Shown here one piece after another: positions 1 to 64,000 of a stretch of DNA of 64,000 bases. Made by a program: the position numbers and the translations under genes. Origin of the DNA: Jiangella sp. DSM 45060. Lineage in GTDB: Bacteria; Actinomycetota; Actinomycetes; Jiangellales; Jiangellaceae. A model generated the notes under the pieces. The model was not told the DNA's origin. It ran no database searches and worked only from the letters and a program-made list of their open reading frames with translations. The DNA lies in NCBI RefSeq assembly GCF_900105175.1, contig NZ_LT629771.1:1240001-1304000 (forward strand), given 5' to 3'. How positions within the stretch are numbered: the first letter of the stretch is position 1; each line of letters starts with the position of its first letter.

Positions 1-647
1 TGACGTACAACAATCAGAACGCCCTCGGCGGCAGCTGCTACGAGCCGCGCGACTCCGGCCTCACCCGGTTCGGCGCGCAGGTGGTCAAGGAGATGAACCG
101 CGTCGGCATGCTCGTCGACATCTCGCACGTCGGCGAGCGGACCGGGCTCGAGGCCGCCGAGCTTTCCGAAAAGCCGATCGCCATCACGCACGCCAACGCG
201 AGCTCGCTGGTACCGCACAAGCGGAACAAGGGCGACGACCTCATCAGAGCCGTCGCCGAGCGCGGCGGGATCATCGGCATCCCGACCTACCCGAAGATCT
301 GCGGCGAGTACTACTCCGCGAGCCTCGAACGCTGGTGCGAGCTGATCCTGCGCACGGTCGAGCTCGCCGGCATCGACCACGTCGGCATCGGCACCGACAT
401 CGGCCGCAACGAGGACCAGGCCTACCTCGACTGGATGCGGGTCGGCCGGTGGACCAAGGGCGAGTTCTACGGCGCCGGCTCCGCCGCCTCGCCGGGCGTG
501 ACACCGCCGCCCGACTTCATGAAGACGACGGAGGGCTTCCCCGCCGTCGAGGCGGAGTTGCGCCGTCACCTGCCCGAGGCCGACGTCGCGAAGGTCATGG
601 GCGGCAACTGGATACGCGTGTACCGCGACGTGATCGACCCGTCCTGA
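1..647 (+). CDS. Membrane dipeptidase (peptidase M19), C-terminal part
   Basis: The gene enters from the left edge; its frame begins at base 3 and 214 codons are visible before TGA at 645-647. The protein carries DISHVGE and ITHANAS, followed by PHKRN. These match the metal-binding His segments and the substrate-binding Arg region of the renal-dipeptidase family (M19), zinc enzymes that split dipeptides and some other N-acyl amino acids. Roughly the N-terminal 40% is outside the window, so the first metal-binding motif and the start cannot be checked. The downstream Gfo/Idh gene begins 38 bases after the stop with its own ribosome site, so the two may be cotranscribed. A dipeptidase has no obvious role in the sugar-related genes that follow and may mark the edge of the locus. 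The substrate is unknown. Confidence 0.85.
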   Translation, partial: TYNNQNALGGSCYEPRDSGLTRFGAQVVKEMNRVGMLVDISHVGERTGLEAAELSEKPIAITHANASSLVPHKRNKGDDLIRAVAERGGIIGIPTYPKICGEYYSASLERWCELILRTVELAGIDHVGIGTDIGRNEDQAYLDWMRVGRWTKGEFYGAGSAASPGVTPPPDFMKTTEGFPAVEAELRRHLPEADVAKVMGGNWIRVYRDVIDPS

Positions 648-685
648 GCAGCACGAACCAGACGAGATCCAGAAGGAGACCTCCC

Positions 686-1849
686 GTGACGGAGAAGAAG
701 CTCAACATCGGCGTGCTCGGGGTGGGCGAGATCGCACTCGGCCCGCACGGCGTGCTGCCCAACCTGCGCCACATCGCGCACAAGGTGAACCTCGTGGCGC
801 TGGCCGACCCGGTCGAGGACCGGCTGGCCGCCGCGGCCAAGACCTACGCCGTCCCACACACGTTCGCGTCGCTGGACGAGCTGCTCCAGCTGGACGAGCT
901 CGACGCCGTCGTCAACCTGACGCCGATCCCCGCGCACGGCGACACGTCGCGGCGCATCCTCGAGGCCGGCAAGCACCTGGCGCTGGAGAAGCCGGTCGCC
1001 ACCACGATGGACGACGCGAACGCCATCGTCCAGCTCGCCGAGGAGCAGGGGCTGACGGTGGTCGTGTCGCCGCCGAACATGCTCTACCCGTCGCGCAGCG
1101 AGGCCCGGAAGCTGATCCGCGACGGCGTCATCGGCCGGGTGGCGTTCGCCCGGGCCCGCCCGTCCGGCGCGGGACCGGCCGCCGGCGCGCCGTGGCGGGA
1201 CCCGTCGTGGTTCTACCAGGAGGGCTCGGGTCCGACGTTCGACGTCGGCGTCTACGGCATCCACGAGCTGCTCGGCCTGCTGGGCCCGGTGCGGCGGGTG
1301 ACGGCGTTCTCCGGCATCACCGACCCGGTCCGGACGGTGCGGCGCGGCCCGTACAAGGGCCTGGAGATCCCGGTCACCGCCGACGACAACACGCTGATGC
1401 TGCTCGACTTCGGCGACTCCGTGTTCGCCACCGTCGACTCGACGTTCAACGTCTATGCGTCGAAGGGGCCGCGCATCGAGATCTACGGGCGCGAGGGTGC
1501 CCTGAACGTCAACTACAACATCAACCAGTCCGGGCCGGCGCCGCAGCTGGAGGTGTACCGCACCGACATCAACGGCAGCGAGTTCGACGGCTGGGTCGCG
1601 CCGAACCTCGGCCACCTCTCCGGCGCGGAGACGTGGGCGCTGAACCTCAAGCGCGCGCTGCTGGTCGACCACCTCGCCGACTGCGTCCTCGGCGGCACGT
1701 CGTCGGCGCTCGGCGCCGACCTCGCCCGGCACGCGCTGGAGATCATGCTCGGTGCGTACGAGTCCGCGCGTACCGGCGCGGCGGTGCCGATCGACTCCAC
1801 GTTCACCGACGTGCAGCCGCCGGCGCCGTCGCTCGGCTCGCAGTGGTGA
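686..1849 (+). CDS. Gfo/Idh/MocA family NAD(P)-dependent oxidoreductase
   Basis: This 387-aa protein begins at GTG 686, eight bases after the ribosome site AGAAGGAG; longer in-frame starts would run back into the dipeptidase gene. An N-terminal Rossmann fold is seen as GVLGVGEIALGPHG, and the family signature EKPVATT follows around residue 105. The C-terminal half is the alpha/beta dimerisation and substrate domain typical of Gfo/Idh/MocA enzymes, which oxidise or epimerise sugars, inositols or their derivatives with NAD(P). It is followed after 7 bases by a second, divergent member of the same family and then a sugar kinase. The three form one transcription unit that looks like a route for an unusual sugar or polyol: oxidation, then phosphorylation. 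The substrate cannot be read from the sequence. Confidence 0.9.
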   Translation: MTEKKLNIGVLGVGEIALGPHGVLPNLRHIAHKVNLVALADPVEDRLAAAAKTYAVPHTFASLDELLQLDELDAVVNLTPIPAHGDTSRRILEAGKHLALEKPVATTMDDANAIVQLAEEQGLTVVVSPPNMLYPSRSEARKLIRDGVIGRVAFARARPSGAGPAAGAPWRDPSWFYQEGSGPTFDVGVYGIHELLGLLGPVRRVTAFSGITDPVRTVRRGPYKGLEIPVTADDNTLMLLDFGDSVFATVDSTFNVYASKGPRIEIYGREGALNVNYNINQSGPAPQLEVYRTDINGSEFDGWVAPNLGHLSGAETWALNLKRALLVDHLADCVLGGTSSALGADLARHALEIMLGAYESARTGAAVPIDSTFTDVQPPAPSLGSQW

Positions 1850-1856
1850 GGCCGCG

Positions 1857-2921
1857 ATGACGGAACTCTCCGCGATCGTGATCGGGCTGGCCAGCGACCA
1901 TGCGTGGTCCATGGCCGACGGTCTGCTCTCGACCGGCAAGGTCGCCATCGACGCCGTCGTCGACGGGGGCGAGCACCGGCGTGCCCACGCCCAGAAGCTG
2001 CTGGGACCGGTGACCGAGTACCGGTCCCTGGCCGACGTCCCCGACGACGCCCGGTTCGACATCGCGCTGGTCTGCTCGGACAACCGGGCGAAGGCCGACG
2101 TCGTCCCGTGGTGCCTGGCCCGCGGCAGCCACGTCTACATGGACAAGCCGCTGGCCGCCACCGGAGAGGGCGCGGCGGCCATCGCCGCGGCCGGTGGCAC
2201 CGGCCGGGTGATGGTGGCGTTCCACACCGTGTTCGACGGCGTGCACGACGAGGCGAAGCAGCTGATCGCCGACGGCGCACTCGGCCGGGTCTACCTCGCT
2301 CGCGGGGTCGCGGGCCACGGCGGGCTGCGCGAGGGCGGGGTGTCCGACGACTTCGTCGACTGGCTGGTCGACCCGGACCGGGGCGGTGGCGGGACGTTCA
2401 TCGACCAGGCCTGCTACCTGCTCGACACCTTCATGGACCAGCTCGGCGACACGATCGTCGAGGTCGACGGCGTCGCGGTGAACCTGGGGGAGCGCGACTA
2501 CCTGCCGGCCGCGGTCGAGGACGTCTCGCTGGCCACCCTGCGTTTCGCGGGCGGCGCCCTCGGCGTCATCGACACCAAGTGGCACCAGATCGGTCCGTCG
2601 CCGCTGCGGCTGTCGTACCACGGCACGCGGGGCACGCTGATCGACTACGGCGGGCGCTGGGAGCTGCACACCGCGGCCGGCGTTGTCCCGCCACCGGCCT
2701 GGCAGCGGACCGGAGAGCACGGCGGCGTGGTCTCCTACGCCCGCACGACGCCGCCGAAGGACGGCTACTCGGGCGAGGCCGGCTACTTCGTGGCGCGCGT
2801 GCTGTCCGGCGAGCCGTTCCATCCCGCCCTCACGGTGACGGCGGCCCTTCGGGTGCAGCGGGTCATCGACGCGTTCTACGCCTCGGCACGGTCGGGAGCA
2901 CGGGTCGCGGTGACCGGCTGA
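1857..2921 (+). CDS. Second Gfo/Idh/MocA family oxidoreductase
   Basis: A 354-aa Gfo/Idh/MocA protein starts at ATG 1857, seven bases after the previous stop. Its N-terminus (LSAIVIGLASDHAWSM) is a variant Rossmann segment without the usual GxGxxG. DKPLAAT stands in place of the canonical EKP, and the C-terminal beta-sheet domain is of normal length. The stop TGA (2919-2921) shares its last base with the ATG of the sugar kinase, so translation is probably coupled. Two unlike Gfo/Idh members side by side often act on successive intermediates or form a heteromeric pair, but that is inference. The altered nucleotide-binding loop makes cofactor preference uncertain. Confidence 0.85.
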   Translation: MTELSAIVIGLASDHAWSMADGLLSTGKVAIDAVVDGGEHRRAHAQKLLGPVTEYRSLADVPDDARFDIALVCSDNRAKADVVPWCLARGSHVYMDKPLAATGEGAAAIAAAGGTGRVMVAFHTVFDGVHDEAKQLIADGALGRVYLARGVAGHGGLREGGVSDDFVDWLVDPDRGGGGTFIDQACYLLDTFMDQLGDTIVEVDGVAVNLGERDYLPAAVEDVSLATLRFAGGALGVIDTKWHQIGPSPLRLSYHGTRGTLIDYGGRWELHTAAGVVPPPAWQRTGEHGGVVSYARTTPPKDGYSGEAGYFVARVLSGEPFHPALTVTAALRVQRVIDAFYASARSGARVAVTG

Positions 2922-4387
2922 TGGGCGTGCTGCTGGGCATCGACATCGGAACGACCGCCACCAAGGCGGTCGCGCTCGATCCGGCGCGCGGCGTCGTCGG
3001 GTCCTGGTCGCGCCCGGCGGCGATCGACAGTCCTGTCCCCGGCCATGCGCAGGCCGACCCGGAGCACTGGTGGGCGAACGTCTGCGCGCTCACCAAGGAG
3101 GCCGGTGAGCTGCCGGTGGACGCCGTCGCCGTCACCGGCATGGTCCCCGCGGTGATCCTCCTCGACGATGACGGCGAGCCGCTCACCCCGTCGATCCAGC
3201 AGAACGACGTGCGGGCCGAACGCGAGATCGCGGAGCTGACCGCGCGGCTGGCCGGTGCGGACGTCCTGGGGACGACCGGGTCGGCGATCAGCGCGCAGTC
3301 GGTGGGCCCGAAGCTGATGTGGCTGGCCAGGCATGCGGGCGGCGCGCTGGACGCCGCGCGTGCGGTGGTGGGGTCGTACGACTTCGTCGCCGCCCGGCTG
3401 ACCGGACGGGTCACCGTCGAGGCGAACTGGGCGCTGGAGAGCGGACTGTGGGACCTGTCCGCCGCCGAGTGGTCCGAGCCACTGCTCCGAGCTGCCGGGG
3501 TGTCGCACGACCTGCTGCCGCCGGTGCTGGGCGGCGGCGAGCGGATCGGCGTGGTGACGGAGCCGGCCGCGGCGGCGACCGGCCTGCGTGCCGGCACGCC
3601 GGTGTACACCGGCGGCGCCGACCACGTGCTGTCGACGCTCGCCTCCGGGATCACCGAGCCCGGCCAGGTGCTGGTGAAGGTCGGCGGGGCCGGGGACATC
3701 CTCGCCGTCTCGCGCGAGCCGATCGTCGACGAGCGCCTGTACCTCGACCTCCATGCGGTGCCCGGGCGCTATCTGCCCAACGGCTGCATGGCGGCCAGCG
3801 GAAGCGCGATCCGCTGGTTCGCCGAGCGGCTCGCCGGTGCGGCGCCGTTGCCGGTCCTGGACGCTGAGGCCGCCGCGGTGCCGGCCGGTGCGAACGGCGT
3901 CGTCTTCCTGCCCTACCTGCTGGGCGAGAAGACCCCCGTCAACGACCCGCTCGCCCGGGGCGCGTTCGCCGGCCTGTATCTGGGCGCCGGCCGCGAGGTT
4001 CTGTACCGGGCCGTGCTCGAAGGCATCGCGTACGGATTCCGCCAGCACGTCGACGTCCTCGCGGACCTCGGCCTGCCCGTCGGCTCGGTCCGCCTCTCCG
4101 ACGGCGGCGCCCGCTCACGGCTGTTCGCCGGCATCATCAGCGACGTGCTCGGCCGGCCGGTCGAACGGCTCGGCCCGCACCAGAGCTCGGCGCTGGGCGC
4201 CGCGTACGTCGCCGGCATGGGGGCCGGCGCGTTCACCGACTGGTCCGCCGTCGAACGGCTGGTCGACGTGGTCGACACCATCGAGCCGGCTCCGGAGCAC
4301 GCCGCCGCCCACCTGGCCGGCTACGGCGTCTACTCGGCGCTCTACCCGGCGCTGCGGGGCATCCGCCCGCCCGGCGGGCGGCTGTAG
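2921..4387 (+). CDS. FGGY family carbohydrate kinase (xylulokinase-like)
   Basis: This 488-aa protein has the length and two-domain actin-like architecture of FGGY kinases. The phosphate-1 loop GIDIGTTATK lies at the N-terminus, the catalytic Asp is in GGADHV (D234), and the C-terminal adenosine motif is SDGGARSRLF. FGGY enzymes phosphorylate xylulose, ribulose, gluconate, glycerol, fucose or erythritol; the closest look here is the xylulokinase branch. It overlaps the stop of the preceding oxidoreductase by one base and ends 22 bases before the convergent DeoR repressor. With the two oxidoreductases it forms a small catabolic operon. The exact ketose or polyol is not determinable. Confidence 0.9.
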   Translation: MGVLLGIDIGTTATKAVALDPARGVVGSWSRPAAIDSPVPGHAQADPEHWWANVCALTKEAGELPVDAVAVTGMVPAVILLDDDGEPLTPSIQQNDVRAEREIAELTARLAGADVLGTTGSAISAQSVGPKLMWLARHAGGALDAARAVVGSYDFVAARLTGRVTVEANWALESGLWDLSAAEWSEPLLRAAGVSHDLLPPVLGGGERIGVVTEPAAAATGLRAGTPVYTGGADHVLSTLASGITEPGQVLVKVGGAGDILAVSREPIVDERLYLDLHAVPGRYLPNGCMAASGSAIRWFAERLAGAAPLPVLDAEAAAVPAGANGVVFLPYLLGEKTPVNDPLARGAFAGLYLGAGREVLYRAVLEGIAYGFRQHVDVLADLGLPVGSVRLSDGGARSRLFAGIISDVLGRPVERLGPHQSSALGAAYVAGMGAGAFTDWSAVERLVDVVDTIEPAPEHAAAHLAGYGVYSALYPALRGIRPPGGRL

Positions 4388-4409
4388 CCGCATGGGCGCG
4401 CGGCAGCGG

Positions 4410-5189
4410 TCAGGCGCCGTCCGAGACCGATGGGTCGACGGCGACGCACGTGAGCCGCTCGCCGTAGGCCTCGCGGTCGGCCGCCGGCAGATCGTCATCG
4501 GTGATCAGATGGTCGATGTCGTCGACGCTCGCGACCGGGCACAGCGACCGGCGCCCGAGCTTGCTGCTGTCGGCCAGCACCACCGCGGCGCGCGCCGCGG
4601 CGATCATGGCCCGCTTGGCCTTGCTCTCCTCCAACCCGGAGTTGGTGATGCCCGCGACCGGGTCGACCGCGTCGGCGCCCAGGAACGCCCAGTCGGCGCG
4701 GACCTCGCCGAGCAGCCGGACGGCGTGGTCGCCGATGAGCGTGTAGACCCCCTCGACCAGTTGCCCGCCGGTGACCAGCAGCGTCCAGCCGGACTGCTCG
4801 GCGCTGAACTTGGCGACACGCAGGTCGTTCGTGACCACCGTCAGAGAGTTCAGCGCCCGCAGCCGCTCGACGAAGGCGTACGTGGTGGACCCGCTGTCGA
4901 TCACGAGGATCTGGCCCTCGGAGACGAGTCCCGCGGCGTGCGCGGCGATGGCCCGTTTCTGGGTCAGCCGTTTGGTGCGCTTGAGCCGATAGGGGATGTC
5001 CTGCTCGCCCGGGGCGGCGACGGCGGTCGCGCCGCCATGGCTGCGCTTGAGCACACCGTCGCGCTCGAGCATCGCCAGGTCCCTGCGGATGGTGGAGACA
5101 TCGACGCCGAACCGATCGCTCAGCGCGCTGGTCGTGACGAAACCGGTCGAGACGAGCTCTCGGCGTATGAGCTCGTGACGTGTGGTCAT
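4410..5189 (-). CDS. DeoR family transcriptional repressor
   Basis: The 259-aa product has an N-terminal winged helix-turn-helix (about residues 1-57; the recognition region contains VDVSTIRRDL) and the sugar-phosphate-sensing DeoRC domain, with VIDSGSTTYAFVERL as phosphate-binding loop. The ATG at 5189 was chosen because MTTRHELIRREL is the usual DeoR start. An in-frame GTG two codons upstream has slightly better spacing from GAGGG and is possible. The gene is divergent from the BtpA/importer operon and convergent with the FGGY kinase operon. Family members are released from DNA by a phosphorylated sugar, so the kinase product or the importer cargo is the expected signal. Two direct repeats in the divergent promoter region are the likely operator. 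Confidence 0.92.
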   Translation of the reverse strand: MTTRHELIRRELVSTGFVTTSALSDRFGVDVSTIRRDLAMLERDGVLKRSHGGATAVAAPGEQDIPYRLKRTKRLTQKRAIAAHAAGLVSEGQILVIDSGSTTYAFVERLRALNSLTVVTNDLRVAKFSAEQSGWTLLVTGGQLVEGVYTLIGDHAVRLLGEVRADWAFLGADAVDPVAGITNSGLEESKAKRAMIAAARAAVVLADSSKLGRRSLCPVASVDDIDHLITDDDLPAADREAYGERLTCVAVDPSVSDGA

Positions 5190-5285
5190 CAGCACAGATC
5201 CGCCCTCTTTTCCGTGTCCGATGATGCTACCGCGCTCGATCATGGACTGTTTCGCCTGGTAGGCGCTATCCACTGCCCTGTCGTG

Positions 5286-5304
5286 CACGAATTTACACGA
5301 ATTT
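5286..5304 (+). promoter_or_regulatory. Tandem 9-bp direct repeat, candidate DeoR operator
   Basis: CACGAATTT occurs at 5286-5294 and again at 5296-5304, a 10-bp period that places both copies on nearly the same face of the helix. The pair lies immediately before a candidate -35 box, in the 189-bp gap between the DeoR repressor and the BtpA gene. DeoR-family proteins often bind direct repeats near their own divergent promoters. The assignment rests on position and repetition only. Confidence 0.5.
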
Positions 5305-5307
5305 GCC

Positions 5308-5337
5308 TTGACGAGTGCGCGAAATCGGGCGTAGCGT
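5308..5337 (+). promoter_or_regulatory. Candidate sigma-70 promoter for the BtpA/importer operon
   Basis: TTGACG (5308-5313) and TAGCGT (5332-5337) are separated by 18 bases, about 40 bases before the GTG of the BtpA gene. The -35 box abuts the CACGAATTT repeats, so a bound repressor would block RNA polymerase. Confidence 0.5.
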
Positions 5338-5378
5338 CCTCCCACCGGCGCGTACACCCACTCGAACGAAGGACGACC

Positions 5379-6200
5379 GTGACCGTCATCACCGAACTGT
5401 TCGGCAAGCAGAAGGCCCTCATCGCGATGGCCCACCTGCCCGCCCTGCCCGGCTACCCGCTGTACGACGAGCGCGGCGGCATCGCCGCGATCAAGGCGGC
5501 CGTGGCCCGAGACGTCGCGATCCTGGCGTCGAGCGGGTTCGACGCGGTGTTGTTCTGCAACGAGAACGACCGTCCCTACAGCACCATGGCCGGGCCCGAG
5601 GCGACGGCGGCCATGACGGCGGTGGTCACCGAGGTGGCCCGCGACCTCACGATCCCGTTCGGCGTCGACGTCCTCTGGGATCCGAAGGCCGCGATCGCCA
5701 TCGCCCACGCGACCGGCGCGGCGTTCGTGCGCGAGGTCTTCACCGGCGTCTACGCCAGTGAGCTGGGGCTCTGGGACACCGACGCGAACGCCGCGCTGAA
5801 GTTCCGCCGCGCCATCGGCGCCTCGAACGTGAAGCTGTTCTTCAACATCACCGCCGAGTTCGCCGCGCCGCTCGACTCCCGGCGCATCGGGCAGATCGCG
5901 CACAGCGCGGTCTTCAGCTCGCTGGCCGACGGCATCCTCGTCTCCGGTTCCGCGACCGGGGTCGCCGCGGAGTTGGAGAAGGTCAGGGAGGCCAAGGACG
6001 CGGTCCGCGACGTCGCCGTCCTCGCCAACACGGGGATCACCGCGGCGAGCGTCGGCGCCGTGCTGTCCGCCGCCGACGGCGTGATCGTCGGGTCCTCGCT
6101 CAAGAAGGACGGCAACACCTGGAACGAGGTCGACGCGGAGCGCGTGACGGAGTTCGTCGCGGCCGCGACGGCCAGCGGCCACTGGCGGCCCGGGGCCTGA
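5379..6200 (+). CDS. BtpA/SgcQ family TIM-barrel protein
   Basis: The 273-aa protein starts at GTG 5379 after the purine-rich stretch GAACGAAGGA. It matches the BtpA family (E. coli SgcQ, cyanobacterial BtpA): an N-terminal MAHLPALPGYP, a central FGVDVLWDP, and C-terminal LANTGITA followed by DGVIVGSSLKKDG, a phosphate-binding-like loop of a TIM barrel. BtpA was first linked to photosystem I biogenesis. Members in non-photosynthetic bacteria usually sit in sugar-uptake operons and are suspected nucleosidase- or aldolase-like enzymes without a proven reaction. Here it leads the operon containing importer 1 and is divergent from the DeoR repressor, as in other sugar loci. Function beyond carbohydrate metabolism is open. 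Confidence 0.85.
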   Translation: MTVITELFGKQKALIAMAHLPALPGYPLYDERGGIAAIKAAVARDVAILASSGFDAVLFCNENDRPYSTMAGPEATAAMTAVVTEVARDLTIPFGVDVLWDPKAAIAIAHATGAAFVREVFTGVYASELGLWDTDANAALKFRRAIGASNVKLFFNITAEFAAPLDSRRIGQIAHSAVFSSLADGILVSGSATGVAAELEKVREAKDAVRDVAVLANTGITAASVGAVLSAADGVIVGSSLKKDGNTWNEVDAERVTEFVAAATASGHWRPGA

Positions 6201-6273
6201 GCCACCGGCACCCGGCCCGTCGGCCACGAGTACGTGACAAGGCACGCACCACCGACAACGAGGGAGCAAGGCA

Positions 6274-7560
6274 GTGTCCGGAACACATCGCAAGACCGCT
6301 GCTCTGGTGGCGGCAGGATGCTCCGCCGTGATCCTCACCGCGTGCGGCTCCGGCGACGGCACGGGTGACGGCACCACCGAGTCGGGGACGGTGGAGATCT
6401 GGCTGAGCGACTGGGGCCCCGAGTACGAGCCCTACTGGGAGGAGATCGCCCAGGAGTTCAGCACCGACGGCGTCGACGTCGAACTGCGCTTCGTCGGCGG
6501 CAGCGACGCCCACCAGCAGTACGTCACCGCCATCAGCAGCCAGACCGCCCCGTGCATCGGGCTGGTCGGGAACACCTGGGTGCCCGAGTTCGCCTCGCTG
6601 GGTGCTCTCATGCCGACCGGCCAGTCGGCCGAGGAGGTCCAGGAGCAGTACGTCTCCGCCGCCGCTGACAGCGTCACCTACGAGGACGAGGTCTACGGCT
6701 ACCCGTGGAACGCGGCGGTCCGCGCCCTGGTGTACCGGGCCGACCTGTTCGAACAGGCCGGACTGGAGCCTCCGGCCACCTGGGACGACGTGGTCGAGGT
6801 GGGCGAGGCGTTCCAGGCCGCCTATCCGGACATGCACGGCTTCGGCGTCGCCGGCGGCGGGCAGTGGTACTACCTGCCCAACGTCTGGGCATGGGGCGGC
6901 GAGATCGCCACCCAGGAGGACGACGGCACCTGGGTCTCGCGCATGGACGAGCCGGAGGCGGTCGACGCCTACTCCTTCTACGCCGAGCTGCTCACCGAGC
7001 ACGGGCTGTCGCCCGAGGGCGCCATGAACTGGAACGGCGGCGACCTCGTCAACGCCTTCAACCAGAACCAGATCGGCATGTTCGTCGCCGGCAACTGGGA
7101 CCTCAAGAGCCTGCTGTTGCAGAACCCCGAGATGGAGGCCAAGGTCGGCACCGCGCCGATGCCGGAGGGCCCGGGAGGCAGCAACGCGACCTTCATCGGC
7201 GGCAGCGACTTCGTCATCTTCGACAGCTGCGAGCTGCCCGACAAGGCCAAGGAGATCGTCGACTACATCCTGGACCCGCAGCGGCTGGTCGAGATCACCA
7301 GCCAGCTCGGGTTCATGCCGGCGAAGCTCGACGCGCTGGAGCTGGAGTCGACGAGCGGCTCGTACTCGTCGGAGCTCTGGAAGGTGTTCCCCGACCAGCT
7401 GGAAACGGCGCGCTTCGTGCCGGCCACACCAGCCTGGGGCGGGGTCGAGGCCACCGGTGAGCTGGTCAACGCGCTGCACGCGATCATCGGCGGATCCGAG
7501 CCGCAGGGTGTCATGGACGGCCTGGCGCAGACCATGGACGACATCCTGGGAGACGGCTAG
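6274..7560 (+). CDS. Sugar ABC transporter substrate-binding lipoprotein (importer 1)
   Basis: This 428-aa protein starts at GTG 6274 after GAGGGAGCAAG. A basic N-terminus and hydrophobic stretch end in the lipobox LTAC with Cys24, so the mature protein is predicted to be lipid-anchored outside the membrane. The rest has the size and pattern of family-1 extracellular solute-binding proteins (MalE-like, CUT1): GYPWNAAVRALVYRADLF is the typical hinge-region segment, and Trp/Tyr-rich patches could stack on sugar rings. It is followed without gap by two permeases (TAG and GTG share a base). Co-occurrence with BtpA and DeoR points to an oligosaccharide or modified-sugar cargo, which is not identified. 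Confidence 0.92.
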   Translation: MSGTHRKTAALVAAGCSAVILTACGSGDGTGDGTTESGTVEIWLSDWGPEYEPYWEEIAQEFSTDGVDVELRFVGGSDAHQQYVTAISSQTAPCIGLVGNTWVPEFASLGALMPTGQSAEEVQEQYVSAAADSVTYEDEVYGYPWNAAVRALVYRADLFEQAGLEPPATWDDVVEVGEAFQAAYPDMHGFGVAGGGQWYYLPNVWAWGGEIATQEDDGTWVSRMDEPEAVDAYSFYAELLTEHGLSPEGAMNWNGGDLVNAFNQNQIGMFVAGNWDLKSLLLQNPEMEAKVGTAPMPEGPGGSNATFIGGSDFVIFDSCELPDKAKEIVDYILDPQRLVEITSQLGFMPAKLDALELESTSGSYSSELWKVFPDQLETARFVPATPAWGGVEATGELVNALHAIIGGSEPQGVMDGLAQTMDDILGDG

Positions 7561-8510
7561 TGGCCGTCCGGTCCGACGTGCCGCGACAGGCGCCGCTGCG
7601 CCGGGCACCCGCCCGGCGCAGCGGGTCGTGGCTGGTGCGCGACCATCGCCGCTACTCCCTGGTGTTCCTGCTGCCGGCGTGCATCGCCATCGCCGCTGTC
7701 ATCGGGGTCCCGCTGCTGAACGTGCTCTGGTTGTCGCTGCACGACGGCCGCGGCGTCGAGACCGGCGAGTTCGTGGGCCTCGAGCACTACACGGATCTGG
7801 TGACGGACACGCAGTACCTGAGCTCGCTGGTCCGGACGATCATCTGGGTGGCCGCGACCGTCACGATCAGCATGGTCGTCGCCCTGGCGGTGGCGCTGCT
7901 GCTGAACCGGCTGCCGCGCTGGGCCGGGCTGCTCGGCGTCGTCGTGCTGCTGCCGTGGGCGATGCCGCGCGTGGCCTCCGGCATCATCTGGAAGTGGATG
8001 TTCAACGACCAGTACGGCGTGGTCAACTGGGCGCTGACGTCGCTGGGGTTCGAGCGGTTCGACGGCTTCTCCTGGTTCTCCCAGGGTGAGACGGCGTTCG
8101 TCGCGATCGGCGCGGCGAGCGTGTGGCAGCGGGTGCCGTTCCTGGCCATCGCGCTCTACGGCGCGCTCAGCACCGTCGACCGCGGCGTGCTGGAAGCGGC
8201 GCGGGTCGACGGCGCCGGCGCGCTGCGCACCCTGCTGCGGATCACGCTGCCGATGATCATGCCGGTGCTGCTCATCCTCATCGTGCTGTCGAGCATCTCG
8301 TCGTTCAACTCGTTCGACTACGTGTTCGTCATGACGACGCCGGCCGGCGGACCCAACCACGAGACCGAGCTGGTGTCGATCCTCACGTGGGTCACCGGAT
8401 TCGGGCTGCTGGAGCAGGGCCGGGCCGCTGCGATCGCCGTCACGTCGCTGCTGGTGCTCAGCGCGTTGACCGCCGTGTACTACCGCCTCAGCAGGGAGGA
8501 GCGCTCGTGA
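7560..8510 (+). CDS. Sugar ABC transporter permease, MalF type (importer 1)
   Basis: The 316-aa protein has about six membrane segments and the cytoplasmic loop EAARVDGAGALRT (the EAA motif), which docks the ATPase of binding-protein-dependent importers. Its GTG start at 7560 shares the last base of the upstream TAG, so translation is coupled with the binding-protein gene. It forms the heterodimeric channel with the next gene. No ATP-binding subunit follows, so the importer must borrow an ATPase encoded elsewhere, as is known for MsiK in Streptomyces. Confidence 0.93.
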   Translation: MAVRSDVPRQAPLRRAPARRSGSWLVRDHRRYSLVFLLPACIAIAAVIGVPLLNVLWLSLHDGRGVETGEFVGLEHYTDLVTDTQYLSSLVRTIIWVAATVTISMVVALAVALLLNRLPRWAGLLGVVVLLPWAMPRVASGIIWKWMFNDQYGVVNWALTSLGFERFDGFSWFSQGETAFVAIGAASVWQRVPFLAIALYGALSTVDRGVLEAARVDGAGALRTLLRITLPMIMPVLLILIVLSSISSFNSFDYVFVMTTPAGGPNHETELVSILTWVTGFGLLEQGRAAAIAVTSLLVLSALTAVYYRLSREERS

Positions 8511-9346
8511 GCCGCCGGGTGACACCGCGCCGCGCGCTGACCGGCGCCGGGCTGTTCGCGGCGACCGCGCTGCTGATCGTCGTCTGCCTGTTCCCCTTCT
8601 ACTGGATGTTCGTCACGTCGATCAAACCCGAGACGGAGATCTTCACCGAGACGCCGCGGCTGTGGACCACGAACCCGACGTTCGAGCGCTACGGCGCGCT
8701 GTTCGAGGGCGACTTCCTGCAGCAGTTGGTCAACTCGGCGATCATCTCGGTGGCGACGGTCGCGCTGACGCTGCTGCTGGCGGTCGTCGCCGCCTACGCA
8801 CTGGCCCGGCTGCACGTGCGCGGCAAGACGGTCCTGCTGGTCGTGCTGCTGGCACTGCAGATGCTGCCGGAGATCGTCCTGATCATCCCGCTCTACCGGT
8901 TCGCCATCGACGCCGGCCTCATCAACACGCTGATCGGCGTCGTCGTCGCCAACCTGACGATGACCGTGGCGTTCACGATCTGGCTGGTCCGCGGCTACCT
9001 CGTCGGCATCCCGATCGAGATCGAGGAGGCCGCTTGGGTCGACGGGGCCAGCCGGTTCACCGCGCTGTGGCGGATCGTGCTGCCGCTGGCCTGGCCCGGC
9101 ATCGCGGCGGCCGCCGTCCAGGGCTTCATCAGCGCCTGGAACGAACTGCTCATCGCCGTCACGTTCCTGCGCAAGGAGGAGCTCAAGACGCTGCCCGTCG
9201 CGCTGCAATCGTTCTTCAACGAGTACTTCGTCGACTGGGGCGGCGTCATGGCCGCTTCGACGCTGTTCTCCATCCCGATCCTGGTGTTCTTCGGGCTGAT
9301 CCAACGGCGACTGGCCCAGGGCTTCGGAGGCGCCGTGAAGGGATGA
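8507..9346 (+). CDS. Sugar ABC transporter permease, MalG type (importer 1)
   Basis: The 279-aa protein starts at GTG 8507 in a GTGA overlap with the previous stop. It shows the MalG-type N-terminal segment FPFYWMFVTSIKP, five to six membrane helices and the EAA loop EEAAWVDGASRF. It is the last gene of the BtpA-importer operon; a weak hairpin follows 18 bases after the stop. It pairs with the MalF-type permease to form the pore. Confidence 0.93.
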   Translation: MSRRVTPRRALTGAGLFAATALLIVVCLFPFYWMFVTSIKPETEIFTETPRLWTTNPTFERYGALFEGDFLQQLVNSAIISVATVALTLLLAVVAAYALARLHVRGKTVLLVVLLALQMLPEIVLIIPLYRFAIDAGLINTLIGVVVANLTMTVAFTIWLVRGYLVGIPIEIEEAAWVDGASRFTALWRIVLPLAWPGIAAAAVQGFISAWNELLIAVTFLRKEELKTLPVALQSFFNEYFVDWGGVMAASTLFSIPILVFFGLIQRRLAQGFGGAVKG

Positions 9347-9363
9347 TCCGGCCCGCTGTGCCC

Positions 9364-9385
9364 AGCCGCTGAACCCGGGGCGGCT
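9364..9385 (+). terminator. Weak hairpin after importer 1
   Basis: AGCCGC (9364-9369) and GCGGCT (9380-9385) form a perfect 6-bp stem with a 10-base loop, 18 bases after the permease stop. There is no U-tract, and stem-loops of this size occur by chance in such GC-rich DNA. It is only a candidate end of the operon. Confidence 0.25.
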
Positions 9386-9475
9386 CCCGAGCCCGCCAGA
9401 TTCGTGGACGGCCTCCGAGGGTTGACGGCGATTCACCCGGAGTGGTTTCATCGGGATCTTATCTCATACAACTCT

Positions 9476-9492
9476 GTTGCACTATACACAAC
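9476..9492 (+). promoter_or_regulatory. Candidate IclR operator, copy 1
   Basis: GTTGCACTATACACAAC is an imperfect 17-bp inverted repeat (outer arms GTTG and CAAC) 14 bases upstream of the ATG of the propeller gene. A closely similar 17-bp palindrome lies at 11513-11529 before the SDR operon, and the IclR gene lies between the two. The AT-rich core also contains TATACA, which could serve as a -10 box. Confidence 0.5.
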
Positions 9493-9505
9493 AACTGGAG
9501 TTGCC

Positions 9506-10531
9506 ATGGATGCCGACTTCCGACCCACTCCTGTCAGCCGTCGGCGGCTGCTTCAAGGTGCCGCAGCCGTCGGCGCGGCCACGGCCGTGCCGGCGATGCT
9601 GGCCACGCCGGCGCACGCGCTCGCCGGCTGGCCCACGTTCACCTATGCCGGCCTGCCGTTCGATCGGGAGAGTCTCGCCTACAACCCCACCGGCGAGCTC
9701 ATCTTTCCCTGCATACGGCGAGCCGAGGGGCGGGCACCGGATCCGCTGGCGCGGTACTACCTGTACTACGCGCCGCATGACGCACCGGGCGGCATCTGTC
9801 TGGCGTACGGCGACTCGTTGTCCGGGCCGTTCACCGAGTACGCCGGAAACCCGATCGTGTCGCGCACGTGGTCACCGCACTACAGCGTCTCGCACGTCTC
9901 GTCGCCGCACGTCCTGTGGAATGAGTCGAATCGCCGCTTCTACCTGTACTTCCACGGCGAGAACACCACGACCCGGCTGGCGCGGTCCGACGACGGCGTC
10001 CACTGGACGTACGACAGCATCGTGATCACCACCGCGATGCTGCCGAGCAACGTCACCGAGACGTCGTACGCCCGGGTGTTCCGCCACACCATTCCGAGCA
10101 AGTCCAACACGTACCTCATGCTGTTCATGGGCAACCAGGCCGGCACCCGGAAGATCTTCCTCGCCTGGTCGAACGACCAGCGTGCGTGGTCGGTGCGACA
10201 GACTCCGGTGGTGTCCCCGGCGGCCGACGGTGAGGCACAGATCGGCAATCCGCACCTCGTCATCAAGGACGGCGTCCCCCACGTGATCTACAACGGCTCC
10301 TCGGGGCCGATCTATGTGACCCGGGTCGGTGCGGAGTTCGACCAGGAGGCACACCTCGGTGTCCTGCATCGTGGCTCGGCGGGCTTTCCCGACCACGGCC
10401 GTACGGCGGCGCCGTCGTTCGCCCAGGAGGGCGGCACCATCCACATGTTCACCGAGAGCGGCCCGAGGCTCGACGCGCGCATCGCCCGGTCGACGGCTCC
10501 GGCTGTTGCGGGCATCTCGTTCCCGACCTGA
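9506..10531 (+). CDS. Tat-exported GH43/GH32-like beta-propeller protein
   Basis: This 341-aa protein starts at ATG 9506 after CTGGAG. A twin-arginine signal is visible as SRRRLLQGAAAVG and ends near ATPAHALA. The remainder consists of repeating segments such as YYLYYAPHD, YLYFHGENTT and WSNDQRAWS. These are the blade-like repeats of five-bladed propellers found in glycoside hydrolase clans GH43/62 and GH32/68. The three catalytic acidic residues cannot be assigned with certainty, so activity (arabinosidase, xylosidase or other) is not claimed. It stands alone behind an IclR-like operator and is convergent with the IclR gene. Likely job: extracellular trimming of the polysaccharide whose products importer 2 takes up. 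Confidence 0.75.
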   Translation: MDADFRPTPVSRRRLLQGAAAVGAATAVPAMLATPAHALAGWPTFTYAGLPFDRESLAYNPTGELIFPCIRRAEGRAPDPLARYYLYYAPHDAPGGICLAYGDSLSGPFTEYAGNPIVSRTWSPHYSVSHVSSPHVLWNESNRRFYLYFHGENTTTRLARSDDGVHWTYDSIVITTAMLPSNVTETSYARVFRHTIPSKSNTYLMLFMGNQAGTRKIFLAWSNDQRAWSVRQTPVVSPAADGEAQIGNPHLVIKDGVPHVIYNGSSGPIYVTRVGAEFDQEAHLGVLHRGSAGFPDHGRTAAPSFAQEGGTIHMFTESGPRLDARIARSTAPAVAGISFPT

Positions 10532-10558
10532 TCGTCGACCGCCGGCAGTGCGGGGCGA

Positions 10559-11320
10559 CTACGCACCGAGGTCGTGGCTGACGAGGCGAGCGGTGCGGAC
10601 ACAGGCTGAGCCGAGCTCGTCGCGGTGGTCCTTGACGCGATAGGTCGGTCCGGACACGGTGACGGCGGCGACGGGTTCTCCTGACGCATCGGTGATGGCG
10701 GCGCCGAGCCGGATGACGTCGTCGTGGCGGTTGACCGTGGCCCAGCCGTGGGCCGCGGCCCGTTCGATCTCGGTGCTGAGATCGGCGAGATCGGCATGGT
10801 TCTCGACCGGCTCCGGTGCCAGCCGCGCCAGCACCGCGGCCCGCTCGTGGGGAGTCAGAGCAGCGAGGATGGCCCGGCCCATGGCCGTCACTCGCAGGTC
10901 GAGCCGGCGCCCCACGGAGGAGCGGACGAACAACGACCTGTCCGGCTGGTACTCGTCGAGGTACACCACCGAGTCCCCCTCGCGGACCGCGAGGTGGACC
11001 GTTTCTCCCGTCTGATCCCGCAGCGCGCGCAGGTGGGGGCCGGCGACGTCGCTTAGGTGGGCCTTGCTGACCTGGAACGCCTGGGTCAGGCGCATCGCCC
11101 TGCCGCCGAGCGTGTAGTGACGATCCTTCTCGCGCTGGCGCACGTAGCCACGCTCGCGCAAGGCGCTCAGCAGGCGTGAGGTGGTGCCTTTGTCGAGATC
11201 GGCTGCCGCGGCGACGGCGGTGACGCTGATGCCGTCGGGTGCGGCCGCGACGATCTCCAGCAACGTGAGCCCGCGGAGGAGTGTGCGGGCGGCTGGCGGA
11301 TCCGGCGCCTCAGCGGCCAT
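10559..11320 (-). CDS. IclR family transcriptional regulator
   Basis: The 253-aa protein has an N-terminal winged helix (LRGLTLLEIVAAA, then DLDKGTTSRLLSAL as recognition helix) and the C-terminal IclR effector domain with LRDQTGETVHLAVREG and MGRAILAAL. This is the normal length and layout of the family, which senses small organic acids such as KDG or glyoxylate. It lies between the propeller gene and the SDR-led catabolic operon. The same 17-bp palindrome type precedes both, so it is the obvious local regulator. KdgR-type IclR proteins respond to 2-keto-3-deoxygluconate, which fits the uronate enzymes downstream; this link is inference. Confidence 0.93.
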   Translation of the reverse strand: MAAEAPDPPAARTLLRGLTLLEIVAAAPDGISVTAVAAAADLDKGTTSRLLSALRERGYVRQREKDRHYTLGGRAMRLTQAFQVSKAHLSDVAGPHLRALRDQTGETVHLAVREGDSVVYLDEYQPDRSLFVRSSVGRRLDLRVTAMGRAILAALTPHERAAVLARLAPEPVENHADLADLSTEIERAAAHGWATVNRHDDVIRLGAAITDASGEPVAAVTVSGPTYRVKDHRDELGSACVRTARLVSHDLGA

Positions 11321-11463
11321 GCGGTCATCGCCTCCGACCTGGGTTGACCGGTCTCATCTGACGCAACGTGATCGCGCCGAAAACAAGCTGCCATCGCAGG
11401 TCCTGGTCGTCAAACGTGCTGGCCGCCGCCGATGCCAGGCAGCGTACGGGCGAGCTGCGGGTC

Positions 11464-11492
11464 TTGACAGGTCGTGCCCGGCGGACCACCAT
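11464..11492 (+). promoter_or_regulatory. Possible promoter for the SDR/importer 2 operon
   Basis: A perfect TTGACA (11464-11469) is followed after 17 bases by CACCAT (11487-11492), a poor -10 that keeps only the A at position 2 and the T at position 6. The IclR-like palindrome lies 20 bases further downstream, in the position of a blocking operator. The alternative is that another -10 such as TATGTT (11509-11514) is used. Confidence 0.35.
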
Positions 11493-11512
11493 GTCTCACA
11501 TGTTAAGTCTAT

Positions 11513-11529
11513 GTTGCATAGAATGCAAC
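11513..11529 (+). promoter_or_regulatory. Candidate IclR operator, copy 2
   Basis: GTTGCATAGAATGCAAC is an almost perfect 17-bp palindrome (GTTGCA / TGCAAC with a 5-base centre) in the gap between the divergent IclR and SDR genes. It shares its outer bases with copy 1 at 9476-9492. Its position also argues that the SDR starts at GTG 11550 rather than at the ATG codons inside the palindrome. Confidence 0.55.
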
Positions 11530-11549
11530 AGCGCCCAGGGTGTCGGGCT

Positions 11550-12275
11550 GTGACCGCCGGTGCGCTGCGGGGGAAGGTCGTCGTGGTCACCGGCGCGGCG
11601 GGTGGCATCGGCGCGGCGATCGCCAGTGCCTGCCACCATGCCGGTGCGACGGTCCGAGCAGCAGACCTGCGGCCCGGCGACGTCGAGGCTCCGTGGCGGA
11701 GCGACCTGCTCGACGTGACCGATCCCGCGGCCACCCGCGCCTTCGCCGAGGCGGTCGCGGCCGACCACGGCGGCATCGACGGCCTCGTCAACAACGCCGG
11801 CATCAGCGACAAGCGGCGTCTCGAGAACCTGGACGACGCGACGCTGGCGGCCATCCACGCGACCAATCTCGTCGCTCCCGTCACCATGGTCCGCTCCGCG
11901 CTGCCGGCGCTGCGCGATGCGGCGAGCATCGTGAACATCTCGTCCATCAGGGCGCGTCTCGGCTTCTCCGGCGACGTCGCCTACCTCGCCGCGAAGGGCG
12001 GCCTGGAGGCGGCAACCCGCGGCCTCGCCGTCGAGCTGGCGGCACGTGGCATCCGAGCCAACGCCGTGGCTCCCGGCGCCATCGAGACCGACCTGAATCG
12101 GCAGGTGCTCGACGATCCCGACACCCTCGCGCGGGTGGTGGGGCGCATCCCACTCGGCCGGACCGGGAAGCCGGCAGACGTCGCCGGCGCCGTCGCCTTC
12201 CTGCTCAGCGACGCCGCCGCGTTCATCACCGGAACCGTGCTCGACGTGGACGGCGGCCAGACGATCTACGGCTGA
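11550..12275 (+). CDS. SDR family oxidoreductase (KduD-like)
   Basis: The 241-aa classical short-chain dehydrogenase has TGAAGGIGAA (NAD(P)-binding), NNAG, SS at the catalytic serine, YLAAK (catalytic Tyr/Lys) and DGGQTIYG at the C-terminus. GTG 11550 is preferred, with AGGG nine bases upstream, because two earlier in-frame ATGs lie within the operator palindrome. Its neighbours are an RraA-like aldolase, importer 2, mannonate dehydratase and PL8 lyase. A role as 2-dehydro-3-deoxy-D-gluconate 5-dehydrogenase (KduD) or as a fructuronate/mannonate-type reductase would therefore fit. The substrate is inferred from context only. Confidence 0.85.
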   Translation: MTAGALRGKVVVVTGAAGGIGAAIASACHHAGATVRAADLRPGDVEAPWRSDLLDVTDPAATRAFAEAVAADHGGIDGLVNNAGISDKRRLENLDDATLAAIHATNLVAPVTMVRSALPALRDAASIVNISSIRARLGFSGDVAYLAAKGGLEAATRGLAVELAARGIRANAVAPGAIETDLNRQVLDDPDTLARVVGRIPLGRTGKPADVAGAVAFLLSDAAAFITGTVLDVDGGQTIYG

Positions 12276-12343
12276 CGCCGTACCCCTACCCGGCCTCGGC
12301 GCACAGCGCCGGCGCCTGGATCCCCAACCGAGAGGACACTGCC

Positions 12344-13045
12344 GTGACCGGCATCTACGACTATGACGTTCCCGTACTCGACCTCGTGAAGCGCTACCAG
12401 AACCTGTACTCCGGCGCTGTGTACGACGTCCTGGACGAGATGGGGCTGCCGCATCAGGCGCTGGCCACCGACCTCAAACCGGTCCTGCCGACCATGGTGG
12501 TCGCCGGCCCGGCGTTCACCATGAAGGGCATCCCGGACTCCGCGGGCAACCCGGAACTGCGGGCCCGGCGCATCCATATGTTCACGGACATGAAGGCGAC
12601 CGGCGTTCCGCTGATCGACGTGCGCGACTGCAGTTTCGACATGCAGGCGGCGCACTACGGCGAGATGAACGCCACGGTGGGCAAGTCGTGCGGGGTCGTG
12701 GGCGCGGTGATCGACGGCGGCTGCCGCGACACCGCGTTCCTCATCCGCGACGAGTTCCCGGTCTTCTGCCGCTACCAGTCGCCGGTCGAGGCCTACCGCC
12801 GCTGGAGCTACTACGAGTGGCAGCAGCCCGTCGCGCTTCGCGGAGCCCTCACGGCCGTCGTCCCCGTCAACCCGGGCGACTTCGTCTGCGGCGATCTCGA
12901 CGGCGTCGTCATCGTGCCGAAGGACGTGGTCGTCGAGGTGCTCGAGAAGACCGAGGACCTCGTCGAGCGGGAGAACGGCGTGCGCGCGGAGTTCGTCTCG
13001 GGCGGTGACCCGGTCGAGATCTACCAGCGTCACGGCCGGCTGTGA
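12344..13045 (+). CDS. RraA-like fold protein, putative 2-oxo-acid aldolase
   Basis: This 233-aa protein starts at GTG 12344 after AGAGGA. It has the RraA/demethylmenaquinone-methyltransferase-like fold: SGAVYDVLDEMG near the start and GAVIDGGCRDT in the middle. In class II pyruvate aldolases of this fold (HMG/CHA aldolase) the GGxRD segment supplies the metal-ligand Asp and the substrate-binding Arg. It is well separated from RNase E inhibitors, which lack the catalytic set. In an operon with a KduD-like SDR and a mannonate dehydratase it could cleave a 2-keto-3-deoxy sugar acid to pyruvate and an aldehyde. No KDG kinase or classical KDPG aldolase is seen in the window. Confidence 0.75.
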   Translation: MTGIYDYDVPVLDLVKRYQNLYSGAVYDVLDEMGLPHQALATDLKPVLPTMVVAGPAFTMKGIPDSAGNPELRARRIHMFTDMKATGVPLIDVRDCSFDMQAAHYGEMNATVGKSCGVVGAVIDGGCRDTAFLIRDEFPVFCRYQSPVEAYRRWSYYEWQQPVALRGALTAVVPVNPGDFVCGDLDGVVIVPKDVVVEVLEKTEDLVERENGVRAEFVSGGDPVEIYQRHGRL

Positions 13046-13079
13046 CCTGAGCGCCGGTCCGGCTGGTGAGGGAGGATCG

Positions 13080-14024
13080 ATGGCAGACGTGCTCATGACG
13101 GCGCCGGCGCGGCCGAACGAGGCGACGCGCCCGCCGGCAGGCGGGGACGGCCGGGCCCGGCGCGAAGCGCTCTGGGGCTACGGCTTCATCGCACCGCAGG
13201 TGCTGGGCTTCCTGGTGTTCGTGCTCGGGCCGCTGGTCGCCGTCTTCTATTACAGCTTCCACGACTACAACACGTTCACCGGCGACATGTCCTTCATCGG
13301 CGTGGAGAACTATCGGGAGCTCGCGTCCAGTGGGACGTTCGCCACCGTCCTGCGCAACACGGCGGTGTTCTCGCTGGGCGTCATCCCCGCCAACATCGTC
13401 CTCGGCATCGCGCTGGCCGTCCTGGTCAACCGGCAGTGGCCGGCCATCGCCTTCTTCCGGACGGCGTTCTTCGTGCCCGTCGTCATCTCGCTCGTGGCGT
13501 GGTCGCTCGTCTGGGATTACCTGCTGCAGGCCAACGGCGGGCTCAACGCGGCTCTCGACGCCGTGGGCATCGACGGCCCGAACTGGCTGGAGGATCCGGC
13601 ATGGGCCATGGTCGCCGTCGTGGTCGTGCAGGTCTTCAAGGTGGTGGGGATCAGCATGATCCTCTTTCTGGCCGCTCTGCAGGAGGTGCCGCAGGAGGTG
13701 GTCGAGGCCGCCCGGGTGGACGGGGCCGGGACGTTCGCGATCCTGCGGCGCATCACGCTGCCGCTGATCAGCCCGACGATCCTGCTGGTCGCCATCCTCG
13801 CCACCATCAACTCGCTCAAGGCGTTCGCGCAGGTCTTCCTGCTCACCGAGGGCGGGCCGGGACTCTCCACGACCATCCTCGGCTACTACATCTACGACCA
13901 GGCGTTCGAGGCGTTCAAGAACGGCTACGCCAGCACGCTCGCGGTCGTGCTGTTCGTGATCGTCCTGGCCCTGACCATCGCCCAGTGGTGGACCCGCAGG
14001 AGGTGGGTCTTCAATGAGTCGTGA
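13080..14024 (+). CDS. Sugar ABC transporter permease, MalF type (importer 2)
   Basis: A 314-aa six-helix permease starts at ATG 13080 after GGAGG. It shows the first helix GFIAPQVLGFLVFVLGPL and the EAA loop EAARVDGAGTFA. It overlaps the next permease by 11 bases. Gene order here is permease, permease, binding protein, the reverse of the other three importers in the window, so this set probably has a separate history. No ATPase gene is nearby. Confidence 0.93.
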   Translation: MADVLMTAPARPNEATRPPAGGDGRARREALWGYGFIAPQVLGFLVFVLGPLVAVFYYSFHDYNTFTGDMSFIGVENYRELASSGTFATVLRNTAVFSLGVIPANIVLGIALAVLVNRQWPAIAFFRTAFFVPVVISLVAWSLVWDYLLQANGGLNAALDAVGIDGPNWLEDPAWAMVAVVVVQVFKVVGISMILFLAALQEVPQEVVEAARVDGAGTFAILRRITLPLISPTILLVAILATINSLKAFAQVFLLTEGGPGLSTTILGYYIYDQAFEAFKNGYASTLAVVLFVIVLALTIAQWWTRRRWVFNES

Positions 14025-14892
14025 CGACACCGCCACCGTCCCACGCTCCACCGGACGAGCACGCCGGGCCACTGGGCGAGGGGCGACGTATCTCGTCCTC
14101 ACCGTTCTCGCGGTCCCGTTCGTCTTCCCGGTGTACTGGATGGTGGTCACCGGACTGAAACCGCTCGGCGAGGTGTTCGCGAACCCACCCGTCCTGTGGC
14201 CGGCCTCGCCGCAGTGGTCGAATTACCTGACACCGTTCCGCGACGGCGAGTTCGCCCGTCAGTTCCTCAACTCGACCTACATCGCGACACTCTCGACGCT
14301 CGGCGTGCTGGTGGTGGCCTCGTTGGCCGGCTACGCGTTCGCCCGGATCCGGTTCCGTGGCAACACGGTGTTGTTCATCATGCTGCTCAGCGCGCTGCTG
14401 ATCCCCGTCGAGGTGACCATCATCCCGCTGTTCCGGCTGATGGGATGGTTCGGCTGGATCGACACCCACTGGCCGCTCATCCTGCTGCCCGTCTTCGGCG
14501 GGTTCAGCGTCCTGGGCACGTTCCTCATGCGCCAGTTCTTCCTCGCCCTGCCCGCGGAGCTGGAGCAGGCGGGGCGCGTGGACGGCCTCGGCCGCTGGGG
14601 TCTGTTCTGGTACGTCGCGCTGCCGCTGGCCCGCCCGCCGCTGGCGGCGCTCGCGATCCTGGCTTTCCTGAACAGCTGGAACGAATTCCTCGAACCGCTC
14701 GTCTTCCTGCGCTCGCGGGAGCTGTGGACGATCCCGCTCGCGCTGAACTCGTTCGCCGATCCCAACACCGGAATCCCGATCTGGAACGTCCAGATGGCCG
14801 CTACCAGTCTGAGCGTGCTGCCGGTCCTGATCGTGTTCGTCTTCGCCCAGCGGCATTTCGTCCAGGGCATCGCCGGTACCGGCATCAAGTGA
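14014..14892 (+). CDS. Sugar ABC transporter permease, MalG type (importer 2)
   Basis: The 292-aa protein starts at ATG 14014, inside the end of the previous gene, with AGGAGG about ten bases upstream. It carries FVFPVYWMVVTGLKP, typical of MalG-type first helices, and an EAA loop (EQAGRVDGLGRW) in which the second Ala is replaced by Gly. It forms the channel with the preceding permease. Confidence 0.92.
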   Translation: MSRDDTATVPRSTGRARRATGRGATYLVLTVLAVPFVFPVYWMVVTGLKPLGEVFANPPVLWPASPQWSNYLTPFRDGEFARQFLNSTYIATLSTLGVLVVASLAGYAFARIRFRGNTVLFIMLLSALLIPVEVTIIPLFRLMGWFGWIDTHWPLILLPVFGGFSVLGTFLMRQFFLALPAELEQAGRVDGLGRWGLFWYVALPLARPPLAALAILAFLNSWNEFLEPLVFLRSRELWTIPLALNSFADPNTGIPIWNVQMAATSLSVLPVLIVFVFAQRHFVQGIAGTGIK

Positions 14893-14941
14893 GGCACGTC
14901 GACAGGCCGCGATCCATCCGACTCGAGAAGGGCAGTACCCG

Positions 14942-16237
14942 ATGAAGAGATACCGCCGGTCCCTCGTCGCGACGACGACAGCAGCGTCGCTGCTGGCAGT
15001 CGCGGGCGCATGCAGCGGTTCCGACAACACCGCCGGCGACGACGACAGCCCGGTCGACCTCACCATGACCGTCTGGACGGCCGACGAGGAGGTCATCGGC
15101 ACCTACGAGACGATGGCGGAGGAGTTCCGTGAGATCGACCCCCGCCTCGGCAGCCTGACCGTCCAGTCGATCCCGTTCGACAACTACCTGGGCCGGCTGA
15201 CCACGCAGCTCAGCGGTGGCGACGCGCCCGACCTCGGCTGGCTGGTCGAGGCGAACATCCCGGCTCTGGCCGAAGCGGGCGCGCTCGTGGACGTCGGCGA
15301 CGCGCTGCACGACTTCGAGGGCTACGACTTCGACGACATCGTGCCCGGCACCCTCACCGGGGTCGAGCGCGAGGACGGCCTGTTCGGCTATCCGTTCGCC
15401 AGCACAACGCATCCGATCATCGTCAACACCGACCTGTTCGCCGCCGCGGGCGTCGACAGCCCGGTCGAGCTGTTCGAGCGGGGGGAGTGGACGTGGGAGA
15501 ACCTGGCCCGCGTCTCGCGCGAGCTCGTCCAGTCCGGTGCAGCGGCCTACGGCTTCGACATCCCGCAGTTCCAGTACAGCCAGTACACCCAGATGACGCC
15601 GTTCCTGAAGGCCTTCGGCGCCGAGGCGTGGCCGGAGGGCACCCAGTGCGGGTACGACAGTCCCGAGGCGGTCGAGGCCGTGGAGTTCATCCGGACCATG
15701 GCGTTCGTCGACGACTCCTTCCCGGCGCCGGGAGAGACGTCGAGCTTCCCGACCGGAGACACCGGCATGTACCTCGGCCCGCCCAGCACCCTCAACAACC
15801 TGACCGACGCCGGCTTCGCCTTCGACCTGGTCCCGCAGCCGGAGGGATCGGCAGGGTTCGACCCGTTCTTCGGTCAGGCCGCGGTGGTCGCGTTCAGTAG
15901 CGGCGACGACATCGATGTGGCGTCGGACTTCCTGGCGTACATCAGCACCACCGAGAGCTCTCGGCGGCTGATGAAGTTCTTCATCCCGCCGCGCGCGTCG
16001 CTGCTCACCCCCGAGCTCGTCAGCGAATCCAACCCGATGATCAGCCCGGCGGCGGCACAGCGGTCCCTGATCGACACTCTCGACACGGCCGAGCAGCTGT
16101 CCTTCCCGCTGGCCATCCCCGAACTCGAGAGCGCGATCCGTCCGGTCATGGATGGGCTGTGGCAGCCGGAGGCCGACGTCGCCGCCGTGCTCGCCGAGGT
16201 CTGCGACGTGGCCGAGCCCATTCTGGAGTCGCAGTGA
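14942..16237 (+). CDS. Sugar ABC transporter substrate-binding lipoprotein (importer 2)
   Basis: The 431-aa protein starts at ATG 14942 after GAGAAGGGCAG. The signal ends in a lipobox-like AGAC with Cys24, predicting a lipid-anchored extracellular protein. Family-1 solute-binding features follow, including GRLTTQLSGGDAPDLGWL near residue 85. Its stop overlaps the GTG of the mannonate dehydratase, which ties uptake directly to uronate catabolism. Its cargo is therefore likely an oligouronide or the unsaturated disaccharide made by the PL8 lyase encoded two genes on. Confidence 0.92.
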   Translation: MKRYRRSLVATTTAASLLAVAGACSGSDNTAGDDDSPVDLTMTVWTADEEVIGTYETMAEEFREIDPRLGSLTVQSIPFDNYLGRLTTQLSGGDAPDLGWLVEANIPALAEAGALVDVGDALHDFEGYDFDDIVPGTLTGVEREDGLFGYPFASTTHPIIVNTDLFAAAGVDSPVELFERGEWTWENLARVSRELVQSGAAAYGFDIPQFQYSQYTQMTPFLKAFGAEAWPEGTQCGYDSPEAVEAVEFIRTMAFVDDSFPAPGETSSFPTGDTGMYLGPPSTLNNLTDAGFAFDLVPQPEGSAGFDPFFGQAAVVAFSSGDDIDVASDFLAYISTTESSRRLMKFFIPPRASLLTPELVSESNPMISPAAAQRSLIDTLDTAEQLSFPLAIPELESAIRPVMDGLWQPEADVAAVLAEVCDVAEPILESQ

Positions 16238-17220
16238 AGATCGCGGAGTACCTGCGCGTCGACGATCCGCCGCATCTGTGGCCGCTGATGCGCCAGTGCG
16301 GCGTCGACCACGCGGTCCTGCGGTTGCCCGAGGCCGCGGACGGCACGATGCCCTCCGATCTCGCGGCGGTGCGCACTGCCGTCGAGCGGGTGGAGAAGGC
16401 GGGGTTCGCCGTCGAGGCGATCGAGCCGATTCCGCCGATGGAGAAGGTCAAGCAGGGGTTGCCCGGGCGCGACGAGGAGATCGAGCACGTCCACCACCTG
16501 CTGGCCACGATGGAACGGCTCGGCGTGCAGATCCTCTGCTACAACTTCATGGCGGCCTTCGGCTGGGGCCGGACGCGGTGGGCCGAGCCCGGCCGGGGTG
16601 AGGCGCTGGTGACCGGATTCGACGTCGACGACCTCGAGGCGCTGCCCGCGCACGACGTCGCGCTGTCCGAGGACCGGATGTGGGCGAACTACGAGTACTT
16701 CGTCCGGGCGGTCGTCCCGGTGGCCGAGCGGCACGGCATCCGGCTGGCGATGCACCCGGACGACCCGCCGGTCTCGCCCTATCGAGGGGTTGCCCGCATC
16801 ATGCGCACACCCGAGGCCATCGAGCGGGCGATGAGTCTCAGCGACAGCCCGGCGCACGGTCTGACGTTCTGCCAGGGCACGTTCTCGACGATGGGTGCCG
16901 ACATCCCGGCCACCATTCGGCGCTTCGCGGACCGGATCCGGTTCGTCCACTTCCGGGACGTCCGAGGGACGCCCGACCGGTTCGTCGAGACCTTCCACGA
17001 CGAGGGGCAGACCGACATGCGCGCCGCGATGGCCGCGTACGCCGAGATCGGCTTCGACGGCCCGCTGCGCCCTGACCACGTGCCGACGCTGTTCGGCGAA
17101 CCCCACGACCGGCCCGGCTACGAGGTGCTGGGCCGCCTCTACGCCGTCGGCTACCTACGCGGCTTGTGGGAGGCCGTGGCCCACCCGACGGACCTGGAAG
17201 GGGATCGAGATGACCGGTGA
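16234..17220 (+). CDS. uxuA: Mannonate dehydratase (UxuA family)
   Basis: The 328-aa protein starts at GTG 16234 in a GTGA overlap with the binding-protein stop. It has the TIM-barrel layout of UxuA, the metal-dependent enzyme that converts D-mannonate to 2-keto-3-deoxygluconate. The expected ligand set is present in order: His174 (MHPDDPP), Cys213 (TFCQGT), His239 (HFRDV) and Asp281 (RPDHVP). The protein is shorter than E. coli UxuA (about 394 aa) but matches the compact Gram-positive type. It sits between importer 2 and the PL8 lyase, so glucuronate-containing oligosaccharides are a likely upstream substrate. A second, unrelated mannonate-dehydratase-type enzyme (enolase fold) lies at 55070-56371. 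Confidence 0.85.
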   Translation: MKIAEYLRVDDPPHLWPLMRQCGVDHAVLRLPEAADGTMPSDLAAVRTAVERVEKAGFAVEAIEPIPPMEKVKQGLPGRDEEIEHVHHLLATMERLGVQILCYNFMAAFGWGRTRWAEPGRGEALVTGFDVDDLEALPAHDVALSEDRMWANYEYFVRAVVPVAERHGIRLAMHPDDPPVSPYRGVARIMRTPEAIERAMSLSDSPAHGLTFCQGTFSTMGADIPATIRRFADRIRFVHFRDVRGTPDRFVETFHDEGQTDMRAAMAAYAEIGFDGPLRPDHVPTLFGEPHDRPGYEVLGRLYAVGYLRGLWEAVAHPTDLEGDRDDR

Positions 17221-19588
17221 CGTCCGCCCGTCCCGTTCGCTGAACCGGCGCACCCTGCTGCGTGCGGCCGGCGGCGCCATGACCGCCCTGGGCTGGACCG
17301 GGGCCGGCGGGCTCCTGGCGCCGGTCGCGGCACGCGCCGGCGCCGCCGACCCGCTGGCGCTGATCCGGGAACGGCGACGACACCTGCTGGTGGGCGACGG
17401 CTCCTCCGGCGATCCCGACCTGGCGCGCATCGTGGCCGGCGTCGACGCCGAGGCGGCCCGGCTCTGGGCGGCGATGGAGCGGGACCCGGCGCGGCTCTTC
17501 CTCTGGCCGGACGTGGCCAGTCGTACGGATCCGAGCCATCACCGTGTGTCCTACGACAGGCTGCGCACCATGGCATCGGCCTACGCGACGCCAGGTTCTG
17601 TGCTCGCGGACGACCCGGCCCTGGCCGGCGACCTGATCGCCGCGCTGGACTGGCTGTACGACCACCGTTACAACCCGGAGCTGCCGGCCGTGGGCAACTG
17701 GTGGGAGTGGGAGATCGGCGCCCCGCTGCGGCTGAACGACATCAGCGTGTTGCTGCGCGACTCACTGGGGCCGGAACGGCTCGGCCGCTACATGGACGCC
17801 GTCGGGCATTTCGCCCCGAACGTCAGCGGCAGCGGCGCCAACCTGGTGTGGCGCTGCTCGGTCGCCACCCTGCAGGCCGCGAACAGTGGCGACCCGGCAC
17901 GGCTGGCGACGGTGCGCGACCGGATCGGCGAGGTGTTCCCGTATGTCGCCGACGGCGACGGCTTCTACCGCGACGGCTCGTTCATCCAGCACCAGGACTT
18001 CGCGTACACCGGCGGCTACGGCACGTCGCTGCTGCTCTACCTCAGCGACTTGCTCGCGCTGCTGGCCGGTACCCCATGGGAGAGCACGCACCCGGATCGC
18101 GACAACGTCTTCGCCTGGGTGTTCGACGCGTTCGACCCTTTCCTCCACCGGGGCGCGATGATGGACATGGTCCGCGGCCGGGAGATGTCGCGGTACTACC
18201 AGACCGACCGCATCACCGGACATGTCGTCCTGGGCGCTGTGCTCTCGATCGCCCAGTTCGCACCCGCGCCCGAAGCCGCCGCTATGCGGGCCATGGTCAA
18301 GGGCCACCTGCGAGCCGACACCCATCGAGACTTCTTCGACTATGACCCTGAGGCGACCGAACGCACGCGGGTCGGCACGGCCGCCCTGGCGAAGGCCGTG
18401 CTCGCCGGCGCGGCTCCGGGCCGCGGTGACCTCGTCGCGCACCGTCAGTTCCCGGCCATGGACCGCGTCGTGCACCTGCGCGAGGGGTTCGGCATCGGCA
18501 TCTCGATGTCGTCTCGCCGCACGCGCACCTACGAGGCCATCAACAACGAGAACTCCCGAGCCTGGTACTCCGCCGACGGCATGACCTACCTCTACAACGA
18601 CGACCTCGGCCACTACACCGACCAGTTCTGGTCCACCGTCGACTGGTACCGGCTGCCCGGCACCACCGTCGACGACCGCTCGCGGGAACGCGCGACCACG
18701 TACCGTCCGCCCACGTCGTGGGCCGGAGGCGCGGTACTCGACGACCGCTACGGCGCGGTCGGGATGGACCTGAAGGCCGACGGCGCGAGCCTGGTGGCGC
18801 ACAAGTCGTGGTTCTGCCTCGACGACCAGGTGCTCTGTCTGGGCGCCGGCATCACCAGCACCGACGGCCGCCCGGTCGAGACGATCGTGGAGAACCGCAA
18901 GTACGCCGAGGGCGCCGCACCGGCGGTCACGATCGACGGCCGCGCCGTCACGCTCCCTGACGGCGAGGACGTGGTCCTGGCCGGGGCCCGGTGGCTGCAC
19001 CTCGACGGCGCCGGCGGCTACGTGTTCCCGGCGCCGGCCACCATCCGCGTCCGCCGCGACACCCGCACCGGCCGGTGGACGGACATCAACCGCCAGGTCA
19101 GGCAGGACCCGACACCCCACACCCGGACGTACGTCTCGGCCGCGATCGACCATGGGACCGACCCGGACGCGGCGACCTACGCCTATGCGCTCCTCCCGGG
19201 AGCGTCGGCTGCCGACCTGCGCCGGTACGCCGGCAGCACGGTGGACGTCGTCGCCAACACGGCTGCCGTGCAGGCCGTCCGGGTCCGCCGGGACGGCCTG
19301 GTGCTCGCCACCTTCTGGGCAGCGTCGGGCGGCGAGGCCGCCGGAGTCGCGGTCGACTCCATGGCCGCGGTGGTGACGCGGCGTTCTGGCGACCGGCTCG
19401 ACGTCGCGGTGTCCGATCCGACCCAGGAGAACACCGGCGCGATCCTCGTGGAGCTCGATCACCCGGCCGGTCGGCTCGTGGAATCCGACGACCGGATCAC
19501 GGTGCTCCAGCTCGCGCCCACGGTCCGGTTCGAGGTCGCTGTCGACGGCGCGGCGGGACGCAGCCTCGTCGCCCGCTTCGCCGTGTGA
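17210..19588 (+). CDS. Polysaccharide lyase family 8, Tat-exported (hyaluronate/xanthan/chondroitin lyase type)
   Basis: The 792-aa protein starts at ATG 17210 with GAAGGGG upstream, overlapping the mannonate dehydratase by 11 bases. A twin-arginine signal (NRRTLLRAAGG) precedes the alpha/alpha-toroid domain. The PL8 catalytic set is visible: Asn163 in NWWEWEIG, His261 in QHQDFAYTGGYG, and Tyr270 nine residues after the His, as in hyaluronate lyases, with RGREMSR supplying the Arg. C-terminal beta-sandwich domains complete the usual length. PL8 enzymes cleave at uronic acids by beta-elimination and release unsaturated disaccharides. Which polymer (hyaluronan, chondroitin, xanthan or a plant glucuronan) is cut cannot be decided here. 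The operon supplies uptake and 2-keto-3-deoxygluconate formation. Confidence 0.9.
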   Translation: MTGDVRPSRSLNRRTLLRAAGGAMTALGWTGAGGLLAPVAARAGAADPLALIRERRRHLLVGDGSSGDPDLARIVAGVDAEAARLWAAMERDPARLFLWPDVASRTDPSHHRVSYDRLRTMASAYATPGSVLADDPALAGDLIAALDWLYDHRYNPELPAVGNWWEWEIGAPLRLNDISVLLRDSLGPERLGRYMDAVGHFAPNVSGSGANLVWRCSVATLQAANSGDPARLATVRDRIGEVFPYVADGDGFYRDGSFIQHQDFAYTGGYGTSLLLYLSDLLALLAGTPWESTHPDRDNVFAWVFDAFDPFLHRGAMMDMVRGREMSRYYQTDRITGHVVLGAVLSIAQFAPAPEAAAMRAMVKGHLRADTHRDFFDYDPEATERTRVGTAALAKAVLAGAAPGRGDLVAHRQFPAMDRVVHLREGFGIGISMSSRRTRTYEAINNENSRAWYSADGMTYLYNDDLGHYTDQFWSTVDWYRLPGTTVDDRSRERATTYRPPTSWAGGAVLDDRYGAVGMDLKADGASLVAHKSWFCLDDQVLCLGAGITSTDGRPVETIVENRKYAEGAAPAVTIDGRAVTLPDGEDVVLAGARWLHLDGAGGYVFPAPATIRVRRDTRTGRWTDINRQVRQDPTPHTRTYVSAAIDHGTDPDAATYAYALLPGASAADLRRYAGSTVDVVANTAAVQAVRVRRDGLVLATFWAASGGEAAGVAVDSMAAVVTRRSGDRLDVAVSDPTQENTGAILVELDHPAGRLVESDDRITVLQLAPTVRFEVAVDGAAGRSLVARFAV

Positions 19589-19637
19589 CGAGGCGATCTC
19601 CAGGAGCCATTAATCGACAAGGAGTCTTAGTAGGCAC

Positions 19638-19667
19638 TTGTAGAAAGATGCCGTGAATCAATAACGT
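19638..19667 (+). promoter_or_regulatory. Candidate promoter for kdgD, possibly leaderless
   Basis: TTGTAG (19638-19643) and TAACGT (19662-19667) are 18 bases apart in an 86-bp gap that is visibly AT-richer than its surroundings. Transcription would start about seven bases after the -10, essentially at the GTG 19675, and no ribosome site is seen before that GTG. Confidence 0.4.
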
Positions 19668-19674
19668 CGGTGCC

Positions 19675-20613
19675 GTGACGAGACACCATCGAACCGACGA
19701 GCTGGTCCGGGCGCTGTCCGGGGTGAACTCCTTCCCGGTCACGCCGTTCGACGCCCGCGGCGGGCTGGACCTCGACCGGCTCGCCGAGCACGTCGACCAT
19801 CAGGTGCGGCACGGCGCGACGTCGGTCTTCCCGGCGTGTGGCACCGGCGAGTTCGCGGCGCTGTCGCCGGGTGAGTGCCGCGACGTCGTCGAGCAGACGG
19901 TGCGCACGGTGGCCGGCCGGCTCCCGGTGATCGCCGGCGTGGGCATCAACCTGTCCGTGGCGCGGGAGCAGCTGGCCTCCTTCGAGCAGGCCGGGGTGGA
20001 CGGCGTCCTCCTGCTGCCCCCGTACCTGGCGCCCGGTGATCCCGAGGCGCTCGCGGACTACTACCGCGGCGTGATCACGGCCACCGATCTGCCGGTCCTG
20101 CTCTATGTGCGCCCCGAGGCTCCCCTCGACGCCGACGCGCTGCTGCGGTTGTGCGAGCACGCCAACGTGCTGGGGGTGAAGGACGGCAGCGGCGACGCCG
20201 AGCGGCTGTCCCGGCTGGCCGGCGCGCTGGGCGAGGAGCGCGTCGTCGTCAACGGCATGCCCACGGCCGAGCTCTCGGCGGCGGCGTTCCGCGGTCTGGG
20301 GGTCGGCGGGTACTCGTCGGCCGTCTACAACTTCGTCCCCGACATCGCGATGGCGTTCCGGCAGGCCGCCACCGATCTCGACGGCGCGCGGCAGGAGCAG
20401 ATCCTCGAGGCGTTCTACCGCCCGTTCGGCGCGCTTCGCGATCGTCGTCGCGGCTACGCGGTCAGCCTGGTCAAGGCGGGGGTCTCGGCCCTGCTCGGGA
20501 GCGTCGGCGCCCCTCGGGCGCCGTTGCCGGCGGCGGACGACCGGACCACCCGCGCCCTGATCGACCTGGTCGAGAAGGCGCGCGCCGAGATCGGCAGCGA
20601 CTCCGAGCGATAG
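19675..20613 (+). CDS. kdgD: 5-dehydro-4-deoxyglucarate dehydratase (KdgD), DHDPS superfamily
   Basis: The 312-aa TIM-barrel protein has NSFPVTPF, ACGTGEF and the Schiff-base Lys169 in GVKDGSGD, with GYAVSLVKAG near the C-terminus. These are the marks of the KDGDH branch of the dihydrodipicolinate synthase family, rather than DapA or N-acetylneuraminate lyase. KdgD converts 5-dehydro-4-deoxy-D-glucarate to 2,5-dioxopentanoate with loss of water and CO2, the last step before oxoglutarate in the oxidative uronate pathway. No Shine-Dalgarno sequence precedes GTG 19675, and a candidate promoter ends just upstream. The gene links the lyase operon to the aldarate dehydratase genes downstream. A second KdgD-like gene is at 61077-61976. 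Confidence 0.85.
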   Translation: MTRHHRTDELVRALSGVNSFPVTPFDARGGLDLDRLAEHVDHQVRHGATSVFPACGTGEFAALSPGECRDVVEQTVRTVAGRLPVIAGVGINLSVAREQLASFEQAGVDGVLLLPPYLAPGDPEALADYYRGVITATDLPVLLYVRPEAPLDADALLRLCEHANVLGVKDGSGDAERLSRLAGALGEERVVVNGMPTAELSAAAFRGLGVGGYSSAVYNFVPDIAMAFRQAATDLDGARQEQILEAFYRPFGALRDRRRGYAVSLVKAGVSALLGSVGAPRAPLPAADDRTTRALIDLVEKARAEIGSDSER

Positions 20614-20633
20614 CCAGAAGGAAGGACGCGACG

Positions 20634-23582
20634 ATGCGTGCTCCGAGACACCGAACCTGGGCCGCCGCCGGCGGCGGGGCGCTGGCCGTTGCCGTGCTCG
20701 CCGCGCTGGTGCCGGCCCAGGCGGCCCAGCCGCCGCATCCGGGCCCGCCGGCGCACGCGATGCCGCCGGCGCAGGCCGAGGCGACCGTGACGGTCGTCGT
20801 CGCACCGGACGGCGACGACGACAATCCGGGGACGGCCGGTGCGCCGCTGCGCACCCTGACGGCGGCCCAGCAGGCCGTCCGCGATCTCAGCAGCATCCCG
20901 GACGGCGGAGTGGCGGTGCTGCTGCGCGGCGGACGGTACGAGCTGGACGACACGCTCGCCCTCGACGCCCGCGACTCCGGCCGCGACGGGCACCCGGTCA
21001 CCTGGGCGGCCTGGCCGGGCGAGCGGCCGGTGCTCGACGGCGGCCGGGTGATCGGCGGGTGGACGGTGCACGACGCGGCGGCGGGCATCTGGTCGGCCCC
21101 GGCCGGCGGGCTCACCGCGCGCCAGCTCTACGTCGACGGCGTCCGCGCCACCCGCGCCCGCACCGAGACGTTCACCGGCGCCACGTCCACCGACGACACC
21201 GGCCACGTCACCACCGACACCGGCCCGCTGAGCTGGCACCGGCCCGAGGGAGTCGAGCTGGTGTACCGGCGCATCTGGACCCAGCCGCGCAACCTGGTCG
21301 CGTCGGTGGCGCGGACGTCGGACGGCCGGACCCGCGTCACGATGGCGCAGCCGGGCTGGGGCTACAACCGGCGCAAGGGCGGCACCGCCACCACCACGCC
21401 GCCCGCATGGATCGAGAACGACTACACGTTCCTCGACGAGCCGGGCGAGTGGTACCTCGACCCCGTCGCCGACACCGTCTACTACCTCCCGCGTCCCGGC
21501 GAGGACCTGACCACCGCCGACGTCGTGCTGCCCGCCGTCGAGCGGCTGGTGACGGTGCACGGCACCGCGGCGGAGCCGGTCCACGACATCGTGCTCGACG
21601 GCCTGACGTTCGCGCACTCGACCTGGCTGCAGCCCAGCGGCGAGCTCGGCGGCCACCCGGACATCCAGGGCAACCTGGTGCGGCTGCCGGAGCCGGGCCA
21701 GGACAACCGCGTGGCGCCGATGCTCGTCACGCCCGGCGCGGTGCACCTGGAGCACGCGCACCGCGTCGACGTGACGGACTCCGTGTTCACCCGGCTCGGG
21801 AACGCCGCGATCGACGTCGCCCGCGGGTCGCGCGACGTCGCCGTCGCCCGCAACCGGATCGAGGACGTCGCCGGCGGCGGGGTGCAGATCGGGGAGGTCG
21901 ACCTCTCCGACGGCTCGCTCGCCTACGACACCACCTCGCCGTACGACACCAAGAACTACGCCCCTGCCGACCAGCGCGACATCATCCGCGGCATCGACGT
22001 GACGGCGAACCTGATCACCCGCATCGGGCTGGACTACGCGTCGGCCGTCGGGGTCTTCGCCGGCTACACGCAGGACGTCACCATCGCGCGCAACGAGCTG
22101 GCCGACCTGCCCTACAGCGCCATCAGCCTGGGCTGGGGCTGGGCCCAGCCGCAGCTGCTGGCCGGCTCCGTCGCCCGCGACAACGCGATCGTGGGCAACA
22201 CCATCCGCGACGCGATGTCCACGCTGCAGGACGGCGGCGCCGTCTACACGCTCGGCGCCCAGCCCGGCACGGTCATCCAGCGCAACCTCGTCGCGAACTC
22301 CGCTCTCGCGTTCTACCTGGACGAGGGGTCCAGCGGCATCGACCTCGCCCAGAACGTCTCGACCGGCTCGGCCGTGCTCAAGCTGCAGCAGGACTTCACC
22401 AACCGGCCCTACCCGACCGGCGCCTTCGACAACACCGTGAGCGAGACCTACTGGCAGGGCGCCTCCGGTCCCGCGGCCGACGGCGTCGTGTCGCGCCAGA
22501 ACGGCGACACGACGCTCACCGGCAACGTGCGGGTGCCCGCCGGGACGCAGTGGCCGGCCGCGGCGGACCAGATCGCCCGCGAGGCGGGCATCCCCGGCGG
22601 CGACTGGGCGGTCGGCGACCCCTACGCCGCCTTCCACCTCACGTCGACGACCGGAGGCCTCGAGGACGGCGAGGCGGTGGCGAACCTGACGGCGCGGGTG
22701 GCCCGGGCCGCGAACGTCGACCCGGACGCGGAGGTCCGCTGGGTGCTCGACGCCGGCCCGGACCTCGCCGGGCGTACCTTCGCCATCGGCCAGAGCCAGG
22801 TCACCACCGACGCGGCCGGCCGGGCGGTCTTCGGCGCGCCGCAGCGGTTCGGCGACGCACTGGACCTGCAGGGCATGGACGGCCGGGTGCTTCAGATCAG
22901 CGGGCCCGTGCCACCGGGGACGCACGAGTTCCGGCTCGGTCTGGCCGACGTGGCCGCCGCCGGAGCCGAGGCGCTGGTGTGGTCGGCGCCGCACGAGGTG
23001 GTGGTCGCACCGGAGACGGTGCTGTTCACCGAGGACTTCGACGCGACGGCGACCGGCTCGCTGCCCGCGGGCTGGAGCACCACCGGGACGCCGGGCACGG
23101 CGTCCATCGTGGCCGATCCGGACGGCACGGGCCACAGCTTGCGCGTCGACCACCCCACCACCGGGTCGTCGTCGTTCACCACCCAGCTGCCGTTCGCCGC
23201 CCAGGGCGGTGACCTGGTGCTGCGGCTGCGGATGCGGGCGGAGCAGACGACGGCGATCGGCTACGGCCCGTGGCTGCGTGACGCGGCCGGCGTTCAGGGC
23301 CCGATGGTGGCCTTCCTCGACGACGGCTCGCTCGGCGTCTACCGCACGAACGCCTGGACCGGCATCGGGCCCTATCAGGCCGGCCGCTGGTACGACCTCA
23401 CCCTGAGCATCGACGTCGCGGCCCGCGGCTACGACGTCGCCGTCGACGGCGTGGTGCTGGCCACCGGTGTGCCGTTCCGCGGCGCCGCCGGCGACCTCGC
23501 GCTGCTGCAGTTCGGCGCCTACTCCGGCGACACCGGCCGGTTCCACGTGGACGACATCGCGCTGTCGCGCATCGACACCTGA
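20634..23582 (+). CDS. Secreted right-handed beta-helix protein, GH141-like, with C-terminal sandwich domain
   Basis: This 982-aa protein starts at ATG 20634 after AGGAAGGA. A Sec signal peptide covers about residues 1-31. The next segment (VVVAPDGDDDNPGTAGAP, then GGRYELDDTL and RQLYVDGVRATRAR) is the standard opening of large parallel beta-helix proteins. Many of these act on plant glycans, including the GH141 group of fucosidases and xylanases. A run of beta-helix coils with conserved Asn follows to about residue 600. From residue about 797 a concanavalin-like sandwich domain (LFTEDFDATATGSLP onward) closes the protein. It is followed at once by importer 3, so it probably makes the oligosaccharides that importer takes up. 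The enzymatic assignment is tentative because catalytic residues of this fold are not fixed by motif. Confidence 0.75.
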   Translation: MRAPRHRTWAAAGGGALAVAVLAALVPAQAAQPPHPGPPAHAMPPAQAEATVTVVVAPDGDDDNPGTAGAPLRTLTAAQQAVRDLSSIPDGGVAVLLRGGRYELDDTLALDARDSGRDGHPVTWAAWPGERPVLDGGRVIGGWTVHDAAAGIWSAPAGGLTARQLYVDGVRATRARTETFTGATSTDDTGHVTTDTGPLSWHRPEGVELVYRRIWTQPRNLVASVARTSDGRTRVTMAQPGWGYNRRKGGTATTTPPAWIENDYTFLDEPGEWYLDPVADTVYYLPRPGEDLTTADVVLPAVERLVTVHGTAAEPVHDIVLDGLTFAHSTWLQPSGELGGHPDIQGNLVRLPEPGQDNRVAPMLVTPGAVHLEHAHRVDVTDSVFTRLGNAAIDVARGSRDVAVARNRIEDVAGGGVQIGEVDLSDGSLAYDTTSPYDTKNYAPADQRDIIRGIDVTANLITRIGLDYASAVGVFAGYTQDVTIARNELADLPYSAISLGWGWAQPQLLAGSVARDNAIVGNTIRDAMSTLQDGGAVYTLGAQPGTVIQRNLVANSALAFYLDEGSSGIDLAQNVSTGSAVLKLQQDFTNRPYPTGAFDNTVSETYWQGASGPAADGVVSRQNGDTTLTGNVRVPAGTQWPAAADQIAREAGIPGGDWAVGDPYAAFHLTSTTGGLEDGEAVANLTARVARAANVDPDAEVRWVLDAGPDLAGRTFAIGQSQVTTDAAGRAVFGAPQRFGDALDLQGMDGRVLQISGPVPPGTHEFRLGLADVAAAGAEALVWSAPHEVVVAPETVLFTEDFDATATGSLPAGWSTTGTPGTASIVADPDGTGHSLRVDHPTTGSSSFTTQLPFAAQGGDLVLRLRMRAEQTTAIGYGPWLRDAAGVQGPMVAFLDDGSLGVYRTNAWTGIGPYQAGRWYDLTLSIDVAARGYDVAVDGVVLATGVPFRGAAGDLALLQFGAYSGDTGRFHVDDIALSRIDT

Positions 23583-23598
23583 GAAGGAGACACCTGTC

Positions 23599-24912
23599 AT
23601 GAAGGCTGGATGGACGGCGCGGGCCACGGCCGCCGCGGTGGGCGCCTTGCTGCTGACCGGCTGTTTCGCCGGCTCGTCGGACGACGACACCACCGGGAGC
23701 ACGAGCGGTGACGGCGACACCGTCAGCCTGCGACTCGCACACGGGTGGACCGGCGAGGTGCCGCAGGCACGGGCGTTCGAGCCCGCCGTCGAGCGGTTCC
23801 AGGAGGAGCACCCGGAGATCGACCTCACCGTCGAGACCGCGGCCGGCAACGAGATCAAGACGCTGGTCTCGTCCGACATGGCGGCGGGTCGCGAGCCCGA
23901 CGTGTTCCTGCACTGGGGGACCCGCGACACCTCGCCGTACGTCGAGGACGACCGGCTGGCCGACCTCACCGACTACCTGGACGAGAACCCGGAGATCCGC
24001 GACCGCTACGAGGACGGCGCGTTCGACTCCGTCACCTGGGACGGGCGCGTCTACGGGCTGCCCATCGGCGCGTACGCCCAGGTCCTGCTGATCAACGAGG
24101 CGGTCATGGACGCCGCCGGCGTGGAGCCGCCGGCCGACGAGGCCGACGTGCTGCGCGCCGTCGAGGAGCTCGTCGCCGCCGACGTCATCCCGCTGGCCGT
24201 CAACGGGACCGCCGAGCGGTACCTGTTCGAGCTGTTCCTGGCCCGTGAGCTGGGCGCCGACGGCCTCGACGGCGTCGCGACCGGCGACGCCGCCACCCGC
24301 GACGCGATCGCCGCGGCGGCGGCGAAGGTCATGGAGTTGCGCTCGGCCGGCGCGTTCCCGGAGGGCGCCGAGACGCTGCAGACCCTGCAGGCGCTGGAGC
24401 TGTACAACTCCGGCGCGGCCGCGATGTTCTACAACGAGACCTGGACGATCGGGAACCTCGCCGAGTCCGTCATCGAGACGACCACGCTGTCGACCTACCC
24501 GGGCGAGGACGTGCGCACCCTGGCCGGCGCCGGCTACTACGTGTACATCAGCGCCGACGCGTGGGCGGACGAGAACCGGCGCGAGGCCGCGCTGACGCTG
24601 GCCGAGTACCTGGCCGGGCCGGAGGTCAACACCGACCTCGTCGACATCTCCTGGTATCCGTCGCCGATGCTGGCCGACCAGCTCGACGTCGACACCGCCG
24701 CGCTGCCGCCGCTGGTGCAGGACATGCTGCAGACCCGCACCGACGCCGTCGCGTCCGGGGAGTTCGCCGACAAGCTGGACGAGAAGCTCACCGCCGGGGC
24801 GTTCGAGAGCCTGACGTCGCTGTCCGAGCGGTTGTTCATCGGCGAGCTCACGCCGGAGCAGTTCGCCGACGAGTTGCTCGCGGCGACCGCGGCCGACCCG
24901 GCGAGGCTCTGA
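23599..24912 (+). CDS. Sugar ABC transporter substrate-binding lipoprotein (importer 3)
   Basis: The 437-aa protein starts at ATG 23599 after GAAGGAGA. The signal ends with the lipobox LTGC (Cys22), and a Ser/Asp/Thr-rich linker follows. Family-1 solute-binding architecture is clear, including YGLPIGAYAQVLLINEAVM at about residue 150. It lies 16 bases after the beta-helix gene and is followed by two permeases and the aldarate/fuconate-type enzymes. Its cargo is probably the oligosaccharide released by the beta-helix enzyme. Confidence 0.92.
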   Translation: MKAGWTARATAAAVGALLLTGCFAGSSDDDTTGSTSGDGDTVSLRLAHGWTGEVPQARAFEPAVERFQEEHPEIDLTVETAAGNEIKTLVSSDMAAGREPDVFLHWGTRDTSPYVEDDRLADLTDYLDENPEIRDRYEDGAFDSVTWDGRVYGLPIGAYAQVLLINEAVMDAAGVEPPADEADVLRAVEELVAADVIPLAVNGTAERYLFELFLARELGADGLDGVATGDAATRDAIAAAAAKVMELRSAGAFPEGAETLQTLQALELYNSGAAAMFYNETWTIGNLAESVIETTTLSTYPGEDVRTLAGAGYYVYISADAWADENRREAALTLAEYLAGPEVNTDLVDISWYPSPMLADQLDVDTAALPPLVQDMLQTRTDAVASGEFADKLDEKLTAGAFESLTSLSERLFIGELTPEQFADELLAATAADPARL

Positions 24913-24917
24913 CGTCC

Positions 24918-25937
24918 ATGGCGGCACCCTCGGCGTCCAGCGCCGTCACCCACGCGGACCCGGCCGGGCGTACACCGTCCGGCCGGGCCGCCGGTTCCGC
25001 GCCGGCGGCGCGCGGGCCGGTCCGGCCGCGGCGGCGCTCCCGGCTGCGGCGCAACCGGTACCGCGGCCGCAACCTCGTGGTGCTGGCGGCGTTCCTGCTG
25101 CCCGCGGCCGCGCTGTACGGCTGGCTGTTCGTCGGCGCGGTGGGCCAGACGGTCCTCTACAGCTTCTACGACTGGAACGCGGTCAGCGACCCGGTCCCCG
25201 TGGGCCTGGACAACTTCACCCGGCTGGTGTCGGACCCGGTGTTCGGGCAGGCGCTGGTCAACACGCTCTACATGACCGCGTTGCTGGTGTTCGTGCAGCT
25301 GCCCGGCGCGTTCCTGCTGGCCTGGTTCCTGTACCGGCGGGTCCGCGGCTGGCGGTTCCTGCGCACGGTGTACTTCCTTCCGGTCGTCATCTCGACCGCC
25401 GCGGTCGCGCTGCTGTTCGGCTTCCTCTACGAGCCCAACTTCGGCGTGCTCAACGCGCTGCTGGAGCGCGTCGGCCTGGACGACCTCGGCCGCGACTGGC
25501 TGGGCGACCCGCTGACCGCGATGACCGCCGTCTCCGTCCCGCTGTTGTGGAAGGAGGTCGGGCTGATGATGATCATCCTGCTGGCGGCCATGCAGGGGCT
25601 GCCCGGCGAGGTCCTCGAGGCGGCCGAGATCGACGGCGTCAACGGCTACCAGCGGCTGCGTCACGTCGTGCTGCCGCTGCTGTCGCGCGCCATCGGCCTG
25701 TGCTTGCTGCTGTGCATCACGACGGCGTTCAAGGTGTTCGACTTCGTGCTGCTGATGACCGGCGGCGGGCCCGGCAACCGGACCGAGATCACCGGTTCCT
25801 ACCTGTACGCCCAGGGGTTCGAGCGGTTCGAGTACGGCTACGGCAGCGCGGTCGCGGTGGTCATCACGGCGGTCGTCGTGGTGGTCGTGAGCATCCCGCG
25901 GCTGTTCCGGCTGGTCACGGGGAGGAGGGCGGCATGA
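24918..25937 (+). CDS. Sugar ABC transporter permease, MalF type (importer 3)
   Basis: The 339-aa protein has an unusually long, Ala/Arg-rich cytoplasmic N-terminus of about 50 residues before the first helix (LVVLAAFLLPAAALYGWLF). Six helices and the EAA loop EAAEIDGVNGYQ follow. Its stop overlaps the next ATG (ATGA). It forms a pore with the following MalG-type subunit. Confidence 0.92.
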   Translation: MAAPSASSAVTHADPAGRTPSGRAAGSAPAARGPVRPRRRSRLRRNRYRGRNLVVLAAFLLPAAALYGWLFVGAVGQTVLYSFYDWNAVSDPVPVGLDNFTRLVSDPVFGQALVNTLYMTALLVFVQLPGAFLLAWFLYRRVRGWRFLRTVYFLPVVISTAAVALLFGFLYEPNFGVLNALLERVGLDDLGRDWLGDPLTAMTAVSVPLLWKEVGLMMIILLAAMQGLPGEVLEAAEIDGVNGYQRLRHVVLPLLSRAIGLCLLLCITTAFKVFDFVLLMTGGGPGNRTEITGSYLYAQGFERFEYGYGSAVAVVITAVVVVVVSIPRLFRLVTGRRAA

Positions 25938-26782
25938 CGACGGCACCGACAGGGGCGCGGCGGCGGCCGCTGCTGGCGGCGGCCCGCGGGTCGTTCGTCT
26001 GGGGCTACGCGGCGATCACCGTGTTCGGGTTCGCGTTCGTGGCGATCTCGGCGTTCAAGTCCAACGCGGAGATCTTCGCCGACCCGTTCGCACTGCCGGA
26101 ATCGTGGGGCTTCGCCAACCTGACCCGGGCCTGGACCACGGCGCACATCGGCGACTACTTCGTCAACACCGCGTTGGTGGCGGTCGTGACGACGGTGCTG
26201 AGCACGGGGCTGGCGGCCACGGTGGCGTACACGATCGTGCGGATGCGCTTCCCGGGGTCGTCGCTGGTGTATCTGGCGTTCGCGATCGGCGTCGGCGTCC
26301 CGCTGCAGGCACTGCTGGTGCCGACGTTCATCGTCATGAACAACGCCGGCCTGCTGGACAGCCTGACCTCGCTGGTCCTCGTCTACACCGCGTTCGCGCT
26401 GCCCAAGGCGGTGTTCCTGCTGGCCGCGTTCATGAAGGACGTGCCGGCGGAGCTCGAGGAGGCGGCCCTCATCGACGGCGCGGGCGAGCTGACCATCTTC
26501 CGCCGCGTGGTGCTGCCGCTGTGCAAGCCCGCGCTGGCGACGGTGGCGGTGCTGGAGTTCCTCGGCGCGTGGAACGAGTACGTGTACGCGAGCGTGCTGA
26601 TCCGCAGCCCGGAGAACCGGACCATCTCCCTGGGCCTGGCCTCGTTCAGCTCCGAGTACGCCAGCGACTACGGCCTGATCGCCGCCGGTGTGCTGATCAC
26701 CGTCGTCCCCGTCGTCATCGTCTACGTCCTGCTGCAACGGCACGTCGTCGCCGGGCTGTCCACCGGCGCACTGAAGGGGTGA
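25934..26782 (+). CDS. Sugar ABC transporter permease, MalG type (importer 3)
   Basis: The 282-aa protein starts at ATG 25934 with GGAGGAGGG upstream and overlaps the previous stop by four bases. It has the MalG-type helix pattern and the EAA loop EEAALIDGAGEL. As with the other three importers here, no ATPase gene follows. Confidence 0.92.
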   Translation: MTTAPTGARRRPLLAAARGSFVWGYAAITVFGFAFVAISAFKSNAEIFADPFALPESWGFANLTRAWTTAHIGDYFVNTALVAVVTTVLSTGLAATVAYTIVRMRFPGSSLVYLAFAIGVGVPLQALLVPTFIVMNNAGLLDSLTSLVLVYTAFALPKAVFLLAAFMKDVPAELEEAALIDGAGELTIFRRVVLPLCKPALATVAVLEFLGAWNEYVYASVLIRSPENRTISLGLASFSSEYASDYGLIAAGVLITVVPVVIVYVLLQRHVVAGLSTGALKG

Positions 26783-26789
26783 GCACGTC

Positions 26790-27836
26790 ATGACCGCACG
26801 GACCATCGTCGACGTCCGGGCCACCGCGCACACGCTGCCGGTCGACCCGCCGTTCCGATGGCGCGACGGCCTGCCGGCGTCGGGGACGACCCGCGACGTG
26901 ACGCAGCTGGAGATCGTCGCCGACGACGGCACCGTCGGCGTGGCGGTGCTGCCGCGCGGCGCCATCGGCGTCGACCTCGTCGAACGGCGCATCCGGCCCA
27001 CGCTGACCGGCCGCGACGCGCTGCTCACCGAGGACTGCTGGGCGGCGCTGCACGAGGCCGACCGCGTCGAGCACTTCCCGCCGTACGCGCTCGGCCCGGT
27101 CGACGTCGCGCTCTGGGACCTCAAGGCGAAGGCGGCCGGGCTGCCGCTGTACGCACTGCTCGGCGGCGCCCGCACCCGCATCCCGGCGTACGCGAGCACC
27201 GTCACGTACGACGACGTCGACACCTACCTCGCCGTCGCGGACGAGTGCCTGGGCGCCGGCTTCACCGCGATCAAGTTGCACGCCTGGGGCGACGTCGCAC
27301 GCGACGCGGAGCTGGCCCGGCGGCTGCGCCGGCACGTCGGCGACGACGTCGACCTCATGTACGACGGGTCGGGCGCGTTCGACCTGCGCGACGCGGTCCG
27401 GCTCGGGCACGTCCTCACCGACCTCGGGTTCGGCTGGTACGAGGAGCCGATGCGCGAGTGGGCGCTGGGCCCGTACGTGCGGCTGCGCGAGGCCGTGGGC
27501 GTGCCGATCCTCGGGCCCGAGACGACGCCCGGCGTGCACCACGCCGTCGCCGACTGGATCGCCGCCGGCGCCGTCGACCTCGTCCGCACCGGCGTGCACT
27601 ACAAGGACGGCGTCACCGGCGCGCTGCGCATCGCCCACCTCGCCGACGCGCACGGCCTGCGCGCCGAGGTGCACGGCGGGGGCGCGGCGAACCTGCACCT
27701 GGCCTGCGCCATTCCGAACACGACGTACTACGAGGTGATCGTCGCCGGGCGGCCGGCCCGGCCGCGGTTCCCGGTGACGGCCGACGGGTACGCCGAGGCG
27801 CCGCAGGGGCCGGGGACGGGGGAGAGCGCGCTGTGA
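26790..27836 (+). CDS. Mandelate racemase/muconate lactonizing enzyme family protein (enolase superfamily)
   Basis: The 348-aa protein starts at ATG 26790, seven bases after importer 3. It has the N-terminal capping domain and the (beta/alpha)7-beta barrel of the enolase superfamily. Candidate catalytic residues are Lys162 (KLHAWG), metal ligands Asp192 (YDGSG), Glu218/219 (YEEP) and Glu244 (GPETTPG), and a C-terminal His295 (EVHGGG), the general base of the mandelate-racemase subgroup. Members dehydrate or epimerise sugar acids such as fuconate, galactonate, rhamnonate and galactarate. Neighbouring SDR and L-fucose-dehydrogenase-like genes suggest a deoxy-sugar acid dehydratase, but the substrate is not settled. 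The stop overlaps the next GTG. Confidence 0.85.
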   Translation: MTARTIVDVRATAHTLPVDPPFRWRDGLPASGTTRDVTQLEIVADDGTVGVAVLPRGAIGVDLVERRIRPTLTGRDALLTEDCWAALHEADRVEHFPPYALGPVDVALWDLKAKAAGLPLYALLGGARTRIPAYASTVTYDDVDTYLAVADECLGAGFTAIKLHAWGDVARDAELARRLRRHVGDDVDLMYDGSGAFDLRDAVRLGHVLTDLGFGWYEEPMREWALGPYVRLREAVGVPILGPETTPGVHHAVADWIAAGAVDLVRTGVHYKDGVTGALRIAHLADAHGLRAEVHGGGAANLHLACAIPNTTYYEVIVAGRPARPRFPVTADGYAEAPQGPGTGESAL

Positions 27837-28528
27837 GCCGGGGAGCGGTGCTGCTGACGGGTGCGACCGGACTGGTCGGCGACGCGCTGGCCGAGCGGCT
27901 GCGCGCCGACGGCTGGCGGGTCGTGGGGGTCGGGCTGGACGCGGGCGGGCCGGACGACGTGGTGGCCGACCTGGCCGACGACGCCGATCTCGCGCGAGTC
28001 GAGCGGCTGGTCGGTGAGGTGCCGGAGTTGCGCGCCGTCGTCACCAACGCGGGCGTCACCGGGCCGCGCCGCCGTCCGCAGGACGTCACCGTCGCCGACT
28101 GGGACGCCGCGCAGGCGATCAACGTGCGGCCGGTGCTGGCGCTGTCGCTGGCGGCCGCCCGCCGGTGGATCGCCGCGGGCGAGGCGGGCGCCGTCGTCAC
28201 CGTCTCGTCGCCCGGCGCCACGCGCGCCCACCTGCACCGGGCCGTGTACGACGCGACGAAGGGCGCGGTCGAGGCGTTGACCCGCGCACTGGCGGTCGAC
28301 CTGGGGGAGCACGGGATCCGGGTGAACGCCGTCGTGCCGGCGGCCGTCGGCGGCGACCACCCCGACCTGCCGCTGGGCCGCGGCGCCGCGCCGGAGGACG
28401 TCGCCGCCGCGGTCGCCTTCCTGGTCTCGGACGAGGCGCGGTCGACCACCGGGCACTGCCTGGCCGTCGACGGCGGGCTGCTGGCGCAGGCGCGCAGCCG
28501 CGGCGTCGCGATGCGGGCGGACCGATGA
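27833..28528 (+). CDS. SDR family oxidoreductase
   Basis: A 231-aa short-chain dehydrogenase starts at GTG 27833 in a GTGA overlap. TGATGLVG is the cofactor loop, TNAGVTG replaces the usual NNAG, SS is at the catalytic serine and YDATK holds the catalytic Tyr and Lys; DGG closes the fold. In L-fucose oxidative catabolism the enzyme after fuconate dehydratase is an SDR that oxidises 2-keto-3-deoxy-L-fuconate, which would suit this position. An aldarate- or gluconate-related substrate is equally possible. It is coupled by overlap to genes on both sides. Confidence 0.85.
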   Translation: MSRGAVLLTGATGLVGDALAERLRADGWRVVGVGLDAGGPDDVVADLADDADLARVERLVGEVPELRAVVTNAGVTGPRRRPQDVTVADWDAAQAINVRPVLALSLAAARRWIAAGEAGAVVTVSSPGATRAHLHRAVYDATKGAVEALTRALAVDLGEHGIRVNAVVPAAVGGDHPDLPLGRGAAPEDVAAAVAFLVSDEARSTTGHCLAVDGGLLAQARSRGVAMRADR

Positions 28529-29799
28529 GCGGCGACAGCACGGTCCGGGCGGTGCGGCTGACCCCGGTCGCGTTCGCCGAGCCGCCGCTGCGCAACTCCG
28601 CGGGCGTGCACGGCCCGGCCGTGTCACGGCTGGTCATCGAGGTCGAGACGGCGGCCGGCGCGGTCGGCCTGGGCGAGACGTTCGGCGACCCGGCGGTCCT
28701 TGCGGCCGCGCGCTCGGCGGCGGAGCGGCTGCCGGGGGTGGACGTGTTCGACCTCGCCGCGCTGGGGCGCGTGGTGGGCGTCGACCCGCTGGTCGACGGC
28801 CAGCCGGACATCACCGGACCGGCCGAGGTGCGCGAGCCGGGCACCTTCGCCGGGACCACGCGGGTGAAGGCGTACTCGGCGTTCGAGGTGGCGTTCCTCG
28901 ACGCGCAGGGGCGGCTGCTCGGGCGGCCGGTGCACCAGCTGCTCGGCGGCCGGGTCCGCGCCGAGGTCGACTTCTGCGGGTACCTGTTCTTCAAGTTCGG
29001 CGCGCATCCGGGCGAGCCCGTCGACGACTGGGGCGAGGTCCTCGATCCCGCCGCGATGGCCGGGCTGGCCCGGCGGTTCGTCGGCGAGTACGGCTTCGGC
29101 GCGCTCAAGCTGAAGGGCGGCGTGCTGGAGCCCGCGCTCGAGGTCGAGACGCTGCGGCTGCTGGCCGCGGAGTTCCCCGGCGTCGCGCTGCGGATCGACC
29201 CGAACGCCGCCTGGACCGTCCCCACCAGTGTCGGCGTCGCCGAGTCGGCGGCCGGGCTGCTGGAGTACCTGGAGGACCCCACCGCCGGGCTGACCGGCAT
29301 GGCCGAGGTCGCCGCGGCCACGCCGACGCCGCTGGCCACCAACATGGTCGTGACGTCGTTCCGGCAGATCCGCCGCTGTGTCGAGCTGGGCAGCGCCGGA
29401 ATCGTCCTGGCCGACCATCATTTCTGGGGCGGGCTGCGGGCCACCCAGCAGCTCGGCGCCGTCGCCGCGTCGCTCGGACTGCGGCTGTCGATGCACTCCA
29501 ACTCCCACCTCGGCATCAGCCTGGCCGCCATGGTGCAGGCGGCCGCCGTGCTGCCCGGGCTGGCCTACTCGTGCGACACCCACCACCCGTGGACGGTCGA
29601 GGACGTCGTCGACGCGCCGGTCATCAAGGAGGGCCGCGTCACCGTCGGCGATGCTCCCGGCCTCGGCGTCACCCTGGACCGCGACCGGCTGGCCCGGATG
29701 CACGAGCGCTGGGTCCGCCACGGTCGGGGCCCGCGCGACGACGTCGCGGCGATGCGCCGGCACGTGCCCGGCTGGGCGGACCGGAGGCCGCGATGGTGA
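28525..29799 (+). CDS. gudD: Glucarate dehydratase family enzyme (enolase superfamily)
   Basis: The 424-aa protein starts at ATG 28525 in an ATGA overlap. It has the full GlucD signature set: Lys195/Lys197 (LKLKGGV), Asp225 (RIDPNAAW), Glu250 (LEDPTAG), Asn273 (NMVVTSFRQ), ADHHFWGG and the base His324 (SMHSNSHLG). These match the acid/base and metal-binding residues of glucarate dehydratase. That enzyme turns D-glucarate (or idarate) into 5-dehydro-4-deoxyglucarate, the substrate of KdgD encoded at 19675 and 61077. It is placed after importer 3, another enolase-type gene and an SDR. The family assignment is firm; some GlucD relatives act on other acid sugars, so the substrate is likely rather than certain. 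Confidence 0.85.
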   Translation: MSGDSTVRAVRLTPVAFAEPPLRNSAGVHGPAVSRLVIEVETAAGAVGLGETFGDPAVLAAARSAAERLPGVDVFDLAALGRVVGVDPLVDGQPDITGPAEVREPGTFAGTTRVKAYSAFEVAFLDAQGRLLGRPVHQLLGGRVRAEVDFCGYLFFKFGAHPGEPVDDWGEVLDPAAMAGLARRFVGEYGFGALKLKGGVLEPALEVETLRLLAAEFPGVALRIDPNAAWTVPTSVGVAESAAGLLEYLEDPTAGLTGMAEVAAATPTPLATNMVVTSFRQIRRCVELGSAGIVLADHHFWGGLRATQQLGAVAASLGLRLSMHSNSHLGISLAAMVQAAAVLPGLAYSCDTHHPWTVEDVVDAPVIKEGRVTVGDAPGLGVTLDRDRLARMHERWVRHGRGPRDDVAAMRRHVPGWADRRPRW

Positions 29800-30941
29800 G
29801 CGGTGCGGCGCTGCTGGCCTACCCCTGGGAGTTCGCCCTGGATCCCCCGGCGGGCGAGGCGATCGCCGCCGCCGGGGTGTCCGCGGTCTGTGTGGCCGGC
29901 GCGTACCACGCCGTCCGGGCGCTGCGGCCCCGCGGCGACGCGCCGCGCGTCGTCGACGTTCCGCACAGCGCGGCCTACTGGCCGGTCGAGGCGCGGCGGT
30001 ACCCCGCGCGGCTGCGGCCGGCCGCCCCGCCGCGTCCGTGGGCCGGCAGCGCGGTCGCGGCGATCGGGTCGTGCCGCTCGGCCGGCCTGGCCGCGGGTGC
30101 CTGGCTGAGCGTGCTGCACTCCACCCGGCTGGCATCGTCGGCGCCCGACCTGGCGCTGGTCAACTGCTTCGGCGACGTCTATCGCCACGCCCTGTGCCCC
30201 GCCCACGCCGAGGTCCGCGACTACGCGGCCGCGCTGGTGCGTGACGCGACGGACCGGCTGGCCCCGGACTGGGTCGAGCTGGAGGCCGTCGGCTACCACG
30301 GTTTCCGGCACGCGTCCCTGCACGACAAGGCCGGGGTTCCGGTCAGCGACGACACCGTGTACCTGCTGTCGCTGTGCTTCTGCACGGCCTGCCGGCGGCT
30401 GTTCGGCGCGCGGGGCGGCGATCCCGGGCGGCTCGCCGGAGCCGTCCGCGACGAGGTCGCCCGGCGGCTCGCGGGTGGGGGCGACGCCGAGCTGGACGTG
30501 GCGCTGCGGGCCGAGCTGGCCCTGCTCGCGCAGATGCGCGACGGCGTCGGCGCGGAGCTCGCCGCGGCGGCGGCCGAGCCGGCGCGGTCGGCGGGGCTGC
30601 CGGTGGCCGTGCACGTCGGGGTGTCGCCGCAGACGGTCGGATCGCGCTCGCCGCTGACGCCCGCTCTCGCCGGGCTGGCCGACGCCGTCGTCGTCAGCAC
30701 CGACGGCCGGGCGCCGGACGATGCCGCGCGGGACCTCGCGGGCGCGGTCGCCGCGGCGGGCGACGCGTGTGCGGTGCTGGCCAGCGTGCGGGCGTTCCCT
30801 CCGGATGTGCGGTCGTGCGACGAAGTGGCCCGGCGGGTGCAGGACGCCGCGGCCGCCGGCGCCGCGGGGGCGCGGGTGCACACCTTCGGGCTGATTCCCG
30901 ACGAGCGGCTCGAGTGGATCGGCTCGGTGGCCGCGTGGTGA
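29793..30941 (+). CDS. Unrecognised 382-aa protein, possible TIM-barrel glycosidase-like
   Basis: I do not recognise this protein at family level. It starts at ATG 29793 (GGAGG upstream, 7-base overlap with the dehydratase gene) and has no signal peptide or membrane segment. Notable features are an N-terminal LLAYPWEFALDP, the central ELEAVGYHGFRHASLHDK and a CFCTACRR motif. In some TIM-barrel glycosidase-like proteins a Cys-x-x-Cys of this kind follows a beta-strand. The C-terminal part is alanine-rich, with alternating strand/helix pattern (AVHVGVSP, AVVVSTDG, VHTFGLIPD) suggesting barrel strands. It is embedded between glucarate-dehydratase-like and LysR genes and is translationally coupled to both, so a cytoplasmic sugar-processing role is likely. 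The reaction is unknown. Confidence 0.7.
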   Translation: MVSGAALLAYPWEFALDPPAGEAIAAAGVSAVCVAGAYHAVRALRPRGDAPRVVDVPHSAAYWPVEARRYPARLRPAAPPRPWAGSAVAAIGSCRSAGLAAGAWLSVLHSTRLASSAPDLALVNCFGDVYRHALCPAHAEVRDYAAALVRDATDRLAPDWVELEAVGYHGFRHASLHDKAGVPVSDDTVYLLSLCFCTACRRLFGARGGDPGRLAGAVRDEVARRLAGGGDAELDVALRAELALLAQMRDGVGAELAAAAAEPARSAGLPVAVHVGVSPQTVGSRSPLTPALAGLADAVVVSTDGRAPDDAARDLAGAVAAAGDACAVLASVRAFPPDVRSCDEVARRVQDAAAAGAAGARVHTFGLIPDERLEWIGSVAAW

Positions 30942-31885
30942 TGGCTAGGATCGTCGGCGTGCCCGACGAGTCGTGGAACGGACGGGTCGAGCTGCGGCAG
31001 CTGCGCTATTTCGTGGCGGTCGCCGAAGAGCTCCACTTCGGCCGCGCGGCTGCCCGGCTGCAACTCGCGCAGCCCGCGCTCAGCCAGTCCATCATCGGCC
31101 TCGAACGCGCCATCGGCGTGCAGCTGCTGCGCCGCACCACGCGCACGGTCGAGCTGACCGCCGCCGGGCGGGTGTTCCTCGACGAGTGCCGCCGGGCGTT
31201 GCTGCAGGTCGGCGCCGCCGTCCAGAGCGCTCAGCGGGCCGAGCGCGGCGAGGCGGGGCTGCTGCGCATCGGCTACGTCGTCTCGGCGAGCTACGAGATC
31301 CTGCCGCCGATCCTGGTGGCGTTCCGGCGCCGGCACCCCGGCGTCGGCCTGCAGCTCATGAGCCGCAGCGCGACGGAGCAGGTCGCCATGGTGCTCGACG
31401 AGGCGTTGACGGTCGGGTTCGTCCGCGAGTTCCAGGAGACCGACGAGCTGGACAGCGAGCTCCTGGTGGACGAGCCGCTGGTCGCCGTCCTGCCCGCCGA
31501 CCACCCCGCCGCGCAGCGAGCCAAGGCCCGGCTCGCGTCGCTGGCGGACGACTCACTGCTGATGTTCGACCGCGACCGCGCTCCCGGCATGTACGACAAG
31601 ATCGTCTCCAGCTGTGTCGACGCCGGGTTCACGCCGCGCATCGTTCAGCAGTCGTCGGACGTGCAGAGCGTGCTCGGCCTGGTGGCCGGCGGCATGGGTG
31701 TCACCGTCGTGCCGGCGTCGTTCCGGCACCTGTCCATCGACGGTCTCGTCTACCGGCCGCTGTCCGGCACCGGCACCCGGATCGGGCTGTACGCCGTCTG
31801 GCGGAAGGACGGACGCACCAGCGTGCTCGACGGTTTCCTGGACGTCGCCCGCGAGCACGCCGGTCAGGTGCGGGGCCGGCGATGA
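30941..31885 (+). CDS. LysR family transcriptional regulator
   Basis: The 314-aa protein has the LysR winged helix at about residues 18-75 (LRQLRYFVAVAEELHFGRAA, then LAQPALSQS) and the two-lobed effector-binding domain, starting at LLRIGYVVSASYEILP. ATG 30941 shares its first base with the previous TGA; a GTG at 30959 is an alternative start that loses only six residues. Most LysR genes are divergent from their targets. This one is embedded within an operon in the same direction as the genes it may control, so autoregulated cotranscription is likely. The effector is unknown, plausibly a sugar acid. Confidence 0.92.
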   Translation: MARIVGVPDESWNGRVELRQLRYFVAVAEELHFGRAAARLQLAQPALSQSIIGLERAIGVQLLRRTTRTVELTAAGRVFLDECRRALLQVGAAVQSAQRAERGEAGLLRIGYVVSASYEILPPILVAFRRRHPGVGLQLMSRSATEQVAMVLDEALTVGFVREFQETDELDSELLVDEPLVAVLPADHPAAQRAKARLASLADDSLLMFDRDRAPGMYDKIVSSCVDAGFTPRIVQQSSDVQSVLGLVAGGMGVTVVPASFRHLSIDGLVYRPLSGTGTRIGLYAVWRKDGRTSVLDGFLDVAREHAGQVRGRR

Positions 31886-32835
31886 CGGCGGTGGAGCTGC
31901 CGTCACTGGGTTTCGGCGGCGCGTCCATCGGCAACCTCAGCACCGAGGTGAGCGACGCCGACGCCGCCGCCACGGTGGCGGCCGCGTGGGAGGCCGGGAT
32001 CCGGTACTTCGACACGGCGCCGCACTACGGTCTGGGGCTGTCGGAACGGCGCCTGGGCTCGGCACTGTCGTCGTACGAGCGCGACTCCTACCTCGTCTCC
32101 ACCAAGGCCGGCCGGCTGCTGCGGCCCGTGGACGGCGCGGAGCCGGGCGTCGACCGCGGGTTCCGTGTGCCGGCCACCCACGAGCGGGTCTGGGACCTCA
32201 GTGGCGACGGCATCAGGCGCAGCCTCGACGAGAGCCTGGTTCGCCTGGGCCTGGACCGGGTCGACGTCCTCTACCTGCACGACCCCGAGCAACGGCTGCC
32301 GGAGGCGCTGTCGACCGCCCTGCCCGCGCTGGTGTCGTTGCGGGAGGAGGGCGTCGTGCGGGCGATCGGCGTCGGCTCGATGGACCTGCCGGCGCTGTCG
32401 GTGCTGGTCGCCACCGGCGCCCTGGACGTCGTCATGATGGCCGGGCAGTACTCGCTGCTCGCCCAGCCCGCCGCGGCGTCCTTCCTGCCCGAGTGCGCCG
32501 GGCGCGGCGTGGACGTGGTGGCGGCGAGCGTGTTCGGTTCGGGTCTGCTGGCGTCGCCGTCGCCCGGCGCCGACGCGACCTTCCGGTACGCGCCGGCGCC
32601 GGCAGCGCTGCTGGAACGGGCCCGGGTCCTGGCCGGGCTGTGCGCTCGCCACGGCGTCACCCTGCCGGCGGTGGCCCTGCAGTACGTCCTGCGGCATCCA
32701 GCCGTCCGGTGCGCCGTCGTCGGCATGCAGCGGCCGGACGAGGCGGCCGCCAATGTCCGCGCGGCCGCACAGGCGGTACCGCTGGAGCTGTGGTCCGAGC
32801 TCGCGGCCGCCGGCGTCTCCGTCCCGGCGTTCTGA
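31882..32835 (+). CDS. Aldo/keto reductase, L-fucose (D-threo-aldose) dehydrogenase type
   Basis: The 317-aa protein starts at ATG 31882 in an ATGA overlap with the LysR gene. It has the AKR tetrad: Asp and Tyr in YFDTAPHYGLGLSERRLG, Lys in STKAG and His in LYLHDPE. The run from AAWEAGIRYF onward closely resembles the L-fucose/D-threo-aldose 1-dehydrogenase and pyridoxal 4-dehydrogenase subgroup rather than general AKRs. Such enzymes oxidise L-fucose to its lactone with NAD(P). With an enolase-type dehydratase and SDR earlier in the operon, an oxidative fucose-like pathway can be proposed. It ends the block; the LacI gene is convergent 45 bases away. Confidence 0.85.
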   Translation: MTAVELPSLGFGGASIGNLSTEVSDADAAATVAAAWEAGIRYFDTAPHYGLGLSERRLGSALSSYERDSYLVSTKAGRLLRPVDGAEPGVDRGFRVPATHERVWDLSGDGIRRSLDESLVRLGLDRVDVLYLHDPEQRLPEALSTALPALVSLREEGVVRAIGVGSMDLPALSVLVATGALDVVMMAGQYSLLAQPAAASFLPECAGRGVDVVAASVFGSGLLASPSPGADATFRYAPAPAALLERARVLAGLCARHGVTLPAVALQYVLRHPAVRCAVVGMQRPDEAAANVRAAAQAVPLELWSELAAAGVSVPAF

Positions 32836-32880
32836 CGCGGCCGCTCGAGGATCCGCGGTCTCCACCGGCGCCACGGGCCC

Positions 32881-33990
32881 TCAGCGTGGCGCTGGGGCGC
32901 AGCTGGCGCGGCAGTGGTGGTCGAGTGGGATCATCACCCGCGCCGGATCGTCACCGGCTGACCGCCCGTGCAGGAGGCCGGCCAAGAGGAGGGCGGCCCG
33001 TTCGCCGGTGGTGTGGAAGTGCGGGTCGTAGCTGCACACGGCCGGCCACAGGAACCTGCTGATCGAGTTGTCGAACCCGATCACCGTGAGTCGCTCGGGC
33101 ACCGGGACGCCCAGCTCGCGGGCGGCGTCGAGCACGCTGTGCGCGACGTGGTCGTTGTAGGCGAGGATCGCCGTGGGCGGCTGGCCCGACACGGGCAGGC
33201 CGTGCGTGAGCAGCTGCCGGGCGAGGTCGCCGCCGGCGGTGTCGGTCAGGGGTCCGGCCGCGCGCACGATCGGCGCGTCGGCGGGGTCGAGGCCGAGTTC
33301 GGCGACGGCATCGTGCCAGCCCTGCTCGTGGTCGAGCGCCGTCGAGGTCGGGGCGGAGCCGCGAGGGAAGACCGCGGCCATCCGGCGATGGCCGAGGCGG
33401 TGCAGACGGCGGACGGCGTCGCGGGTGCCGGCCACCCAGTCCGGGGTCACGCAGTTCACCGCGAACGCGTCCGGCTCGTGCCCCAGATGACGGTTGACCA
33501 GGACGTAGGGCGTGCCGGCCCGTTCCAGCGGCTCGAGGTCGCGCGCACCCAGCGCGGCCGGCGCGACGATGAGCAGACCGTCGGCGCGGTCCTCGGCCAC
33601 GAAGCCGGCCAGCTCTGCCGACGGATCCTTCGACTCCATGGCGGCGAGCTGGACGTCCATGCCCTGCGCCGCCGCGCCGGACAGGATGCCGGTCAGCGTC
33701 GGGCCGTAGGCCGAGCCGTGGAAGCGAGCCGCGGGCAGGCCGAGGCTGACCACCGCGCAGCGCAGGCTCGCCTGGCGGCCCATGGCGAGGTGGCGGGCGC
33801 GCAGACTGGGACGGTAGCCCAGGCGCTGGGCGAGCTGGGCGACCCGCAGCCGGGTGGCCTCGGCGACGTCGTCGTAGCCGGCCAGGGCGCGCGAGACGGT
33901 GGTGATGCTGAGCCCGGCGGCCGTGGCGACGTCGTGGAGGGTGACGCGGCGCCGCTGGTCGCGTGCCGCGGCGCTGTCGTTCTGTGTCAC
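32881..33990 (-). CDS. LacI family transcriptional repressor (first of two)
   Basis: The 369-aa protein starts at GTG 33990 with GGAGGG upstream. The helix-turn-helix and hinge occupy residues about 15-70 (VTLHDVATAAGLSITTVSRAL; hinge LRARHLAMG). The periplasmic-binding-protein-like effector domain follows, with IGFDNSISRFLWP near its end. It is divergent from the DUF2264/alginate-lyase-family operon. A perfect 12-bp palindrome at the start of that operon and a near copy 99 bases upstream are its likely operators. A sugar or oligosaccharide released by those enzymes is the expected inducer. Confidence 0.93.
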   Translation of the reverse strand: MTQNDSAAARDQRRRVTLHDVATAAGLSITTVSRALAGYDDVAEATRLRVAQLAQRLGYRPSLRARHLAMGRQASLRCAVVSLGLPAARFHGSAYGPTLTGILSGAAAQGMDVQLAAMESKDPSAELAGFVAEDRADGLLIVAPAALGARDLEPLERAGTPYVLVNRHLGHEPDAFAVNCVTPDWVAGTRDAVRRLHRLGHRRMAAVFPRGSAPTSTALDHEQGWHDAVAELGLDPADAPIVRAAGPLTDTAGGDLARQLLTHGLPVSGQPPTAILAYNDHVAHSVLDAARELGVPVPERLTVIGFDNSISRFLWPAVCSYDPHFHTTGERAALLLAGLLHGRSAGDDPARVMIPLDHHCRASCAPAPR

Positions 33991-34069
33991 GTGCGCCCTC
34001 CGATCGCGACCGGCCGGCAGGGGAGCGCGACCTCGCGAAACTCGGCCGAGCGTAGCACCAACGCTCGTC

Positions 34070-34081
34070 CAAAGCGATGTG
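34070..34081 (+). promoter_or_regulatory. Imperfect LacI-type site, upstream copy
   Basis: CAAAGCGATGTG matches 10 of 12 bases of the perfect palindrome at 34169-34180 and lies exactly 99 bp upstream of it, about nine helical turns. Both are in or next to the divergent region of the LacI gene, so it may be an auxiliary operator. Confidence 0.4.
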
Positions 34082-34159
34082 GGCTGCCCCTTGCCGGGAC
34101 TCCGCCGGGCTGATTGGATTCTCCCACCGCTCCACGTCACCGACGCAAGGGAGTTCCGA

Positions 34160-36217
34160 GTGCCGGCCCAAAGCGCTTTGAGAACGGACCAGATCGCCGA
34201 GGACCGGGAGGGCGCGCCGTTCACCGGCTGGACCCGTGCGCACTGGGAGGCGACGGCCGACGCGTTGCTGCTCGCGCCGCGCCGCTACGCCACGGCGTCG
34301 AACGCCCTGGTGCACCTGCCCGGGCCGGCCAGCAGGTCGGGGCGCTGGAGCGACGGCCTGGAAGGCTTCGCGCGCACGTTCCTGCTGGCCGGCTTCCGGC
34401 TCGCCGGCGCCGGCGGCGACGACCCGCACGACCTCGCCGGCTGGTACGCGCGCGGCATCGCGGCCGGCGTCGATCCCGAGTCGCGCGAGCGCTGGCCGCG
34501 GCTCACCGAACGGCGGCAGGCGCACGTCGAGGCGGCGTCCGTCGCGATCGGCCTGCACGAGACCAGGCCGTGGATCTGGTCGCGGCTCTCCGACCGTACC
34601 CGCGCACAGGTCGTCGACTGGCTCGGCGACATCGTGGGGCAGGGCGGCTACGGCAACAACTGGGTGTGGTTCCAGAACATCGTCGAGGCGTTCCTGCGCA
34701 CCGTGGGCGGCCCGTGGGACCCCGCCGACATCGAGCGCAACCTCGCGGCGCACGAGAGCTGGTACGTCGCCGACGGCTGGTACACCGATGGTGGCGTCCG
34801 CAACTTCGACTACTACGTCGGCTGGGCGATGCACTTCTACCCGGTCTGGTACTCGCGCATCCTGGCCACGGACGCCGATGCCGGGTTCGCCGCGACGGTC
34901 CGCGACCGGCTGCGCCGGTACCTGCAGGATGCTCAATACCTGGTCGCCGCCGACGGCGCACCGGTGCTCCAAGGCCGCTCGCTGACCTATCGGTTCGCGA
35001 TGCTGGCGCCGTTCTGGGCGGGCGCGGTCGCCGACGCACAGGCGCCGGGCGCCGCGGTCGACGCCGCGACGGTGCCGCCCGGCGTGACCCGGCGGCTGGC
35101 CAACGGCGTGCTCCGGTACTTCCTCGGCCACGGCGCCCGCGACGAGCGCGGCCTGCTGCCGATCGGCTGGCACGGCGCGTTCCCGCGCATCCGGCAGTAC
35201 TACTCCGGCCCGGGGTCGCCCTACTGGGCGAGCAAGGGCTTCGCCGGACTCGTGCTGGCGCCGTCGCACCCGGTGTGGACGGCGGAGGAGCGGCCGCTGC
35301 CGGTCGAGTCCGGCGACGTGCACCGCGTCGTCGAGCCGCCCAGCTGGATCGTCGCCGCGACCCGGTCCGACGGCATCGTGCGCGTGCTCAACCACGGCAC
35401 CGACCACGCGGCGGTCCCGGCGGCCGCGGCCGACCTGCCGTTCTACGCCCGGCACGGCTACGCGACGCACGCGGCGCCCGAACTCTCGCACGGCGACGCG
35501 CAGGCGCCGTTCGACTCCCACGTCGCGCTTCTCGACGCCGAGGGCCGGCCGAGCCATCGGACGCCGCTGCGGCGCGTCGACGCCGGTCCGGATGCCCTGG
35601 CGTCGAGCGGCCGGGCCCACTGGCTCGAGCTGTCCGCTGCCGCCGGCACCACCCAGGACACCGAGAGCATGCGGGTCGGCCCGTGGCTCACCACCGCGAC
35701 GCTGGTCCGCGGCGGCGTCGAGGTGCGGCTGGCTCGGGTCGACCCCGTCCCGCCGGACTTCGGCCGTCCGGGCACCGCCGCCGCTGACGACCCGGACGCC
35801 CATCGGCTGGTCGATCCCGGCCCGTGGCGGCTGCGCTTCGGCGGCTGGGCCGTGGCGAGCGACGCGGCCGCGCCCGCGCACCGACTCGGTGACCGGCACG
35901 CCGCAGCGACGACCGAGAGCGGTCTGACCAGCGTGGTCGTCGGCTGCGACGGTGTCGACGACGCCGGCGTGCGTGCGTCCGCTGGGTCGAACCCACTCGG
36001 GCGGTGGTCGGCGACGCCCTGGGCGCGGACGAGCGCGCCGATCCGCACCGGAACGGTCTACGCCGCCGTCGTCGTGCTGGCCGGAGTGCCGTCGGCGGCC
36101 GACGACGCCGACCGCACCGCGGTGCGCATCGCCGACGCCGACGCGAGCGTCACCTGGCCCGACGGCACCTCCGTCAGCGTGCGGCTCGCCGCACCGGACG
36201 CGGCCGGCTCGCGGTGA
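34160..36217 (+). CDS. DUF2264 family protein
   Basis: The 685-aa protein starts at GTG 34160, six bases after AAGGGAG. The N-terminal two thirds match DUF2264, an alpha/alpha-toroid family linked to pectin/rhamnogalacturonan-type glycan breakdown: WSDGLEGFARTFLLAGF, GGYGNNWVWFQNIV, VADGWYTDGG, NFDYYVGWAMHFYP and later GSPYWASKGF. The C-terminal third looks like beta-sandwich. There is no signal peptide, so it probably acts inside the cell on imported oligosaccharides. It overlaps the alginate-lyase-family gene by four bases. Unusually, a perfect LacI-type palindrome covers codons 4-7, so the operator is partly coding. The reaction is not established for the family. Confidence 0.8.
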   Translation: MPAQSALRTDQIAEDREGAPFTGWTRAHWEATADALLLAPRRYATASNALVHLPGPASRSGRWSDGLEGFARTFLLAGFRLAGAGGDDPHDLAGWYARGIAAGVDPESRERWPRLTERRQAHVEAASVAIGLHETRPWIWSRLSDRTRAQVVDWLGDIVGQGGYGNNWVWFQNIVEAFLRTVGGPWDPADIERNLAAHESWYVADGWYTDGGVRNFDYYVGWAMHFYPVWYSRILATDADAGFAATVRDRLRRYLQDAQYLVAADGAPVLQGRSLTYRFAMLAPFWAGAVADAQAPGAAVDAATVPPGVTRRLANGVLRYFLGHGARDERGLLPIGWHGAFPRIRQYYSGPGSPYWASKGFAGLVLAPSHPVWTAEERPLPVESGDVHRVVEPPSWIVAATRSDGIVRVLNHGTDHAAVPAAAADLPFYARHGYATHAAPELSHGDAQAPFDSHVALLDAEGRPSHRTPLRRVDAGPDALASSGRAHWLELSAAAGTTQDTESMRVGPWLTTATLVRGGVEVRLARVDPVPPDFGRPGTAAADDPDAHRLVDPGPWRLRFGGWAVASDAAAPAHRLGDRHAAATTESGLTSVVVGCDGVDDAGVRASAGSNPLGRWSATPWARTSAPIRTGTVYAAVVVLAGVPSAADDADRTAVRIADADASVTWPDGTSVSVRLAAPDAAGSR
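34169..34180 (+). promoter_or_regulatory. Perfect 12-bp palindrome, candidate LacI operator
   Basis: CAAAGCGCTTTG is self-complementary over all 12 bases and has the central CG typical of LacI-family operators. It lies nine bases after the GTG start of the DUF2264 gene, within its coding sequence, and faces the divergent LacI gene. It differs at the two central-left bases from the CAAAAGGCTTTG sites of the 47-57 kb regulon, so a different repressor is expected to read it. Confidence 0.55.
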
Positions 36218-37368
36218 CGGCGCCGGCGGCGTTCCTCATCCCCGATCGAGCCTGGGACGAGGTGACGCGCAGCCTGGCGGCCGACGCGCGGGCGCGGGCC
36301 GTCCTCGCCGCCGAGTGCGCCGAGCTGCGCCGGGGCGGATTGCGGAGCGTGACGGACAAGCCCGTGCCGGCGCCGAGCGGCTCGCCACACGACTACCTGA
36401 GCATCGCACCGTACTGGTGGCCCGATCCGGCGCGGCCCGGCGGCCTCCCGTGGGTGCGGCGCGACGGTGAGGTCAACCCCGCCTACCACGACCACGACAA
36501 CGCCCGCCTCGACGCCATGTGCCTCGCGGTGTCCTCGGCGGTCGTGGCCCATCGCGTGACCGGCGACGCCGGCCACGCCCGCTTCGCCGGGCGGTATCTC
36601 CGGCACTGGTTCCTCGATCCGGCCACGCGGATGAACCCGAACCTCGTCCACGCCCAGGCCGTTCCGGGCGTCACCGAGGGCCGCGGCATCGGCATCATCG
36701 ACACCGCCGGGTTGATCTACCTGCTCGACGCGGTCTGCCACCTGGAGCCCGGACGGCACTGGTCCGCCGGTGACCTCGACGGCCTGCGGCAGTGGTTCTC
36801 CGACTACCTCGACTGGCTGCTCATCAGCGAGCACGGCCGCGTCGAAGGCGCCGAGGCGAACAACCACGGCACCTGGTACGACGCCCAGGTGGTGGCGTAC
36901 GCGAGCTTCACCGGCCGGACGGACGTGGCGGCGCGGCAGCTCGAGCGGTGCTCGATGGACCGGCTGACAACGCAGATCGCGGCGGACGGCAGCATGCCGC
37001 ACGAACTGCGGCGCACGCTGTCGCTGACGTACTGCGCGTTCAACCTGCTCGGTCTGCTGTGCCTCGCGTCGCTGTCCCAGCACGCCGGCATGGACCTGTG
37101 GCGGCACGGCGACGCGCTGCCGCGTGCGGTCGGCCACCTGGCGCCGTTCCTCACCGGGGAGCGCGCCTGGTCGCATCCGCAGATCGTCCCGTTCGACCCG
37201 TACGTCGTCGCGCTCGTGCTGACGCTGACGCCGGGGCGCGGCTCCGACGCGGCCGCGCACGCCGAATGGCCGCACCACCGGCTGATCTTCTCGCACGCCA
37301 GGGTCGCCAGTCGCCGGTCCGGCCGGGGCGCCGCCCCGGCCGGACCGCCCGCTCAGGGGACGTCCTGA
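36214..37368 (+). CDS. Alginate lyase family protein (PL5-like alpha/alpha barrel)
   Basis: The 384-aa protein starts at GTG 36214 in a GTGA overlap. It has the alginate_lyase domain: YLSIAPYWWPDP near the N-terminus, HAQAVPGVTEGRGIGIIDT in the middle and NNHGTWYD, which carries the Asn/His of the catalytic core in this family. HELRRTLSLTYCAFNL follows. No export signal is present, so it would act on imported uronate oligomers, as with exo-type lyases. Its last 16 bases overlap the 3' end of the convergent glycosidase gene. Alginate is only one of the substrates possible for the fold; glucuronan or other oligouronides fit the neighbourhood too. Confidence 0.8.
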   Translation: MTAPAAFLIPDRAWDEVTRSLAADARARAVLAAECAELRRGGLRSVTDKPVPAPSGSPHDYLSIAPYWWPDPARPGGLPWVRRDGEVNPAYHDHDNARLDAMCLAVSSAVVAHRVTGDAGHARFAGRYLRHWFLDPATRMNPNLVHAQAVPGVTEGRGIGIIDTAGLIYLLDAVCHLEPGRHWSAGDLDGLRQWFSDYLDWLLISEHGRVEGAEANNHGTWYDAQVVAYASFTGRTDVAARQLERCSMDRLTTQIAADGSMPHELRRTLSLTYCAFNLLGLLCLASLSQHAGMDLWRHGDALPRAVGHLAPFLTGERAWSHPQIVPFDPYVVALVLTLTPGRGSDAAAHAEWPHHRLIFSHARVASRRSGRGAAPAGPPAQGTS

Positions 37369-38918
37369 ACGGTGGCCACGACCTCGTCGAAACGGACACC
37401 GCCCGTCTGGCCCGAGACCAGGCCGGACTTGTCCAGCACCAGCGCGACCCTGGTCGCGGGACCGTGCCACACGCCATCGTCGGCGCCGCCGAAGTGCAGG
37501 TAGCCGGCGCCGCTGTCGAAGTCGGACACCACGATCTCCTGCCAGGCGCCGGACGGCGTGAAGGCCAGGTTCTGCTGGTGGGTCTGGCCGGTGCTGTCGG
37601 TGACCCGCAGCCCGACACGCTGCACCGTCGTCGCCCGCACCCAGAACGTCAGCTTGCGCAGCGCGAGGCCGGAGACGGGGCGGGAGATCTGGACGTAGTT
37701 GCCGCCGCCGGTGAAGTCGCCGTGCAGCACGCCGGCCAGGGCGCCGCCCATGACGTAGGTGTCGTTGCGCTGGAACGTCCCGGTGGCGCCGGGGAACTCC
37801 GGGCCGAGGCCGAGCGCCCAGCCCTCGCTCGGCCCCTCGAAACCGCCGATCACCACGTCGGCGCCGATGATCCGGCGCGGCAGCTTCTTGTACGACCAGT
37901 CGGTGTGGTCCATGGTGACCGGGTCGAAGTTCGGGAACGAGACCAGCCCGTAGTTGGCCTCGGTGTAGGAGTCCGTCCGCACCGGCTGGGTGAGCAGTTC
38001 GTAGAGGACGAGCGCCTCGACGTGCGGATGCGCCTCGCAGATGGCGCGGATCTGGTGGTACCAGTTGACCTGGCGCTGCTGGTTCTCCGCGTCGCTGCGC
38101 GTCTGCGACGGCCGCTCGTTGGTCTCGGCCACCCAGATCGGCAGGCCGTACTCGGACCAGAGCCAGTCGAAGACGTTGGTGATTCCGCTGACCGGGAGGC
38201 CGGCGATGCCGCGCTGCATCTCGGCGTACCAGTGCCAGTCGATGAAGTCGAGGTCCACGTTGTCCAGGACGTAGCCCTGCCACCAGATCGGGAAGTAGCC
38301 GGACACCGACACCGACGTCTTCGCCGTGGGCCGCACCGACTTCAGGCCGGCGTTCGCTCCCTTGATCCAGTTCATCGCCCGTTCGCATTTCGGCAGGTCG
38401 AAATCGCCGGCGACCTCGCCGTCCGGGCTGAGCAGCAGTTTCTTGAACAGCTCCCACTCGTTGCCCAGGTTGTAGTGGGTGAACATGTGGCCGTAATCGG
38501 TGGCGAACCCGGCCATCAGCGCGTAGCCGCGGTCGTAGTTCTCCTGTGGCGAGATGTCCGGCGAGTAGTTGTCGTACACCATCGGCAGGCAGTCGATGCC
38601 GGCGTCGGCGAGCAGGCCCTGCATGGTGAGGAACTTGGTGTGGTTGGTCGACCGGCCGGCGGCGTCGGTCTTGATGTCGGTGCGGTAGACGTCCATGCCC
38701 ATCGCGGTGAGCATGGCCACCTGGGTGGCGTAGGGGACGCCGGGCTCGGCGTCGGCGTCGTACGCCTTGGTGTTGTAGGGATGGCCGTTGGCGCCGAAGC
38801 GCAGCGGCGTCGCCGCGGACGACTGGCCGGCCGTGGCCAGAACGGCCGGGAGGGGGAGGGCCGCGCCGGCGGTGGCCAGGCCGGCGGCCTTGAGCAGTTC
38901 TCGACGGGTCGGTCGCAT
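37353..38918 (-). CDS. Tat-exported glycoside hydrolase with C-terminal LGPEFPGA module (B')
   Basis: The 521-aa protein starts at ATG 38918 with GGAGGCA upstream. The N-terminus carries a twin-arginine signal (TRRELLKAAGLA). A clan-A type TIM barrel follows (about residues 40-345) with candidate acid/base Glu154 in LGNEWE and nucleophile Glu265 in VAETNERP. From residue about 352 it has a module of about 165 residues beginning DVVIGGFEGPSEGW and including LGPEFPGATGTF, GDFTGGGNYVQ and DSTGQTHQQ. The same module occurs in the three neighbouring proteins. It is 521 versus 524 aa for its paralogue at 42290-43864. A perfect 16-bp hairpin separates it from the upstream gene, so its expression may be lower. 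The GH family cannot be named. Confidence 0.8.
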   Translation of the reverse strand: MRPTRRELLKAAGLATAGAALPLPAVLATAGQSSAATPLRFGANGHPYNTKAYDADAEPGVPYATQVAMLTAMGMDVYRTDIKTDAAGRSTNHTKFLTMQGLLADAGIDCLPMVYDNYSPDISPQENYDRGYALMAGFATDYGHMFTHYNLGNEWELFKKLLLSPDGEVAGDFDLPKCERAMNWIKGANAGLKSVRPTAKTSVSVSGYFPIWWQGYVLDNVDLDFIDWHWYAEMQRGIAGLPVSGITNVFDWLWSEYGLPIWVAETNERPSQTRSDAENQQRQVNWYHQIRAICEAHPHVEALVLYELLTQPVRTDSYTEANYGLVSFPNFDPVTMDHTDWSYKKLPRRIIGADVVIGGFEGPSEGWALGLGPEFPGATGTFQRNDTYVMGGALAGVLHGDFTGGGNYVQISRPVSGLALRKLTFWVRATTVQRVGLRVTDSTGQTHQQNLAFTPSGAWQEIVVSDFDSGAGYLHFGGADDGVWHGPATRVALVLDKSGLVSGQTGGVRFDEVVATVQDVP

Positions 38919-38958
38919 CGTTGCCTCCGGTGGTCGAGTGGAGCGGGGGTGGGGTCGG

Positions 38959-38997
38959 GGCCCGGCCGGAGCCGCCGGTGACGGCTCCGGCCGGGCC
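38959..38997 (-). terminator. Perfect 16-bp hairpin between the A' and B' genes
   Basis: GGCCCGGCCGGAGCCG (38959-38974) and its exact reverse complement (38982-38997) enclose a 7-base loop. The hairpin lies 5 bases after the stop of the 1086-aa gene and 40 bases before the start of the next gene on the same strand. It is by far the strongest stem-loop I noticed in a non-coding gap. No U-tract follows, as is common for actinomycete terminators, so it may end or attenuate transcription or protect the 3' end of the upstream message. Confidence 0.6.
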
Positions 38998-39002
38998 GGC
39001 GG

Positions 39003-42000
39003 TCACGGGTCCAGGCGGAAGGGGAGATAGCGCGCGGGGTCCTTGGTGGTCGCGATCCCGTCGCCCCAGGCGATCCAGCCGTCGCGGCCGGTACCGTCGT
39101 TCTCGTTGACGATGAGCGAGAAGCTGATCAGCCGGTCCGCGGGCCGGAACGGGGTCAGCTCCGACCAGGGGACGGCCAGCTCGTAGACGGTCTCGTCGGT
39201 GTCGTCGTGCCGGACGATCGCGACGTCCACCCCGTCGACCACGCCGACCGGACGGCCACCGGCGGCGAGCCAGCGGTAGACCTCCGGGCCGTCCGCGGTC
39301 AACGTGAGTCCGAGCTCGTCCCAGGCCCGGGTCTCGCCTGGCAGACCGGCGGCGAAGCCGAACTGGAAGCCGTCGCCGGCCCAGACGCCGTCACCGGAGG
39401 AGGTCTGGCTGTGCACGTCGTCGTGGATCCGCGCCGACAGGTAGACGTTCTCCTCGTCCCACGTGGTCCAGACCTGGCCGGAGAGGTCGTCCGGGCCGAT
39501 GTGGCCGGAGAGCCGGTTGACGCCGTCGGCGAGCAGGTCGAACCCCGGCACGTCGCCGAGGTCGTCCAGGACGCCGTCGACGGTGATCGGCCGGTGTGCG
39601 ATGGGCGCGATCGTGTCGTCGGCGACGATCGACACCGAGCCCGCGCGCACGACGTCGGCGACGCCGGGAGCGGTCAGCCGCAGCTCGTACGCGTGTCTCG
39701 CCTCGGCGAGCCCGTCGAGCGGGAGGTCGACGTCGACGCCGGCCCCGCCGGCCAGCGTCGCCGGCACCTCGGCGGTGCCCGAGGTGTCGCCGATGGTCCA
39801 CTCCAGCGCAGTGAGCTCGACGTCACGGCTGGCGGCGTTCGTGACGGTCGCCGTCAGCACGTGCGCGCCGGTGTCGTCGAGCCGGTGCGCGGCCGTGACC
39901 GTCAGCGGCTCGATGACGGTGACGCCGGTGGCGAGCCGGGCCGTCGTGCCGCGCCGCTCCTCGAACGTGCCGACCAGTTCTCGCGGCCCGAGCTCGTCGG
40001 TGGCCGGGAGCGTGACCGGGACGGTCGCCGTCCGGCCGGGCGCCACGTGGACGGTCACGGACCGGCCGCCGAGGTGGAAGGTGCCGACGATCGGCGCGCG
40101 GGGCTCGCCGGTGTTGTCGATCGCCAGCTCCAGCTCGACCGGGTCGCCGGCGGCCACGGTGGCGCCGGCGACCGGCCGCAGCGCGAGCGTGTCGCTCACC
40201 TCGATCGAGGTCACGTCGCCGGTGACGTAGACGGGGTTGTCGCCGAGCGTCAGGTGGATGCGGCCGGCGTTGGCGTCGTACCGCTCGGACGCGCCCGTCA
40301 GGTCGGTGACGGTGAGCCGGTCCTCCGACGCGATCGCCACCGTCGTCGGTTCCTCGGCCCAGAGCACGCGCACCGGGGTTCCGGCGTTGTCGAACAGGTA
40401 GCTGCGCACACCGTCGGCGACGTCGTCGCGGCTGATGAAGTCGGCGGTGCCGAGCGCGCGGGTCATCGTCGCGTAGCTCACATACGCGGGCTTGGGCACC
40501 CAGCGGCCGCGGGGGTTGTCGTGGTGCCGGATGATCCCGAACCGGTCCTCGTTGGACGCGTCGTTCAGGCCCTTCTCCGACATGTTGTACATGATGTGGC
40601 GGTCGACGCCCGAAGCCAGCGAGAGGACGTTCGCCCGCACGAAGTTGGCGGCCTGGGTCGCTTCGCTGACGCCGGTGGCTCCGGTGTTGGTGGGCCAGCC
40701 CTGCTCGGTGATCCAGATCGGAATCGGCTCGCCGCCGTTGTACTCACGGACCAGAGCGTCGAGCCGGGCGAGCACGTCCTCCACGCCCTCGGGGTCGCCC
40801 GGGTAGCGGTAGGGGTGCACCGAGAGCACGTCCATGTACTCCAGGCCGCCGAGCTGGAACAGCTGCTCCAGCCACTGCATCGGCACCGAGGACGTGACGC
40901 CGCCGACGACGGTGACGTCCGGCCGCTCGGCCTTGACGGTCTCGTAGGTCGCCTTCAGCAGCGGGAAGTAGTAGTCGGCGCGGCTGTCGGCCGGACCGTC
41001 GCCGCGGTCGCCGAAGCCGATGTTGAACTCGTTGTACACCTCGGCCCACGGCAGGTCGTAGTGCTCGACGGTGGCGGCCACGTAGTTCGCGTAGGCCTGG
41101 CGGCCGGCGTCGGTGTAGGGGGTGGCGTTGCCGTCGTGGTGGGCGTTGGTGTAGCCGAACATCGCCAGCCACGTGGAGCCGGCGGCGTCCAGGCTGTCGA
41201 CCATGCCGTCGTACCCGTCGAAGACGTACTCGCCCGGACGCGGCTCGATGGTCCCCCAGCCGGCGTCCTGGCGCACCGTCGCGGCCCCCGCCATCGCCGC
41301 GATCTCCGGGAGCAGGTAGCCGGGGTCCTTGGTCGAGTCCCAGGACAGGTGCTCGGCCAGGCCGAACGGGGACTCCGTCGCGGACAGCCGCTCAGTTGCG
41401 GCCAGCAGCGCCACGTCGGTCTCCCGGGTGGCGATCACCTCGCCGTCGAGGGTCGCGGTGGCCGCGAAGACGTAATGACCCGGGGTGTCGATGGGCAGGG
41501 TGAGCTGCGTCTGGGTGTCGATGGGCGTGTCACCCGCCGCGACCTGCTCACCCCAGAAGTCGGTGACCGTCCAGTTCACGGTGTCGCCCCGCGACACCAG
41601 GCCGAGCGTCACCTCGTCGGGCTGCTCGACGATGTTGCCCGGCGTGGTCTGCTCGATGACCAGGGCCGGCGGCTGGGCCGTCACGGTGACGGCGTCGAGC
41701 CGCACGCTGCCGGTGAGGCTCGCCGCCGGCACGCTGGCTTTGTCGACGATGAACGCGATACTCGTCGCCGGGCCGTGCCAGACGCCGTCGTTCGCGCCGC
41801 CGAAGTGCAGGTACCCGCTGCCGCCGGCGAAGTCCGTGACCGTGATCTGCTGCCAGCCACCGGGCGTGAGGGCGAGGCGCTGCTGGTGGGTCTGGCCGGT
41901 GGAGTCGACCAGGCGCAGCCCGAGCCGGGCGACGTCGTCAGTCCTGGCCTGGAAGCTCAGCCCGACCGCGTCGAGCGAGATGCTCTTGCGCACCTGGACG

Positions 42001-42263
42001 TAGTTGCCGCCGCCGGTGAAGTCGCCGTGCAGGACGCCGGACGACGACCCGCTGACGGCGTCGGTGGCGTCGATCGTGAACGAGCCCTGGGCGCCGGGGA
42101 ACTCCGGTCCCAGGTCGAGGCCCCAGCCGTCTCCGGCGGCCTCGAAGTCGCCGATCGTGGTGGTGAGGTCCAGGGCCTGTGTCGCCGCCGGCGCCGCGAC
42201 GAGACCGGCGGCCGCCGCGGCGGCGGCCGCGATGGCCGCGGCGATCCTTCGGGGGATGTGCAT
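39003..42263 (-). CDS. Large secreted glycoside hydrolase with N-terminal module, GH39-like barrel and CBM9-like end (A')
   Basis: The 1086-aa protein starts at ATG 42263 (GGAGAG upstream) with a Sec signal to about residue 31. Order of parts: the shared LGPEFPGA module (about 33-200), an Ig-like segment, a TIM barrel (about 310-640) with acid/base Glu412 in VYNEFNIGF and nucleophile Glu520 in WITEQGWP, two beta-sandwich stretches, and a C-terminal CBM9/DOMON-like domain (VWTTWDEENVYLSARIHDD). The reading frame stays open far upstream of the ATG, but that part is out of frame with the neighbouring gene and not coding. The closest architecture is clan-A enzymes such as GH39; the family assignment is tentative. 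It is paralogous to 43903-47175. Confidence 0.85.
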   Translation of the reverse strand: MHIPRRIAAAIAAAAAAAAGLVAAPAATQALDLTTTIGDFEAAGDGWGLDLGPEFPGAQGSFTIDATDAVSGSSSGVLHGDFTGGGNYVQVRKSISLDAVGLSFQARTDDVARLGLRLVDSTGQTHQQRLALTPGGWQQITVTDFAGGSGYLHFGGANDGVWHGPATSIAFIVDKASVPAASLTGSVRLDAVTVTAQPPALVIEQTTPGNIVEQPDEVTLGLVSRGDTVNWTVTDFWGEQVAAGDTPIDTQTQLTLPIDTPGHYVFAATATLDGEVIATRETDVALLAATERLSATESPFGLAEHLSWDSTKDPGYLLPEIAAMAGAATVRQDAGWGTIEPRPGEYVFDGYDGMVDSLDAAGSTWLAMFGYTNAHHDGNATPYTDAGRQAYANYVAATVEHYDLPWAEVYNEFNIGFGDRGDGPADSRADYYFPLLKATYETVKAERPDVTVVGGVTSSVPMQWLEQLFQLGGLEYMDVLSVHPYRYPGDPEGVEDVLARLDALVREYNGGEPIPIWITEQGWPTNTGATGVSEATQAANFVRANVLSLASGVDRHIMYNMSEKGLNDASNEDRFGIIRHHDNPRGRWVPKPAYVSYATMTRALGTADFISRDDVADGVRSYLFDNAGTPVRVLWAEEPTTVAIASEDRLTVTDLTGASERYDANAGRIHLTLGDNPVYVTGDVTSIEVSDTLALRPVAGATVAAGDPVELELAIDNTGEPRAPIVGTFHLGGRSVTVHVAPGRTATVPVTLPATDELGPRELVGTFEERRGTTARLATGVTVIEPLTVTAAHRLDDTGAHVLTATVTNAASRDVELTALEWTIGDTSGTAEVPATLAGGAGVDVDLPLDGLAEARHAYELRLTAPGVADVVRAGSVSIVADDTIAPIAHRPITVDGVLDDLGDVPGFDLLADGVNRLSGHIGPDDLSGQVWTTWDEENVYLSARIHDDVHSQTSSGDGVWAGDGFQFGFAAGLPGETRAWDELGLTLTADGPEVYRWLAAGGRPVGVVDGVDVAIVRHDDTDETVYELAVPWSELTPFRPADRLISFSLIVNENDGTGRDGWIAWGDGIATTKDPARYLPFRLDP

Positions 42264-42289
42264 GCGCTCTCCTCGAGGAGTGGTGGTGA

Positions 42290-43864
42290 TCAGGGCACGT
42301 CCTGGACGGTGGCGACGACCTCGTCGAACCGGACGGCGCCGGTGACGCGGCCGGCGGTGAGCCCGCCCTCGTCCAGGACGAGGCCGACCCTGGTCGCCGG
42401 CCCGTGCCAGACGCCGTCGTCGGCCCCGCCGAAGTGGACGTAGCCGGCGCCGCCCGCGAAGTCGGACACGGCGACCTCCTGCCAGACGCCGTCGGGCGCG
42501 ATGGCGATCGTCTGCTGGTGGGTCTGGCCGGTGCTGTCGGTCATCCGCAGCCCGATGCGCTGCACCGTGCTGCTCAGCACCCAGAACCTCAGCGTGCGGA
42601 CGGGCAGGCTCGCGACGGTCCGCGACACCTGGACGTACGCCCCGCCGGCGGTGAAGTCGCCGGAGAGCAGGCCGGCGAGCTCGCCGCCCATGTGGTGGGC
42701 GTCGTTGCGCTGGAACGAGCCCGTGGCGCCGGGGAACTCCGGGCCGTTGGCGAACGTCCAGCCCTCGCTCGGCCCTTCGAAGCCGCCGATGAGGACGTCG
42801 GCGCCCATGAGCCGGCGGGGCAGCTTCCGGTACGACCAGCCGGTGTAGTCGGGGTTCGCGCGGTCGAAGCCCGGAAAGGCCACCATGCCGTAGTTCGCCT
42901 CGACGTACTCGGCCGGGACGGTCGTGTCGCGCTGCGGCTGGGTCAGCAGCTCGTACCAGATCACGGCCTCGACCCGCGGATGCTCGAGGCACAGCTGGTG
43001 GATCTTCTGGTGCCAGTTGACCTGGAGTTGCTGGTTCTCCAGGTCGCCGCGGTTGCGGTTCGGCCGATCGTTCGTCTCCGACACCCAGATCGGCAGCCCG
43101 TACCGGGTCCAGAGGTCGTCGAAGATGTTGTCGACGCCGATCTCCGACTTGTTCCGCTCCATGTCGGCGTACCAGTGCCAGTCGACGAAGTCGAGGCCGA
43201 CGTTCTCCAACACGTAGCCCTGCCACCAGACCGGATACCAGCCGGCGGCCGCTATGGACGTCTTCGCGGCCGGCTTCACCGACTTGAGGCCGTCGTTCGC
43301 GCCCCTGATCCAGTGCATGGACCGCTCGGCCATGGTCAGGTCGTAGTGACCGGACGACGCGCCCGTGCCGGTCTTGAACCCGTCGTTCAGTTCCCACTCG
43401 TTGCCGAGGTTGACGTGGGTGAAGTACGGGCCGTAGTGGGTGGCGAAGCCGGCCGCCTTCGCGAAGCCGCGGTCGTAGTTCTGCTGGTTGGTCAGCGCCG
43501 GGTCGCAGTTGTCGCCGAGCATCGGCATACAGGCGATCCCGGCGTCGCCGAGCAGCCCCATCATCCGCAGCACCGAGTTGTGCACCGGTGCCCGGCCGGA
43601 CGCGTCGGTGCCGATGTCCGTGCGGTAGATGCCCATGCCCAGCGCGCTGAGCATGGCCACCTGCGTCTCGTAGGGGACGCCGTTCGCGGGGGTGTACGCG
43701 TCGTTGTTGTAGGGGTGGCCGTTCACGCCGAGCAGCAGCGGCGAGGCCGCGGGAGCGAAGCCCGCCGCCTCCTCCGCCCCCGCGGCCTGGCCCTGCCAGG
43801 GCAGGGCCAGGCCGGCGATCCCGAGACCGGTCGATCGCAGGAACTGCCGTCGAGTCGATCGCAT
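42290..43864 (-). CDS. Tat-exported glycoside hydrolase with C-terminal LGPEFPGA-type module (B)
   Basis: The 524-aa protein starts at ATG 43864 with GAAGGAGA upstream and carries a twin-arginine signal (TRRQFLRSTGLG). The TIM-barrel domain has candidate acid/base Glu156 in LGNEWEL and nucleophile Glu263 in VSETNDRP. The C-terminal module resembles that of the copy at 37353-38918 but reads NGPEFPGA where the others have LGPEFPGA, and SGDFTAGGAYVQ where they have HGDFTGGGNYVQ. It has thus drifted at conserved positions. The gene starts 38 bases after the 1090-aa gene. The two B proteins are similar over their whole length but clearly diverged, so the duplication is not recent. Confidence 0.8.
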   Translation of the reverse strand: MRSTRRQFLRSTGLGIAGLALPWQGQAAGAEEAAGFAPAASPLLLGVNGHPYNNDAYTPANGVPYETQVAMLSALGMGIYRTDIGTDASGRAPVHNSVLRMMGLLGDAGIACMPMLGDNCDPALTNQQNYDRGFAKAAGFATHYGPYFTHVNLGNEWELNDGFKTGTGASSGHYDLTMAERSMHWIRGANDGLKSVKPAAKTSIAAAGWYPVWWQGYVLENVGLDFVDWHWYADMERNKSEIGVDNIFDDLWTRYGLPIWVSETNDRPNRNRGDLENQQLQVNWHQKIHQLCLEHPRVEAVIWYELLTQPQRDTTVPAEYVEANYGMVAFPGFDRANPDYTGWSYRKLPRRLMGADVLIGGFEGPSEGWTFANGPEFPGATGSFQRNDAHHMGGELAGLLSGDFTAGGAYVQVSRTVASLPVRTLRFWVLSSTVQRIGLRMTDSTGQTHQQTIAIAPDGVWQEVAVSDFAGGAGYVHFGGADDGVWHGPATRVGLVLDEGGLTAGRVTGAVRFDEVVATVQDVP

Positions 43865-43902
43865 CGTCGTCTCCTTCGACGTCGCGGGACCGGGGGGTTC
43901 GA

Positions 43903-46900
43903 TCAGGGCAGCGGATCCAGGCGGAACGGGCTGTAGCGGGCCGGGTCCTTGGCCGTGGCAATGCCGTCGCCGTAGCGGATCCAGCCGCGCCGCTCCTGTC
44001 CGTCGTTCTCGTTGAGGATGATCGAGAAGCTGAGCAGCCGGTGGTCGGGCTCGAACGGAGTGAGCTCGCTCCACGGGATGGCCAGCTCGTAGACGGTCTC
44101 CGCGGCGGCGTCGTCGCGGGTGATGGCGAGGTCGGCGTCCTCGATGAGCCCGGTGGGCCGGCCCTGCGCGGACAGCCAGCGGTACAGCTCCGGGCCGTTC
44201 TCGGTGAGCGACATGCCCAGCTCGTCCCAGGCCCGCGTCTCGCCCGGCAGCCCCGCGGCGAAGCCGAACTGGAACCCGTCGCCGAACCAGACCGCGGTGC
44301 CGGTCTCGGACTGGAAGTGGACGTCGTCGTCGATCCGCGCGCTCAGGTACACGTTCTCGTCGTCCCAGGTGGTCCAGAGCTGACCACCGAGGTCGTCGGG
44401 GCCGCCGTGGTCGGAGATGGCCACGACGCCGTCGGCGAGGAAGTCGACCGACGGGACGCCGGCGAGGTCGTCGAGGACGCCGTCGACCGTGATCGACCGC
44501 TGGGGGAACGAGCCGATGGCGTCGGTCGCGACGACCGCGACCGTGCCCGTGCTGACGACGTCGTCGACGTCCGGACCGGTCAGCCGCAGTTCCCGCGTGT
44601 GCCGGCCGGCCGGGAACCCCGCGAGCGGGATGTCGACCTCGTAGGTGGCGCCGCCCGCGATGGCGGCGGGGACCTGCGCGGTGCCGGTCTGGCCGCCGAT
44701 CGTCCAGGCGAGGCCGTCCAGGGCCACCTCGTCGACCGAGGCGTTGGCCACGCCGACGCGCAGGACGTCGGCGCCGGCGGCGTCCAGGCGGTGCGTGGCC
44801 GTCATCGTGAGCGGTTCGACCACCTGCACCTGGGTGGTGAGGCGGGCCGCGGGAGCGCCGGACAGTCGCAGGGTGCCGACGAGGTCGCGCGGGCCGAGCG
44901 TGGTGGTGCCCGGAACCGTCACCGGGATGGTCGCGACCTGTCCCGGCCGCACCGACACCGGGACCGACGTGCCGGCGATGTCGAGGCTGCCGCTGATCGG
45001 CGCGCGAGGCGTGACGGAGTTGTCGATGGTCAGCTCGAGCGCGATGTCGTCGCCGGCCGCGACCGCGTCGGCCACCGGGGCGAGCGTGATCTTGTCGTCG
45101 GGCGCGATGCCCTCGACCTCACCGGTGAGGTAGATCGGCGCCGAGCCGAGCGTGAGGTGGATGCGGTCGGCTCGGCTCCGGTAGGTGTCGGAGGCGCCCA
45201 TGAGGTCGGTCACCGAGACGGTCGTGTCCGGCGCGGTCTGCACCGAGACGGTCGTCGGCTCGTCGGACCACAGGACCCGGACGGGGGTTCCGTCGCGATC
45301 GAAGACGTGGCTGTGGATGCCGTCGGCCACGGTCTCCTCGTGGTCGTACGCGGCGGCGTCCAGCGCTCGGGTCATGGCCGCGTAGGCGGCGTAGCCGGGC
45401 TTGGGCGTCCACTTGCCGCGGGGGTCGTTGGTGTTGCGGATCAGGCCGTACCGGTGCTCGACGTCGGTCTCGTTCAGGCCCTTGTTCATCATGTTGTACC
45501 AGGTGTAGCGCTCGACGCCGTTGGCGAACGCGACCACGTGGGTCCGCACCAGGTAGGCGGCGGAGGTGGCCTCGCTGACGCCGGTGGCGCCCGTGTTGGT
45601 GGGCCAGCTCTGCTCGGTGATCCAGATCGGGATCGACTCGCCGTCGTTGTACTGACGGACCAGCGCGTCGAGCCGCTCGAGGTCGGCCTCCATGCCCTCA
45701 GGAGCGCTGGGGAACCGGTACGGGTGGACGGACAGCACGTCCATGTACTCCAGGCCGCCGAGCTGGAACAGCTGCTCGAGCCACTGGAACGGGATGGACG
45801 ACGTGACGCCGCCGACCACCGTCACATCGGGGTGCTCGGCCTTGACCGTCTCGTAAGTGGTCTTCAGCAGCGGGAAGTAGTAGTCGGCGCGGCTGTCGGC
45901 GGGGCCGTCGCCGCGGTCGCCGAAGGCGATGTTGAACTCGTTGTAGATCTCGACCGACTCGAGGTCGTACTTCTCGATCGCGTCGACGGTGTAGGCGGCG
46001 TAGCCGGCGCGGGCCTCGTCGGTGTGGGGCGTGGCGTTGTTGTCGTAGAACTTGTTCGTGTAGCCGAACATCGGCGCCCAGCTCATGCCGGCGCCGTCGA
46101 GGGCCTCGACCATGGGGTCGTAGCGGGTGTACGTGTACTCGCCCGGCTGCTTCTCGATCTCGCCCCAGCCGGCGTCTTCGCGGACCCGCTGGGTGCCGAG
46201 CTTGTCCGCGATGCCGACCAGCTCGTAGTTCGGGTCGCCCCAGTCCGGGCGCGTGAGGTGTTCGGCGATCATGAACCGCTCGTCGGACGGTGAGGGGTCG
46301 AACTCCTCGACGACGGCGAAGTCGGTCTCGGAGCTGCCGATCACGGCGCCGTCCTGGACCGCGGTGAAGGCGATCGCGTAGTAGCCGGGCGTGTCGACCG
46401 GAACCGTCAGGCCGGCGGTGACGTCGACGGCGGTGTCGCCGGACGCCACCTGGTCGCCCCACGCGTCCGTGACGGTCCAGCTCACGGTGTCGGCGCGCGA
46501 GGTGAGGCCGAACTCGACCGGCTGGCTGTCCTCGAAGATGTTCCCCGGCGCCGTCTGCTCGATCTCGAGCACCGGCGGGGGAGCGGTCACCGTGACGGCG
46601 TCGAACCGCACGTCGGCCGTCTTGTCCGCCGGCAGCACGAAGCCGCGGTCGATGATCAGGCCGATGGACCGGGCCGGACCGTGCCAGATGCCGTCGTTCG
46701 CGCCGCCGTAGTGGATGTTGGACTCGCCACCGGCGAAGTCGGTGATGGCGACCTGCTGCCATGCGCCGCCGGGCGCGATCGGGACGCGCTGCTGGTGGAC
46801 CTGGCCGGTCGAGTCGGTCAGCCGCAGCCCGATCCTGCTGACGTCGGCCGACCGGACCTGGAACGACAGCTCGGTGAGGTCGAGCCCGAGCGACCGTCCG

Positions 46901-47175
46901 AGCAGGACGTAGTTGCCGCCGCCGCTGAAAGCGGCCGTGACCAACCCGGACCGCTCGCCGGTGGCCGCGTCCGTCGCGTCGCGGGTGAAGGTGCCCTGCG
47001 CCCCGGGGAACTCGGGCCCCAGGTTGAGGTTCCAGACCTCGGCGGTGCTTTCGAAGTCGCCGATCACTTCCTCGATCTGCGCGGCCTGCGCCGCGGGTGG
47101 GCCGGCGGCGATCGCGGCGGCGACGGCCACCGCGAACGAACCGATGGCGGCCAGGATCCTTCGTGGAGCGCGCAT
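43903..47175 (-). CDS. Large secreted glycoside hydrolase with N-terminal module, GH39-like barrel and CBM9-like end (A)
   Basis: The 1090-aa protein starts at ATG 47175 after GAGGAGA. A Sec signal ends near AAQA at residue 31. The shared module follows (LGPEFPGAQGTF, then DSTGQVHQQ), then an Ig-like segment, a barrel with acid/base Glu413 (IYNEFNIAF) and nucleophile Glu521 (WITEQSWP), beta-sandwich segments and a C-terminal CBM9-like domain (LWTTWDDENVYLSARIDDD). It is the first gene of the four-gene hydrolase operon. Two copies of the 20-bp operator flank its candidate promoter. The polysaccharide is unknown; the operon belongs to the same proposed regulon as a glucuronoyl esterase and importer 4. 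Confidence 0.85.
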   Translation of the reverse strand: MRAPRRILAAIGSFAVAVAAAIAAGPPAAQAAQIEEVIGDFESTAEVWNLNLGPEFPGAQGTFTRDATDAATGERSGLVTAAFSGGGNYVLLGRSLGLDLTELSFQVRSADVSRIGLRLTDSTGQVHQQRVPIAPGGAWQQVAITDFAGGESNIHYGGANDGIWHGPARSIGLIIDRGFVLPADKTADVRFDAVTVTAPPPVLEIEQTAPGNIFEDSQPVEFGLTSRADTVSWTVTDAWGDQVASGDTAVDVTAGLTVPVDTPGYYAIAFTAVQDGAVIGSSETDFAVVEEFDPSPSDERFMIAEHLTRPDWGDPNYELVGIADKLGTQRVREDAGWGEIEKQPGEYTYTRYDPMVEALDGAGMSWAPMFGYTNKFYDNNATPHTDEARAGYAAYTVDAIEKYDLESVEIYNEFNIAFGDRGDGPADSRADYYFPLLKTTYETVKAEHPDVTVVGGVTSSIPFQWLEQLFQLGGLEYMDVLSVHPYRFPSAPEGMEADLERLDALVRQYNDGESIPIWITEQSWPTNTGATGVSEATSAAYLVRTHVVAFANGVERYTWYNMMNKGLNETDVEHRYGLIRNTNDPRGKWTPKPGYAAYAAMTRALDAAAYDHEETVADGIHSHVFDRDGTPVRVLWSDEPTTVSVQTAPDTTVSVTDLMGASDTYRSRADRIHLTLGSAPIYLTGEVEGIAPDDKITLAPVADAVAAGDDIALELTIDNSVTPRAPISGSLDIAGTSVPVSVRPGQVATIPVTVPGTTTLGPRDLVGTLRLSGAPAARLTTQVQVVEPLTMTATHRLDAAGADVLRVGVANASVDEVALDGLAWTIGGQTGTAQVPAAIAGGATYEVDIPLAGFPAGRHTRELRLTGPDVDDVVSTGTVAVVATDAIGSFPQRSITVDGVLDDLAGVPSVDFLADGVVAISDHGGPDDLGGQLWTTWDDENVYLSARIDDDVHFQSETGTAVWFGDGFQFGFAAGLPGETRAWDELGMSLTENGPELYRWLSAQGRPTGLIEDADLAITRDDAAAETVYELAIPWSELTPFEPDHRLLSFSIILNENDGQERRGWIRYGDGIATAKDPARYSPFRLDPLP

Positions 47176-47222
47176 GCTGTCTCCTCGACGATGAGTCGAC
47201 GGCGGCCGGCGCTGAGTGGCCG

Positions 47223-47242
47223 GACGCAAAAGGCTTTGTGGA
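47223..47242 (-). promoter_or_regulatory. 20-bp LacI-type operator, site 1
   Basis: GACGCAAAAGGCTTTGTGGA on the plus strand matches 17 of 20 bases of the consensus GACGCAAAAGGCTTTGCGTC derived from five sites. It covers the expected transcription start of the hydrolase operon and touches the -10 box at 47242-47247. Its sequence is identical to site 2 at 50457-50476 over all 20 bases. Confidence 0.7.
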
Positions 47243-47271
47243 ACGTATCGGAGTGAACCGGTCATCCGCAA
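47242..47271 (-). promoter_or_regulatory. Candidate promoter of the four-gene hydrolase operon
   Basis: Read on the minus strand, TTGCGG (47271-47266) and TACGTT (47247-47242) are 18 bases apart. The promoter is framed by operator site 4 just upstream of the -35 and site 1 just downstream of the -10, an arrangement fit for tight repression. Confidence 0.5.
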
Positions 47272-47277
47272 GACATC

Positions 47278-47297
47278 GGTGCGAAACGCTTTGCGTC
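47278..47297 (-). promoter_or_regulatory. 20-bp LacI-type operator, site 4
   Basis: GGTGCGAAACGCTTTGCGTC matches 16 of 20 consensus bases and carries the classical central CG of LacI-family sites. It lies 55 bp from site 1, with the candidate promoter between them. Confidence 0.6.
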
Positions 47298-47335
47298 ACC
47301 CGAAGGCGCGTGGAGTGCCGCTCAGCGGATTGACG

Positions 47336-48415
47336 TCAGCGCCGTGCGGGCGCGGTCACGTGCGGTCCGGTGAGCCAGCCGTCGGCGTGGTCGAGCCAGG
47401 TCGCCCAGTCGGCGGGGGTGAGATCGTGGCCGCCGGGGCGGAGGCGGAAGCCGAGCCGGCCGCCGATCAGCCGGTCCTCGGGCGGCGACGCGCCGACGCC
47501 GAGGCCGTCGAGACCGAGGTCGTCGGCGCCGAGGAGCTCGTAGACCGGCGACGCGGCGCGCAGGACCCCCAGCTGGCCGGCCGGGTCGGCCCACTGGTCT
47601 CCGGCGGCGCAGGTGAACAGCACCGGGCGCGGCGCGCACAGCGCGACCAGGCAGTGCTGGTCGACCGGCAGGCGATCGGGGTCGGCGGCATGGGTGGCGA
47701 ACCGGTCGGCGAACCAGTGCGGGAACGCGGCCGTGATGTGCGCGACCGTCTCGGCCCGCGGGTTGCTGGTGCGGCTCGGTGCGCTGCCGCCGCAGCCGGC
47801 CTGGTTGACCAGCGCGAGGCCGATCCGGTCGTCGAACGCGGCCGCCAGCAGCGCCGCCTTGCCCAGCCGGGAGTGACCGCCGGCGGCGACCCGGCCGGCA
47901 TCGGCCTCCGGCAGACCGACCGCGACGTCCACGAGCCGGCTCAAGCCCCAGGCCCAGGCGGCGATCGCGGGCACCCCGGCCGGCGCCGTGCCCGCGTCGT
48001 GGGGCGCGCCGGGATCGTCGGGCCGGAACCGCTCGTAGTCCGCGGTCACGACCGCGTAGCCGCGCCCGGCGACGAGCCCGAGCGGCCACCGGGGATGCCC
48101 GGCGACGCCGCCGGGACCGGCGGCGTTCAGGCTCACCACCACCGGCGCCGGCCCAGCCGACCGGGCCGGGAGCGCGGCCTGGACCGTCACCGGCGCACGG
48201 CCCGGCCAGGTCAGCGCCAGCTCGCGGAGTATCACCTCGCCGGACCGGCGTTCCCGCACCAGCTCGGCCGGCGGCGCCGGGCCGGCCGGCGGGACCGGCC
48301 CGTACACCTCGCGCCGGAAGATCGCCGCCAGCTCCGGGCGGCGCCGCGACCACCACTCGGCGGCGGAGTCGACGCGGGTGCCGTCGGCGCACCGGAGCGG
48401 ATCGGGCAGCCTCAC
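47336..48415 (-). CDS. Glucuronoyl esterase family protein (CE15)
   Basis: The 359-aa protein starts at GTG 48415 in a GTGA overlap with the DUF6807 gene. The CE15 nucleophile motif is present as GGHSRLGK (Ser182), where most members have GCSRxGK. NQAGCGGSAPSR and the C-terminal GGHDLTPADW supply the other conserved segments, including the catalytic His. CE15 enzymes hydrolyse esters of 4-O-methyl-glucuronic acid, as in lignin-xylan crosslinks. There is no signal peptide, so this copy may act on imported oligosaccharides. It is the last gene of an operon starting at 50429. The Cys-to-His change in the motif is uncommon and worth noting. Confidence 0.8.
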   Translation of the reverse strand: MRLPDPLRCADGTRVDSAAEWWSRRRPELAAIFRREVYGPVPPAGPAPPAELVRERRSGEVILRELALTWPGRAPVTVQAALPARSAGPAPVVVSLNAAGPGGVAGHPRWPLGLVAGRGYAVVTADYERFRPDDPGAPHDAGTAPAGVPAIAAWAWGLSRLVDVAVGLPEADAGRVAAGGHSRLGKAALLAAAFDDRIGLALVNQAGCGGSAPSRTSNPRAETVAHITAAFPHWFADRFATHAADPDRLPVDQHCLVALCAPRPVLFTCAAGDQWADPAGQLGVLRAASPVYELLGADDLGLDGLGVGASPPEDRLIGGRLGFRLRPGGHDLTPADWATWLDHADGWLTGPHVTAPARR

Positions 48416-49326
48416 CAGTCGATCGTGGCGAGAGTGTCGGCGATCGAGGCCGCAGGGTGCTCGCCGGTGGCGACGACGACCCGGTACCGCCGGTGCAGGG
48501 CCTCACCGGCGGGGATCACCAGCGGTTCGTGGAAGGCCCAGGACGGATTGATGCCGGCGAAGTCGCCGGTGCGGGTGAACCAGTGCGCGCTGTCGCCCTT
48601 GTTCTCCGGCGCGGTGGTGAAGACCAGCGTCGACGAGCGGTCGACGTCGTCGTGGCGGCCGATGTACGCGACCCACGGGACGTCGGCGACGCTGCGCCCG
48701 CGCAGCTCGTCCTCGGGGACGACGCCGTCGGCGGTGACCAGGGCGCCGTCGGTGAACGACCGCGGACCGCGCCACCACAGGCCGCTGTAGCCCGAGCCCG
48801 TCATGCCGCGGACGTTCGGGCTCTCCAGGGTCAGCGCCGCGTCGCCGGCGCCGCTGACGCGGGTCGTGACGTCGAGCGCGTAGGTGCCGGCGTCGAGGTC
48901 GACGGCGTGCAGGCGCAGCGTGCGCCGCTCGGTTGCAAGGGGAGCATCCGTGGCATCGACCCACACCAGGTCGTGGTCGACGGTGACGTCGCCCGGCGCC
49001 GGGTGGATCGCGGGCGGCCCGCTCGGGCGCATCGCGCCGAGGTTGTCCAGCACCTGGTAGCCCTCGCCCCGGACGTACGTGTGCCCGCCCCAGATGTTCG
49101 TCCCGGACACGTCGGTGGCGGTGAGCTGCAAGCCCTTGTGCCACCGGTGGTCGTGCGGCCGGAAGATCGTCACCACGTCGCCGGCGAGGGTACGCAGCGG
49201 GTGGATGTAGGGCTTGGGCGCCTCCCAGCGCTGGGGGAACGGTTCGTAGACGTAGCGGGCCAGCTCGACGTCGCCGGCCCGCACCGACACGTCGTGGCCA
49301 TGGGTGTGAGTGACGACCAGGGTCAT
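48412..49326 (-). CDS. DUF6807 (PmoA-like) family protein
   Basis: The 304-aa protein starts at ATG 49326 in an ATGA overlap with the Gfo/Idh gene. It belongs to the family annotated as methane oxygenase PmoA or DUF6807: YVYEPFPQRWEAPKPYIHPLRTLAGD near the N-terminus, FRPHDHRWHKGLQ with three His residues, and GSGYSGLWWRGPRSF later. The methane-oxygenase label is misleading: the protein is soluble and appears mostly in polysaccharide-degrading loci next to Gfo/Idh genes, as here. The fold is probably beta-sandwich. No reaction is proven; an auxiliary role to the neighbouring dehydrogenase or esterase is inferred from the tight coupling. Confidence 0.8.
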   Translation of the reverse strand: MTLVVTHTHGHDVSVRAGDVELARYVYEPFPQRWEAPKPYIHPLRTLAGDVVTIFRPHDHRWHKGLQLTATDVSGTNIWGGHTYVRGEGYQVLDNLGAMRPSGPPAIHPAPGDVTVDHDLVWVDATDAPLATERRTLRLHAVDLDAGTYALDVTTRVSGAGDAALTLESPNVRGMTGSGYSGLWWRGPRSFTDGALVTADGVVPEDELRGRSVADVPWVAYIGRHDDVDRSSTLVFTTAPENKGDSAHWFTRTGDFAGINPSWAFHEPLVIPAGEALHRRYRVVVATGEHPAASIADTLATIDW

Positions 49327-50429
49327 GGGAGCTCCATCCCGCCGTTGACGGCGGTGTAGAAGGGATCGCCCGGACCGATCGAGCCGCGGGCGACGGTCCG
49401 GCCGGTGAGCGCGGACTTGTACATGGCGGTGATGAACTCGAGGGCGGCCCGGCCGCTCCCGCCGCTGGTCGCCGGTCGCCGGCCGGCGCGCAGGTCCGAC
49501 AGCAGCGCGGCGAGCTGCGGCCGGTGGCTGCTCGGCTCGCCCGGCTCGGACGGCAGCCACGCCGCCACCTGTTCCGGCGGCGTGCCCGGCGACGGCGTGT
49601 AGGTCCAGTCGTCGTCGGTGTAGCCGTAGAGGTGCTGCAGCTCGACGGTGGCGGCTTCGCAGTCGATGCGCAGGTAGCTGGTCTGACGCGGCGAGAGCGA
49701 CGAGTTGACGACGGTGCCCAGCGCGCCGTTCTCGAACCGGACGGCGGCCGTCGTGACGTCGTCGGTGCGGACGTCGCGGGCGAGCCGTCCGGCGAACGCG
49801 GTGACCTCGGACCAGGGGCCGAGCAGGTGCAGGAAGAGGTCGATCTGGTGGATGCCCAGGCCCATCGCCGGCCCGCCGCCCTCGGTCGCCCATTGCCCAC
49901 GCCAGGGGACCGCGTAGTAGGCGTCGTCACGGAACCAGGTCGTCTGGCAGTGCCCCACGAGCGGCCGGCCGAGCAGGCGCTGGTTCAGCAGCCGGCCGGC
50001 CCGCCGCGCACCGCTGCCGAAACGGTGCTGGAACACGATCGCGGCGTACGGGCCCCCTTCGGCCTCGGCGGCGGTGATGTCGTCGTACTCGGCCAGCGAC
50101 AGCACCGGCGGCTTCTCGCACCACGCCCACGCCCCTGCCTCCAGCACCGCGATCACCTGCTCGCGGTGCACGGCCGGCGGCGAGCAGATCACGACGAGAT
50201 CGGGGCGGGTCTCCTTCAGCAGCAGGTCCAGGTCGTCGTAGGTGGCGCCGATGTCCCAGCGCGCCGCGGTCGCGGCCAGCCGCCCGGCGTCGATGTCCAT
50301 CGCCGCCTCGACCCGGACCGCGGCGCCGAGCGACCGCAGTGCCGGTAGGTGGACGTTGTCGGCGATGGCGCCGGTCCCCACCAGGGCGACGCGGACCGGC
50401 GGATCGGGAACGGGCGGCGGATTCGACAC
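49323..50429 (-). CDS. Gfo/Idh/MocA family oxidoreductase
   Basis: The 368-aa protein starts at GTG 50429 with GAGGGA upstream. The Rossmann segment is VALVGTGAIADNVHLPAL, the family signature appears as CEKPPVLS, and GLGIHQIDLFLHLLG carries the conserved His of the catalytic domain. It heads a three-gene operon (Gfo/Idh, DUF6807, CE15) whose promoter carries operator site 2. Oxidation of a sugar released by or destined for the other two enzymes is likely; the substrate is not known. Confidence 0.88.
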   Translation of the reverse strand: MSNPPPVPDPPVRVALVGTGAIADNVHLPALRSLGAAVRVEAAMDIDAGRLAATAARWDIGATYDDLDLLLKETRPDLVVICSPPAVHREQVIAVLEAGAWAWCEKPPVLSLAEYDDITAAEAEGGPYAAIVFQHRFGSGARRAGRLLNQRLLGRPLVGHCQTTWFRDDAYYAVPWRGQWATEGGGPAMGLGIHQIDLFLHLLGPWSEVTAFAGRLARDVRTDDVTTAAVRFENGALGTVVNSSLSPRQTSYLRIDCEAATVELQHLYGYTDDDWTYTPSPGTPPEQVAAWLPSEPGEPSSHRPQLAALLSDLRAGRRPATSGGSGRAALEFITAMYKSALTGRTVARGSIGPGDPFYTAVNGGMELP

Positions 50430-50456
50430 AGGGCTCCCTCGGAACTCGGCACCAAC

Positions 50457-50476
50457 GACGCAAAAGGCTTTGTGGA
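50457..50476 (-). promoter_or_regulatory. 20-bp LacI-type operator, site 2
   Basis: GACGCAAAAGGCTTTGTGGA is identical to site 1. On the minus strand it follows TACGCT, just as site 1 follows TACGTT, so both the operator and its placement after the -10 are conserved between two promoters. Confidence 0.7.
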
Positions 50477-50506
50477 GCGTACACGGAGAGTGGGGTGCGT
50501 CCACAA
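50476..50506 (-). promoter_or_regulatory. Candidate promoter of the Gfo/Idh-DUF6807-CE15 operon
   Basis: On the minus strand TTGTGG (50506-50501) precedes an extended TG-TACGCT (-10 at 50481-50476) by 19 bases, a long spacing. Operator site 2 begins at the last base of the -10. Confidence 0.4.
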
Positions 50507-50633
50507 GGGGCGTCGCCGGCCGGAATGCGGGAGCTCCGAATCGCCGACATCGGTTCGCTCACGAGCGCCGCCGGCGCCGTGAGGAGATGATCATGGTCTC
50601 GATTCCGCCTGGTCACTCTCTGGAAACGAACCG

Positions 50634-50662
50634 TTGACTCGACTGCCTCGGTGTGGCACGTT
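50634..50662 (+). promoter_or_regulatory. Candidate promoter of the importer 4 operon
   Basis: TTGACT (50634-50639) and CACGTT (50657-50662) are 17 bases apart. Operator site 3 starts six bases later and would cover the transcription start. The resulting leader before ATG 50766 would be about 97 bases. Confidence 0.45.
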
Positions 50663-50667
50663 GGGCC

Positions 50668-50687
50668 AACACAAAAGGCTTTGCAAC
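50668..50687 (+). promoter_or_regulatory. 20-bp LacI-type operator, site 3
   Basis: AACACAAAAGGCTTTGCAAC matches 16 of 20 consensus bases, with the core CAAAAGGCTTTG identical to sites 1 and 2. It lies just downstream of the candidate promoter of the importer 4 operon. Confidence 0.65.
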
Positions 50688-50765
50688 GCGAGCCACCGCT
50701 CCGTCCCGCCGCGGCCCGATCGGACGTGCGGCCCCCATCATCTCTGTACGTCACAAGGAGTTCCG

Positions 50766-52172
50766 ATGGCGAAACCCCTCTTCAGGCGCACGGTCGTGGC
50801 CGTGCTGAGCACCACGTTCGTGGCGGCGCTGGCGGCCTGCGGGACGTCGAGCAGCGACGACGATCCCGCGAGCGGCAACGGCGGCGACACGCCCGACGTC
50901 GACGCCCCGGTGACCATCTCGATCAACGACCTGCCGCCCACCGAGGAGCCCGAGCGCCGCCAGAGCATGCTCGACAAGATCGAGCGGTTCGAGGCGGACC
51001 ACCCGCACATCACCATCGAGGCGACCGAGTACCGCTGGGCGGCCGACACTTTCCCGGCCATGCTCGCCGGCGGCACCGAGCCGACCGTGACCGCTCTCCC
51101 GTTCACCGAGGTGCAGGGTCTGGCCGCGCGCGGCCAGACGGCCGAGATCTCCGAGCAGCTCGAGGGCGCCGGGTTCCTCGAGGACCTCAACCCGGGCCTC
51201 ATGGACGTCGTCACCGCACCCGGCGGCGGCGTCTACGGAGTGCCGTACGCCGCGTACACGGCCGGTCTCATCTACAACCGCGCGCTCTTCACCCAGGCCG
51301 GCCTCGACCCCGACGACCCGCCGAAGACGTGGGACGACATCCGGGCGGCGGCGAAGACGATCCAGGAGAAGACCGGCGTCCCCGGCCTGATCAGCATGAC
51401 CACCGAGAACGTCGGCGGCTGGACGCTGACCGCGATGTCGGCGGCGTTCGGCGGCCAGATGGAGGAGATCGACGGCGAGACCGCCACGGCCTCGTTCAAC
51501 GCCGAGCCCACCAAACAGGCGCTGGAGTTCCTCCGCGCGCTGCGGTGGGAGGACAACACGATGGGCTCCAACTTCCTGGTCAACTGGGAGGACTCCCGCA
51601 ACGAGTTCGGCGCGGGCCGGGCCGGCATGTTCATCGGCGGCGCCGACGCCTACAGGGACCTCATCGACACCCGCGGGCTGCCGCCGGACGACTTCGGCGT
51701 CGCGCCCCTGCCGCTCGAGGGCGACGAGGCGGCCGCGCTGTCCGGCGGTTCGGTCGACGTGATCAGCGCCCGGGCGACCCCGGAAGAGGTCGACGCGGCC
51801 ATCACCTGGATCCAGTTCAACCGCTTCGAGAAGTACTACAGCGAGCAGGCCGCGCGCGAGAGCGCCGACGGTGCGTTCAAGGACGGCCGTGCGGTGGGTG
51901 CGCCGGAGCTCCCGATCGTCAGCCAGGACATCTACGACCAGTGGCTGGTCTGGATCGACGACATGATCAACGTGCCGCGCGAGAACGCCGAGTACTACCT
52001 CACGTCCATCGAGGACGTCCCGCTGGTCGCCGAGCCGCCGGTCAAGGGGCAGGAGCTCTACGCCGCGCTCGACCCCGTCGTCCAGGCCGTGCTGACCCGC
52101 GAGGACGCCGACATCGACGCGCTGCTGGCCGAGGCCGAGGACAACGTCAACGCCCTCATCCAGGCGGGCTGA
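50766..52172 (+). CDS. Sugar ABC transporter substrate-binding lipoprotein (importer 4)
   Basis: The 468-aa protein starts at ATG 50766 with AAGGAG upstream. The lipobox is LAAC with Cys25, followed by a Ser/Asp/Gly-rich linker. Family-1 solute-binding features include VYGVPYAAYTAGLIYNRALF near residue 160. It is the longest of the four binding proteins here, compatible with a larger oligosaccharide. It heads an operon with two permeases, an SDR-type dehydrogenase and a ManD-like enolase, under operator site 3. Confidence 0.92.
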   Translation: MAKPLFRRTVVAVLSTTFVAALAACGTSSSDDDPASGNGGDTPDVDAPVTISINDLPPTEEPERRQSMLDKIERFEADHPHITIEATEYRWAADTFPAMLAGGTEPTVTALPFTEVQGLAARGQTAEISEQLEGAGFLEDLNPGLMDVVTAPGGGVYGVPYAAYTAGLIYNRALFTQAGLDPDDPPKTWDDIRAAAKTIQEKTGVPGLISMTTENVGGWTLTAMSAAFGGQMEEIDGETATASFNAEPTKQALEFLRALRWEDNTMGSNFLVNWEDSRNEFGAGRAGMFIGGADAYRDLIDTRGLPPDDFGVAPLPLEGDEAAALSGGSVDVISARATPEEVDAAITWIQFNRFEKYYSEQAARESADGAFKDGRAVGAPELPIVSQDIYDQWLVWIDDMINVPRENAEYYLTSIEDVPLVAEPPVKGQELYAALDPVVQAVLTREDADIDALLAEAEDNVNALIQAG

Positions 52173-52249
52173 CCCTCGATGTCAGGGATGTCCGGGGTCC
52201 CCGCAGCGGGCCCTGGACGTCCCTCGCGCACGACGGAAGGAGTGCGACC

Positions 52250-53200
52250 GTGGTGGTGATCGACAAGGACGTCGCGAGCGCCGTGCGGCCGGCGCCGCCG
52301 CCTCGACGGCGGCGGCGCACGCCGGTGACGTGGGTGCGGGGCGGCGGGCTGAGCACGCTGGTCTTCCTGCTGCCGCTCATCGTGCTGTTCTCGCTGTTCT
52401 CCTGGTGGCCGGTGCTCAAGAGCCTCGTGCTGAGCTTCCAGCAGACGAACTTCATCGGCCCGGCCGAGTGGGTGGGCTGGAACAACTTCGAGCGGGTCCT
52501 GGCCGACCCGCTGCTGGGGACGGCGGCGTGGAACACGACGTGGTTCACCATCCTCGCCGTGGTCATCGGCTACCCGGTGCCGGTCATCACCGCGGTGTTC
52601 ATCGCCGAGCTGCGCAAGGCCCGCGGCTTCGCGGCGGGACTCGCCTACATCCCGACGATCATCCCGCCGGTCGTCTCGGTGCTGTTGTGGAAGACCTTCT
52701 ACCGTCCGGACGAGAGCGGTGTGTTCAACACGATGCTCGGCTGGGTCGGCCTGGGGCCGTATCCCTGGCTGCAGGACGGCACGGCGGCGATGCCGAGCAT
52801 GGTGGTGCAGGCGTGCTGGGCCGGTTTCGGCGCGGCCACCATCATCTACCTGGCCTCGCTGATGTCGATCCAGTCGGAGCTCTACGAGGCGGCCGAGGTC
52901 GACGGCGCCAGCATCTGGCGGCGCATCTGGCACGTCACGCTGCCGCAGCTGCGCGGCATCATGCTGATCATGCTGCTGCTGCAACTCATCGGCACGTTCC
53001 AGGTGTTCACCGAGCCGTTCATCATGACCAACGGCGGTCCCGAGAACCGCACCGTCACGATCCTCATGCTGATCTACCGGTACGCGTTCCTGGCCAGCGA
53101 CTACGGCAAGGCCACCGCGCTCAGCCTGATGCTGGCCCTGGCGCTGTGTCTGCTGTCCGGCATCTACCTGTGGGCGACGCGGAAATGGAGCACGACATGA
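52250..53200 (+). CDS. Sugar ABC transporter permease, MalF type (importer 4)
   Basis: The 316-aa protein starts at the first of three consecutive GTG codons (52250), seven bases after GAAGGAG; the second or third GTG could also serve. An Arg/Pro-rich cytoplasmic N-terminus precedes six helices and the EAA loop EAAEVDGASIWR. Its stop overlaps the following ATG. Confidence 0.92.
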   Translation: MVVIDKDVASAVRPAPPPRRRRRTPVTWVRGGGLSTLVFLLPLIVLFSLFSWWPVLKSLVLSFQQTNFIGPAEWVGWNNFERVLADPLLGTAAWNTTWFTILAVVIGYPVPVITAVFIAELRKARGFAAGLAYIPTIIPPVVSVLLWKTFYRPDESGVFNTMLGWVGLGPYPWLQDGTAAMPSMVVQACWAGFGAATIIYLASLMSIQSELYEAAEVDGASIWRRIWHVTLPQLRGIMLIMLLLQLIGTFQVFTEPFIMTNGGPENRTVTILMLIYRYAFLASDYGKATALSLMLALALCLLSGIYLWATRKWSTT

Positions 53201-54165
53201 GCGCGACCGTCGACACCGCCGCAGAACACGCCGAGGACGCGGCCGGGGGCGACTCCCGCGGCCGGCGCCGCAAGGAGCCGACGTTCGCCGGCGAGCGCAG
53301 CGTGCTGTCGGCGAACGACCGGCGGCGCCCCGGCGTCCGGCTCGGGCTGCGCGTCCTGGTCGTGGTGGTCGTCGCTGGGCTGCTGCTGATCAGCGGGGGC
53401 CCGCTGCTCTGGCTGTTCAAGTCGGCGGTGTCGACGAGTCAGGACATCATCCGCGCGCCGTTCGGGCTGTGGTCGAGCGGCATCCAGTGGCAGAACCTGA
53501 GTGACGCGTGGACCCTGGTGCACATCGGCCGGGCATTGCTGAACACGGTGTGGATCGCGCTCGGTTCCTGGTTCTTCGGCCTGCTCGTGGCGCTGACCGG
53601 CGGCTACGCATTGTCGGTGTTGCGGCCGAAGTACGGCCCGATCATCACCGGGGCGGTGCTGGCGACGCTGTTCGTGCCCGGCGTGGTCTCGCTCGTGGCG
53701 TCGTACCTCATCATCCTCGACGTCCCGATCGTCGAGCGGAACCTCATCAACACGTTCTGGGCGGTCTGGCTGCCCGCCGCGCCGAGCGCGTTCAACGTCC
53801 TGCTGATGAAACGCGTCTTCGACCGGCTGCCTCGGGACCTGTTCGAGGCGGCGAAGGTCGACGGGGCCGGGCCGTTCCGCATCTTCTGGAGCATCGTGCT
53901 GCCCATGTCGAAACCGATCATCGGCGTCATCTCGCTGCTGACGATCATGGCCGCGTGGAAGGAGTTCCTCTGGCCGATGCTGGTGCTGCCCGATCCCACC
54001 CTGCAGCCGTTGTCGGTGGTCCTGCCGCGGCTGGAGCAGACGTCGGAGATGAGCCTGCTCATGGCCAGCCTGTTCATCTCGGTGATCATCCCGGTCCTGC
54101 TGTTCCTCGTGTTCCAGCGTCAGTTCCTCCGCGGCGCCGGGCAGGCCGGGGCGCTGAAGGGATGA
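53197..54165 (+). CDS. Sugar ABC transporter permease, MalG type (importer 4)
   Basis: The 322-aa protein starts at ATG 53197 (ATGA overlap). It has a long charged N-terminal extension of about 45 residues before the first helix, six helices and the EAA loop EAAKVDGAGPFR. The end ALKG precedes an overlap with the SDR gene. No ATPase subunit is found in the operon. Confidence 0.92.
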   Translation: MSATVDTAAEHAEDAAGGDSRGRRRKEPTFAGERSVLSANDRRRPGVRLGLRVLVVVVVAGLLLISGGPLLWLFKSAVSTSQDIIRAPFGLWSSGIQWQNLSDAWTLVHIGRALLNTVWIALGSWFFGLLVALTGGYALSVLRPKYGPIITGAVLATLFVPGVVSLVASYLIILDVPIVERNLINTFWAVWLPAAPSAFNVLLMKRVFDRLPRDLFEAAKVDGAGPFRIFWSIVLPMSKPIIGVISLLTIMAAWKEFLWPMLVLPDPTLQPLSVVLPRLEQTSEMSLLMASLFISVIIPVLLFLVFQRQFLRGAGQAGALKG

Positions 54166-55073
54166 GCGTCGACCACGTGCTGGTCACGGGTGCCGCCGGC
54201 ATGATCGGCCGGGCCGCGGTCAGGCGCTTCCGGGAGCTCGGCGTCGCTGTCACCGCCCTCGTCCTCGACGATCCCGGCGACCTCAAGGCCGACCGCGTCG
54301 TGGTGGGCAGCGCCACCGACCGGGCCGCCGTCCGTGACGCGCTGGACGGCGTGGACGCCGTCGTCCACCTGGCCGCGATCCCCGCGCCCACGCTGGGCAC
54401 GCCGGACGAGGTCTTCGCCGGCAACACCGCAGCCACCTTCACCGTGCTCGACGCGGCGGGCGAGCACGGCATCCGGAACGCCGCCATCGCGAGCAGCATC
54501 AACGCGCTCGGGTTCGGCTGGTCGCCGCGGACGGAGGTGGCGCCGGCGTACGTGCCCCTCGACGAGGACCTCCCCACCGAGGCCGCCGACCCGTACTCGT
54601 TGTCCAAGTACGTCGACGAGGTGACGGCCGACGCGATGGCCCGCCGGCACGACCTGACCGTGGTGTCGCTGCGGTTCCCGTTCGTCGGCGGACTGGGGGA
54701 GGTGGACGAGCTCGACGATCGCCTGCCCGAGCACGCCGCACAGGTGACCGCCGACCCCGGGATCGGCGCCCGCGACCTGTGGCTGTACCTGGAGACCCGC
54801 GACGCCGCCCGGGCGCTGGACCTGGCCCTGCGGGTCGACCTGGCGGGGTCGCACGTCGTGTTCGCCGCCGCCCCCCGGACGTCGGCGCCGTACCTGACGA
54901 ACGACCTGCTCGACGCCTATTATCCGGCGGTGCCGCGCCGCCGGGACGCGCCGGGCCGCACCGCGCCCGTCGACCTCTCCCGCGCCGAGCAGCTGCTGGG
55001 GTTCGCCGCCCAGCACCTCCTGCCCGACTCCGACGAGATCCGCGACCTGCCGACCGAGATGAGGAGACCATGA
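54162..55073 (+). CDS. NAD-dependent epimerase/dehydratase family protein (extended SDR)
   Basis: The 303-aa protein starts at ATG 54162 in an ATGA overlap. It has VTGAAGMIGRAA (Rossmann loop of extended SDRs), VVHLAAIPAPTL, SS at the catalytic serine and YSLSKYVDE with the Tyr/Lys pair. It is shorter than nucleotide-sugar epimerases, which fits the uronate-dehydrogenase-like or aldose-dehydrogenase branch. Flanked by importer 4 and a ManD-type dehydratase, it could oxidise or epimerise a free uronate before dehydration. The reaction is inferred only from context. Confidence 0.82.
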   Translation: MSVDHVLVTGAAGMIGRAAVRRFRELGVAVTALVLDDPGDLKADRVVVGSATDRAAVRDALDGVDAVVHLAAIPAPTLGTPDEVFAGNTAATFTVLDAAGEHGIRNAAIASSINALGFGWSPRTEVAPAYVPLDEDLPTEAADPYSLSKYVDEVTADAMARRHDLTVVSLRFPFVGGLGEVDELDDRLPEHAAQVTADPGIGARDLWLYLETRDAARALDLALRVDLAGSHVVFAAAPRTSAPYLTNDLLDAYYPAVPRRRDAPGRTAPVDLSRAEQLLGFAAQHLLPDSDEIRDLPTEMRRP

Positions 55074-56371
55074 CCGTGACCACCTCGACCGCCGACCCCC
55101 AGCTGGAGGTGCCCACCCAGCTCGGGAACGTCGCGCCGCCGTGGCCGCACCGCGACGGTCTGCGCATCACCGGCGTCAGAGCCGTCGCGACGGCGCCGGG
55201 CGGCACGCCGCTGGTCATCGTCCGCGTCGACACCAACGAGCCGGGACTGTACGGTCTCGGCTGCGCCACGTTCACCCAGCGCTGGCACTCGGTCGTGGCC
55301 TACGTCGAGCAACACCTCGAGCGCCTGGTGGTGGGCCGGCACCCGGCCGACATCGAGGACATCACCCGCGCCGTGCACTACGGCAGCTACTGGCGCAATG
55401 GCCCGGTGGGCAACAACGCGCTGTCGGGTCTGGACATGGCGCTGTGGGACATCGCCGGCAAGCGGGCCGGGATGCCGGTGTACGAGCTGCTCGGCGGGCG
55501 GGTCCGCGGGGCCGCCGCCACCTACATCCACGCCGGGCGGGCGACCGTCGAGGAGACCCTGGCCGACGCGCGGCGGTTCATGGAGGCCGGCTGGACCCAT
55601 ATCCGGCTGCAGGTCGGGCAGCCCGGCCTGGGCACCTACGGCGCGCCCGGCGCGCGGGGCGGCTACCCGGGCGCGCCGAACCCGGACGGCTGGAGCGTGC
55701 ACCGCTACCTGCGCACGACCCCGGAGCTGTTCGCGGCCGCGCGGGCCGAACTGGGCGACGACGTCGAGCTGCTGCACGACGTCCACTCACGGCTCACGCC
55801 CAAGCAGGCCGTGCTGCTGGCCCGGTCGCTCGAGCCGTACCGGCTGTTCTTCCTCGAGGACGTGCTGGCGCCGGAGTACTTCGACCGGCTTCCCGAGGTG
55901 CGCGAGGCGTCGCCGGTGCCGATCGCCGTCGGCGAGTTGGCCACGTCGTTCACCGAGGCGGTCCGGCTGGTCCGCGACGGCGGGGTCGACCTCATCCGCT
56001 GTCACATCTCCGCGATCGGCGGACTGTCGCCGGCGCGCAAGATCGCCGTGCTGGCCGAGCTGACCGGCGTGCGCACGGCCTGGCACTCGCCGGCGGACGT
56101 GTCGCCGATCGGCGCCGCCGCGAACGTCGCCCTGGACGTGACGAGTCACGCGTTCGGCATCCAGGAGGGGCATGTGTACCCGGAGCCCGTGCACGAGGTC
56201 TTCCCCGGAACGCTGCGCATCGAGCGCGGGTGGCTGCGCCCCAACGAGGCGCCCGGCTGGGGCATCGACCTCGACGAGAAGGCGGCCGCCGCCCACCCGC
56301 CCGGCCTGGCCCGGATGGACGAGTGGGTCCTGGGCGTCCGCGGGCCCGACGGCGGCTTCGCCGCGCCGTGA
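55070..56371 (+). CDS. ManD/RspA-type sugar acid dehydratase (enolase superfamily)
   Basis: The 433-aa protein starts at ATG 55070 with GAGGAG close upstream, overlapping the previous stop. It has the ManD marks: IRLQVGQPG...TYG (Arg and Tyr of the mobile loop), metal ligands Asp237, Glu263 (LEDVL) and Glu289 (GELAT), His239 in HDVHSRLTP next to the first ligand, and His339 in WHSPADVSP. ManD enzymes dehydrate D-mannonate or D-gluconate to 2-keto-3-deoxygluconate, though many homologues are weak or have other roles. It is the last gene of the importer 4 operon. The N-terminal 30 residues before the capping domain are longer than usual. Confidence 0.83.
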   Translation: MTVTTSTADPQLEVPTQLGNVAPPWPHRDGLRITGVRAVATAPGGTPLVIVRVDTNEPGLYGLGCATFTQRWHSVVAYVEQHLERLVVGRHPADIEDITRAVHYGSYWRNGPVGNNALSGLDMALWDIAGKRAGMPVYELLGGRVRGAAATYIHAGRATVEETLADARRFMEAGWTHIRLQVGQPGLGTYGAPGARGGYPGAPNPDGWSVHRYLRTTPELFAAARAELGDDVELLHDVHSRLTPKQAVLLARSLEPYRLFFLEDVLAPEYFDRLPEVREASPVPIAVGELATSFTEAVRLVRDGGVDLIRCHISAIGGLSPARKIAVLAELTGVRTAWHSPADVSPIGAAANVALDVTSHAFGIQEGHVYPEPVHEVFPGTLRIERGWLRPNEAPGWGIDLDEKAAAAHPPGLARMDEWVLGVRGPDGGFAAP

Positions 56372-56388
56372 CGCCCCGACGACGCCGG

Positions 56389-57402
56389 TCAGGCCGACTC
56401 GCGTCGTCGGAGTTGCGCCGAGAACACGAGCTCCTGGGGCTCCGGCGGGCCCTCGCCGGCGATGCGCTGCAGCAGCAGCCGGCCGGCGGCGAAGCCGATC
56501 TGGTGCGACTGGTTGGCCATGGTGGTCAGCTTCGGGGTGATCAGGCCCGCGGCCTCGATGTCGTCGAAGCCCATGACGGCGACGTCGTCGGGGATGCGCA
56601 GCCCGCGGGCGAGCGCGGCCTGCATCGCCCCGATGGCGACGACGTCGTTGGTGGCGATGACGGCGTCGGGTGGCTGCGGCAGGTCCAGCAGCGCCGCCAT
56701 GCCCACGCCGCCACCGTCGCGACTGACCGGCGCGCGCATGAGCAGCGCGGGATCGGCCGCCACGCCGGCCTCGCGCAGCGCGGCGTGGTACCCCTCGACC
56801 CGGACGGCGGGGGCGCCGACCCCGGCGGGCGCGGTGATGAAGGCGATGCGGCGGTGGCCTCGCGACAACAGGTAGCGCGTCGCCTCCGCGGCGCTCTCGT
56901 GGTCGGCGCCGTTGACGACGTCGTAGCCCTCCTCGGGGCGGTGGCTGCCCAGCAGCACCACCGGGATGCCCACCGAGACCGCCGGACGGATGTCGTCCTG
57001 ATGCTGGTAGTAGCCGGAGAACGCGATGCCGTCGACGCGCCGCTTCACCAGCTGCTGGACGGTCCGGCGCTCGATGTCGGGCTGGGCGTCGGTGTTGCAC
57101 ACGATGCCGAAGTAGCCGTCGGCCAGGATGGCGTCCTGCAGCCCCCGCGCCACCGACGTGTAGAACGGGTTGGTGATGTCGGGGATCACCAGCGCGATGG
57201 TGTTGGTGCGCTGGCTGACCATGCTCCGCGCGAGGTCATTGGGCTCGTAGCCCAGCTCGGCGATGGCCGCGAGCACTCGCTCGCGGGTGGCGGCGGACAC
57301 CGGACGGCGCCGGCTCAGCGTGTGCGAGACCGTCGTCATGCTCACGCCGGCGAGTGCGGCGACGTCGGCGATGCCGGCGTGGCGGCGTGGTCGCGTGGTC
57401 AT
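56389..57402 (-). CDS. LacI family transcriptional repressor (second), likely regulator of the 47-59 kb regulon
   Basis: The 337-aa protein starts at ATG 57402 with GAGGGA upstream. Helix-turn-helix and hinge occupy residues about 9-65 (IADVAALAGVSMTTVSHTL; hinge LARSMVSQRT), followed by the effector domain beginning IALVIPDITNPFYTSVARG. It is convergent with the importer 4 operon and divergent from the toroid protein gene. The 97-bp divergent gap holds operator site 5, an 18/20 match to the motif found upstream of the other three operons of the block. This makes it the best candidate for the repressor that reads all five sites. The inducer is presumably a sugar from the degraded polymer. Confidence 0.93.
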   Translation of the reverse strand: MTTRPRRHAGIADVAALAGVSMTTVSHTLSRRRPVSAATRERVLAAIAELGYEPNDLARSMVSQRTNTIALVIPDITNPFYTSVARGLQDAILADGYFGIVCNTDAQPDIERRTVQQLVKRRVDGIAFSGYYQHQDDIRPAVSVGIPVVLLGSHRPEEGYDVVNGADHESAAEATRYLLSRGHRRIAFITAPAGVGAPAVRVEGYHAALREAGVAADPALLMRAPVSRDGGGVGMAALLDLPQPPDAVIATNDVVAIGAMQAALARGLRIPDDVAVMGFDDIEAAGLITPKLTTMANQSHQIGFAAGRLLLQRIAGEGPPEPQELVFSAQLRRRESA

Positions 57403-57446
57403 CGCGCGCGGTCCCTCGGATCGGTCATCGACACATCGTAGCGAGT

Positions 57447-57466
57447 GACGCAGAAGGTTTTGCGTC
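57447..57466 (+). promoter_or_regulatory. 20-bp LacI-type operator, site 5
   Basis: GACGCAGAAGGTTTTGCGTC matches 18 of 20 consensus bases and is the most symmetric copy in its outer arms (GACGCA / TGCGTC). It lies between the divergent LacI gene and the 606-aa protein gene, so it could control both. Confidence 0.7.
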
Positions 57467-57498
57467 CGAGCGGGCGCAGACGAAGAGGAGTGGTTCTC

Positions 57499-59319
57499 GT
57501 GCACGCTGACCTGCGCCGCGGACTGGTGGCGGCGGCATGCTCGGCCGGCGACGACGCATACGACCCGGGCTGGGGGTTGCTGCGGGTCGAGGCGACGTAC
57601 AACCCGATCCACACCCGCATCGTCTCGGGAGTCGCCCACCGGTACGTCGCGAGCCTGTCGTACGCCCTTGCGCTGTGTGAGGCCGGCCGGTACGAGCGGG
57701 CGGAGCGGGTCCTGCTGCGGTGCGTCGCGGACCAGGACACCGATCCGCGCTCGGACACGTACGGACTCTGGAGCTACTACGCCGAGGAACCGCTCGGTGA
57801 CATGCGGCCGCCGGACTGGAACCAGGCCGACTTCAACGGCCGCGCCCTCGCGATGGTCCTGCTGCGGCACCGGCAGGCCCTGACCCCGGCCACGCGGGAG
57901 GCCGTCGGGACCGCCCTCCATCACGCTGCCCGCTCCATCGCGCGACGTGACGTCTCGATGGACTACACGAACATCGCGGCCAAGGGCACGTTCGTGACGC
58001 TCGCGGCCGGCCGGTTGCTGGACGATCCGGTCCTCGGCCGCTACGCGATGGAGCGGCTGCGGCGCTTCGCCGCGAACGTCGACGCCACGGGCAGCTTCGT
58101 CGAGTACAACAGCCCGACGTACTGGACCATCACCACACAGGCCATCACCGCGATCGGCCAGTACCTCGCCGACGACGAGGTCCGCGCCACCGCCGGGCGG
58201 CTGAGCGAGGTCGCCTGGCGGCACCTGGCCGCCCGGTGGCACGCTCCGTCCGGTCAGCTGGCCGGGCCGATGTCGCGTACGTACGGCGACGACACCGCCG
58301 GCAACCAGGGGCTGCTGCTGTTCCTGCGGACCGCTCTGGGCGACGTGGCGCCGTTCGGCTCGGTCGAGCCGCGCCCCGACGTCGAGCTGGTCTGGCCGGC
58401 GGTGCTCGAGCCGTCGGTGCCCGCCGGCTGCGCGGCCGCCTTCACCGCGCCGCCGGCGGGGATCCTGCGCCGCGAGCTGTTCGCCCACGGCGAGGCCATC
58501 GATGACGCACCCGAGCAGCGGGGCGGCGCCGCCGTGCCCGAGATCGTCGGGACGACCTGGCTGGATCCCGTGCTGGCGCTCGGGACCATCAACCAGGCGG
58601 ACACCTGGCTGCAGCGTCGCAACCTCCTGGCCCAGTGGGCGGTGGCGGGCGAAGCGCCCTGGCGCCGGCCGGCGAGGTCGGTGCGGCTCAGGGTGCTCAA
58701 GGACGGCGCCGACTTCGCCTCGGGCTCGTTCTCCTCCGTCCAGGACGGCAGCGCCGCGCTGTGGGTCGTCGGGTTCGCGTCGCCGGGTGGGGATCGGCAC
58801 CTGCACCTGGACCTGCTGGACCGGGGTGCGACCTTCCTCGCGGCCGCACTCGTGGTCGCGTTCGACTTCGCCGGTGCGGGCGACGCGGTCGTCCGGGTAG
58901 GGGAGCAGGCGGCGACGCCGGGCGCGGTGTTCGGGCTCGGCTCGACGGTGAGCGTGCTCACGGGCGGTGTGGAGTGCCGGATCGGCCTGGTGGACGGGGA
59001 CTTCGGCGGCGCCCGGCCGTGGGGGCGGATCCGGCGCGACGGCGACCGCCTCGCTGTCGAGATCGTCCTGCTGGCGGCCCAGCACCCCGTGGAGCTCGAC
59101 CTCGCCTCCGCCGGTCAGGCGTTCGTGGCCGGCACCTTCGAGCTCGCAACGGCGGGAGGAGGCCGGTCGCCGTCGCCGCCGGAGACGCGCCGGTCCGCCG
59201 ACGGCATCGAGCTCGCCTGGCGTGAGCTCTGGCTGCGGGGCCGGACCCGCGTCGGTACCCGGGGCGACCACGCCGCCGGGTTCGCGTCGAGCGCGCCTGG
59301 CATGCGGCCCGGCCGGTGA
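57499..59319 (+). CDS. Alpha/alpha-toroid protein, lyase-like, family not recognised
   Basis: The 606-aa protein starts at GTG 57499, eight bases after GAAGAGGAG; an earlier GTG at 57445 lies in the operator and is rejected. The first 350 residues are helical repeats with conserved WSYYAEEPLGDM, YTNIAAKGTF and FVEYNSPTYWTITT. This pattern is seen in heparinase II/III-like and other toroid proteins of polysaccharide loci. The C-terminal part is beta-rich (LWVVGFASPGGDRHLHLDLLDRG). There is no signal peptide, so it would act on imported material. It is monocistronic under operator site 5. A lyase or hydrolase role on uronic oligosaccharides is plausible but unproven. Confidence 0.7.
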   Translation: MHADLRRGLVAAACSAGDDAYDPGWGLLRVEATYNPIHTRIVSGVAHRYVASLSYALALCEAGRYERAERVLLRCVADQDTDPRSDTYGLWSYYAEEPLGDMRPPDWNQADFNGRALAMVLLRHRQALTPATREAVGTALHHAARSIARRDVSMDYTNIAAKGTFVTLAAGRLLDDPVLGRYAMERLRRFAANVDATGSFVEYNSPTYWTITTQAITAIGQYLADDEVRATAGRLSEVAWRHLAARWHAPSGQLAGPMSRTYGDDTAGNQGLLLFLRTALGDVAPFGSVEPRPDVELVWPAVLEPSVPAGCAAAFTAPPAGILRRELFAHGEAIDDAPEQRGGAAVPEIVGTTWLDPVLALGTINQADTWLQRRNLLAQWAVAGEAPWRRPARSVRLRVLKDGADFASGSFSSVQDGSAALWVVGFASPGGDRHLHLDLLDRGATFLAAALVVAFDFAGAGDAVVRVGEQAATPGAVFGLGSTVSVLTGGVECRIGLVDGDFGGARPWGRIRRDGDRLAVEIVLLAAQHPVELDLASAGQAFVAGTFELATAGGGRSPSPPETRRSADGIELAWRELWLRGRTRVGTRGDHAAGFASSAPGMRPGR

Positions 59320-59339
59320 GGCCTCGATACCCGCGGCCG

Positions 59340-60014
59340 TCAGGCCACCCAGCCGGCGGACGACAGCCAGGCGGCGCAGAGGCCGGTCCAGCGCCGGGCT
59401 TCGAGGTGGGCGGCGTCCGGCTGGTCGGCGAGACCGAGCCCGTGGTGGCCGGCACCGAAGACGTGGAGGTCCACCGGCACGCCGTGGTCGACGAGTGCTG
59501 AGGCGTAGCGAAGCGAGTGGCCGGCGGGCACGGAGGTGTCGCTGGCGGTGTGCCAGAGGAAGGCCGGCGGGTGCCGTTCATCGACGTGGTCGTCGGGCGA
59601 GACGCGGCGCCGCAGCTCCGCGTCGGCGCCCGGACCGAGCAGGTTGACGCGGCTTCGCGCGTGCGGCTGGTGGACGAACGAGATGACCGGGTAGCCGAGG
59701 ACGCAGAGGTCGGGCCGCGTGCCGGGGTCGCCCACGCACAGCGACGCGGCGAGATGGCCGCCGGCGGAGAACCCGATGACGCCGACCCGCCGGGGGTCGA
59801 CGGGGAGGCCGTGGTCGCCGCCGCGGATCCAGGCCAGCGTGTCGCGGGCGGCGTCGACGGCGGCGGGGTGACGCATCGGCGCCACGGGGTAGCCGAGCAC
59901 GAACGCGTGGATGCCCAGCGACGTGAGCCACCGGGCCACCGGCTCGCCCTCGTGCGGCGCGTGCCGTTCGTAGGCCCCGCCCGGGAGGACGAGCATCGCC
60001 GGCGCGCCGGTCAC
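59340..60014 (-). CDS. Alpha/beta hydrolase, esterase/lipase type
   Basis: The 224-aa protein starts at GTG 60014 in a GTGA overlap with the enolase gene. It has LPGGAYERHAPHEGEPVARWL, an HGGG-like oxyanion region of the hormone-sensitive-lipase/BD-FAE group, the nucleophile in GFSAGGHLAA, and a C-terminal FGAGHHGLGL with the catalytic His. Bacterial members in sugar loci are often acetyl-xylan or carbohydrate esterases. A lactonase role is another possibility, because the upstream dehydrogenase would make a sugar-acid lactone. It is the last gene of the right-end operon and convergent with the toroid protein gene. Confidence 0.82.
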   Translation of the reverse strand: MTGAPAMLVLPGGAYERHAPHEGEPVARWLTSLGIHAFVLGYPVAPMRHPAAVDAARDTLAWIRGGDHGLPVDPRRVGVIGFSAGGHLAASLCVGDPGTRPDLCVLGYPVISFVHQPHARSRVNLLGPGADAELRRRVSPDDHVDERHPPAFLWHTASDTSVPAGHSLRYASALVDHGVPVDLHVFGAGHHGLGLADQPDAAHLEARRWTGLCAAWLSSAGWVA

Positions 60015-61090
60015 GCACCGTCCCGGAAGGTGAGGCCGAGGCCGGGTCGGGTGTGGGCGGTGAGGTGGCCGCTGGTGATGGTGACGGGGCTGGGTGTGGT
60101 GAGGCAGTCGAGGGCGGTGAAGGAGGCGTCTTCGACGTCCTCGACGAGGGTCGGTTCGGTCAGGGTGAGGGCGAGTTGGCCGGACAGTTCCGGGAGGAGG
60201 TGGGGGGCGAGGGTGGCGCCGTGGGCGCGGGCGAGTGCGGTGATGCGCAGGAACGGGGTGATGCCGCCGACGCGGACGATGTTGGGTTGGATGATGTCGC
60301 AGGCGCCGGCGTCGAGCAGGTCGCGGAAGCGGTGCAGGGTGTGGGCGTTCTCGCCGAGCGCGATCGGCACGTCGACGGCGCCGCGGAGCTGGGTGTAGGC
60401 GCGGGTGGCGTCGGCGAGGAGGGGTTCCTCGACCCAGGTGAGGTCGAACCGGGCGAGGGCGGTGATGGCGCGGCGCGCGGCGGGCAGGTCCCAGCGCTGG
60501 TTCGCGTCGACCATGAGCCGGCGCCCGGGCCCGATCACGTCCCGCACCGCCGCGACCCGTTCGACGTCCTCGCCCAGGTCGGGCCGGCCGACCTTGATCT
60601 TGACCGCTCGGTGGCCGGCGGCGACCCACCGCCCGGCCTGGGCGACCAGCTGGTCGAGGGGGTAGTGCAGGTTGACGCCGCTGCCGTAGACCTCGACGGA
60701 GTCTCGTTGCCGGCCGAGCAGGTCGGCGAGTGCGGTGTTGTGGTGGCGGGCGCGCAGGTCCCACAGCGCCAGGTCGATGCCGGCGAGGGCGAGGGTGGTG
60801 ATGCCGCCGCTGCCGGCCTCGTGCAGGTGCCGCCACAACCCGTCCCACACGGGTTCGGGGTGGGCCGGCTTTCCGACGACGAACGCGGCGCAGTCGTCAT
60901 CGATCAGGGCCCGGATGGCGGTGGCGCCGATGGTGGGGGTCCAGGAGAACCCGGTCCCGGTGGCGCCGTCCGCGGTGGTGACGTCGACGACGATGACGTG
61001 CACCCGCGGCACGTCCGGCCCCCACGGACGCCGCAGCGGCAGCCGCAGCAGCCGCGTCGCCACCGAGGCGATGAGGTCAGGCGAGCCCAT
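60011..61090 (-). CDS. Mandelate racemase/muconate lactonizing enzyme family protein (enolase superfamily)
   Basis: The 359-aa protein starts at ATG 61090, overlapping the KdgD gene by 14 bases. It shows KIKVG (catalytic Lys pair), VDANQRW (first metal ligand), VEEPL, GENAH (third ligand) and APHLLPELSGQ at the C-terminal end, where related enzymes carry His or Glu residues. Members include galactarate/talarate dehydratases, galactarolactone cycloisomerase and gluconate-type dehydratases. In an operon with KdgD and an SDR dehydrogenase, a galactarate dehydratase or lactone cycloisomerase is the best guess. The family is certain, the substrate is not. Confidence 0.85.
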   Translation of the reverse strand: MGSPDLIASVATRLLRLPLRRPWGPDVPRVHVIVVDVTTADGATGTGFSWTPTIGATAIRALIDDDCAAFVVGKPAHPEPVWDGLWRHLHEAGSGGITTLALAGIDLALWDLRARHHNTALADLLGRQRDSVEVYGSGVNLHYPLDQLVAQAGRWVAAGHRAVKIKVGRPDLGEDVERVAAVRDVIGPGRRLMVDANQRWDLPAARRAITALARFDLTWVEEPLLADATRAYTQLRGAVDVPIALGENAHTLHRFRDLLDAGACDIIQPNIVRVGGITPFLRITALARAHGATLAPHLLPELSGQLALTLTEPTLVEDVEDASFTALDCLTTPSPVTITSGHLTAHTRPGLGLTFRDGA

Positions 61091-61976
61091 CGGCCACCGC
61101 GAGCAACTGGCGCAACTGGTCGAGGTGGGCCGGGGACGGGTCGGTCAGCGGTGGGCGCACGGCGCCGGCGTCGAGGCCGCGCAGCCGGACGGCGGCCTTG
61201 ACCAGCGACACGGCGTAGCCGGGCACCTGATCGCGCAGCCGCACCAGCGGGGTGAAGAACTCCGCCAGCAGCCGCTCACGCTGGGCGTCGTCGCCGGTGG
61301 CCAGGGCGTGGTGGAACGCCAGGGACACGTGGGGGGCGAAGCAGAACACCGCCGACGAATACAACGGCACCCCGATCGCCCGGTAGGCGGCCTGGGTCTG
61401 CTCCGCGGTGGGCATGCCGTTGAAGAACAAGAACCCCTCACCGGCCTCGGCCCGGACCGCGAGCACGATCCGCTGCATCAGGTCCAGATCACCCAGCCCG
61501 TCCTTGAACCCCACCACCCTCGGGTGCCGCGCCAACCGGGCCACCGACTCCGGGGTGAACCGCACCCCGCCGCGCTGATACAGCACCAGCGGCAGACCGG
61601 TCGCCGCGGCGACCGCCTCGACGTAGGCCACCAGGCCGTCGCCCGGCCCGGCCACCAGATACGGCGGCAGCACCAACAACCCGTCCGCGCCGGCCCCCTC
61701 CGCGCGGCGGGCGCAGGCGATCGCGTGCGGGAGCGGACCGCCGGTGCCGGCGAACACCGGCACCGCTGCGTTGACGGCCTCGACCGCGGTCGACACCACC
61801 AGCTCGTGCTCGTCGGCGTCCAGGGCGTGGAACTCGCCGGTCCCACACGCCGCGAACACCGCCCCCGGCCCATGCTCCAACCCGCCCTTCACGTGGAGGG
61901 CCAGCACGCCCGCGTCGACCGCCCCGGACCCGTCGAACGGGGTCACCGGGAAGAACAACACACCATCGAGTTTCAT
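61077..61976 (-). CDS. kdgD: 5-dehydro-4-deoxyglucarate dehydratase-like protein (KdgD), DHDPS superfamily
   Basis: The 299-aa protein starts at ATG 61976 with ACGGAGC six bases upstream; a TTG six codons earlier is less likely. It has LFFPVTPFD, AACGTGEFHAL, Schiff-base Lys158 in GFKDGLGD, and GYAVSLVKAA, all KdgD-branch features. It is clearly diverged from the copy at 19675-20613 (for example VLYQRGG against VLLYVRPE) rather than a recent duplicate. Its position after an SDR dehydrogenase and before an enolase-type enzyme puts the decarboxylating dehydration step of the oxidative uronate pathway in one operon. The start overlaps the stop of the SDR gene. Confidence 0.83.
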   Translation of the reverse strand: MKLDGVLFFPVTPFDGSGAVDAGVLALHVKGGLEHGPGAVFAACGTGEFHALDADEHELVVSTAVEAVNAAVPVFAGTGGPLPHAIACARRAEGAGADGLLVLPPYLVAGPGDGLVAYVEAVAAATGLPLVLYQRGGVRFTPESVARLARHPRVVGFKDGLGDLDLMQRIVLAVRAEAGEGFLFFNGMPTAEQTQAAYRAIGVPLYSSAVFCFAPHVSLAFHHALATGDDAQRERLLAEFFTPLVRLRDQVPGYAVSLVKAAVRLRGLDAGAVRPPLTDPSPAHLDQLRQLLAVADGLA

Positions 61977-62857
61977 CGCAGCTCCGTCCGCCAAGATCGT
62001 GCCGGTTTCCAGCCCAACAACCGTTCCGCGTTCGCGTTCCTGAAGGCCGCCGCGTCACCCACCAACGCCGACGCGAGACCAGCCGTGCCCGGGTGGAACC
62101 GCGGCAACAACTCCGCCAACGGCGCCCGCGCCAACGCATCCGCCGCCCCGGCGAAGAACGTCTCCCCATTCGGCACCTCATCCCCCCTCGACAACAGCAG
62201 CCCGATGAGGTCCGCGGCGTCACGGGCATCGACATAGTTGAACAACGACCCCGCCGCCAGCGACGGATCGTCCAGCCGCTCCCGCACCGTGTGCCCCAAC
62301 TGCGTCGGCGCCCCGGCCCACTCCTCCTCGCCGATCACGTAACACGGCCGGACGACGCTGACCCGCATCCGCTCACCGGCCCGGGCGGCGAACATCCGCA
62401 CCACCTGCTCGGCCACCAGCTTCGACAACCCATACGCATGCCACGGCGCCACCGGATGCGCCTCATCGATCGGCAGATACGACGGCACCCACCCGCCCGG
62501 CGCGCCATACCCCACCACCGTCGGACTACTCGCCACCACCACACTGCGGACCCCGGCCTCCAGAGCGGCCGCACACACGTGGTGAGCCAACGCCGTGTTC
62601 ACCCGCAAGATCTCCCCCTCCGGCCGGCTGAACGGCACCGCCACCGCCGCCAAATGCACCACCGCGTCCGGACCCACCCGCCCCACCGCCCACCGCGCCT
62701 CCTCCGCCACCGCCAGATCAGCCGCGAACCACTCCCCACCATGACGCCGGCCCGGCGCACACCGGTCCACACTCACCACCTCATGCCCCAACCCCAACAA
62801 CCCCTCCACCACCGCCACACCCAACCGACCCGACCCACCCGTCACCAGCACCTTCAC
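61973..62857 (-). CDS. NAD-dependent epimerase/dehydratase family protein, possibly uronate dehydrogenase
   Basis: The 294-aa protein starts at GTG 62857 in a GTGA overlap. VTGGSGRLG is the cofactor loop, followed by VVHLAAVAVPF, SS around the catalytic Ser and YGLSKLVAE with the Tyr/Lys pair. The length and the absence of nucleotide-sugar binding segments recall uronate dehydrogenase, which oxidises glucuronate or galacturonate to an aldarolactone. The following genes (KdgD and an enolase-type enzyme) supply exactly the later steps. A different sugar epimerase cannot be ruled out. Confidence 0.82.
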   Translation of the reverse strand: MKVLVTGGSGRLGVAVVEGLLGLGHEVVSVDRCAPGRRHGGEWFAADLAVAEEARWAVGRVGPDAVVHLAAVAVPFSRPEGEILRVNTALAHHVCAAALEAGVRSVVVASSPTVVGYGAPGGWVPSYLPIDEAHPVAPWHAYGLSKLVAEQVVRMFAARAGERMRVSVVRPCYVIGEEEWAGAPTQLGHTVRERLDDPSLAAGSLFNYVDARDAADLIGLLLSRGDEVPNGETFFAGAADALARAPLAELLPRFHPGTAGLASALVGDAAAFRNANAERLLGWKPARSWRTELR

Positions 62858-64000
62858 CGGTCGAACCCGATCCCGAGGTCCAGTCCGGCGAGGTCGACGG
62901 CTTGCCCACTCGCGAGCGAGGCGTTGCCGGCGATGCCGACCGCGACCGCCGCGATTCCGTCGACATGCGACGACACCCGGCCGAGCTCCGGTTCGGCCAC
63001 GGCCGGACCGAACAGGTCGTCGAGCAGCAGCGGGTCCGCGCCTCCGTGGGAGCCGCTGACCTCGGGCAGTTCGTGCACCACGGCGGACTCCCAGTGCCGC
63101 TGGACGCGCAACTCGTCGCGGCGCGGACGCACGGGGTCGTGGCCGCTGGCCTCGCGGATGACGCTCGGGTCGATGACGGTGTGCCCGTGGCCGTCGACGA
63201 GGACGGCGGAGCGTTCGACGACGTCGAGCTCGATGCGCCCGCGGGTCCCGGTGAACGCGACCCGGTAGCCCTCGTACGGGCTGTGCGCCGTCAGGCTGTA
63301 GGTGAGCGTGGTGCGCGACCCGTAGTCGACGACCAGCCCGACGGTGTCCTCGATGGTGATGCCCGGTCCGAAGACGTTCTCGTTGCGGGTGTAGCCGTCG
63401 TGGTGGGCGTGATCGGTGTAGAGCGCGCGGATCGAGGGGTCGCCGTCGATCGTGAGGTCGAACCGGTCCCGGACGTCGTCGCCGGCGTCCCGCACGATGC
63501 CGTGCTCGCCGTAGAACCGCAGCCCGCCCGACGCGTAGACGCGGGTGGGCCGGTCGGCGAGCCACCAGTTGACGAGGTCGAAGTGGTGGCTGGACTTGTG
63601 CACCAGCAGCCCGCCGGAGATGTCCTTCTCCCGATGCCACCGCCTGAAGTAGTCGGCTCCGTGCGCGGTGTCGAGCAGCCACTCGAAATGCACCGCGGTC
63701 ACGCGCCCGATCGTGCCTGCGGCGAGGAGCCGCTTGACCTCGGTGTTCCGCGGCGCGTACCGGTAGTTGAACGCCAGGCGCACGGAGCGCCCGGTCCGCT
63801 CGACGGCGGCGGCGATCTGCCGGGTCTGCGCGGCGGTCACCGCGAGCGGCTTCTCGACGATGACGTCGACCCCCGCGTCGACGGCTCGCTCGATGTACTG
63901 CGCGTGCGTCGCGTCGGGTGTGGCGACGAGGAGCACGGTCGCCGCCGTGTCCCGCAGTGCGGCCTCGAGCTCGTCCGGCCCGAACCGCACGACGTCGCCG
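62854..64000 (-). CDS. Gfo/Idh/MocA family oxidoreductase, N-terminus beyond window
   Basis: The coding frame stays open to the right edge, so the true start and the GxGxxG loop are not visible; at least 381 residues are present. VATPDATHAQYIERAV and EKPLAVT are the family signature region. Large blocks such as FNYRYAPRNTEV and VHKSSHHFDLVNWWL (with the catalytic-region His pair) mark the C-terminal domain. A GTG at 63990 is not accepted as start because it would remove the nucleotide-binding loop. Its stop overlaps the SDR gene, so it is the first visible gene of the right-end operon. Confidence 0.85.
   Translation of the reverse strand, partial: GDVVRFGPDELEAALRDTAATVLLVATPDATHAQYIERAVDAGVDVIVEKPLAVTAAQTRQIAAAVERTGRSVRLAFNYRYAPRNTEVKRLLAAGTIGRVTAVHFEWLLDTAHGADYFRRWHREKDISGGLLVHKSSHHFDLVNWWLADRPTRVYASGGLRFYGEHGIVRDAGDDVRDRFDLTIDGDPSIRALYTDHAHHDGYTRNENVFGPGITIEDTVGLVVDYGSRTTLTYSLTAHSPYEGYRVAFTGTRGRIELDVVERSAVLVDGHGHTVIDPSVIREASGHDPVRPRRDELRVQRHWESAVVHELPEVSGSHGGADPLLLDDLFGPAVAEPELGRVSSHVDGIAAVAVGIAGNASLASGQAVDLAGLDLGIGFDR

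Follow-up and report, generated by a model that had tools for sequence, protein, structure and literature searches.

Why should a bacterium keep, side by side and in the same order, two diverged copies of a pair of hydrolase genes? The 64,000-nucleotide stretch analyzed here (the window) raises this question with four minus-strand genes arranged A-B-A'-B' (Table 1). We lean towards the reading that a two-gene unit was duplicated in tandem long ago, giving an array that is controlled by a LacI-type regulator together with an importer and uronate genes, and that A/A' and B/B' split the work on a glucuronate-containing polymer. The host is a soil actinobacterium of the genus Jiangella with a genome of 7.49 Mb.

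Table 1. Coordinates of the array, its neighbors and its control elements, counted from the first base of the window.
Feature	Position	Strand	Remarks
LacI-family regulator that may read the operator	32881..33990	-	
DUF2264 protein, homolog of beta-D-glucuronic acid dehydratases 9o4u and 9nwf (former GH154)	34178..36217	+	
PF05426 lyase, homolog of solved PL38-type alginate lyase family proteins 3nfv and 8bdq	36214..37368	+	
B', B paralog	37353..38918	-	521 aa; E154/E265; 64% identity
Accessory domain in B', C-terminal	37365..37856	-	by homology
RNA hairpin in the A'-B' intercistronic gap	38959..38997	-	18-bp stem, no U tract
A', A paralog	39003..42263	-	1086 aa; E412/E520; 61% identity
Accessory domain in A'	41673..42164	-	by homology
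B, clan GH-A-like hydrolase, twin-arginine signal	42290..43864	-	524 aa; E156/E263
Accessory domain in B, C-terminal	42302..42793	-	by homology
A, GH39-type glycoside hydrolase, signal peptide, predicted secreted	43903..47175	-	1090 aa
Accessory (carbohydrate-binding-like) domain in A	46582..47073	-	by homology
LacI-type operator GCAAAAGGCTTTGT upstream of A	47226..47239	.	14-base palindrome
Weaker operator GCGAAACGCTTTGC, also upstream of A	47281..47294	.	LacI-type palindrome
CE15-like gene (glucuronoyl esterase, PF22244), next to A on its upstream side	47336..48415	-	
DUF6807 protein	48412..49326	-	
Gfo/Idh/MocA oxidoreductase	49323..50381	-	
GCAAAAGGCTTTGT-type operator upstream of Gfo/Idh-DUF6807-CE15-like genes	50460..50473	.	
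GCAAAAGGCTTTGT-type operator upstream of ABC transporter genes	50671..50684	.	
Sugar ABC transporter: binding protein and two permeases	50766..54165	+	
NAD-dependent epimerase/dehydrogenase-like gene and ManD-like (mannonate/galactonate) dehydratase	54162..56371	+	

All four genes have plausible start codons and ribosome-binding sites; they are separated by short gaps of 38, 26 and 84 bases and are probably co-transcribed as one array, the last of them, B', overlapping the convergent PL38 gene by 16 bases. A and A' are 61.3% identical across 1084 aligned residues and B and B' 64.1% across 512, and judged by these alignments they are full-length homologs in conserved order, well above chance expectation. 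The tandem layout described in a sequence-only reading of this DNA (genes of 1090, 524, 1086 and 521 aa) is thereby borne out, and the catalytic glutamates that it had assigned (A, E413/E521; B, E156/E263; A', E412/E520; B', E154/E265) proved exact in position. Signal peptides in the array proteins predict that the enzymes are exported, with Tat matches in B and B' that score under the Pfam cut-off.

By homology, A is a GH39-type glycoside hydrolase, predicted to be retaining. Its domain order comprises a signal peptide, an N-terminal binding-like beta-sandwich (~36–198), an Ig-like domain, a GH39-type barrel (~296–605), a beta-sandwich, an Ig-like domain and a CBM9-like C terminus. The match of A to 5jvk extends over ~430 residues (E 1.8e-28; for A', E 1.3e-18), and a search of solved structures with an A-type profile ranked 5jvk first (E 1.9e-59) and PslG next (E 2.8e-20), making GH39wh2 of Bacteroides cellulosilyticus (PDB 5JVK) the nearest solved relative of A and PslG (4ZN2) the second closest; relative to both, A and A' carry the extra N-terminal binding-like domain, the Ig-like domains and the CBM9-like C terminus. 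Homology to the GH39 barrel was found for A and A' alike, several GH39 beta-xylosidases were also matched, and the acid/base glutamate (E413/E412, in the N-E motif after beta4) and the nucleophile (E521/E520, after beta7) are invariant in 12 A-type sequences. A structure prediction of A' from 4 sequences had a mean pLDDT of 40, too low for use.

B and B' are more remote, and we class B as a predicted member of a distant, uncharacterized clan GH-A-like family. Their catalytic glutamates align with those at beta4 and beta7 of clan GH-A enzymes, and the corresponding residues (E121/E228 in alignment numbering; N-E motif and nucleophile) are invariant in 13 family members. A B profile matched the GH39-type A family across 282 columns (E 9e-14) with both glutamates aligned. 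B and B' did not prove nearer to GH39 than to the rest of clan GH-A: the PDB profile search ranked beta-glucosidase, endo-galactanase and Glyco_hydro_cc entries, with no GH39 entry among its 60 listed matches. We file B only as clan GH-A-like. B exceeds the Pfam score cut-off for Glyco_hydro_cc (PF11790), which 11 of the 13 family members match at E<=1, and matches of the family profile to the solved Glyco_hydro_cc proteins 6uav, 6uaw and 6ubd are weak, with partial alignments; several clan families give similar scores, so no CAZy family can be assigned. The AlphaFold2 model of B, from 4 sequences, had a mean pLDDT of 35, too low for use.

Relatives of B are 21–28% identical to it and come mostly from rhizobia and Burkholderiaceae. 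Proteins of Sinorhizobium, Mesorhizobium, Caballeronia and Mycetohabitans annotated as 'glycosyl hydrolase' or DUF4214-containing share the B catalytic domain with its invariant N-E motif and nucleophile glutamate, although some of them, unlike Jiangella B, are located in polysaccharide biosynthesis loci; no paper on DUF4214 glycosyl hydrolases in an exopolysaccharide context turned up in a literature search. When 396 genomes of the phylum and 394 of the class were searched with profiles, no full-length B-family match lay outside Jiangella, and J. rhizosphaerae was the sole match in a genome-collection scan that used two short exact motifs and has low sensitivity for distant relatives. Matches to the family are patchy and come from two Jiangella species, a relic in this genome and, beyond these, only proteobacterial plasmid records.

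That sugar-cutting enzymes duplicate and diverge is well known, and the pattern of change between A and A' suggests what has diverged here. The two are almost identical in the segments around both glutamates, and fixed differences amount to 4–11% near the glutamates and beta5–6 and 31–39% in beta1–3 and beta8. On the strength of this near-identity and of the consistent differences in beta1–3 and beta8, A and A' would act on the same bond type with different neighboring sugars, and the copies are probably specialized for slightly different parts of one glucuronate-rich polymer. The great diversity of activities within the GH39 family speaks against this reading. A switch of specificity by a single residue change has precedent in GH39 (PMC10688797).

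The earlier suggestion that the two units act on different linkages or substituents of one polymer fits this pattern, few differences lying at the acid/base and nucleophile and many in beta1–3 and beta8, but dosage could account for the duplication too: both pairs would do the same job and be kept for more enzyme. The nearly identical active-site segments, the single operator-controlled run that serves both pairs and the low omega of all four genes are consistent with dosage. Copies kept for amount only would, however, not usually show ~40% protein divergence with differences fixed in both species (284 amino acid sites in A) and fewer changes later, and the hairpin between A' and B' would unbalance enzyme amounts. 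We regard dosage as unlikely, and prefer a division of labor.

Because silent sites are near saturation, NG86 dN/dS is misleading for these genes, and we used a codon model instead, in which omega was 0.046–0.09 for A/A' (with dS unbounded in some segments) and 0.09 for B/B' (0.05–0.1 overall). All four genes are under strong purifying selection and neither copy is decaying; the alignments and rate ratios proposed as a check on the sequence-only reading, together with the retained glutamates, agree with its view that neither copy looked decayed. We rejected gene conversion after speciation as the reason why A and A' are nearly identical at residues ~405–520: silent sites in that segment differ only a little less than elsewhere and the pattern of sites is orthologous, so the near-identity is explained by purifying selection.

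Control of the locus ties the array to its neighbors. The strict 14-base operator occurs 3 times in the whole 7.49-Mb genome, every time at this locus, upstream of hydrolase and transporter genes alike, as in a LacI-controlled polysaccharide utilization locus, and it is conserved in J. rhizosphaerae and at a single-A locus of another Jiangellaceae genus. The earlier claim that only the first unit has a promoter and operators holds for the operators, two of which lie upstream of A and none within the four-gene run; for the promoter, a sigma-70 consensus scan of 37000–47500 gave no match, a result that is uninformative in an actinomycete.

The neighbors also point to the substrate. With a PL38 lyase, a glucuronate-dehydratase homolog, a CE15-like esterase and a ManD-like dehydratase beside the array, we infer a glucuronate-containing target, which narrows the polymers named earlier (xylan, glucuronan, pectin and arabinogalactan) to those that contain glucuronate. 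A-type genes recur next to related transporter and uronate-type genes (e.g., the third copy in this genome and G005). No CE15-like counterpart was found in the corresponding J. rhizosphaerae stretch, and no GH88/GH105 unsaturated-uronyl hydrolase was identified among the scanned genes. Loci for uronate polymers that combine PL38 and glucuronate-dehydratase (former GH154) genes resemble this one, where both gene types adjoin the array; a limited look at the literature found no published locus that joins them to a doubled GH39-type and clan GH-A-like pair.

We propose that a LacI-type repressor reading GCAAAAGGCTTTGT probably switches on the array, the importer and the uronate-processing genes in the presence of target oligosaccharides. 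The bond cleaved extracellularly by A and by A' would be of one kind, at repeats that contain glucuronate, with A' tuned to another sugar context through its changes in beta1–3 and beta8; for B and B' we propose a second bond in the same polymer. Uronic acids would be handled by the PL38 and CE15-like enzymes and the glucuronate-dehydratase homolog, and the fragments would then be imported and degraded. The identity of the repressor, secretion, the substrate class and the division of labor are putative steps of this scheme.

The target might instead be a neutral polymer of plants, for example the side chains of arabinogalactan protein, with the uronate genes serving only for capping glucuronates. 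Bifidobacterial GH39 enzymes have been characterized on gum arabic arabinogalactan protein (PMC10688797), and BT_3677, the founder of the former GH154, is a dehydratase acting on beta-D-glucuronate (PMC12269599), both of which suit such a target. Yet an arabinogalactan-type glycoside hydrolase is missing among the annotated neighbors, PL38 enzymes work on glucuronan, alginate or hyaluronan (PMC13027841), and the nearest solved relatives of A, 5jvk and PslG, have been characterized as endo-acting enzymes whose groove is large (PMC6933502), which makes a neutral target decidedly unlikely.

We are more doubtful of a PslG-like role in biofilm turnover, with exopolysaccharide of the cell itself or of a neighbor as the substrate in place of a food polymer. 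PslG ranks second among the solved relatives of A, a Mesorhizobium B-like gene is situated among glycosyltransferase genes, and in the exopolysaccharide cluster of Caballeronia sp. M1242 a B-like gene adjoins an A-like gene; the array operator, however, is common to importer and uronate-processing genes and not to glycosyltransferases.

The Caballeronia adjacency also bears on whether A and B work as a couple, as had been suggested. In Jiangella the B catalytic domain is always beside A where it is found, and the C-terminal domain of B is homologous to the N-terminal domain of A, both of which lend coupling limited support; against it, A-type genes often occur without B, and adjacency in proteobacteria comes from one case. 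Among six plasmid records with a gene resembling the Caballeronia A-like gene, a B-like gene is adjacent in one and ~10 kb off in one, and these counts support an obligate couple across phyla only weakly. Single A-B pairs, sought in related genomes as the sequence-only reading had recommended, were not found there; single A loci exist. A bolder reading, which we offer tentatively, is that B and its proteobacterial relatives form an unrecognized clan GH-A family, that the domain common to A and B represents an unrecognized carbohydrate-binding family, and that the Jiangella couple is obligate, acts on one glucuronate-containing polymer and was duplicated to split the task.

The history of the array is clearer. 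The A-B-A'-B' order recurs in J. rhizosphaerae, where the orthologs are 82–91% identical and the array spans two contigs that overlap by 58 bases at the A'-B' junction. In a tree of the GH39-type domain A and A' are sisters (support 99/98) and each ortholog pair is joined at 100/100; site patterns favor the ortholog grouping at 284 amino acid sites in A (2 and 0 for the alternatives) and at 88 sites in B (3 and 1). The paralogs are thus closest to each other, adjacent and in conserved order, and with A/A' sisters and an orthologous array in J. rhizosphaerae, the tandem duplication of the pair, as read from these sequences, predates the split of the two species. Separate arrival of the two pairs by horizontal transfer and adjacent placement, for which the patchy B family might speak, is hardly credible when A and A' exclude all other sampled GH39-type sequences, the nearest outsider being only ~43–45% identical, and B and B' share 64% identity, against at most ~28% with any outsider. 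Fixed differences in the 3' two thirds are fewer in B/B' than in A/A', so a single clean duplication requires an extra conversion step.

Since the material for comparison comprises four enzymes, a pair of orthologous arrays, one relic and a locus with a single enzyme under the same operator, a split of function after duplication is directly testable here. One activity assigned in the B family would aid annotation of many genes of rhizobia and Burkholderiaceae, some of them in polysaccharide loci, and the array locus is a candidate tool set against glucuronate-containing polymers.

The hairpin between A' and B' was absent from the sequence-only reading. Its stem is identical in J. rhizosphaerae, and it could uncouple B' from the rest of the array.

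The four-gene array of Jiangella sp. DSM 45060 arose by a genuine, old tandem duplication of two hydrolase genes (A-B, with A'-B' as the second copy), has been maintained, and belongs to a dedicated regulon. We located all four frames on the minus strand, in agreement with the details of the sequence-only reading, which had proposed a duplicated pair of exported hydrolases; identities were 61.3% for A/A' and 64.1% for B/B' (pairwise alignment), and the catalytic glutamates occupy exactly the positions read previously and are invariant across wider alignments. In A and A' a signal peptide precedes a beta-sandwich-like domain of ~163 residues, which is followed by an Ig-like domain, a GH39-type barrel, more beta domains and, at the C-terminus, a CBM9-like part. 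The hydrolase and CBM9-like assignments come from Pfam and PDB sequence matches and the others from the alignment. B and B' carry a twin-arginine-type leader (scoring below Pfam's cut-off) and a catalytic domain, and end in a domain that shares 47-58% identity with the N-terminal one of A/A', a common element that the earlier reading did not mention.

Coordinates of the array and related features
Feature	Coordinates	Strand	Remark
A	43903-47175	minus	1090 aa reading frame
B	42290-43864	minus	524 aa reading frame
A'	39003-42263	minus	1086 aa reading frame
B'	37353-38918	minus	521 aa reading frame
B'/B stretches poor in fixed differences	37353-38408 and 42290-43354		residues ~170 to end, compared with N-terminal part
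RNA hairpin	38959-38997	minus	between A' and B'
Third A-type gene	G000:C1:1311244-1315020		source genome, 24 kb beyond array
G017 locus	L089:3571-8088		single A-type gene
G003 remnant	L085:9862-11414		third Jiangella genome
606-aa protein	57499-59319		
Streptomyces sp. NBC_01237 protein	L101:6036-7853		near A-type gene
PL8 lyase, KdgD-like and GH141-like genes	17210-23582		

Complete B genes were found in only one other genome, that of J. rhizosphaerae NEAU-YY265. Its A, B and A' lie on one contig and B' on a second, and the two contigs share a 58-base overlap at the A'-B' hairpin, so that the array most likely runs unbroken in that genome as well. Had the pairs arrived separately, A and A' should group with different outside homologues; when 24 GH39-type domains were placed in a maximum-likelihood tree, A and A' each joined their J. 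rhizosphaerae orthologue (both 100/100) and the two orthologue pairs joined each other (99/98), with the nearest relatives outside them only 43-45% identical. Site patterns backed the orthologue split at 284 amino-acid sites in A and 88 in B, whereas the alternative splits had 2 and 0 sites in A and 3 and 1 in B. Under a codon model, dS in J. rhizosphaerae was 2.7 for A/A' and 2.4 for B/B', silent divergences that, within the limits of saturation, are compatible with one event. The shared-domain tree separated A/A' (93/92) from B/B' (98/99), joining them at 87/88, and the domain was therefore present in both genes before the pair doubled. We found no single A-B pair in related genomes, and the intermediate predicted by duplication was thus not seen.

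Low omega in pairwise codon models (A/A' 0.046-0.09, B/B' about 0.09, orthologues 0.045-0.10) indicates purifying selection on all four genes, as expected if neither copy has decayed. Since the 284 sites fixed between A and A' are accompanied by only modest change inside each orthologue pair, change in A was concentrated between duplication and speciation. These differences occupy 4-11% of positions around the acid/base (residues 401-450), in beta5-6 and around the nucleophile (512-535), vs 31% in beta1-3 and 39% in beta8 and beyond. From this distribution we infer that A and A' would share their chemistry at the sugar being cleaved and differ in the adjoining subsites. Among GH39 enzymes of bifidobacteria, substitution of one residue switches specificity (PMC10688797). 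Sites differing between B and B' in both species are few in the 3' two thirds of the gene relative to the N-terminal part, which suggests B-B' gene conversion later than the duplication and earlier than the species split.

A promoter and operators had been ascribed to the first unit only. The operators stood: the LacI-type palindrome RCAAARSSYTTTGY has six matches in the window vs 0.69 expected (<=2 mismatches), two of them upstream of A and none inside the array, while the promoter was not confirmed. The strict operator RCAAAASSYTTTGY occurs three times in the entire 7.49-Mb genome, upstream of A, of a Gfo/Idh gene and of a transporter gene. The A'-B' hairpin has an 18-bp stem, identical in J. 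rhizosphaerae, and lacks a U tract. None of the shuffled sequences equalled its minimum of -49.3 kcal/mol (z -4.55), and it may act as an attenuator of B' or shield the upstream transcript.

PDB searches found no close solved relative of B. Profile comparison of the B and A families aligned 282 columns at E 9e-14 and placed the two glutamates in register, which makes B a distant relative of A within clan GH-A; its PDB profile matches were weak and scattered across several clan families, and for this reason no CAZy family could be assigned. Relatives 23-28% identical to B come from plasmid records of Sinorhizobium, Mesorhizobium, Shinella, Caballeronia, Mycetohabitans, Paraburkholderia and Roseateles, and a 13-member alignment retains the N-E motif, the W-H-x-Y motif and the nucleophile glutamate. 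One Mesorhizobium relative sits among glycosyltransferase genes, and one from Caballeronia adjoins an A-like gene inside an exopolysaccharide biosynthesis cluster.

Adjoining B' is a PF05426 lyase gene that matches PL38-type structures (E 2.5e-61), which we take to be PL38 entries. PL38 enzymes have known activities on glucuronan, alginate and hyaluronan (PMC13027841). The next gene encodes a DUF2264 protein that matches, at E 9e-22, the beta-D-glucuronic acid dehydratases formerly classed as GH154 (PMC12269599). Upstream of A come genes for a CE15-like esterase, a DUF6807 protein and a Gfo/Idh protein, followed by those for a transporter, an epimerase-type protein and a ManD-like dehydratase. 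Genes related to the last three kinds are also near the third A-type copy of the source genome and the copy in G005. Judged from the lyase, the dehydratase homologue, and the CE15-like and uptake neighbours, the target polymer most likely contains glucuronate.

Another Jiangellaceae genome (G020; L056, L057) has its own, independent A-type tandem of two genes, together with a third A-type gene split between frames, near sulfatase-like genes and without B. G017 has kept the regulon with a different hydrolase: its locus has three operator copies, a binding protein (57%), Gfo/Idh (74%) and DUF6807 (63%) resembling the array neighbourhood genes; B is absent, and the only A-type gene there is more distant. 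The array was lost in G003, which keeps only an operator close to a B' tail (86.8% identical) and a frameshifted PL38 gene. As an evolutionary event the duplication is ordinary; the points of interest are the B family, which is uncharacterised, the domain shared by A and B, and a comparative series made up of a lone A, an A-A tandem, the doubled A-B pair and a relic.

Elsewhere in the window, the 606-aa protein has no Pfam or PDB match, and its N-terminal sequence resembles that of the Streptomyces protein. The PL8 lyase, KdgD-like and GH141-like genes suggest that the window contains another locus for acidic polysaccharides.
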